Shown one piece after another: positions 1 through 32,172 of a DNA stretch of 32,172 nt (its first letter is position 1; every line of letters starts with the position of its first letter). A model generated the notes under the pieces. That model had not been told where the DNA came from. It did not search any database and was given only the letters and a program-made list of their open reading frames with translations. The DNA comes from Halieaceae bacterium (GTDB taxonomy: Bacteria; Pseudomonadota; Gammaproteobacteria; Pseudomonadales; Halieaceae): the NCBI GenBank assembly GCA_030066555.1, contig JASJBK010000002.1, positions 1-32,172 on the forward strand, written 5' to 3'. The translations under genes and the position numbers were made by a program.

Positions 1-1036
1 TGCGGCTCTGCAGGCTCTTCAGGAACCAGCGCGCTTCCTGCAGGCTGTCGCGCATATAGGTATTGTCGGCACTGTTGTCGGCGCGCTTAACCAACCCTGC
101 GTAGTCGGCGTTGATCTTGAGTCTGGGCGCGATATCCGGGTTGAGTTCGACAACCCAGGCGCCGTTCTTCTTGCTGACAAAAACGTCCGGCACCACGTAC
201 TCGGTGTTGTCGGTGCCGATCATTTGCCCGGGATTCGGGTTCAGCGACTGGATCAGCGCCAGGACTTCACGCAGCTCCGGTTCGCGAATCTTGCTGCGGC
301 GAATCAGCTGGGCGTAATCACGGTTTCCAAGCAGGTTCATGTAGCGGTTGACGATCAGGCGCGCCTCGGCGAGGTAGGGGGTGTCCGCCGGCAGCTGGTG
401 TAGCTGCACCAGCAGGCACTCGCGCAGGTCGTGGGTGCAAACACCGGGCGGGTCGAATTGTTGCAGCCGGTGCAGTACTGCCATCACCTCGTCCAGCTCG
501 ACCTCGAGGTCGGCTGCCAGCCCGGACCAGATATCCTCCACTGGCGCGGTGAGGCGGCCGTTGTCGTCAGTGGCATCGATGATGGCCATGGCGATGACGC
601 GGTCGGTGTCCGACAGGCGGGTCAGGTTGAGCTGCCAGAGCAGGTGATCGCCCAGCGTTTCGCCACTGGAATTGCGGCTGTCGAAGTCGAAGTCGCTGTC
701 CGGTGGTGGGGCAGACGCGGCGCCCACCGGGGATTGGTAGACATCTTCCCACTGGGTATCTACCGGCAGTTCGTCAGGGAGCTGCGCTTCGAAATCGGAC
801 AGCTCACGCTCTGCGCTGGCGGTGGGTTCCGCCTCGCTGCGGGTCTCCGTCTCGATATTTTCCAAACCCTCTGACTCAAGCGACTCCTCCACGTCCAGCA
901 TGGGGTTGGTCTCCAGGGCTTCCTGGATTTCCTGCTGCAGGTCGAGGGTGGAGAGCTGTAGAAGCTTGATAGCCTGCTGCAGCTGGGGTGTCATTACCAG
1001 CTGTTGGCCAAGCTTGAGTTGTAGGGACTGTTTCAT
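1..1036 (-). CDS. rpoN: RNA polymerase sigma-54 factor, N-terminal part (cut by window edge)
   Basis: This gene runs off the left edge, so it is missing from the ORF track. I translated it by hand from the ATG at 1036; the frame stays open to position 1. The product begins MKQSLQLKLGQQLVMTPQLQ, the glutamine- and leucine-rich region I that contacts enhancer-binding proteins. An acidic region II follows, then the start of the core-binding region (PPGVCTHDLRECLLVQL, about residues 150-165). Sigma-54 directs RNA polymerase to -24/-12 promoters and needs an AAA+ activator. The DNA-binding C-terminus with the RpoN box lies outside the window. It follows lptB after 159 bases, the usual gammaproteobacterial order, and probably shares that operon. 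Confidence 0.95.
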   Translation of the reverse strand, partial: MKQSLQLKLGQQLVMTPQLQQAIKLLQLSTLDLQQEIQEALETNPMLDVEESLESEGLENIETETRSEAEPTASAERELSDFEAQLPDELPVDTQWEDVYQSPVGAASAPPPDSDFDFDSRNSSGETLGDHLLWQLNLTRLSDTDRVIAMAIIDATDDNGRLTAPVEDIWSGLAADLEVELDEVMAVLHRLQQFDPPGVCTHDLRECLLVQLHQLPADTPYLAEARLIVNRYMNLLGNRDYAQLIRRSKIREPELREVLALIQSLNPNPGQMIGTDNTEYVVPDVFVSKKNGAWVVELNPDIAPRLKINADYAGLVKRADNSADNTYMRDSLQEARWFLKSLQSR

Positions 1037-1095
1037 AAATGTTTTTGGGGCTCCCTGCGGTCAGTGTAGCCCTGCTACTGTGACGAGGCAACTTT

Positions 1096-1114
1096 GGCAT
1101 GAAACTAGCATGCC
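1096..1114. promoter_or_regulatory. Inverted repeat in the lptB-rpoN spacer
   Basis: GGCATG and CATGCC form a perfect 6-base inverted repeat separated by 7 bases, midway between the lptB stop and the rpoN start. No T-run follows on either strand, so it does not look like an intrinsic terminator. It could be an operator or a weak mRNA hairpin ahead of rpoN. Chance occurrence is not excluded. Confidence 0.25.
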
Positions 1115-1195
1115 TTTATTGAGGCAGTGCATTTTCAGGTGGGAAAATTTGGTGAAAATGTGAGCAAGTCCCCATCCCGGGCGGGTGGAGACGCT

Positions 1196-1921
1196 CTAGA
1201 GCCTGAATTCGTGCCCCAGGTAGACCTTGCGAACCTGGTCGTCCGCGAGGATGTCGTCGGCGCTGCCGGCGGCGATGATATGCCCCTCGCCGACGATGTA
1301 GGCTTTCTCGCAGATGCTGAGGGTCTCGCGCACATTGTGGTCGGTGATCAACACGCCGATACCACGGGCCTGCAGGTGAGAGACGATTTGCTTGATGTCG
1401 TTGACGGAGATCGGGTCGACCCCGGCAAAGGGCTCGTCCAGCAGGATGAAGTCGGGCTCGTTAGCCAGCGCCCGGGCGATCTCCACGCGTCGGCGCTCGC
1501 CACCCGACAGCGCCATGCCGGCACTGTCGCGGATATGGGCGATGTGGAATTCCTCCAGTAGCTCCTCGACCTTTTCCCGACGCTGGGCCCGCTTCAGGTC
1601 GCGGCGGTGCTCGAGGATGGCCATCAGGTTGTCCTGCACGGACAGCTTGCGAAAGATCGAGGCTTCCTGGGGCAGGTACCCAATGCCCTTGCGGGCGCGG
1701 CCGTGCATGGGCAGGCGCGTCAGGTCCTGGCCATCGATGGTGATCATGCCGCGGTCGGGTGGAATGATGCCGACGATCATGTAGAAGCAGGTGGTTTTGC
1801 CGGCTCCGTTGGGGCCCAGCAGGCCGACAATCTGGCCGCTCTCGATTTCGAGGCTGACGTCCTGCACCACGGCGCGGCCGCGGTAACTCTTGGCGAGATT
1901 GCTGGCGGTGAGGACGGCCAA
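1196..1921 (-). CDS. lptB: LPS export ABC transporter ATPase LptB
   Basis: LptB is the cytoplasmic ATPase that powers LPS extraction from the inner membrane by LptFG. The 241-residue length is standard. Visible motifs are Walker A (GPNGAGKTT, about residues 36-44), the ABC signature LSGGERRR, Walker B ending in [10 protein letters not shown], and the switch histidine in ITDHNVRE. The C-terminal extension ending in YLGHEFRL is typical of LptB rather than of generic LivG-type ATPases. It starts 10 bases after the lptA stop, so the two are co-transcribed. LptF and LptG, its membrane partners, are encoded in this same window at 26661-28816. Confidence 0.96.
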
Positions 1922-1931
1922 TGGGCGTCGC

Positions 1932-2477
1932 CTATTCGTCTTCTTCTTCGAGCTTGTGGGCCGGGATTACAACTACGACGCGGCTGTTGTTGCTGGTTTC
2001 GGCGGCGGCCTTGACCAACTGCTGGTTAATGAAATAGTCGATCAGGTCGCCCTGCACGGTCGAGCCGTCCTGCTCGACCTGGGCGTTTTCGCGCAGCTGG
2101 ACTCGCTCCTCACTGCGAAAGTACTCGATGATGTCGCCGTGGGCGTGCATCAGCGGGCTGTCGATTTCCGGCTGCTGTTGCATGCGTGCCGGCGAGCCCT
2201 CGGCGACAATGCGCCCGGCCTCATTTTCAGTCTGGTAGAAGGTAATGCGATCAGCAGTAATCTTGATGGTGCCCTGAACCAGTTCCACATTGCCCTGGTA
2301 GACCGTGCGCCCGGTTTTCTCATCCCGCAGGGCTTCGTCGGTGGTGATATGGATCGGCTGCTCGGTGTCGTCGGGCAGGGCGCTGGCCTGCATTGGCGGC
2401 AGCAACAAAGCCGCAAAGACCGCTGCCGCAAGTGCGGGCAGTGACCGGGTAGCCTGTTGCCTGCGAAATAATGCCAT
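1932..2477 (-). CDS. lptA: LPS transport periplasmic protein LptA
   Basis: LptA forms the beta-jellyroll bridge carrying LPS across the periplasm. I start it at the ATG at 2477, giving 181 residues and a clean signal peptide (hydrophobic [16 protein letters not shown], cleavage near MQASA). The OstA-fold region follows, with [36 protein letters not shown] and a second strand set near VQGDLIDYF. An in-frame ATG at 2537 overlaps the kdsC stop as ATGA and would add 20 charged residues ahead of the signal peptide; I think that is less likely to be used. lptC, which usually lies between kdsC and lptA, is not present. A TATACT hexamer (2484-2489, minus strand) sits just before the chosen start but lacks a good -35. 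Confidence 0.9.
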
Positions 2478-2533
2478 GGGTGCAGTATAGAGCCTGATCC
2501 CGCCCCGCCTGAAGCGCGGCTGTCGTGAAAAAG

Positions 2534-3070
2534 TCATGGCTCGTCCGCGTACAGGAAGGGCTGACGGGCCTGTTCCAGCAGGTCCTGGGCGTCGAGAATG
2601 AACTCGCAGGCCTCACGCACGGCGCCCATACCGCCGCTGCGCTGGCTGCGCCAGTCGGCGTGGGAGGCGACGAAATCGTCACCGTCGGCCACGGTCATGC
2701 CCAACCCCACTGCCTGGATGGCGCCCAGGTCCGGCAGGTCATCGCCCATGTAGGCCACCTGCTCGAGTGCGAGGTTCATGCCTGCCACCATTTCCTTGAG
2801 GGCATCGAGCTTGTCATCTCTTCCCTGGACAATGCGTTCGATGCCAAGTTCCCCGGCGCGGCGGTCGACAATGCTGGAACGACGGCCGGTGATGATGGCC
2901 ACCTCGATGCCGGCGGCCTGCAGCAGCTTGATGCCGAGTCCGTCCGGTGTGTAGAAGGCCTTGAGTTCTTCACCGACGTTGCCGTAGTAGAGCCTGCCGT
3001 CGCTGAGCACGCCGTCAACGTCCAGTACCAGCAGGCGAATGCGGCGGGCTTTCTCCAGCGCCAGGCTCAT
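2534..3070 (-). CDS. kdsC: 3-deoxy-D-manno-octulosonate 8-phosphate phosphatase KdsC
   Basis: KdsC removes phosphate from Kdo-8-phosphate, giving free Kdo for the LPS inner core. The 178-residue protein is a HAD phosphatase with the nucleophile motif LVLDVDGVLSDG (Asp17 and Asp19). A threonine-containing motif lies in AIITGRRSSIV, and the metal-binding motif is MGDDLPDL. It carries no cap domain, as expected for this tetrameric family. Its ATG overlaps the kdsD stop by four bases (ATGA), indicating translational coupling. The next gene downstream is lptA rather than the expected lptC. Confidence 0.95.
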   Translation of the reverse strand: MSLALEKARRIRLLVLDVDGVLSDGRLYYGNVGEELKAFYTPDGLGIKLLQAAGIEVAIITGRRSSIVDRRAGELGIERIVQGRDDKLDALKEMVAGMNLALEQVAYMGDDLPDLGAIQAVGLGMTVADGDDFVASHADWRSQRSGGMGAVREACEFILDAQDLLEQARQPFLYADEP

Positions 3071-4047
3071 ACCACGCCCGCCTTGAGGATGTCCTGCAGC
3101 TTCACGACTCCGGTGGGGCGCCGGTTGTCGTCGACGGCGATCAGTCCGGTGATGGTGCGCTCCTCCATAATGTGTAGCGCCTCCGCGGCGAGGATTTCCT
3201 TGTCGATGGTGATCGGATCAGCATTCATGACGGTCTCGATGGTAGTGGCATGGATATCCATTTCGTTGTCGAGCGCACGGCGCAGGTCGCCATCGGTGAA
3301 CACACCCAGCAGCTGGCCGCCGTTGTCCAGCACCGTGGTAAGCCCCAGCCCCTTGCTGCTGACCTCGACCAGCGCCTCGTCCAGCAGAGTACCGGCGCTG
3401 ACCCGGGGCAATTCGTCGCCGCCGTGCATGATGTCATCCACCTTGAGCAGGAGCTTTCGGCCCAGGGCGCCCGCCGGGTGTGAAAAGGCAAAATCTTCCG
3501 CCGTGAAACCCCGGGCCTCCAGCAGCGCAATTGCCAGCGCGTCGCCGGCCACCAGCGACACCGTGGTGCTGGAGGTCGGTGCGAGGTCCATGGGGCAGGC
3601 TTCCTGGGCCACGCGGGTGTCAAGATTGACGTCGGCCGCCCTGGCCAGCACGGAATCGGGATTGCCGGTCATGGTCACCAGCGGTACCGCCAGCCGCTTC
3701 AGCAGCGGCAGCAGCGTCACTACCTCGCTGGTAGAGCCACTGTTGCTGAGGGCGATCACGCTGTCCTGGCTGGTAATCATGCCGAGGTCGCCGTGACTGG
3801 CTTCCCCGGGGTGAACGAAAAAGGACGGGGTGCCGGTACTGGCCAGCGTGGCTGCAATCTTGGTGCCGATATGCCCGGATTTACCCATGCCGGTGACCAC
3901 GACGCGGCCCTGGGTATTGAGCAGGATCTCGCAGGCGCGGGTAAAGCTGTCATCGAGGCGGTCGAGCAGGTCGGTGATGGCGTCGCGTTCGAGTTCGACA
4001 GTACGGCGCACGGCGCCGAGAAAATCGGGGTGTTCGGGTCTGGACAC
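3067..4047 (-). CDS. kdsD: Arabinose-5-phosphate isomerase KdsD
   Basis: KdsD converts ribulose-5-phosphate to arabinose-5-phosphate, the first step of Kdo synthesis. The 326-residue protein has an N-terminal SIS sugar isomerase domain (VVVTGMGKSGHIGTKIAATLASTG and ALSNSGSTSEV). Two C-terminal CBS domains follow (about residues 205-325), with VFTDGDLRRAL in the first and GVVKLQDILKAG closing the second. The length and layout match KdsD/KpsF. It lies 18 bases after yrbG and overlaps kdsC, the same order as in the classical yrb locus. Confidence 0.95.
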   Translation of the reverse strand: MSRPEHPDFLGAVRRTVELERDAITDLLDRLDDSFTRACEILLNTQGRVVVTGMGKSGHIGTKIAATLASTGTPSFFVHPGEASHGDLGMITSQDSVIALSNSGSTSEVVTLLPLLKRLAVPLVTMTGNPDSVLARAADVNLDTRVAQEACPMDLAPTSSTTVSLVAGDALAIALLEARGFTAEDFAFSHPAGALGRKLLLKVDDIMHGGDELPRVSAGTLLDEALVEVSSKGLGLTTVLDNGGQLLGVFTDGDLRRALDNEMDIHATTIETVMNADPITIDKEILAAEALHIMEERTITGLIAVDDNRRPTGVVKLQDILKAGVV

Positions 4048-4065
4048 GGATGCTTCCCGGGAGGT

Positions 4066-5052
4066 TTAGCGGGCGGTGTTGTAAAGCCAGTAATAATACA
4101 GCGCGTAGAGCAGGAGAAACAGTACGCCCATGGCGCGGCCGATCTGGTGTTCCGAGGGCGGTGCGCCGATGGCAAGGCGCCGCACTGTGGGCGCGTATAG
4201 GCCGCCCGCCAGCAGCAGGGTAATGCCGAGCATGGAGGCATAGTCCCGCAGCAGTACCTCCTGGTCGAGCACCTGGGTGTCAAACAGGCCCGGCAGTGAC
4301 ATTACGCCAAGCAGGTTGAAGAGGTTTGAGCCCATGACGTTGCCGAGGGCAATCTCGGCGTGGCCCTTCATGGCGCTGGCCAGGGAGGCGGCCAGTTCCG
4401 GGAGGCTGGTGCCGACCGCGACAATGGAAAGTCCGATCACCAGCGGGCTGACACCCAGTTCCATTGCCACGTTGCTGGCGCCCCAGACCAGCACCTTGGA
4501 ACTCAATACCAGCAGCACCAGGCCAATGCCGAAACTGGCCCAGGCCTTGACTGGCCTCATGTGCGGAAGCTCCTCGACATTGGCTTCCTCCTCGGCATTG
4601 GGGTCGTGGGACTGCGAGCGGATCATCTCGAACAGGATGAAGGACAGTGCGCCCAGCATCAGCAGGCCGTCGATCCAGTCCAGCTCGAAATCCAGCAGCA
4701 GCAGACCACAGCCCAGGGTGACCGCCAGCACGGTGGGCAGCTCCCGGCGCAGTCGGTTGCGGTGGACCGGTAGGGGGGCAATCAGCACGGTGATGCCGAG
4801 CACCAGGCCGATGTTGGCCAGATTGGAGCCGATGGCGTTGCCCACCGCCAGTTCACCTGCGCCGGCGATCGCCGCATTGATGCTGACCAGGACTTCAGGG
4901 GCGGAGGTGCCGAGGGAAACGATGGTGAGGCCGATGAGGATGGGCGACATTCCCATGTTCTCGGCGATAGCGGCTGCCCCGGCGACAAACAGGTCTGCGC
5001 TCCAGACCAGGATGATGAAGCCGACCAGAATGGCGGCCGAAGCGATCAGCAT
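4066..5052 (-). CDS. yrbG: Calcium/sodium antiporter, YrbG family
   Basis: This is an inner-membrane cation/Ca2+ exchanger with two inverted NCX repeats. The alpha-repeat signatures GTSAPEVLVSINAA and GTSLPELAASLASA are both present, each followed by a GSN motif (NAIGSNLANIG and NVMGSNLFNLLG). I start at the ATG at 5052 (328 residues, beginning MLIASAAILVGF). The track's start at 5166 adds 38 hydrophilic residues before the first membrane helix and overlaps the likely promoter leader. A charged cytoplasmic loop (DPNAEEEANVEEL) separates the two halves. It heads the operon yrbG-kdsD-kdsC-lptA-lptB-rpoN. Its physiological role in LPS-gene neighbourhoods is not settled. Confidence 0.92.
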   Translation of the reverse strand: MLIASAAILVGFIILVWSADLFVAGAAAIAENMGMSPILIGLTIVSLGTSAPEVLVSINAAIAGAGELAVGNAIGSNLANIGLVLGITVLIAPLPVHRNRLRRELPTVLAVTLGCGLLLLDFELDWIDGLLMLGALSFILFEMIRSQSHDPNAEEEANVEELPHMRPVKAWASFGIGLVLLVLSSKVLVWGASNVAMELGVSPLVIGLSIVAVGTSLPELAASLASAMKGHAEIALGNVMGSNLFNLLGVMSLPGLFDTQVLDQEVLLRDYASMLGITLLLAGGLYAPTVRRLAIGAPPSEHQIGRAMGVLFLLLYALYYYWLYNTAR

Positions 5053-5197
5053 AAACGTCCTATTCCTGTTAAAGTATCGCCGCTGCTGCGTGTGGCCGCC
5101 GTGGCTCTCGGATTCGCGCCTGAACTCGCGTTTGAACTGGTACGAGTCAGGGCGGTCCAAGTACAACGAAACATCGTATCATGCCGCGGGCGCCTGC

Positions 5198-5226
5198 ATT
5201 ATATAAGCGTCCCAGGGCTATGGAAA
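5198..5226 (-). promoter_or_regulatory. Candidate sigma-70 promoter for the yrbG-kdsDC-lptAB-rpoN operon
   Basis: On the minus strand TTTCCA (5226-5221) and TATAAT (5203-5198) are separated by exactly 17 bases. The -10 is a perfect consensus; the -35 is only partial. Transcription would begin near 5191, leaving a leader of about 140 bases before yrbG. It lies in the 249-base divergent spacer shared with mlaC. Confidence 0.55.
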
Positions 5227-5301
5227 CGGACCTCTATCGCAGGTGAGCGCTTTCAGGCGCGCCTGAATTACCAGCAAAACTAGCCAGGACTCACGGACAA
5301 T

Positions 5302-5979
5302 ATGACTGTGCTGCTTCGCAAATTCGCCTACTTTGTACTGCTTGCAACGGTGCTGTGCCCCCTGGCACTGGCCCAGGAGCCCGCCGGGGAAGACGCCTAC
5401 CAGGTCATTGAGCGAACCACCGACCGGGTCATGACCCTGGTGCAGGAAGCCAATGCCTATGCCGACGAAGACCCGGAGCGCTACTTTAATGAATTGCAGA
5501 CGGTGCTGGACGAGGTGGTGGATTTCGCCTATTTCTCCCGCGCCGTCATGGGGCCCTACGCCAGCCGCAAGCGCTACCAGTCGCTCAGCGACGAGGGCAA
5601 GCAGGAACTGCGCGGCCAGGTAACACGCTTTACTGAGGTCATGCGTGACGGCCTGGTGCGTACCTACGGCAAGGGCCTGCTGGCGTTCGGCGGCAGTCGG
5701 GCGGAAATCCAACGGCCGGACGGTTCGCAAGAACTCGGCAACCGGGCGGAAATCCGCCAGCTGATCTACAGCGATGCCCCGGATCCCTACGTGATCGAGT
5801 ACCAGATGCGCAAGGGTAAGGACGGCCAGTGGCGGCTGCGCAACCTGATCGTGGAAACCATCAATCTCGGGGTCATTTATCGCAACCAGTTCCAGGCGGC
5901 TGCTCGCGATGCCGACGGTGACATCAACTACGTGATCGACAACTGGACCACGCCCGAGGGCGAGGCTGAAGCGGGCTGA
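5302..5979 (+). CDS. mlaC: Periplasmic phospholipid-binding protein MlaC
   Basis: MlaC shuttles phospholipids between the outer-membrane MlaA complex and the inner-membrane MlaFEDB complex. The 225-residue product has a signal peptide (LLRKFAYFVLLATVLCPLALAQ). The MlaC/Ttg2D fold follows, with VDFAYFSRAVMGPYA near residues 73-87 and the conserved tail region WRLRNLIVETINLGVIYRNQF. The usual partners mlaF, mlaE and mlaD upstream and the STAS gene mlaB downstream are absent from this window. Upstream is the divergent yrbG, and downstream is ibaG after 62 bases. The missing permease genes may lie elsewhere or the route may have been rebuilt. Confidence 0.93.
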   Translation: MTVLLRKFAYFVLLATVLCPLALAQEPAGEDAYQVIERTTDRVMTLVQEANAYADEDPERYFNELQTVLDEVVDFAYFSRAVMGPYASRKRYQSLSDEGKQELRGQVTRFTEVMRDGLVRTYGKGLLAFGGSRAEIQRPDGSQELGNRAEIRQLIYSDAPDPYVIEYQMRKGKDGQWRLRNLIVETINLGVIYRNQFQAAARDADGDINYVIDNWTTPEGEAEAG

Positions 5980-6041
5980 CAGACTCGCTATTGGCTGGCA
6001 ATTCTCCTAAACTTCACGCTTTTTTTGCTGCGGGGAAAACC

Positions 6042-6284
6042 ATGCAGGCGCAGGAACTGCAAACACTGCTGACCGAAGAGCTGCCAGACTGCGACGTGGA
6101 AGTGCGCAGCGAGGGCAGTCACTATGACATCCTGGTCATCGGTGAGATGTTCGACGGCCTGCGCCCAGTGCAGAAACAGCAGGCGGTTTACAAGGTTCTC
6201 AATCCGCTGATCACCGGCGGCAGCATTCACGCGGTCAACATACGTACCTACACGCCAGCCGAGTGGCAGGCGCTCGACCACTGA
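6042..6284 (+). CDS. ibaG: BolA-family protein IbaG
   Basis: This is a small BolA/IbaG (YrbA) protein of 80 residues, a partner of monothiol glutaredoxins in iron-sulfur handling and linked to acid stress. I use the ATG at 6042, preceded by GGGGA. The track's TTG start at 5991 would add 17 residues absent from the family. The class helix-turn region is seen in VEVRSEGSHYDILVIGEMFDGL. The downstream segment VQKQQAVYKVLNPLITGGSIHAVNIRTYTP contains the conserved His of BolA-type ligands. In many gammaproteobacteria murA follows; here hisG starts only nine bases later. Confidence 0.92.
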   Translation: MQAQELQTLLTEELPDCDVEVRSEGSHYDILVIGEMFDGLRPVQKQQAVYKVLNPLITGGSIHAVNIRTYTPAEWQALDH

Positions 6285-6293
6285 GCCCCGCCC

Positions 6294-6923
6294 GTGCCTG
6301 GCGTACTCACCCTCGCCCTCACCAAGGGGCGTATTCTCAAGGAGACCCTGCCGCTGCTGGCAAGGGCCGGTATCGTGCCGGTCGAGGATATCGCCTCCAG
6401 CCGCAAGCTGGTCTTCGACTGCACGCGGCCCGGGGTGCGCCTGCTGGTGCTGAGGGGTACCGATGTTCCCACCTACGTGCGCCACGGCGCTGCGGACCTG
6501 GGAGTGGTGGGTAAGGACATACTGCTCGAGGAAGGTGCCGATGATCTCTACGAGCCGCTGGACCTTGGCATTGCGCGCTGCCGCCTGATGACCGCTGCGC
6601 CCGTGGGCTGGACGCCGGGGCCCGGCCGGGTGCGGGTGGCGACCAAGTTCACCGGTATCGCCCGGCGCTTTTTTGCCCAGCAGGGTCGGCAGGCGGATTT
6701 CATCAAGCTGTACGGCGCCATGGAACTCGCCCCGCTGATGGGTCTGGCGGACGTGATTGTCGATATCGTCGACAGCGGCAACACGCTGAAAGCCAACGGC
6801 CTTGAGCCCCTCGACCTGATCGCCGACATCAGCACGCGACTGGTGGTCAACAAGGCGTCCATGCGCAGTCAGCACGCCGAAATCCAGGAGCTGATCGCCG
6901 AGCTGCGTGAGGCGTTGGCCTGA
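6294..6923 (+). CDS. hisG: ATP phosphoribosyltransferase catalytic subunit, short form
   Basis: HisG condenses ATP with PRPP in the first, feedback-controlled step of histidine synthesis. The protein is the short form (209 residues, GTG start) without the C-terminal regulatory domain. In the known family this form works as a hetero-octamer with HisZ, which is not in this window. Motifs include [16 protein letters not shown] at the N-terminus, [13 protein letters not shown] in the middle, and the PRPP-binding segment [15 protein letters not shown]. It ends as TGATG, sharing one base with hisD, so translation is coupled. Confidence 0.96.
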
Positions 6924-8227
6924 TGCGCAGACTCGATACCCGCGACGCCGATTTCCAGGCCCGGCTGGATAGCCTTACCACCTGGCAGGATAGTGTTGAT
7001 CGCGAGGTCATCCAGGCGGTGGATGCTATCGTCGACGACGTGATCGCCCGCGGTGATGCCGCGGTGCTGGAGTACACCGCACGTTATGACGGTGTGCATG
7101 TGGATGCGGTGGCCGAGCTCGAAATTGGCCGCGAACGCCTGGACGCCGCGCTGGCTGGCCTTGCTGAGGAGCAGCGCAGCGCACTGGAAGTGGCGGCCCG
7201 GCGTATCCAGGACTACCACCAGCGCCAGCTGGGCGAGTCCTGGCACTACCGGGACGGTACCGGCAGCATGCTCGGCCAGAAGATCACCGCCATGGCGCGC
7301 GTCGGTGTCTATGTGCCCGGCGGTAAAGCCAGCTACCCCTCATCGGTGCTCATGAATGTTATTCCCGCGAAGGTGGCGGGCGTGGGCGAAATCGTCATGG
7401 TGGTGCCTACCCCGGATGGGGAAATCAGCCCGCTGGTACTGGCGGCGGCCGCGCTGGCCGGCGCCGACCGCGTATTCGGTATGGGCGGTGCACAGGCGGT
7501 GGCAGCGCTGGCCTATGGGACGGACACGGTGCCGCGGGTCGACAAGATTGTCGGCCCCGGCAATATCTTTGTGGCGACTGCCAAGCGCCGGGTATTCGGC
7601 CAGGTGGGTATCGACATGGTGGCGGGGCCGTCGGAAATCCTGGTGATCTGCGATGGCCAAACCCCCGCCGACTGGATCGCCATGGACCTGTTTTCGCAGG
7701 CGGAGCATGACGAGAACGCGCAGTCCATCCTGTTGTCGCCGGACGCAGCTTTCCTCGACGAGGTGGAACGCAGCATTGAACGGCTGCTACCCGGCATGGC
7801 CCGCGCCGACATCATCCGCAGCTCGCTGGAAAACCGCGGTGCGATGGTACTGTGCCGGGACCTGGATGATGCGACAGCGGTGTCCAACCGGGTGGCGCCG
7901 GAACACCTCGAGCTGTCAGTAACCGACCCCGAGGCGCTGCTGCCGGCCATTGAGCATGCTGGCGCCATCTTCATGGGCCGCTACAGCGCCGAGGCGCTGG
8001 GCGACTACTGTGCCGGCCCCAACCACGTGTTGCCGACCTCGGGTACGGCGCGCTTTTCCTCGCCACTGGGGGTCTATGATTTCCAGAAGCGCAGCTCGGT
8101 TATCCAGTGCAGCCGGGAGGGCATTGCCCAGCTCGCGCCGGTGGCCTCTACCCTGGCCCGCGGCGAGTCCCTGGAAGCGCATGCGCTGTCGGCGGAGTAC
8201 CGCCTCTCTGAATCCGACGGCGACTAG
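6923..8227 (+). CDS. hisD: Histidinol dehydrogenase
   Basis: HisD performs the two-step NAD-dependent oxidation of histidinol to histidine. The 434-residue length is normal. Diagnostic stretches are [36 protein letters not shown], the zinc and catalytic region [10 protein letters not shown], the base-bearing APEHLEL, and [14 protein letters not shown] near the C-terminus. It overlaps hisG by one base. hisC, which commonly follows, is not present; instead a convergent DegS-type protease gene ends 15 bases beyond. Confidence 0.97.
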
Positions 8228-8242
8228 CGCGATCTTGTCCGG

Positions 8243-9346
8243 TTAGCTGCTGCGCGGCGGCCGGGAGCCCACCACCACGTTGACGTTCACCTCTGCCGCC
8301 CCGCGCAGCAGGCTCAGCTCGACCTCGTCACCGGGGCGCAGCAGGGCAATCTGGGTCATGGTTATGCGACCGTCTACCACCGGTTCCATGTCGATATGGG
8401 TGATGATGTCGCCCTCGCGAATGCCGTTGCGGGCCGCAGGCCCGTCGGGGTGGGTGCCGGTGACCAGCAGTGACGGCGTGTCCGAGCCGGTCATGAAGAT
8501 GTTCTGCACGTCCAGCCCCATCCAGCCGCGAATCACCCGCCCGTAAGCCACCAGGTCCTGGGCCACACCCATGGCCAGGTCTGCCGGTGTGGCGAGGCCA
8601 ATACCGGTGAACTCGCGGCTACGGGAGAAGGTCGCGGCGTTGATACCCAGCAAGCGGCCCTCGGTGTCGATCAGCGCGCCGCCGGAGTTACCCTCGTTGA
8701 TCGCGGCGTCGGTCTGGATGAAATCTTCGTAGGTGCTGAGCCGCAGCCCGTAGCGCCCCAGCGCGGAGACGATGCCCTGTGACACCGAATGCCCGAAGCC
8801 GTAGGGATTGCCGATGGCCAGCACCACGTCGCCAACCCGGGCCTGGTCCGGGTTGCCGAAGCTGATGGCCTGGATGTCTTCGATATCGATCTTCAGTACT
8901 GCGAGGTCGGTGTCAGCGTCGCTGCCCACCACCTCGGCCAGCGCCGTGCGGCCGTCGTGCAGGCGTACGAGAATCTGGTCGGCGCCGGCGATGATATGCC
9001 CGCTGGTGAGAATCAGGCCCTGGGGAGACACGATGACACCGGAGCCCAGTGAGCGTTGCAGGCGTTCGCGGCGGCGATTGTCGCTGTTGAGGAGGCGGCG
9101 ATAGGCCGGGTCCTCGAGGATCGGCGGCACCCGCTCCCGGATCACCTTTGCCGTGTAGATATTGACCACGGAGGGAATTGCCCGCTGCACGGCGGTGGCG
9201 AAGCTGACCCGGGGATTCTGCTGCACCAGCTCCGCGGCGGTGGGTGCCGGATCGGGACGCTGGTTTGCCGTCCACTGCAGAATCAGGGCAGCGGCGAGTA
9301 TCCCGGCCACTGCGGGCCAGGTGATAAACTGGACTACGCTTCGCAT
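8243..9346 (-). CDS. degS: Membrane-anchored periplasmic serine protease, DegS/AlgW type
   Basis: DegS/AlgW senses misfolded outer-membrane proteins through its PDZ domain and cuts the anti-sigma factor RseA/MucA to release sigma-E. The 367-residue protein has a single N-terminal membrane helix (VAGILAAALILQW), a trypsin-like domain and one PDZ domain (about residues 270-365). The catalytic triad reads His117 in LTSGHIIAGAD, Asp147 in TDLAVLKI, and Ser221 in NEGNSGGAL. One PDZ domain and a membrane anchor favour DegS/AlgW over two-PDZ DegP/DegQ. It is transcribed divergently from the Nif3-family gene. Confidence 0.93.
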   Translation of the reverse strand: MRSVVQFITWPAVAGILAAALILQWTANQRPDPAPTAAELVQQNPRVSFATAVQRAIPSVVNIYTAKVIRERVPPILEDPAYRRLLNSDNRRRERLQRSLGSGVIVSPQGLILTSGHIIAGADQILVRLHDGRTALAEVVGSDADTDLAVLKIDIEDIQAISFGNPDQARVGDVVLAIGNPYGFGHSVSQGIVSALGRYGLRLSTYEDFIQTDAAINEGNSGGALIDTEGRLLGINAATFSRSREFTGIGLATPADLAMGVAQDLVAYGRVIRGWMGLDVQNIFMTGSDTPSLLVTGTHPDGPAARNGIREGDIITHIDMEPVVDGRITMTQIALLRPGDEVELSLLRGAAEVNVNVVVGSRPPRSS

Positions 9347-9409
9347 GAACAGCCTGCTACGTTGCGGAGCCCGGAATTATACACGCCGCTATTGACAGGA
9401 GAATGCTGG

Positions 9410-10171
9410 ATGAGTGTGTCACTGGCACAACTGACTGCGACCTTTGACCGGATCCTTGAGCCGTCGCGATTCCGCGATTACGCGCCCAATGGCCTGCAGG
9501 TGGAGGGCCGCGCCGAGGTGCGGCGCCTGGTGAGCGGTGTAACGGCCTGCCAGGCCCTGGTGGACGCGGCCATTGAGGAGAACGCCGACGCTATCCTCGT
9601 CCATCACGGCTATTTCTGGCGCAACGAGGCGCCGGTGCTGACCGGTATGAAGCGGCGTCGCATCGCCGCTCTGCTGGATGCGGATATCAGCCTGTTTGGC
9701 TATCACCTGCCGCTGGACGCCCACCCGGAATACGGCAACAACGCCACCCTGGCGGCGCGGCTGGGTATTCTTAGCGAAGGCCCGCTGCACCCCGATGACG
9801 CCTCCGCGGTGGGCAATGTTGGCAGCCTGCCCGCAGAGACCCCGGTGGCGGAATTCCTGGAAACCGTGGCGACAGCACTGGATCGGGTACCGCTGCACGT
9901 GGGGGATGTGAATCGCCGGGTGCGGCGTATCGCCTGGTGTACCGGGGGTGCGCAGGGCTATATCGAGGCGGCGGTGGCGGCCGGTGCCGACCTGTATCTC
10001 ACCGGCGAGGCCTCGGAGCAGACGGTGCACGTCGCCCGTGAGGAAGGCATCGAGTTTATTGCCGCCGGCCACCACGCCACCGAGCGCTACGGCGTGCAGG
10101 CGCTGGGGGAAGCGGTGGCTGCTGAACTGGGCCTGGAGCACCGGTTTATCGATATTGATAACCCGGTGTGA
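9410..10171 (+). CDS. Nif3-like dinuclear metal centre hexameric protein (YbgI family)
   Basis: This conserved protein forms a toroidal hexamer with a di-metal site in its known structures; its substrate is not established. I choose the ATG at 9410 (253 residues, starting MSVSLAQLTATFDRIL), preceded by GACAGGAGA. The track start at 9056 reads through the divergent degS gene. Metal-ligand motifs seen are ILVHHGYFW (two His), FGYHLPLDAHPEYGNN, and near the end FIAAGHHATERYG. Some annotations call this family GTP cyclohydrolase I type 2, which is not supported here. It lies next to degS, as in several related genomes. Confidence 0.92.
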   Translation: MSVSLAQLTATFDRILEPSRFRDYAPNGLQVEGRAEVRRLVSGVTACQALVDAAIEENADAILVHHGYFWRNEAPVLTGMKRRRIAALLDADISLFGYHLPLDAHPEYGNNATLAARLGILSEGPLHPDDASAVGNVGSLPAETPVAEFLETVATALDRVPLHVGDVNRRVRRIAWCTGGAQGYIEAAVAAGADLYLTGEASEQTVHVAREEGIEFIAAGHHATERYGVQALGEAVAAELGLEHRFIDIDNPV

Positions 10172-10201
10172 GGCAGGGGTGGGGGGCTTGTGACGCCGAC
10201 C

Positions 10202-10741
10202 TCAGGCGCTTTTCTCGACTTCCTCGCTCTCGTCGGCAACGGCCGGTGCGGGCTCTTCGATGACGGCGGGCTCGGCGGCCACAAAATCCTCGCCGCTGCC
10301 TGAGGCGGCCTTGTCGAGGCCAAACTCCTCGTTGAGCACGCCCGATGCATAGGGCGACGCCTTGGGTGCATAGTCCAGCGGTGCCTGCACCGCCTCGGGC
10401 TCTGCGTCTGCCATCACCTGCGCCAGGCCACTGTCGGGGATCGTGCGCAGAATGCTGCCGGCCTCGTCGGCGCACAGCTGGCTGGCGCCGCTGGCCAGGT
10501 GGTTGTGCACATCGCGATAGCTTTCAGCCAGGTTGTTGAGCAACTTGGCGGTGTCGGTGAAGTGCTCGACTACCTCATGCTGGTAGTCCTTCTGCTGCTG
10601 AATCAGCTTGTCGACGCTGCGCTCCAGCTCCCGCTGCTTGCGCCCGTCAAAAGAATAGCGGCGTACCACCAGCGCGCCCAACCCACCGCCAACCAGCAGT
10701 GCGATCAGGGCGGTCATCAGGAGACTGCTCAACTCGTACAC
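10202..10741 (-). CDS. zapG: Z-ring associated protein ZapG (YhcB, DUF1043)
   Basis: ZapG/YhcB is an inner-membrane protein linked to cell division and envelope growth. I start it at the GTG at 10741, which has a good GAGGTG ribosome site five bases before it. This gives 179 residues beginning (M)YELSSLLMTALIALL. The single membrane helix is followed by a coiled coil with the family signature YQHEVVEHFTDTAKLLNNLAESYRDVHNHLA. The tail is acidic and proline/alanine-rich. The longer ORF in the track has no support upstream. A TATACT -10 lies at 10776-10771 on the minus strand. It is divergent from zapE and near degS, matching the E. coli zapE-zapG-deg neighbourhood. Confidence 0.93.
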   Translation of the reverse strand: MYELSSLLMTALIALLVGGGLGALVVRRYSFDGRKQRELERSVDKLIQQQKDYQHEVVEHFTDTAKLLNNLAESYRDVHNHLASGASQLCADEAGSILRTIPDSGLAQVMADAEPEAVQAPLDYAPKASPYASGVLNEEFGLDKAASGSGEDFVAAEPAVIEEPAPAVADESEEVEKSA

Positions 10742-10853
10742 AATTTCACCTCGCTGTAAGTGCTGTGGGGAGTATAGCTGCTTCCCGAGGCTCTCATCAC
10801 CCCTCCAGCTTCTCCATTGCGCGGCCATGGGCGGCTCGTTAAAGTGTGCGCCC

Positions 10854-11978
10854 ATGACAGACACGGGACACCACAACAGCCCCCTGGAGCGCTACGCCCG
10901 CGACCTGGAACGAGATGACTTCCAGGAAGATCCCGCCCAGCGTCACGCCGTTGAGAAACTGGATGCGCTCTACCGGCAGCTGGTTGCGGCCGAGAACGCA
11001 CTGCAGCGGCAGTCTCCCCTGGGCCGCGCCTGGCAGCGCTGGCGCGGCGAGCGCCCCGAACCGGTTCGTGGCCTGTACCTTTGGGGTGGAGTTGGGCGCG
11101 GCAAGACCTACCTGGTAGACACCTTTCACGACTGCCTTCCTTTCAAGCGTAAGCTGCGCATCCATTTTCATCGATTCATGCAGCGGGTCCACGCCGAACT
11201 CACCGACCTGGAGGGCGAGGCCAACCCCCTGCAGATCATTGCCGAGGGGCTGGCGCAGGAGGCGAGGGTGCTCTGCTTCGACGAGTTCTTCGTCTCCGAT
11301 ATCACCGACGCCATGATCCTCGGTGGCCTTATGGAGGCCCTGTTCGAGCGCGGTGTTACCCTGGTGGCCACCTCAAATATTGTCCCCGACGAGCTCTACA
11401 AAGATGGGCTGCAGCGGCAGCGCTTCCTGCCCGCCATCGAGCAGGTGAAACGCCACACCGAAGTGGTGAATGTCGATGCCGGTGTCGATTACCGCCTGCG
11501 CGCCCTGCAAAAGGCCGAGCTGTACCACACGCCGCTGGACGAAATGGCCAACGAGAGCCTGTTGCGCAGCTTCGAGAGCCTGGCGCCGGAGGCCGGCATG
11601 CAATGGGAAAGGCTGGAGATCAACGGCCGTTTCCTGAGCAGTCGCTGGGTGGCGGATGACGTGGTGTGGTTTGAGTTCGCCGAGCTCTGTGACGGGCCGC
11701 GCAGCCAGAACGACTACATCGAGATCGCCCGCATCTACCACGCGGTGCTGTTGGGCAATGTGCCGAAGATGGGTGTTGCCAGCGATGACCAGGCGCGTCG
11801 CTTTATCAACCTGGTGGACGAGTTCTACGACCGCAACGTCAAGCTGATCCTGTCCGCGGAAGTGCCAATTCTCGAACTCTATTCCGGTGGCCGTCTGGAG
11901 TTCGAGTTCCAGCGCACCCAGAGCCGCCTGCAGGAAATGCAGTCCGAAGAGTACCTGGCCCGTTCCCACCGCGCATAG
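10854..11978 (+). CDS. zapE: Cell division protein ZapE (AFG1-family ATPase)
   Basis: ZapE is a P-loop ATPase that acts on the FtsZ ring during constriction and belongs to the AFG1/LACE1 family. The ATG at 10854 gives 374 residues. Walker A is GGVGRGKT (about residues 78-85), Walker B is VLCFDEFFVSDI, and sensor residues lie in LVATSNIVPDELYKDGLQR. The segment FINLVDEFYDRNVKLILSAEVP is characteristic of the family. The gene is divergent from zapG and ends nine bases before the convergent acyltransferase gene, which marks the left border of the sphingolipid-type locus. Confidence 0.95.
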   Translation: MTDTGHHNSPLERYARDLERDDFQEDPAQRHAVEKLDALYRQLVAAENALQRQSPLGRAWQRWRGERPEPVRGLYLWGGVGRGKTYLVDTFHDCLPFKRKLRIHFHRFMQRVHAELTDLEGEANPLQIIAEGLAQEARVLCFDEFFVSDITDAMILGGLMEALFERGVTLVATSNIVPDELYKDGLQRQRFLPAIEQVKRHTEVVNVDAGVDYRLRALQKAELYHTPLDEMANESLLRSFESLAPEAGMQWERLEINGRFLSSRWVADDVVWFEFAELCDGPRSQNDYIEIARIYHAVLLGNVPKMGVASDDQARRFINLVDEFYDRNVKLILSAEVPILELYSGGRLEFEFQRTQSRLQEMQSEEYLARSHRA

Positions 11979-11987
11979 CCGCGAGCG

Positions 11988-12914
11988 CTAGAGTTTGTGG
12001 GCCTTGGGCCAGCGCCTCTTCAGGCAAATCCACTGGTCGGGCTGTTCGCTGATCCAGGTTTCGAAATGGTGGTGCACCGCCTCGGTCATGGCGATCGCCT
12101 TCTCGTCCGTGCTGCCACTGTCCGGCACCGGGATCGGTGCGTACAGGGTGACCCGGTAGCGCGCTTTGCCGAGCCGCTCACCGCGAATGGGCAGCACGGC
12201 GCTACCCGTCTTCAGCGCCAGCCTGGCCGCGCTGGTATTGCTCAGGGCGTCGCGACCGAAGAAAGGCACCAGGGCGCCGGTGTCGAGGCGGGTATCCATG
12301 GCCATGCCGATGGAGCGGCCGGCGTGCAGTTCCTTGAGCAATGGTCTTACACCCGCATCGGTGGGTACCAGTTTGACCCCGAAGGACTCGCGCAGCTTGA
12401 ACATCTGCTCGCGCAGGGCGGCGTTTGATTCCGGCGCATAGATCACGCTGACTTCCAGGCCCATGTCCAGCACGATCAGGTTGGTAACCTGCCAGGGTCC
12501 AACGTGGGCCGATACAAATACGGCGCCGCCGGCATCCAGCGCCGCGCGTGCCGCGGGATCGACGATAAACTCTATGCGCCGGTCGCGCTCTTCCCAGATC
12601 TGCCCCAGCTTGATCAGCTCGGCGGCAGATTTGCCAAGGCTGCGGAATATCCCGCGCACTTTTTCATCGCGCCAGGCCTGGTCCCGGTCCGGGAAGGCGA
12701 TGGAGAGGTTGATGTCGGCCTTGCGGGCCTTGTCACCGTAGGGGCCCAGCCAGCCGAAAAGCGCCGCACCCCAGGCGCTGGCGCGCTCCGGCGACAGCCT
12801 GTCCAACAGCCAGAACACGGTATTGAATATACGCGCTTCCAGCCACTGCACGCAGCGCCCCAGCCAGGGCCAGGCTCGGGCTGCGCGCTTGGGTACCAGG
12901 TAGTACTCGGGCAT
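11988..12914 (-). CDS. LpxL-like lysophospholipid acyltransferase family protein with altered active-site motif
   Basis: This belongs to the LpxL/HtrB-type acyltransferase family (membrane-associated transfer of acyl chains). I start at the ATG at 12914, giving 308 residues; the track's 489-residue ORF runs through the hydroxylase gene in a wrong frame. The family core is visible: NLSIAFPDRD, VFVSAHVGPWQVTNL, GMAMDTRLDTGALVPFFGR, and EQPDQWICLKRRW at the C-terminus. The catalytic HX4(D/E) motif here reads H137-VGPW-Q142, so glutamine replaces the acidic residue. It lies 20 bases after the hydroxylase and is probably the last gene of the operon from aasR. The acyl acceptor is unknown; lipid A, ornithine-type or ceramide derivatives are possible. 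Confidence 0.85.
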   Translation of the reverse strand: MPEYYLVPKRAARAWPWLGRCVQWLEARIFNTVFWLLDRLSPERASAWGAALFGWLGPYGDKARKADINLSIAFPDRDQAWRDEKVRGIFRSLGKSAAELIKLGQIWEERDRRIEFIVDPAARAALDAGGAVFVSAHVGPWQVTNLIVLDMGLEVSVIYAPESNAALREQMFKLRESFGVKLVPTDAGVRPLLKELHAGRSIGMAMDTRLDTGALVPFFGRDALSNTSAARLALKTGSAVLPIRGERLGKARYRVTLYAPIPVPDSGSTDEKAIAMTEAVHHHFETWISEQPDQWICLKRRWPKAHKL

Positions 12915-12934
12915 GGGCGCGAGCGTGTAGTGTC

Positions 12935-13594
12935 TCAGGCCTGTTGCGCGGGTCGCTTTGCGTCTGCGTCGGGCAGCGTGCCAAACACGTGGTCCCAGAG
13001 CGGGGAACTCACGCCGTAGCGACCGCCTTCGCCAGAAAAGTGGTGCTTGAGATGGTAGTGCTTGAGGTACTTCGCCAGCGGGCTGCGCATCGGGAAGTGA
13101 TGGGTGGCGTAGTGAATGTAGTCGTAGCACAGGTAGCCGATTATGAAGAACGCAAAAAACGGCTGTAGCCACGGCTGCGGTATCGCCAGCCCGAACAGCA
13201 GGTACAGGGCTGCCATGATCGGCACGCCGCCGGCGGGTGGCATGACCAGGCGCGTCTTGTCCTTGGGATCGTGATGGTGGTTGCCGTGGAAAATAAACAC
13301 GAACCACTTGCCGATGCGGCTCTTTGCCGGGAAGTGAAACACGAAGCGGTGCAGCAGGTATTCCGCCAGTGTCCAGGCGAATACACCAGCTGCCGCCATG
13401 GCCAGCAGCGCCCACAGGCCAAAGCCATGCACCGCCACGCTGCGCCACAGCAGCCACGCGGCCACCGGGCTCCAGAATACCAGTGGCGTAATCGGGTGTA
13501 CGTGGGACAGTCGCTCGAGGGTGTCGTTCTCGAACAGTCGGATGGACTGGTGCTCAGTCTTGGGCTGGGCGTTTTGTTGCGTATCAGGCTGCAT
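12935..13594 (-). CDS. Fatty acid hydroxylase / sterol desaturase family membrane protein
   Basis: This is a di-iron integral membrane hydroxylase of 219 residues. The histidine boxes are complete: HRFVFH (82-87), HGNHHHDP (from 103), HYATHH (161-166) and HYHLKHH (179-185). The closing motif GVSSPLWDHVFGTLP is typical of fatty acid 2-hydroxylases and related sphingolipid hydroxylases. Hydrophobic helices lie around residues 36-75 and 123-158. The start overlaps the end of the preceding acyltransferase gene by 11 bases, so expression is coupled. Given aasR and cerR just upstream, hydroxylation of the ceramide acyl chain or long-chain base is the favoured role. A fatty acid or carotenoid substrate cannot be excluded. 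Confidence 0.88.
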   Translation of the reverse strand: MQPDTQQNAQPKTEHQSIRLFENDTLERLSHVHPITPLVFWSPVAAWLLWRSVAVHGFGLWALLAMAAAGVFAWTLAEYLLHRFVFHFPAKSRIGKWFVFIFHGNHHHDPKDKTRLVMPPAGGVPIMAALYLLFGLAIPQPWLQPFFAFFIIGYLCYDYIHYATHHFPMRSPLAKYLKHYHLKHHFSGEGGRYGVSSPLWDHVFGTLPDADAKRPAQQA

Positions 13595-14558
13595 AGCTGT
13601 CTATACCGGAATCGTTCCTGGCCGGATTGGCAGGCGCGGAGTTTTTCTGTTTGTCCCAGAAGCGCTTTGAAGCAAACCAGTCTTGCGGGTGCTTGCGAAT
13701 CCAGGCTTCGAAATGTTGATGGACTTGGGCGGTCATATCCACTGCCTGCTCGTTTTCGCTGGCGTCGGGGTCGCTCGCCCGGATCGGCTCGTGGAAGGTG
13801 ACCCGAAACCTCGCATTGGCCAGGCGTTCAACCTGCACCGGCACCAGGTCACAGTTGAATTTCAGTGCCAGCTTGGCTGGCATCAGCGTGCTCAGCTTGT
13901 CGCGGCCGAAGAAGGGTACGGGAGAGCCCTCGTCGATGCGGCGGTCCATGACAGCACCCGCGGTGCGGCCCTTCTTCAGCGCACGCATCAACAGGCGCGC
14001 ACTGTTGTCCCTGGAAAGCAGCTCGCAGTTGAGCGCCAGGCGGCTGTCGGACAGCATCTTGTCAAGGTAGGGATTGGTCGGCGGCGAATACAGGCTGGAG
14101 TTGGGCATGCCCAGTTTGGCCATGGCCGAGCAGACGACTTCCCAGTTACACACATGAGCGGTGGCGACCACGCAGGGGCGCGAGAAATCAGGTTGCTTTA
14201 CCACGATGTCCAGGCGCTCGTCTTCGGCAAGAATGGTCGCCAGATGGGGGTATTCGCCCAGTACCCGCCCGGCAGCTCCCCAGGCATCGACCACCAGGGC
14301 GTCGAGCGCTGCATCGTCCAGCTCTGGAAAGGCAGTGGCGAAATTGTTGCGGTAGATCGCCGTCTTGCGCTTCATGCGCGGCCCGATCAGGCGCCCCACC
14401 CGACGTCCCAGGCGTGAGGAGAAATCCACCGGTAGCAGCGTGAACAATTTCGCCAGCACCCACACCATGGCAAAGTCGAGTCGCCACAGTGCCCTCTGCA
14501 GGCGAGGGTGACGGCGCGCAATCTTGCGTAGCGGGCTACCAATGATGAATTCAGCCAT
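13584..14558 (-). CDS. LpxL-like lysophospholipid acyltransferase family protein
   Basis: This is a second LpxL/HtrB-type acyltransferase (324 residues) in the same operon. Its active-site motif is intact: H135-VCNW-E140 in VVATAHVCNWEVV. Other family landmarks are NNFATAFPELDD, GAVMDRRIDEGSPVPFFGR, and RKHPQDWFASKRFWDK. A hydrophobic N-terminal stretch (FAMVWVLAKLFTLLPV) anchors it to the membrane. It starts 113 bases after the cerR-like gene and overlaps the hydroxylase start by 11 bases. The presence of two divergent paralogs around a hydroxylase suggests lipid tailoring rather than the canonical lipid A late acyltransferase, but the substrate cannot be read from sequence. Confidence 0.87.
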   Translation of the reverse strand: MAEFIIGSPLRKIARRHPRLQRALWRLDFAMVWVLAKLFTLLPVDFSSRLGRRVGRLIGPRMKRKTAIYRNNFATAFPELDDAALDALVVDAWGAAGRVLGEYPHLATILAEDERLDIVVKQPDFSRPCVVATAHVCNWEVVCSAMAKLGMPNSSLYSPPTNPYLDKMLSDSRLALNCELLSRDNSARLLMRALKKGRTAGAVMDRRIDEGSPVPFFGRDKLSTLMPAKLALKFNCDLVPVQVERLANARFRVTFHEPIRASDPDASENEQAVDMTAQVHQHFEAWIRKHPQDWFASKRFWDKQKNSAPANPARNDSGIDSYAA

Positions 14559-14671
14559 GGTTGCTGGTCTTTCCCGGCACTAAAGCCTGGTCACTGTGTC
14601 ATGGAAAAGTGGAACTAAATCAACCGCTTATTATAGCGAAAAGGCATGCCTCGCGGGCTGCCAATTTCGTG

Positions 14672-15595
14672 TCAAAGTGCCGTATTGTCCAGTGTCAGCA
14701 GGCCGTCGTGAAGGCCGATTTGCGGCGACCAGCCGGTGGCCTCGCTGATGGCCCGATTGTCGGTCACCCAGTTGTCGAAGCGCAGTTCCCGCAGCTTGGG
14801 TGGCGTGAGCATGGCGGGTTTGCCGGTCAGCCGCCCCAGGCCCAGACTCAGTGCCGCGACTGCATTCAGCAATGGCGCCGGTACCTGCCACAGACGAACC
14901 TCGCGGCCGTATACCGTGCCGGCTATGGTGGCCATTTCGCGCCAGTTGTAGCCACCGCTTTTTTCATCCCCCAGCTCGAATACCTGGCCTGCCGCTGCCT
15001 CGCCATCCAGGCAGGTCGCGATTGCTTGCACCAGGTCGTCAACGTGCAGCAGCGAGGTGCGCGCCTCGATGCTGCCCGGCACCAGGGCAATGCCGCGAGC
15101 CATCCAGTCAAAGATGGCGCGCATTTCCTCGTCACCTGGGCCATAAATGGCTGGCGGCCGCAGCACTACCCAGTCCAGGCTGCTGGCCTTCACCAGCTCT
15201 TCGCCGGCGCGTTTGCTGCGGGAATACCAGGACAGCTGCGGCTCTCTCGCGGCCAGCGACGACACATGGATGATTCTTGCCCCCGGCGCTACAGAGCCGG
15301 CTGCGGTCAACACAGCGCGGGTACCCTCGCAGTTGGAGACCAGGAAATCTTCGGCTTTGTTGCCGCGCACCACGCCGGCCAGGTGGATTACGGCGTCGGC
15401 ACCGCTCAGCAGCTGCTGCAGGGCGTCCGGCGTTTGCAGGGAGCCGGTGACGGTCTCGATACTATCCGGGAGCCGGCTGGCCTTTTGCGGGCTGCGCAGC
15501 AGTGCGCGCACGCTATCGCCGCGCCCGAGAAGATGGGCGCAGAGGCGTTGTCCTATGAAGCCTGTCGCGCCGGTCAGCGCAACCAGTCTGGCCAC
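14672..15595 (-). CDS. cerR: NAD(P)-dependent epimerase/dehydratase-type reductase, CerR-like
   Basis: This is an extended short-chain dehydrogenase of 307 residues. It has the nucleotide-binding motif TGATGFIG (residues 8-15) and the catalytic YXXXK at Tyr124-Lys128 (WYSRSKRAGEE). PPAIYGPGD is the typical mid-domain motif of the family. In Caulobacter, CerR, an enzyme of this class encoded beside spt and aasR, reduces the 3-keto group during ceramide synthesis. Here the gene starts 12 bases after the aasR-like gene, and spt, acpR and a cerS-like gene are all nearby. The assignment rests on family plus context; the fold alone would also fit other sugar or steroid dehydrogenases. Confidence 0.78.
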   Translation of the reverse strand: MARLVALTGATGFIGQRLCAHLLGRGDSVRALLRSPQKASRLPDSIETVTGSLQTPDALQQLLSGADAVIHLAGVVRGNKAEDFLVSNCEGTRAVLTAAGSVAPGARIIHVSSLAAREPQLSWYSRSKRAGEELVKASSLDWVVLRPPAIYGPGDEEMRAIFDWMARGIALVPGSIEARTSLLHVDDLVQAIATCLDGEAAAGQVFELGDEKSGGYNWREMATIAGTVYGREVRLWQVPAPLLNAVAALSLGLGRLTGKPAMLTPPKLRELRFDNWVTDNRAISEATGWSPQIGLHDGLLTLDNTAL

Positions 15596-15607
15596 TCTGG
15601 CGCCGCT

Positions 15608-17377
15608 TTAGGCGGTGGCTACCCTGAGGCGAACTTCCTCGGCCACCGCGTTGAGGCGCTCATTGTCATGGGCGGCAATGAAGTCCTGGCGTGCCTTGGA
15701 GCGCGACAGCTTGCCTGAAGAGGTCCGGGGCAGCGAGTGGGGTGCTACCAGTTCAACGTAGCAGTCGAGGCTCAGTTCCATGCGCACCAGGGCGGTGAGG
15801 CGACGCACCAGGTTATTACGCTTGTTGGGGTCGGTTTCACGACACTGGACCACCAGGACACAGAGCTCGTCGCCCTCATGGTCCGGAGCGGAGAAAGCGA
15901 GGGCATCGCCCACCCGTACTTCCGGCTGGGACTCAGCGATGTGCTCGAGATCCTGCGGCCAGATATTGCGGCCGTGGATGATGATCAGGTCTTTCTTGCG
16001 ACCGGTGATAGTGATGATGCCGTCGGCCAGGTAGCCGATATCACCGGTGTTGAGCCAGCCGTCTTCGCACAGGGCGTGGCTGGTCTCTTCCGGCAGTCCG
16101 AAATAGCCTGACATGACGCTGGGGCCGCGCAGGTAGATGACACCGCTGTGCCAGTCCGGCAGCGCCTTGCCATCGTCGTCGCGTACTTCGACGTCGAAGC
16201 CTGGCAGCGGATAGCCGCAGTTGACGAAGTGGCGGCCGCGGCCGCTGTTTTCTGACTCTTCCAGCAGCACCGCTTCGTGGTGGTCTGCCAGGTGGTCGCT
16301 GTCGATATGGTGGGTGGTGAAGCCGGTGTTGAGCGGGGAAAAGCTGATCCCCAGGGTGCACTCGGCCATGCCGTAGCAGGCCAGGAAGGCGCGACGGTCG
16401 AAGCCGCAGGTCTCCAGCATGTCGGCAAAGTGTTCCAGCGTCTGCGGCCGGATCATCTCGGCGCCAATGCCGGCCACGCGCCAGCTAGAGAGGTCGTACT
16501 GCTCGAGATCGGCGGGCCGAACCCGGCGCGCGCACAGGTCGTAGCCGAATGACGGCGCAAAGGAAATCGTCGCGCGGGTCTTGGTCATCAGGTTGAGCCA
16601 CTGGCGCGGGCGCATGGCGAACTCGCGGGTGTCCAGGTAGTCGATGGATACCTGGGCGGACATGGGTACCAGCACAAAGCCGACCAGGCCCATGTCGTGG
16701 TAGTAGGGCAGCCAGGACATCATGCGATCGTCGGAGCCCATTTCCAGACCCTGCATGATGGCCTGCAGGTTGGCCATGGCAGTCTGGTGCTCGATGACGA
16801 CGCCACGCGGGAAGCGGGTGCTGCCCGAGGTGTACTGGATGTAGGCGATATCGGTGGGCTTCACCTCCGGCAGCGCCAGGCCGGTATCGGGCAGGGCGTG
16901 GAAGGCTTCCGGCTCCTCGACCATGCGAATGGCCAGGTCTTCGCTGGCTTCCTGCAGGAAAGGCAGGTAGCCCTCGGAAGCGACACCAATGGCGGCATCG
17001 CTGGCTTCCAACAAGCGCTGCAGCTGGGCAACGTAGGCGCTGTGGGCGCCGACCTTTACCGAGGCAGGCAGGGCAACGGGGATCAGGCCTGCATACTGGC
17101 AGGCGTAGAAAAAGCGAATGAATTCGGGGTCGGTTTCAGCAACCAGAGCCACGCGGTCGCCCTTGTGCAGGCCGAGGCCCAGCAGCTTACGCGCCAACAT
17201 CTGCGACTGTTGGCGCAGGTCAGCGTAGGAGATGCTGGCATAGATTTCGCCGCGACCGGTATAGAAATTGGAGCCGGTCTCGCCCTGGGCCGCGTAGTCG
17301 AGCGCATCGGTGAGCGTCTCGAAATCTGCCGCGCGATAGGCCAGGTCGTGGTGCGTCGGCGTAGCGTTAGGTTGCAA
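15608..17377 (-). CDS. aasR: Fatty acyl-AMP ligase / acyl-ACP synthetase, AasR-like
   Basis: This ANL-superfamily enzyme activates a fatty acid as acyl-AMP for transfer to a carrier protein. The 589-residue length and the motif YIQYTSGSTRFPRGVVIEH are characteristic of fatty acyl-AMP ligases. Further ANL motifs are MSWLPYYHDMGLVG, YGMAECTLG, LNTGDIGYLADGIITITGRKKDLIIIHGRNIWPQDLE, and the C-terminal catalytic lysine region LPRTSSGKLSRSKARQ. The start is an unusual TTG at 17377, supported by a GAGGGGG ribosome site eight bases upstream and by the lack of an in-frame ATG nearby. In Caulobacter the equivalent enzyme loads the sphingolipid-specific ACP. It is first in the leftward operon. Confidence 0.87.
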   Translation of the reverse strand: MQPNATPTHHDLAYRAADFETLTDALDYAAQGETGSNFYTGRGEIYASISYADLRQQSQMLARKLLGLGLHKGDRVALVAETDPEFIRFFYACQYAGLIPVALPASVKVGAHSAYVAQLQRLLEASDAAIGVASEGYLPFLQEASEDLAIRMVEEPEAFHALPDTGLALPEVKPTDIAYIQYTSGSTRFPRGVVIEHQTAMANLQAIMQGLEMGSDDRMMSWLPYYHDMGLVGFVLVPMSAQVSIDYLDTREFAMRPRQWLNLMTKTRATISFAPSFGYDLCARRVRPADLEQYDLSSWRVAGIGAEMIRPQTLEHFADMLETCGFDRRAFLACYGMAECTLGISFSPLNTGFTTHHIDSDHLADHHEAVLLEESENSGRGRHFVNCGYPLPGFDVEVRDDDGKALPDWHSGVIYLRGPSVMSGYFGLPEETSHALCEDGWLNTGDIGYLADGIITITGRKKDLIIIHGRNIWPQDLEHIAESQPEVRVGDALAFSAPDHEGDELCVLVVQCRETDPNKRNNLVRRLTALVRMELSLDCYVELVAPHSLPRTSSGKLSRSKARQDFIAAHDNERLNAVAEEVRLRVATA

Positions 17378-17397
17378 AAATGAATCCCCCTCATTTT

Positions 17398-17445
17398 TGG
17401 CGGATCTACCGCCAGCGCATCAACTCCCGGTCACCTGACTCAGGT
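17398..17445. promoter_or_regulatory. Two inverted repeats in the aasR leader
   Basis: TGGCGG-ATCTA-CCGCCA (17398-17414) is a perfect 6-base inverted repeat about 20 bases upstream of the aasR TTG, next to its ribosome site. ACCTGA-C-TCAGGT (17433-17445) is a 13-base palindrome that overlaps a TTGACC hexamer on the minus strand. The first could modulate translation as an mRNA hairpin; the second has the look of a dimeric-repressor operator. No matching regulator is encoded in the window. Confidence 0.35.
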
Positions 17446-17472
17446 CAACAGCGCAAAATCAAATAAGGCCCC

Positions 17473-17507
17473 TCAACTCTTTTCCCGGACTATTCCGGAA
17501 GAGTTGA
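17473..17507. promoter_or_regulatory. Long imperfect hairpin upstream of aasR
   Basis: TCAACTCTT (17473-17481) pairs with AAGAGTTGA (17499-17507). Inside it CCGGA (17485-17489) pairs with TCCGG (17494-17498) around a CTAT loop, with a three-base bulge on one side. That makes 14 base pairs in total. No U-run follows on either strand, so it is not a standard terminator. It may be an operator or the 5' structure of the aasR transcript. Confidence 0.4.
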
Positions 17508-17843
17508 AGACCGTTCCTGCCCCCAAATGGTCTCCGGCGCTGATGCGGCCGCTTGATCACCGTTCGAAACCGATGTGTACAACCGCTTGCGTCATGCTCT
17601 CAGGCCTTTTGTTATTCTCACCCGATAGGCGAAAATGGTAGCACCGATAACACTGTAACTTATAGGTAATAATACCAATCGAACCGGTCATGGCGGTGGC
17701 CAAATTGAGGGGTTTTTCCGGTGATTCGTCTAATAACGGGTTGCTGTTGCATGCCGCTACCCAAACCCTCTTCCGAAAACCCCGCCTCGCGGTCGACGGC
17801 AGGACGCAACTATATGTTATTTAAGCCCTTTTTGCCACACCCT

Positions 17844-17872
17844 TTGGTTGGCGAATAAATCGGGGCTATACT
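17844..17872 (+). promoter_or_regulatory. Sigma-70 promoter for cerS-like gene
   Basis: TTGGTT (17844-17849) and TATACT (17867-17872) are separated by exactly 17 bases. Transcription should start near 17879, about 30 bases before the ATG at 17911. This excludes the longer in-frame start at 17848 shown in the ORF track. Confidence 0.65.
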
Positions 17873-17910
17873 GCGCGCCCCACGCCTTCCGAGTACCGAG
17901 TAGAAAATCC

Positions 17911-19053
17911 ATGAACGGCCAGAGCGCCGCGTCCATCCGCCTGGAGACGCTGGAAACCCCGTCACAGCTTCGCGATTTCCTGGCGCTGCCTCATCGTCTA
18001 TACGCTGAAGACAGCGCCTGGATTGCTCCGCTGACCCTTGAGCAGCGCCAGCGCTTCTCGCCAAAGAACCATTTTTTCCAGCATGCACGCTGGCGCGGCT
18101 GGGTCGCCTATCGCGACGGCGTGCCGGTCGGTCGCATTACCGCCCAGGTTGATGAACTGCACCAGGCTCACCACGGCGACCATGTGGGTTACTTCGGTAT
18201 GGTCGAGGGAGACGATGACGCCGAGGTTTTCGCCGCCCTGTTTGAAGCTGCCGAGAGCTGGCTGCGCAGCGAGGGCATGCAGCGGGCCCGCGGTCCGCTC
18301 AACCTGCACATCAACGAGGAAGTGGGCCTGCTGGTCGACGGCTTCGATACCCCACCCTTCGTGCTGATGGGGCACGCCAGGCCCTTCTACGGAGAGCGCA
18401 TCGAAAGCCATGGCTATCGGGGCGCCCGCGACTTGCTGGCCTACCACATCCGGCCCGACTTCGAGGCGCCTCGAGTCATGACGAAGCTGGCCGAGCGGGT
18501 TTCGGGCCGTGTCACCGTGCGCGCGCTGGATCGCGCGCGGATCGACGCCGAGGCGGCAGTCATGCTGGAAATCTTCAACGACGCCTGGAAACACAATTGG
18601 GGCTTTGTGCCTCTGGGAGAAGAAGACTGGGCGGATACGGTCAAGACCCTCACCAGGCTGATGCCAGACGACTATATCCAGATCGCCGAGTACGACGGCG
18701 AGCCGGTGGCCTTCATCGTTGCCCTGCCCAATATCAACGAGGCCGCTCGGGACCTGAAGGGTCGCCTGTTCCCGTTTGGCTGGCTCAAGCTGCTGTGGCG
18801 CCTCAAGGTCCGGCACCCCCGGACCGCCCGGGTGCCGCTGATGGGCGTGAAGCAGGAATTCCAGCACTCTCGGCTGGGTCCCACGCTGGCCTTCATGGTG
18901 ATCGATGCAGTGCGCAAGGCCCTGCATGCCCGCGGCGTCGAAGACGTCGAAATGGGCTGGATACTTGAGGACAACGACGGGATGCGCAATATTATCGAGA
19001 CCATCGGCGGCCAGGCGTACAAGCGCTACCGCGTGTACGAAAAACCTCTCTAG
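17911..19053 (+). CDS. cerS: GNAT-fold N-acyltransferase, bacterial ceramide synthase (CerS)-like
   Basis: This 380-residue protein is of the large GNAT-fold acyltransferase family that includes the Caulobacter ceramide synthase, which N-acylates the long-chain base. Visible landmarks are the N-terminal LPHRLYAEDSAWIAPL, the segment GRITAQVDELHQAHHGDHVGYFGMVEGDDD (GNAT strand 4 to loop region), GPLNLHINEEVGLLVDGFDTPP, EIFNDAWKHNWGFVPL, and GWILEDNDGMRNIIETIGGQAYKRYRVYEKPL at the end. The start at 17911 fits the mapped promoter. Context with spt, acpR, aasR and cerR makes ceramide synthase the best call. Without that context it would be labelled only a GNAT-family hypothetical protein. The next gene starts nine bases downstream. 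Confidence 0.8.
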   Translation: MNGQSAASIRLETLETPSQLRDFLALPHRLYAEDSAWIAPLTLEQRQRFSPKNHFFQHARWRGWVAYRDGVPVGRITAQVDELHQAHHGDHVGYFGMVEGDDDAEVFAALFEAAESWLRSEGMQRARGPLNLHINEEVGLLVDGFDTPPFVLMGHARPFYGERIESHGYRGARDLLAYHIRPDFEAPRVMTKLAERVSGRVTVRALDRARIDAEAAVMLEIFNDAWKHNWGFVPLGEEDWADTVKTLTRLMPDDYIQIAEYDGEPVAFIVALPNINEAARDLKGRLFPFGWLKLLWRLKVRHPRTARVPLMGVKQEFQHSRLGPTLAFMVIDAVRKALHARGVEDVEMGWILEDNDGMRNIIETIGGQAYKRYRVYEKPL

Positions 19054-19062
19054 GAACCCCGC

Positions 19063-19881
19063 ATGCAACTGGACCCCGAATCCCACCAGATGACCGCCAT
19101 TGTCCTGGCCGGAGATCGCAGCAAAACCGATTCCCTGGTTGATCAATCCCCTGCGGGCTGCAAGGCGTTGATCGATATCGACGGCACTCCCATGGTGCGC
19201 CGGGTGCTGGACTCGCTGCTGGCATCCAAGGTGGTGTCGGCAATCACCATGGCCGGGCCGGAGGCCGATGAGCTGGCCACCGATGCCGGGATTACTGCGC
19301 TGGTGGATGCCGGCAAGGTAAGCTGGCGCGCACCCCAGGCGAGCCCCTCCACCAGCGCCTACCAGGCCATGCAGGCAGTCGATGCCGACCAGCCGATCTT
19401 GCTGACCACCGCGGATCACCCGCTGCTGACCCCGGAAATTGTCGATGCCTTCGGTCGCCAGAGCCTGGCGGATGATGTCGATGTGGCAGTAGGGCTGGCA
19501 CCGCACGCGCTGGTTACCGAGGCCTACCCAGGTATCAAGAAAACTGTGCTGCGCTTCGCCGACGGTGAATTCTGCGGCTGCAACCTGTTTGCCTTTCTCA
19601 CCCCGGAGGGCCGGCGCGCGGCAAACTTCTGGCGCAAGATCGAGCAGGAACGCAAGAAGCCGCTGCTGGTGATCGGCCTGCTGGGCTGGTGGGCAGTGAT
19701 TCGTTACCGGCTGGGGCTGCTGCCCCTGGAAGACGCGCTGGCCAAGCTGTCCAAACGCCTTGGCCTGCGCATGCGGGCGGTAATCCTGCCCTATGCCAAT
19801 GCCGCCATCGACGTCGACTCCATCGCCGACCTGATGCTGGTCAAGGGCTCCCTCGAAAAAGCTGTGGATAGGGACGCTTAG
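19063..19881 (+). CDS. NTP transferase domain protein (MobA-like fold)
   Basis: This is a 272-residue nucleotidyltransferase-fold protein. The N-terminus reads TAIVLAGDRSKTDSLVDQSPAGCKALIDIDGTPMVRRVLDSL, and the metal-binding aspartate lies in PILLTTADHPLLTPEIV. The usual glycine-rich GXGXR loop after VLAG is replaced by DRSKTD, so nucleotide binding may differ. The second half (GWWAVIRYRLGLLPLEDALAKLSKRLGLRMRAVILPY) is specific to this subfamily. The ATG at 19063 follows AGGAACC; an internal ATG at 19090 has no ribosome site. It is co-transcribed with the cerS-like gene, suggesting that it makes an activated headgroup donor for the lipid. The actual product is unknown. Confidence 0.75.
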   Translation: MQLDPESHQMTAIVLAGDRSKTDSLVDQSPAGCKALIDIDGTPMVRRVLDSLLASKVVSAITMAGPEADELATDAGITALVDAGKVSWRAPQASPSTSAYQAMQAVDADQPILLTTADHPLLTPEIVDAFGRQSLADDVDVAVGLAPHALVTEAYPGIKKTVLRFADGEFCGCNLFAFLTPEGRRAANFWRKIEQERKKPLLVIGLLGWWAVIRYRLGLLPLEDALAKLSKRLGLRMRAVILPYANAAIDVDSIADLMLVKGSLEKAVDRDA

Positions 19882-19975
19882 TCCGGGCGGGCCGCGCAGG
19901 CACGCGTAGTCAGGGCGGGCCGCGGCGGGGCGCGCAGCCAGGCACGCATAGTCCGGGACGCGCAGTCACGGACGT
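19879..19975. repeat. Degenerate GC-rich direct repeats between convergent genes
   Basis: The motif TAGTC(C/A)GGG recurs at 19879, 19907 and 19949, spaced 28 and 42 bases. It is flanked by repeated GGCGGGCCGCG and CAGGCACGC blocks. The array fills the short gap between the nucleotidyltransferase stop and the phosphoesterase stop. It carries no T-run and no coding potential. It may be a repeat-slippage remnant or a transcription-stalling element between converging operons. Confidence 0.5.
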
Positions 19976-20862
19976 GGCAGCGTCAGCACCTGCGCGCCGG
20001 CCACCTCAAACTGTTCACCGGCGTCATCGAGTCGGCGCTGTTCTACGGTCAGGCGCCAACCCCCTTCTTGCCGCTCAACCCTGTAGCGGTTGTAGGCTGC
20101 GACGTCTGCGCCGTACAGTCCCCTGGCCGAAGCCGAGGGCACCGCGAACACCGGTACTTCGCCATCGGCGCCCGGCAGGTGGTCAAGCCGCGCCCGGTGC
20201 CCGTGTCCGTGTAACACCAGCTCAGCGCCGTGTGTGGCCAGGGTGTCAGCGACGGCGCTGGCATTGCGCAATGCCTTGCGCCACTTCTCGACTCCCGGCA
20301 CCGGCGAGTGGTGTACGTAGACCACGCGGAACTTGCCGCGGGTCGCATCGAGCAGCGCGCCAAGCTCTGATAGTTGGGCGGCGCTGACTTCCCCGCTTGC
20401 CATCAGTGGCGGTGTTGGAACGGCACTGGACAGGCCGATGAAGGCCAGTTCGCCGCGGATCCTCAGGCTCGGGAATCCCGCTTCCCGATCCGGGTCGGAG
20501 GCCATGTAATCCTGCCACAGGGCAAAGGTCTGCCCGGGGTCATCGCGCACCAGCGCGTCGTGATTGCCCGGGATTACCGCCACTGTGTCTGCCGCTCCCA
20601 GGCTTTCCAGCCAGGCCTGGGCCTGGCGGAATTCTTCCGGCAGGCCGGTGTGGGTCAGGTCACCGGTCACCAGCAGCTGGCTAAGCTCCAGGGTCGCCAG
20701 GTCGTCTGCCAGCGCCGACAGCACTTCGCGGCGGTGTTCAAAGCGACGCTTGCGCCGCCAGGAGAGATAGCTCAGCAGGCGCTTGCTGAGTAGCTGCGAG
20801 AGGCGCACGCCTCCGAGGTCCGAGAGATGGGGGTCGGAAACCTGCGCAAACTGTTGCGCCAT
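19966..20862 (-). CDS. Calcineurin-like metallophosphoesterase
   Basis: This 298-residue protein carries the full di-metal phosphoesterase signature: QVSDPHLSD (residues 8-16), LVTGDLTHTG, PGNHDALV, VYVHHSPVPG and LHGHGHRARLD. No signal peptide is visible, so it should act in the cytoplasm. It lies 35 bases after murA on the same strand, within the acpR-spt-murA run. The substrate cannot be told; a phosphorylated lipid or headgroup intermediate is plausible from context, but 3',5'-cyclic nucleotides and other phosphoesters are equally compatible with the motifs. Confidence 0.85.
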   Translation of the reverse strand: MAQQFAQVSDPHLSDLGGVRLSQLLSKRLLSYLSWRRKRRFEHRREVLSALADDLATLELSQLLVTGDLTHTGLPEEFRQAQAWLESLGAADTVAVIPGNHDALVRDDPGQTFALWQDYMASDPDREAGFPSLRIRGELAFIGLSSAVPTPPLMASGEVSAAQLSELGALLDATRGKFRVVYVHHSPVPGVEKWRKALRNASAVADTLATHGAELVLHGHGHRARLDHLPGADGEVPVFAVPSASARGLYGADVAAYNRYRVERQEGGWRLTVEQRRLDDAGEQFEVAGAQVLTLPRP

Positions 20863-20897
20863 GGCGGGCCTGCCTTGCTTCTGGGTCGAGATTCGGG

Positions 20898-23350
<2,453 letters not shown>

Positions 23351-23382
23351 TGCTTATGACCTGTATCTGTCGAGCGGCTTGC

Positions 23383-23438
23383 TACCGTTAGTGTCGCGAA
23401 GATTGCGACATTAGTAACGGTAAATAGTAACGGTAAAT
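23383..23438. promoter_or_regulatory. TAACGGTA repeat cluster upstream of spt
   Basis: AGTAACGGTAAAT occurs twice in perfect tandem (23413-23425, 23426-23438). An inverted copy, TACCGTTA, lies at 23383-23390. Together with TGTCGC (23392-23397) and GCGACA (23405-23410), the inverted copies can form a hairpin with a small internal bulge. The cluster lies 33-88 bases ahead of the spt ATG, in the spacer after acpR. It looks like a multi-site operator or an RNA structure controlling spt relative to acpR. Confidence 0.5.
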
Positions 23439-23475
23439 ATTTCAGCCTGGCAGGCCCACCGCCGCAACGGTCCGG

Positions 23476-23718
23476 TCAGGGATTGAGGCCCTGGACCTTC
23501 TGGGCCAGCTCACCGATGGTGTTTACATCCGGCAGGATGTTGAGGGGGATGGAGATATCGAAGTGATCCTCGATCTTCTCGATGAACTCCATGACTTCCA
23601 GGGAGCTCAGGCCGATGTCCGCCACCAGGTCGGTGGTTTCCGTGAGCTCAACGTTTTTCTTGTTCAGCGGCCCAAGCGCGCCGTACATGAATTCGAGGTA
23701 TTCGCGGTAGTCGGCCAT
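23476..23718 (-). CDS. acpR: Acyl carrier protein, sphingolipid-associated (AcpR-like)
   Basis: This is an 80-residue acyl carrier protein with the four-helix acidic profile expected of the family. The phosphopantetheine site is Ser39 in ADIGLSSLEVMEF; the usual Asp before the Ser is replaced by Ser38 (SSL instead of DSL). It sits directly upstream of spt on the same strand, far from any fab genes. In Caulobacter, a specialised ACP beside spt receives the acyl chain from AasR and supplies the SPT reaction. The same role is the best inference here. It is divergent from an ELM1-family gene whose ATG lies 76 bases away. Confidence 0.88.
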   Translation of the reverse strand: MADYREYLEFMYGALGPLNKKNVELTETTDLVADIGLSSLEVMEFIEKIEDHFDISIPLNILPDVNTIGELAQKVQGLNP

Positions 23719-23794
23719 CCTGCCCGTGCCCTTGCGCCGTTAATTGCAAGTCGCTAGATTTCAAAGCCGGAACTATACCCACGGTACCCCCGCA

Positions 23795-24868
23795 ATGCCA
23801 GCGATTTGGTTAATAGACGCTTACCGCGCAGGTGAGCGCGGTCAGGTGCGTGCGCTGGCAGATGCGGTGGCGGCGTCGCTGGGCTGGCCCTGTCGCCGCA
23901 TCGAGCTGGACTATCGCTCGCACATCATCCTGCCGCATATTCTTGGCGCGGCCAGTGTCAGCGGCATTACCGAGGCCTCGCGCCGGGCGCTGGCGCCGCC
24001 CTGGCCGGACCTGGTGATTACCTGCGGAGTGCGCAATGAGCCGGTGTGCCGCTGGATCCGCAAACAGTCCGGGGGGCACACCCGCTACCTGCACCTGGGC
24101 CGTCCCTGGGGTCGGCTCGACAGTTTCGACCTGGTGGTGACCACGCCCCAGTACCGCGTGCCCGATCGGGCCAATGTGGTCAACAACGAACTCACCCTGC
24201 ACAGCTTTGACGGCGATCGCCTGCAGGCCGCCGGTGCACGCTGGGCCGAGACCTTTGCGTCACTGCCGCCACCCTATGTGACGGTGAACATCGGTGGCGA
24301 CAGCGGGCCGTTCACTTTCGGGCCGAAGGCGGCTGAGCGGCTGGCGCAGGATGCATCAAGCCTGGCGCGGGAACTGGGTGGCTCGTTGCTGGTGTCCACC
24401 AGTTCGCGCACCCCGGTCGCGGCAGCAGATATCCTTGAGCGGAACATCGATGTGCCCTGTCATGTGTACCGCTGGCGCCCCGACGACCAGGACAACCCTT
24501 ACCTGGGGATGCTGGCGCTGGCGGAGCGGCTGGTGGTCACCGGTGACAGCATCGCCATGCTCTCTGAGGCCTGCGCCACCGGCAAACCTGTCTATATCTA
24601 TGACCTGGGCGGCATGCGCGAAGAGGTGCCCGTCGAGCGCGACTTTCGCTGGGGCGGGTTTTTCTACGGGCTGTTGATGCGCTGGCTCTGGCAGCGGCTC
24701 AGTCGCGACATCACCCTGGTACACCGGCAACTGTTGGCAGCGCAACGCGCCAGCTGGCTGGGCGAGGCGCCGCCCTCGCAGGCCGAGGCGCCGGTCAATG
24801 ATCTCGCCCGTGCAGTCAGTGCCACCCGGGCACTACTTGGCGAGCCCCAGGCTGTCGACCTCGAGTAA
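23795..24868 (+). CDS. ELM1-family (DUF1022) GT-B-like protein, copy 1
   Basis: This is a 357-residue member of the mitochondrial-fission-ELM1/DUF1022 family, whose bacterial members resemble nucleotide-sugar glycosyltransferases. The N-terminus IWLIDAYRAGERGQVRALADAVAASLGW is diagnostic. GLY/SER loops follow in VTVNIGGDSGPFTFG and VTGDSIAMLSEACATGKPVYIYDLGG; the latter is the donor-site-like segment. I start at the ATG at 23795, since the longer ORF enters the acpR promoter region. A paralog lies at 30021-31142. The 3' end overlaps the convergent ABC transporter gene by 36 bases. Attachment of a sugar to the ceramide is a reasonable guess, but the biochemical activity of the family is not firmly known. 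Confidence 0.8.
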   Translation: MPAIWLIDAYRAGERGQVRALADAVAASLGWPCRRIELDYRSHIILPHILGAASVSGITEASRRALAPPWPDLVITCGVRNEPVCRWIRKQSGGHTRYLHLGRPWGRLDSFDLVVTTPQYRVPDRANVVNNELTLHSFDGDRLQAAGARWAETFASLPPPYVTVNIGGDSGPFTFGPKAAERLAQDASSLARELGGSLLVSTSSRTPVAAADILERNIDVPCHVYRWRPDDQDNPYLGMLALAERLVVTGDSIAMLSEACATGKPVYIYDLGGMREEVPVERDFRWGGFFYGLLMRWLWQRLSRDITLVHRQLLAAQRASWLGEAPPSQAEAPVNDLARAVSATRALLGEPQAVDLE

Positions 24869-26584
24869 ACGAGCGCTGCCGTCACTCAACTGGTAAACGT
24901 GGTCGGCGGCGCTGACCATGGCGCGGTTGTGAGAAATGGCGAGGATGGTGAGGTGACCCTTGAGCTGCTCCATGGATTCCCGCACTGCGGCCTCGCTGTC
25001 GGGATCGAGTGCGCTGGTGGCCTCATCCAGGATCAGCAGTTTGGGGTTGTTGACCAGGGCGCGGGCGATAACGATGCGCTGGCGCTGCCCGCCGGAGAGT
25101 TTGCCGCCCCGTTCACCCACCACCGTTTCCAGGCCCTCTGGCAGTCGCGCCACGAAGTCCCAGGCACCGGCGGCCTTGAGTGCACGTTCGGCGTCTGCTG
25201 TGCTGAGCGCCGGGTCGCCAAGGGTAACGTTGTGAAGGACGCTGTCGTGTAGCAATACGGTGTCCTGGGGTACGTAGCCAATCATGTCGCGCCAGGCGCG
25301 GATATCCAGTGCCTCCAGGGAGCGACCGTCGAGCTGCACTTCACCGCTGTCGGGGCGCAGCAGGCCGATGGTCAGGTCGATGATGGTGGTTTTGCCCGCA
25401 CCCGATGGCCCGATCAGGGTGGTCAGCGAACCGGCGGGAATTTCCAGGGTGAGCCCGTTGAAGACCGGGTGCTTGTCGTAGGCAAAGTTCACCTGGTCGA
25501 AGCGGATGCTGCTGTCGAGGCTTGGCGTGCTGCCGCCGTGCAGCTGTTCGCGGGCGTCATTGGCGGCGGCGATACTGTCCTGCATGGCCCAGTAGGCGCT
25601 CTCGCCCTGCACCAGTTTCTGGTACTGCTTCTGCACCTTGCCCAGGAAACTGAAGGCGCGGCCCAGGGTCACCACCAGTACCATCACTGTGGTGAGCGCC
25701 ATGCCGTAGCCCTCCAGCGCCACGTAGATGCCCAGGCAGATGAACAGTGCGAACATGAGCTCCTGGGCGGAATCCAGCACCGCGGCGCTGAGCACCTGTA
25801 CTCGCAGCGCCTTGTTGAGCCGCCGTGTTTCGTGGGTCAGCACGGTGTCTGCCAGGTGTTCCCGGGCCATGGCCTTGAGCGGTTTCACCGATTGGAGGGT
25901 GTCTGTGAGGTTGGCGATCAGCGAGGTCATCAGGTTGGTCTGTTTGCGGCCTGCCTTGCGGGTTATGCGCACCAGGAAGTGGGACAGCCCGATGACCACC
26001 GCACCGGCGCCGATGGCCACCAGCGACGCCTGCCAGGACAGGGCGAAGGCAACGGCGCCATAGATGACCGCCTGGATCAGGAAGGTAATGGCGGTGGCGC
26101 CGTGCACAAAAGAGGCGGAGGAGCGTTGGGCCTCCGTGGCCAGCGAATTGGTGAGCTTGCCCACCGGCTGGTGCAGGAAGTACTCCCACTTGCTGCGCAG
26201 CACCGCGCGCAGCATCTGCAGGCGCAGGTCGGTGCCGACCTGGGCCGCGGTATAGCCCACCTGGCGCTGGGCAATCAGCAGGAACACGCTCTTCAGGGCC
26301 ACGCCGGCGACGATGATCAGCAGCATATTGCCGAGGGTGGGCGCGATGCCGAGGCCGTCTAGGGTATTGAGCACTGCGGCCTCAAAGCCGGATTGCGCTT
26401 CACTTTGTACGCCCATGCCGAGTTCGGCGGCTGCAGAACTCGCCTCGCCACCCACGGCGATGTTCAGCAGCGGCAGCAACGCGGACAGGCCGACACCCTC
26501 GGCGATACCCGACAGCAGCAGGGCCAGCAGCATCAGCACGGTGTGCAGACGGTAGGCCCGGAAAAAGCTGAGCATGAGTTTCAT
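24833..26584 (-). CDS. MsbA-like ABC exporter (fused permease and ATPase)
   Basis: This half-transporter of 583 residues has a type-I exporter membrane domain (about residues 1-320, starting MKLMLSFFRAYRLHTVLMLLALLLSG) followed by an ATPase domain. Walker A is GPSGAGKTT, the signature is LSGGQRQR, Walker B is LLILDEATSALD and the H-loop is ISHNRAM. I start at the ATG at 26584; the ORF track extends through lptG in another frame. It follows lptG by 76 bases on the same strand and faces the ELM1 gene. lpxK, the usual neighbour of true msbA, is absent. An inner-membrane flippase for the modified lipid made by this locus is the favoured role; the housekeeping MsbA is the alternative. Confidence 0.87.
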   Translation of the reverse strand: MKLMLSFFRAYRLHTVLMLLALLLSGIAEGVGLSALLPLLNIAVGGEASSAAAELGMGVQSEAQSGFEAAVLNTLDGLGIAPTLGNMLLIIVAGVALKSVFLLIAQRQVGYTAAQVGTDLRLQMLRAVLRSKWEYFLHQPVGKLTNSLATEAQRSSASFVHGATAITFLIQAVIYGAVAFALSWQASLVAIGAGAVVIGLSHFLVRITRKAGRKQTNLMTSLIANLTDTLQSVKPLKAMAREHLADTVLTHETRRLNKALRVQVLSAAVLDSAQELMFALFICLGIYVALEGYGMALTTVMVLVVTLGRAFSFLGKVQKQYQKLVQGESAYWAMQDSIAAANDAREQLHGGSTPSLDSSIRFDQVNFAYDKHPVFNGLTLEIPAGSLTTLIGPSGAGKTTIIDLTIGLLRPDSGEVQLDGRSLEALDIRAWRDMIGYVPQDTVLLHDSVLHNVTLGDPALSTADAERALKAAGAWDFVARLPEGLETVVGERGGKLSGGQRQRIVIARALVNNPKLLILDEATSALDPDSEAAVRESMEQLKGHLTILAISHNRAMVSAADHVYQLSDGSARLLEVDSLGLAK

Positions 26585-26660
26585 GGAGCGGTTCCGGTGG
26601 GGCGCTGGGCGAAGCGCGGCATTATGCCGACAGCGGCAGCGCTTCTCAAACCGGCAGCAT

Positions 26661-27731
26661 TCACCAGCGCATCCTGCGCAAAAGCAGCAGGGCCGCCAGG
26701 AACACGATGACGGTGGGCAGGAAGGCCACCACGGGTACCGACAGGGAGAGCAACTGGCCCAGTGCGTAGATGATCTGCGCGCCGAGGTAGAAGAGGATGC
26801 CCACCAGGGCGCCGATGCCGAGATTGACACCGAAATTGCTGCTGCGCCGCGAGCCCAGGCTGGCGGCAATGGGTGTGGCCAGCAGCACCATGGCGCCCAC
26901 GGTCAGTGGCAGGGCCAGCTTCTGCCAGAATGCACCGAAATAGCTCTGCCATGCCTGGCCGTTGGCCTTCAGGAACTGGCTGTACTTGTACAGCACTGAC
27001 AGGGTCATGCTGTCGGCAGTCAGCGCCAGGGAGGGCAACTCGTCCTTGTCCCACATGTTACCCACCTCCAGCTCTGCGTGGCCGCGGGTGCGGAACACGC
27101 CATCCACAAGGTATTTTTCTCGCACCCGCTTGAGCAGCCAGCGCCGCCCGGAGCGGACTTCTGCAGCGCCCGCGTGCAGGGTGCGCACCAGCTGGCCGTC
27201 CTCGTCAAACTCGTAGACGTCGATACCGCCGGGTACGCCGTTCTCATCGAGCCGGGCAAGGTGGACGTAGCGGCGCTCATTGCGTGACCAGACGCCGCCG
27301 TCGGGAATGCGCACGTCGCCCCGGTAGCGCAGATACTGGCGTTCCTGTTCCGCATGCTGGTGCAGCCTTGGGGTGGCGAATTCGAGGCCGGCCCACAGCA
27401 GTGTCATCAGCAGCAGGGTAGGCAGCGCGATGGCGGTCAGCAGCGACCTGCGCGAGACGCCGGCGCAGCTGATCACGGTGAGTTCGTTGTAGCGGTCGAG
27501 GTTGGCCAGGGCCATGATGCTGCCCAGCAGCGCGATCACCGGCGCCAGTCCCACCAGCTGCTGGGGCAGTGTGTAGATCGTATAGCGGGCCACCGCCAGG
27601 GCGTCGTAATCGAAGCGGGTGCGCTCCAGTTCGGTGATGAAAGCAATCAGCCCGAACACAGCGCCCACGACCAGCAGCACCATCAGCCAGCCACGTACCA
27701 GGTTGGCGGCAATGTAGCGGCGCAGGATCAC
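26661..27731 (-). CDS. lptG: LPS export permease LptG
   Basis: LptG is one of the two six-helix permeases that extract LPS from the inner membrane with LptB. The product of 356 residues starts with a GTG at 27731 that overlaps the lptF stop (GTGA), so it is coupled to lptF. The N-terminal helix with LRRYIAANLVRGWLMVLLVVG is typical. It is followed by LDRYNELTVISCAGVSRRSL, which forms the coupling-helix region contacting LptB, and a periplasmic jellyroll around residues 120-260. Three closing membrane helices end the protein. pepA, divergent from lptF in many gammaproteobacteria, is not here. Confidence 0.93.
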   Translation of the reverse strand: MILRRYIAANLVRGWLMVLLVVGAVFGLIAFITELERTRFDYDALAVARYTIYTLPQQLVGLAPVIALLGSIMALANLDRYNELTVISCAGVSRRSLLTAIALPTLLLMTLLWAGLEFATPRLHQHAEQERQYLRYRGDVRIPDGGVWSRNERRYVHLARLDENGVPGGIDVYEFDEDGQLVRTLHAGAAEVRSGRRWLLKRVREKYLVDGVFRTRGHAELEVGNMWDKDELPSLALTADSMTLSVLYKYSQFLKANGQAWQSYFGAFWQKLALPLTVGAMVLLATPIAASLGSRRSSNFGVNLGIGALVGILFYLGAQIIYALGQLLSLSVPVVAFLPTVIVFLAALLLLRRMRW

Positions 27732-28816
27732 GAGGCGTTCCTCGCGCGCCGGCTGCGCCGCAGGCGTGGCGGGTTGACCAGCAGCACCAGGATCACGGCG
27801 ACCACCGCATGGGCCGCCCACAGGCCGGGGAAGCGCGGCACTGTGCCCTGTTCGATGCCGGTGCGCATGACGGCGGTCAGGCTCAGCAGGCCGATGTAGA
27901 TGCCCAGGGCGATGAAGAAACTGCGCAGTCGCGACTCGCGCGGCGCGGTGCGTCCCAGCGGTACGGCCACCAGCGCCAGCAGCAGGGTGGCCAGCGGCGT
28001 GGTGATGCGCCACTGGTACTCGGCGATGTCCTTGGGCTCCGGGGAAAGTGACAGGTTCAGGGTGGTTTCCGCCTTGCGACGATACTGCTCGCGGGCCTCC
28101 TCGTTGGCGAGGCTCACCTCCATGCGGTTGAACTTCAGGGTGATGTCCTGGCGCTTGCGCTTGTCGAGCAGGTAGTTGTAGCCGTTGTGAAATTCCGCGG
28201 TCAGCGCCTGGCCCGGGTTGAGGGTGGGCAATGCCGCCGACTCGGCGATAATGATCTCCTCGCGACCCTTGCCCGGGTAATGGCGCTGCATGAATATTCC
28301 CTTGTGCAGGCCGCGTTCCAGGTCCAGGCCCTCGGCGATGAAGGTGTAGTCGCTACCCTCCATATTCACGAACTCTCCCGCTGCCATCTTCTTCAGGTCG
28401 AACTGGGCCGCGGCTTCAGCCTCGAGTCGGTAGCTCTCGCGGTAGGCCCAGGGGCGACCCAGTATGGAAATAACGCCGGTGATGATGGCCACCACTACCG
28501 CCAGTTTGAACACCGCTTCGAGAATCCGCGCACGGCTCAAGCCCGCGGCATACAGGGCGTTCATTTCCGCATCCCGGTACATGCGCCCGATGGCAGCCAG
28601 CACCGAGAAAAACAGGGCCGAGGGGAGCAGCACCTCGAGGGTGACCAGCGTATTGAGCCCTACCAGCTGGAAGGCGGTGAGCATGTCGAGTTTGCCCTGG
28701 GCCGCCAGGCCCAGCTGCACAGAGGCGGAATAGCCAATGAACACCAGCACCAGCAGGCCGAGGCCTGACACGAAGGGGCGCAAAATTTCCAGGCTGATGT
28801 AGCGATCGACGATCAA
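27728..28816 (-). CDS. lptF: LPS export permease LptF
   Basis: LptF pairs with LptG in the inner-membrane LPS extractor and docks the periplasmic bridge. I take the TTG at 28816 as the start (362 residues, (M)IVDRYISLEILRPFVSG). It aligns with the family N-terminus and has GGGA eight bases upstream. An in-frame ATG at 28858 adds 14 polar residues and lacks a ribosome site. Landmarks are MYRDAEMNALYAAGLSRARILEAVF (LptB-contacting coupling region), WAYRESYRLEAEAAAQFDL, the periplasmic jellyroll near residues 140-260, and the closing helices. It shares a 225-base divergent spacer with the sulfotransferase gene. Confidence 0.92.
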   Translation of the reverse strand: MIVDRYISLEILRPFVSGLGLLVLVFIGYSASVQLGLAAQGKLDMLTAFQLVGLNTLVTLEVLLPSALFFSVLAAIGRMYRDAEMNALYAAGLSRARILEAVFKLAVVVAIITGVISILGRPWAYRESYRLEAEAAAQFDLKKMAAGEFVNMEGSDYTFIAEGLDLERGLHKGIFMQRHYPGKGREEIIIAESAALPTLNPGQALTAEFHNGYNYLLDKRKRQDITLKFNRMEVSLANEEAREQYRRKAETTLNLSLSPEPKDIAEYQWRITTPLATLLLALVAVPLGRTAPRESRLRSFFIALGIYIGLLSLTAVMRTGIEQGTVPRFPGLWAAHAVVAVILVLLVNPPRLRRSRRARNAS

Positions 28817-28916
28817 GCGAGCGGTCCCTGTCCGCAGCGGGGGGTGGTTCCCGCGCATTGTAACGCAAGCCAGTAAGACCGACGCGGGTGGCAACCGGTT
28901 CCCAGAGGGGTGCATC

Positions 28917-28945
28917 TGGCCATTTTGGCCCGCTTGGCGCATAAT
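28917..28945 (+). promoter_or_regulatory. Candidate promoter for the sulfotransferase-ELM1 pair
   Basis: TGGCCA (28917-28922) and CATAAT (28940-28945) are separated by 17 bases on the plus strand. Both are imperfect matches to sigma-70 boxes. Transcription would start near 28952, leaving about 90 bases of leader that contain the 25-base repeat. Confidence 0.4.
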
Positions 28946-28987
28946 TGCGCGCTTTTCGAGGCGGGGCCCCCCGTCCAATCCCATGAT

Positions 28988-29027
28988 GGCCTCCAGCCCA
29001 AATCCAAGAGAGGGCCTCCAGCCCAAA
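28988..29027. repeat. Direct repeat in the sulfotransferase leader
   Basis: GGCCTCCAGCCCAAA occurs twice, at 28988-29002 and 29013-29027, with a 25-base period. The bases after each copy are also similar (CCAAGAGAG and CCAGAGAAAG). The repeat ends 14 bases before the sulfotransferase ATG, so it places two near-identical purine-rich stretches next to the ribosome site. It may be a recent slippage duplication. Confidence 0.55.
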
Positions 29028-29041
29028 CCAGAGAAAGTCGG

Positions 29042-30019
29042 ATGTTTAAGCTGAGCGACGGCGTCAAGAAGGCGCTGATTCTCATTCCCACGCAGCCCCT
29101 GCCCGCAAAAACCCGGGTGGCGCTGCGCCGCAAGCACCTGGCCAACCTGGAACTGGCCAAGGCCCACGCAGCGCAGTTCCTGATTATCGGTCATCCCAAG
29201 AGCGGCAATACCTGGCTCAAGGTGATGATCTCGCGGCTCTACCAGCTGCGTTACGACCTGCCCGAGTCCAAGCTGATCAACACTGACGAATTTGCCCGCA
29301 AGATCCCGGAAATCCCGCGGCTGGCCGCCACCAACGGCGTCTACAGTTACGAGGGCGAAGTCGGCAAGCTGCTGGCAGTGGGTGCACCGGATAATCCCCT
29401 GCGCCAAAAGCCGGTACTGTTTCTGGCCCGCAACCCGATCGACATCGCCGTAAGCTGGTACCACCAGTTCACCAAGCGCCAGTCACGCGCCAAGCAGGAA
29501 CTGATCAACCATTCCATCGAGCACCCCATCGACCGCAACACGGTGGAGATGTGGGAGTTCGTACGCCACTCCGACATCGGCCTGCCATTCCTGATCAACT
29601 ACCAGAACCAGTGGGCCGAGGCGATTGCCGAGCTGCCCCGCGGGCTGATGGTGCGCTATGAAGACCTGCGCGCCGACCCGGTGCCAACCCTGCACAGGAT
29701 CGTCCAGCACATGGGCGAGAACTTCTCCGAGGAAGAGGTGCGCGCCGCCGTGGAGTGGGGCTCCTTCGACAACCTGCAGAAGCTGGAGACCAGCGGCACC
29801 TTCAGCCAGGGTGGCATGAAGCTGGTCAACAAGAACGACCCCAGCACCTACAAGGTGCGCCGCGGCAAGGTCGGAGGGTACCGGGAAGACTTCAACGAGG
29901 CGCAGGTGACCGAGCTCGAGGCGCTGGTGCGCGACCTTATTTCTCCCCAGCTCGGCTATTGCCAGGAAAGCAGCCAGGAAAGCAGCCAGGAAAGCAGCAC
30001 AGAGAGCCGCGAGGACTGA
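29042..30019 (+). CDS. PAPS-dependent sulfotransferase
   Basis: This sulfotransferase-domain protein (325 residues from the ATG at 29042) transfers sulfate from PAPS. The 5'-phosphosulfate loop is HPKSGNTWLK (residues 51-60). The 3'-phosphate motif is LARNPIDIAVSWYH, with Arg130 and Ser138. The C-terminal RRGKVGGYREDF matches the RKGXXGXW-type PAP-binding element of cytosolic sulfotransferases. A general-base histidine at the usual mid-domain position was not evident. The tail ends in a slippery (QESS)n repeat. The gene is separated by one base from the second ELM1-family gene, so the two act together. Sulfation of a glycolipid or sphingolipid headgroup is the contextual guess. Confidence 0.88.
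   Translation: MFKLSDGVKKALILIPTQPLPAKTRVALRRKHLANLELAKAHAAQFLIIGHPKSGNTWLKVMISRLYQLRYDLPESKLINTDEFARKIPEIPRLAATNGVYSYEGEVGKLLAVGAPDNPLRQKPVLFLARNPIDIAVSWYHQFTKRQSRAKQELINHSIEHPIDRNTVEMWEFVRHSDIGLPFLINYQNQWAEAIAELPRGLMVRYEDLRADPVPTLHRIVQHMGENFSEEEVRAAVEWGSFDNLQKLETSGTFSQGGMKLVNKNDPSTYKVRRGKVGGYREDFNEAQVTELEALVRDLISPQLGYCQESSQESSQESSTESRED
29961..29996 (+). repeat. Three perfect 12-base tandem repeats inside the sulfotransferase gene
   Basis: GCCAGGAAAGCA is repeated three times without mismatch, encoding QESS repeats at the C-terminus just before the stop. The unit length is a multiple of three, so copy-number change would alter the tail without shifting frame. The lack of silent differences suggests recent expansion. 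Confidence 0.85.
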
Positions 30020-30020
30020 G

Positions 30021-31142
30021 ATGCCGCCGCGCACCTGGGTCATCCTCAGTGACAAACGGGGCGACAATGGGCAGGTAGACACCATCGTCGAAGCCCTGGG
30101 CTGGCCGATAGAGCACAAGTATGTGCATATGAAGCCCGAGTGGGTGCTGGGAAAACCTCGCTATCGCCCCTCTCTCGATCACCTCGATCTCAGCCAGTCC
30201 GACGCTCTGGAAGCACCGTGGCCGGAACTTATTATCACCGTGGGCCGACGGCCCTCCATGGTGGCGCTGTGGATTCGCAAGCAATCCGGCAACCGTACGA
30301 AGATCGTGCTGGTGGGCAAACCCTCCGGACATATGCTGGACTTCTCGCTGGTGGTGGCCAGTGCCGAGAACCAGATGCCGCCGCTGCACAACTTCCAGGC
30401 CACCACGCTGCCGCTGATGCGTATCACCGCAGAGGATGTGGCCGAGGAGGCGGTGGCCTGGCGCGAGCGCTTCGCGGAGTTGAAACGGCCGCTGATCGCC
30501 ATGCTGATCGGTGGCGAAACCAATCCCTTTATCATGAACCGCAAGGTGGCGCGGGACCTGGTGGCCACCGCCCGCTGGGTGGTGGATGAACTGGGGGGTA
30601 CCCCCTATATCACCACCAGTCGTCGCACCACGCCGAAGGTGCTGGAAGTGCTGCGCGCCGAGTTGCCGGAAGAGGCGATCTACTTCGAGTGGTCAGCGGA
30701 CGCCACGGACAACCCCTACCGGGCACTGCTCGGCTCTGCCGACGGTTTTATCGTTACCGGCGACAGCGTGTCGATGATGGTGGAAGTCATCAAGCTGCAC
30801 AAACCGCTGGCGATCTTTCCGCTGCCCGGTGGCTGGCTGGGCAGGATCGACCAGCTGCGCCGTTCACTGGCGCACTGGCTTTTCCGGCCCAAACTGACGT
30901 CAGGTTTTGATCGCCTGCGCCACGCGGTGGCGAGGGGCGTGCACCACATCGACTACTTCAAGGTGTTGAGTGCCACCCGCGACTTCCGCGCTTTCCACAA
31001 GCTGCTGGTCGATAATGGTTACGCGGTGTGGGCTGGCCAGGCGTTTCGCAAGGACGAGCTTGCACTGCCCGACGATGTGGGCGTGGTGATCAAGCGGATT
31101 GAGGCGCTGTTTCCGGCAGACAGCCAGACAGGTTCCGCCTAG
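30021..31142 (+). CDS. ELM1-family (DUF1022) GT-B-like protein, copy 2
   Basis: This 373-residue protein is a second ELM1/DUF1022 member. It starts TWVILSDKRGDNGQVDTIVEALGWP, has IAMLIGGETNPFIMNRKVARDL mid-protein, and carries the donor-site-like VTGDSVSMMVEVIKLHKPLAIFPLPGG. The pattern follows copy 1 (for example TRYLHLGRPWGRLDSFDLVV against TKIVLVGKPSGHMLDFSLVV). The family may be glycosyltransferases, but that is inferred from fold similarity. It begins one base after the sulfotransferase stop. Its TAG stop falls in a CTAG palindrome that also encodes the stop of the convergent oxygenase gene. Confidence 0.8.
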   Translation: MPPRTWVILSDKRGDNGQVDTIVEALGWPIEHKYVHMKPEWVLGKPRYRPSLDHLDLSQSDALEAPWPELIITVGRRPSMVALWIRKQSGNRTKIVLVGKPSGHMLDFSLVVASAENQMPPLHNFQATTLPLMRITAEDVAEEAVAWRERFAELKRPLIAMLIGGETNPFIMNRKVARDLVATARWVVDELGGTPYITTSRRTTPKVLEVLRAELPEEAIYFEWSADATDNPYRALLGSADGFIVTGDSVSMMVEVIKLHKPLAIFPLPGGWLGRIDQLRRSLAHWLFRPKLTSGFDRLRHAVARGVHHIDYFKVLSATRDFRAFHKLLVDNGYAVWAGQAFRKDELALPDDVGVVIKRIEALFPADSQTGSA

Positions 31143-31765
31143 CGCATCCCGAGAACGTTCTTCATGAAGTGGGTGCCGAAGCGGCTGATGCGCTGGGCTG
31201 CCACCGCCAGCGGGCTCTGGTCCAGGTAGTTGAGCTGCACCATGCGCCGCTCACCCACGAAGCGGGTGTGGCCGTGCCAGGAATGGTCGGTGCGGCGGAA
31301 GGCCAGCAGGGTGCCGCCGAGCGGCGCGACCTGGGCCGCGTAATCCCCGATATCGGACTTCGAGCGCAGCATGCGTAACTGGCCGTCCTCGTGATCCCAG
31401 CCCTCGTTGAAGTACACCAGCACAGTGATCACTTTGCTTTTGTGATCGGTGTGAATGTTGCCATCGGTGCGCTCGCAGAACTTGCGGACCGTCACCGTGG
31501 TCGGCAGGCTGGCGAGATCCATGTCGAAGCGCTCGCCGAGCACCTCGGCGAAGGCCTGGCCCTGGATTTCATCCATCAGCGCGCCGAAGGCCGGACCGTA
31601 GCTCAGGTTGTCCAGAGCGTGATTGGCGGCCGTGTCGATCGCCGGGTAGTCGGCGTTCACCTTCGCCAGGGCGTCAGCGGAAAGGAAGTCCGGCACCACC
31701 ATGAAGTCGAAGGGGTCGCTGTTGAGGTCCGCGCTGCGGACTGCGTCGAGGTTGATCAGAGACAT
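31139..31765 (-). CDS. 2OG-Fe(II) oxygenase family protein
   Basis: This 208-residue protein carries a 2-oxoglutarate-dependent dioxygenase fold. The iron ligands are in NIHTDHKSKVITVLVYFN (His105, Asp107) and in DHSWHGHTRFVGERR (distal His164, then an Arg that would bind 2-oxoglutarate). GGTLLAFRRTDHSWHG is typical of prolyl-hydroxylase-like members. The ATG at 31765 is preferred over the longer track start. It is convergent with the ELM1 gene, sharing the CTAG stop, and divergent from the second sulfotransferase. It could hydroxylate a lipid or sugar part of the product; a protein or small-molecule substrate is equally possible. Confidence 0.83.
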   Translation of the reverse strand: MSLINLDAVRSADLNSDPFDFMVVPDFLSADALAKVNADYPAIDTAANHALDNLSYGPAFGALMDEIQGQAFAEVLGERFDMDLASLPTTVTVRKFCERTDGNIHTDHKSKVITVLVYFNEGWDHEDGQLRMLRSKSDIGDYAAQVAPLGGTLLAFRRTDHSWHGHTRFVGERRMVQLNYLDQSPLAVAAQRISRFGTHFMKNVLGMR

Positions 31766-31882
31766 GCGCGAATTGTACGGGCAGGCGCGAAACCGCAGCA
31801 AGTGAGAGGCCCGGTAATAGTGCGGCAAATCAAGAATTCCTGTATCATGCGCCGCCTTTTCAAGCCGGAGAATTCCCCGCCC

Positions 31883-32172
31883 ATGGGCGACAAAGCCCGC
31901 GCCGCCGCGCGCATCCTGATCATGCTGCTGTGCTTCTGGTTGCCGGCGCAGCGCCGCAAGCGCCTGGAACGCTGGCTGCGGGGTCGCGAGGAATTCAAGA
32001 AGCTCGAGCGCTGTGACTGGGTGCTGATGAGCTGGGGGAAGTCCGGCCGAACCTGGCTGCGGGTCATGCTGTCCCGCGCCTACCAGCTCAAGGGTGGGCT
32101 GGCCTCTGACGAGCTGCTGGATTTCGACAATTTCCGCGCCAGTGACGCCTCACTGCCGGCTGTGTTCTTTAC
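31883..32172 (+). CDS. Second sulfotransferase, N-terminal fragment (cut by window edge)
   Basis: This frame is absent from the ORF track because it runs off the right edge. From the ATG at 31883 the frame is open for 96 codons to the end. The product has a hydrophobic N-terminal stretch (ILIMLLCFWLPA) and the phosphosulfate loop SWGKSGRTWLRVMLSRAYQL (residues 50-69). The loop is at the same position as in the upstream sulfotransferase (HPKSGNTWLKVMISRLYQL), so the two are paralogs. A TATCAT -10-like hexamer lies at 31843-31848. The 3'-phosphate motif and catalytic residues lie beyond the window. Confidence 0.82.
   Translation, partial: MGDKARAAARILIMLLCFWLPAQRRKRLERWLRGREEFKKLERCDWVLMSWGKSGRTWLRVMLSRAYQLKGGLASDELLDFDNFRASDASLPAVFF

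Follow-up and report, generated by a model that had tools for sequence, protein, structure and literature searches.

Loss of lptC beside a distinct, sphingolipid-linked LptFG pair in Halieaceae

In a stretch of 32,172 nucleotides from a Halieaceae genome (hereafter the window, meaning the whole stretch that was analysed), the gene for LptC is missing from between kdsC and lptA, and this absence is real, being due neither to chance nor to an assembly gap. As judged from gene content and alignments, the window's lineage has lost lptC, canonical LptFG and the lipid A genes. It has kept LptA, LptB and LptD, together with an LptFG pair of a distinct type (F2G2) that is linked to the serine palmitoyltransferase gene spt and has a residue other than Arg at position 212 of LptF. 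We consider it quite likely that LptB2F2G2, LptA and LptD, working without LptC, export sphingolipid to an LPS-free outer membrane, a grading that covers the whole scenario of replacement and losses.

The kdsC-lptA junction of the window

A minus-strand run of the window comprises rpoN, lptB, lptA, kdsC and kdsD, and the features that concern the missing gene are as follows.

1196-1921, minus strand: lptB (open reading frame; adjoins lptA in relatives)
1932-2477, minus strand: lptA, with signal peptide (TIGR03002 above cut-off; kept in 27 of 27 relatives tested)
2478-2533, minus strand: kdsC-lptA junction, the lptC site in LptC-bearing relatives (interval comparison with relatives)
2478-2537, minus strand: putative in-frame 20-codon lptA extension from the ATGA overlap (conserved in two congeners)
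2534-3070, minus strand: kdsC (open reading frame)

A sequence-only reading of the window had placed the lptA start only 56 bases after the kdsC stop, and the coordinates bear this out (stop 2534-2536, likely start 2475-2477, 2478-2533 between them). It had also described an ATGA at 2537-2534 that overlaps the kdsC stop and, read in frame with lptA, lengthens the protein by 20 residues, which is confirmed. So is its claim that lptC is missing here, as LptC is found neither by Pfam PF06835 nor by a family-specific profile. The profile search for LptC that it proposed gave no match in the window's own genome (G000; PF06835), and the proposed comparison of junctions showed that the congeners and many genera share the kdsC-lptA arrangement. 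The own genome is metagenome-assembled, 86% complete and in 267 contigs, so its gene losses lean on the congeners G001 (98% complete) and G003 (95% complete), both of which have the same junction, including the ATGA overlap and the in-frame extension. The absence of lptC is judged to be real because these profile searches were null, because the congeners share the junction and because interval lengths in relatives agree. A search of a plasmid collection returned distant KdsC matches only.

Loss of lptC across the family

The order kdsC-lptA-lptB is found in the congeners and in a large part of the Halieaceae (OM60/NOR5). LptC was matched by Pfam in 94 of 140 family genomes, the calls for G110 and G117 being weak matches inside 800-residue frames alone, and in none of the other 46; it is absent from 29 of the 78 genomes with a completeness of 90% or more and a contamination of 5% or less. 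A family-specific LptC profile, read down to E<=5, detected no LptC in 28 LptC-minus family genomes, where it gave just three short fragments (E 0.2-0.5), and recovered all five positive controls (1e-14 to 1e-75). The distance from the kdsC stop to mature LptA is 53-192 nt in 17 LptC-minus genomes versus 612-648 nt in five LptC-plus relatives.

Remnants of the gene persist in several relatives. In G018 and G004, open reading frames of 21 and 36 codons, respectively, start at the ATG that overlaps the kdsC stop and end in an LptC tail (LESIYAKPLY and LNVESIYVPTQR, each followed by a stop), and G070 retains NVENIYAQPQP with its stop in the kdsC-lptA interval. The consensus of the LptC tail in relatives is PNVESxY, and an LptC-like tail arose in none of 1000 shuffles of the 17 LptC-minus intervals. 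On the evidence of these intervals and stubs, this is a clade-level loss in which lptC was deleted in place. The internal deletion suggested by the sequence-only reading is thus borne out, the clearest scar lying in G018, G004 and G070. Its further idea that the old lptC start became fused to lptA is only possible, since nothing recognisable as an lptC tail or relic is present in the 56 bases of the window itself. G032 (100% complete), from another family of the same taxonomic order, has no LptC by either profile and may be a separate case.

A distinct LptFG pair and its residue at position 212

26661-27770, minus strand: lptG2 (TIGR04408 above cut-off)
27728-28858, minus strand: lptF2, the sphingolipid-linked LptF type (TIGR04407 above cut-off; LptF fold)
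28175-28177, minus strand: codon for Asn228 of LptF2, the residue that aligns with Arg212 of E. coli LptF

The predicted fold of LptF2 (mean pLDDT 77) matches that of solved LptF. The window's protein is 58-92% identical to LptF of LptC-minus relatives and 23-33% to that of LptC-plus ones, and 92-93% identical in the closest Halieaceae metagenome-assembled genomes. LptC is absent from 37 of 39 genomes with LptF2 and present in 92 of 101 without it (table 37/2/9/92; Fisher p 7e-23, with genomes counted as independent and relatedness uncorrected). Of the nine genomes that have neither, two (G002 and G069) come from genera in which LptF2 is otherwise found, genus g5 accounts for two more and genus g12 for the other five, while G010 and G066 hold LptC, a canonical LptFG pair and F2G2 together. 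In a survey of LptFG pairs, F2G2 was present in every LptC-minus genome tested and canonical LptFG in none of them. Second pairs in G006, G064 and G145 were considered as canonical and rejected, as scores against E. coli and window LptF place them in a third type (loci L158, L159, L165). An LptA-like gene lies near the third-type pair of G145, and second LptA genes occur in G006 and G016. A sparse search of 399 phylum genomes found no close LptF2 outside the family and one further distant LptF (35%, G254); the LptF2 tree is weakly supported at depth.

Mutants of E. coli that lack lptC survive with LptF R212G, R212S or R212C (PMC4986956, PMC9972910), for which reason the sequence-only reading had pointed to this residue. 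In the window it is Asn, not Arg. Alignment places Arg at the equivalent position in all five canonical LptF of the family, whereas each of the 26 LptF2 aligned has Asn, His or Tyr there. The LptF2 of G010 and G066, which retain LptC, also have a residue other than Arg; the change is one clade's trait and perhaps reflects one event.

The sphingolipid gene cluster

The spt gene and the LptFG pair share one cluster in the window, which comprises the following features besides lptF2 and lptG2.

14672-17377, minus strand: NAD-dependent epimerase-like reductase and fatty acyl-AMP ligase, candidate sphingolipid genes
17902-19053, plus strand: GNAT-fold protein, by analogy a candidate bacterial ceramide synthase (weak Pfam GNAT; spt-like distribution)
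22148-23350, minus strand: spt, serine palmitoyltransferase (NF047599, 593 bits, cut-off 500)
23476-23718, minus strand: acyl carrier protein (domain match, conserved cluster)
23798-24868 and 30021-31142, plus strand: two ELM1-like (PF06258) proteins, candidate glycosyltransferase-like head-group genes
24833-26587, minus strand: MsbA-like ABC transporter, candidate flippase (profile match and conserved cluster)
28910-31771, no single strand: sulfotransferase, ELM1-like and oxygenase, candidate head-group genes (conserved cluster)

The order of genes is oxygenase, ELM1-like, sulfotransferase, lptF2, lptG2, MsbA-like ABC transporter, ELM1-like and acyl carrier protein, followed by spt, murA, phosphatase, nucleotidyltransferase and the GNAT gene, and it is largely conserved in 18 genomes. 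All 20 LptF2 genomes tested have both spt and the GNAT gene, and the six tested that lack LptF2 have neither. The sequence-only reading was right that the neighbouring LptFG and sphingolipid genes matter, but the pair is of a distinct type and not the family's LPS-type pair.

The murA gene (20898-22151, minus strand) adjoins spt in the clusters of most LptF2 genomes and is absent from those of the LptC-plus genomes G010 and G066. Beside the sphingolipid genes lie two LpxL-family acyltransferases and a fatty acid hydroxylase (11988-14558, minus strand), which, in a genome without lipid A genes, are perhaps reused on sphingolipids.

Loss and retention of LPS genes

Of 24 LptC-minus genomes tested, 17 have no LpxC, whereas none of ten LptC-plus genomes lacks it. 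With a joined E. coli query for LpxA, LpxB, LpxD, LpxK, WaaA and LptD, no match to the first five was obtained in G000, G001, G003, G008, G009, G016, G132, G134, G143 and G148, several of which are 98-99% complete. LptD was the sole strong match in these ten genomes (in the own genome G000:C213, 31% to E. coli LptD), and residual matches were short, to the LpxD repeat region, at E 1e-6 to 1e-3. The substrate pathway (LpxA, B, C, D, K and WaaA) is thus absent from G000, G001 and G003. The sequence-only reading had hinted at a remodelled export bridge; this is more than remodelling, as the window's lineage no longer has even the lipid A pathway.

Other relatives have kept LPS genes without LptC (G004, G006, G018, G068, G133 and G140), and in G142 LpxC and WaaA are missing while LpxA, B, D and K are present, a pattern that may reflect gaps or ongoing decay. 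A PyrG-KdsA-Eno tree distributes the LPS-gene-free genomes over three positions, each with a support of 100. G016 is placed next to G006, which has LPS genes, G009 groups with the genus of the window, and the third position is the G132-G008 clade. This placement suggests that LPS genes were lost at least three times; the deeper nodes are weak, and the LptC-plus G023 nests among LPS-gene-free genomes. Relatives are available at each stage, with two exporters and LPS genes, with one exporter and LPS genes, and with one exporter and no LPS genes.

At 5056-5302, yrbG is followed by mlaC, with mlaFED missing, and bolA by hisG, with murA missing. These absences were considered as part of the same loss and rejected: the LptC-plus G010 also lacks mlaFED and murA there, so they are unrelated to the loss of lptC.

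Published phenotypes

Three of the genomes compared belong to named organisms, namely Pseudohaliea rubra DSM 19751 (G016, LPS-gene-free by our searches), Chromatocurvus halotolerans DSM 23344 (G006) and Ca. Litorirhabdus singularis IMCC14734 (G009). P. rubra is reported to be resistant to polymyxin B and colistin, to have 12:1 3OH and 12:0 2OH as its main hydroxy fatty acids, and to lack 10:0 and 12:0 3OH, the usual saturated 3-OH fatty acids (PMC3679898). C. halotolerans, C. litoralis and Luminiphilus are listed there as polymyxin-sensitive, with 3-OH acids of the saturated kind; of the four pigmented strains, P. rubra and C. halotolerans alone are listed with 12:1 3OH (PMC3679898). These two both carry the cluster, C. 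litoralis and Luminiphilus not having been matched to the genomes compared. The phenotype of P. rubra fits a loss of LPS without proving it, as 12:1 3OH is retained in the strain and resistance to polymyxin also arises in other ways.

A bridge without LptC and its alternatives

We propose that an ancestor would have had both the usual LPS exporter and the sphingolipid cluster with an LptF2G2 of its own. The LptFG of the exporter would then have been lost together with lptC, the latter by deletion in place. LptB2F2G2 would hand its lipid directly to LptA, much as in the E. coli LptF Arg212 mutants without LptC, and LptA would pass it on to LptD. Some descendants still have LPS genes, so that F2G2 should be the exit for their LPS, with no LptC involved. 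The window's lineage has also lost its lipid A genes, and what the shortened bridge brings to the cell surface there is probably sphingolipid. The direct hand-over from LptF2 to LptA, the substrate, the export itself and the order of events are what we infer here. With the standard LPS exporter swapped and the LPS genes lost, the outer membrane of this lineage is probably built on sphingolipids. The wider reading seems to us evenly poised: a family of free-living Gammaproteobacteria with several LPS losses after LptF2G2 replaced the LPS exporter, in which a six-part bridge without LptC carried both lipids and later sphingolipid only, the Arg212 site marking the switch as in the E. coli suppressors.

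The shortened bridge might instead export another glycolipid or glycan-bearing lipid, its linkage to the cluster being incidental. The LPS-gene-free genomes tested have kept kdsA and mostly kdsB (not found in G000 and G003); since these CMP-Kdo synthesis genes persist though WaaA is gone, Kdo may be added to another lipid or to a capsule. The sulfotransferase, ELM1-like and LpxL-like genes within the cluster or next to it point the same way. Kdo or sulfate could, however, equally decorate a sphingolipid, and spt, the acyl carrier protein gene and F2G2 occur together in 18 genomes with one shared distribution, which makes such a cargo unlikely.

We regard it as very unlikely that LptC has merely moved or diverged beyond detection within an ordinary seven-part machine. 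Its sequence is poorly conserved in general (PMC9972910), but the family-specific profile that recovered every control was null in all 28 genomes, which also tells against the relocation entertained by the sequence-only reading. The canonical LptFG partners are gone too, and no LptC-like domain (no LptC2) is found among the Pfam-scanned cluster proteins.

It is highly improbable that LptA, LptB and LptD are relics on their way out, with no Lpt export in the LPS-gene-free lineages. Decay does touch kdsC, which is a 63-residue piece in G132 (L172 4478-4666) and is not found in G008 and G143 (L175, L176), where the order reads kdsD-lptA-lptB, and LptD has no match in G145 and G151. LptA, on the other hand, is intact in 27 of 27 genomes tested, and ten LPS-gene-free genomes, which represent three lineages, have LptD. 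In a fragmented and incomplete metagenome-assembled genome, faulty assembly or binning, or a sequencing deletion at 2478-2534, might be suspected, but this is refuted by relatives, as congeners and many genera, including cultured strains, have the same junction.

Comparison with known systems and significance

The proposed bridge, LptB2F2G2-LptA-LptD, shares with the canonical E. coli LptB2FGC-A-DE the LptA, LptB, LptD, LptF and LptG families and the LptF fold, and differs from it in having no LptC, no Arg at 212 and no lipid A pathway in the lineage. The E. coli suppressors of lptC deletion likewise have a bridge without LptC and a substitution at the same LptF position. The present case is natural, however, with a divergent LptF and Asn, His or Tyr instead of Gly, Ser or Cys, whereas the mutants of E. 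coli retain LPS and depend on additional LptA.

In Caulobacter crescentus, the locus CC_1152-CC_1168 encodes LptC2, LptF2 and LptG2, for which carriage of sphingolipid has been proposed (PMC11324152). Likened by locus content, both systems have a second LptFG-type pair and a candidate flippase in a sphingolipid cluster, but Caulobacter keeps LPS and has LptC2, whereas no LptC was found here and F2G2 is the sole pair in most genomes. Sphingomonas has, according to work cited in PMC11324152, an LPS-free outer membrane with sphingolipids. There as here, sphingolipid genes are present and LPS is absent, in our case by gene content. Sphingomonas belongs to the Alphaproteobacteria, while the present lineage is gammaproteobacterial and has sister species, known from their genes, at each intermediate stage.

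E. coli requires LptC as an essential protein, and nearly all free-living Gammaproteobacteria are generally assumed to have LPS; in the marine species described here, some of which are in culture collections, both appear to have been lost. Full-text searches of open-licence papers gave no earlier report of such a loss, and a comparative-genomics paper on Halieaceae makes no mention of LPS, lipid A, Lpt or sphingolipids (PMC10100682). The route by which bacterial sphingolipids reach the outer membrane has been stated to be unknown (PMC11324152). The Halieaceae make it testable both how these lipids reach the outer membrane and how an Lpt bridge works without LptC.
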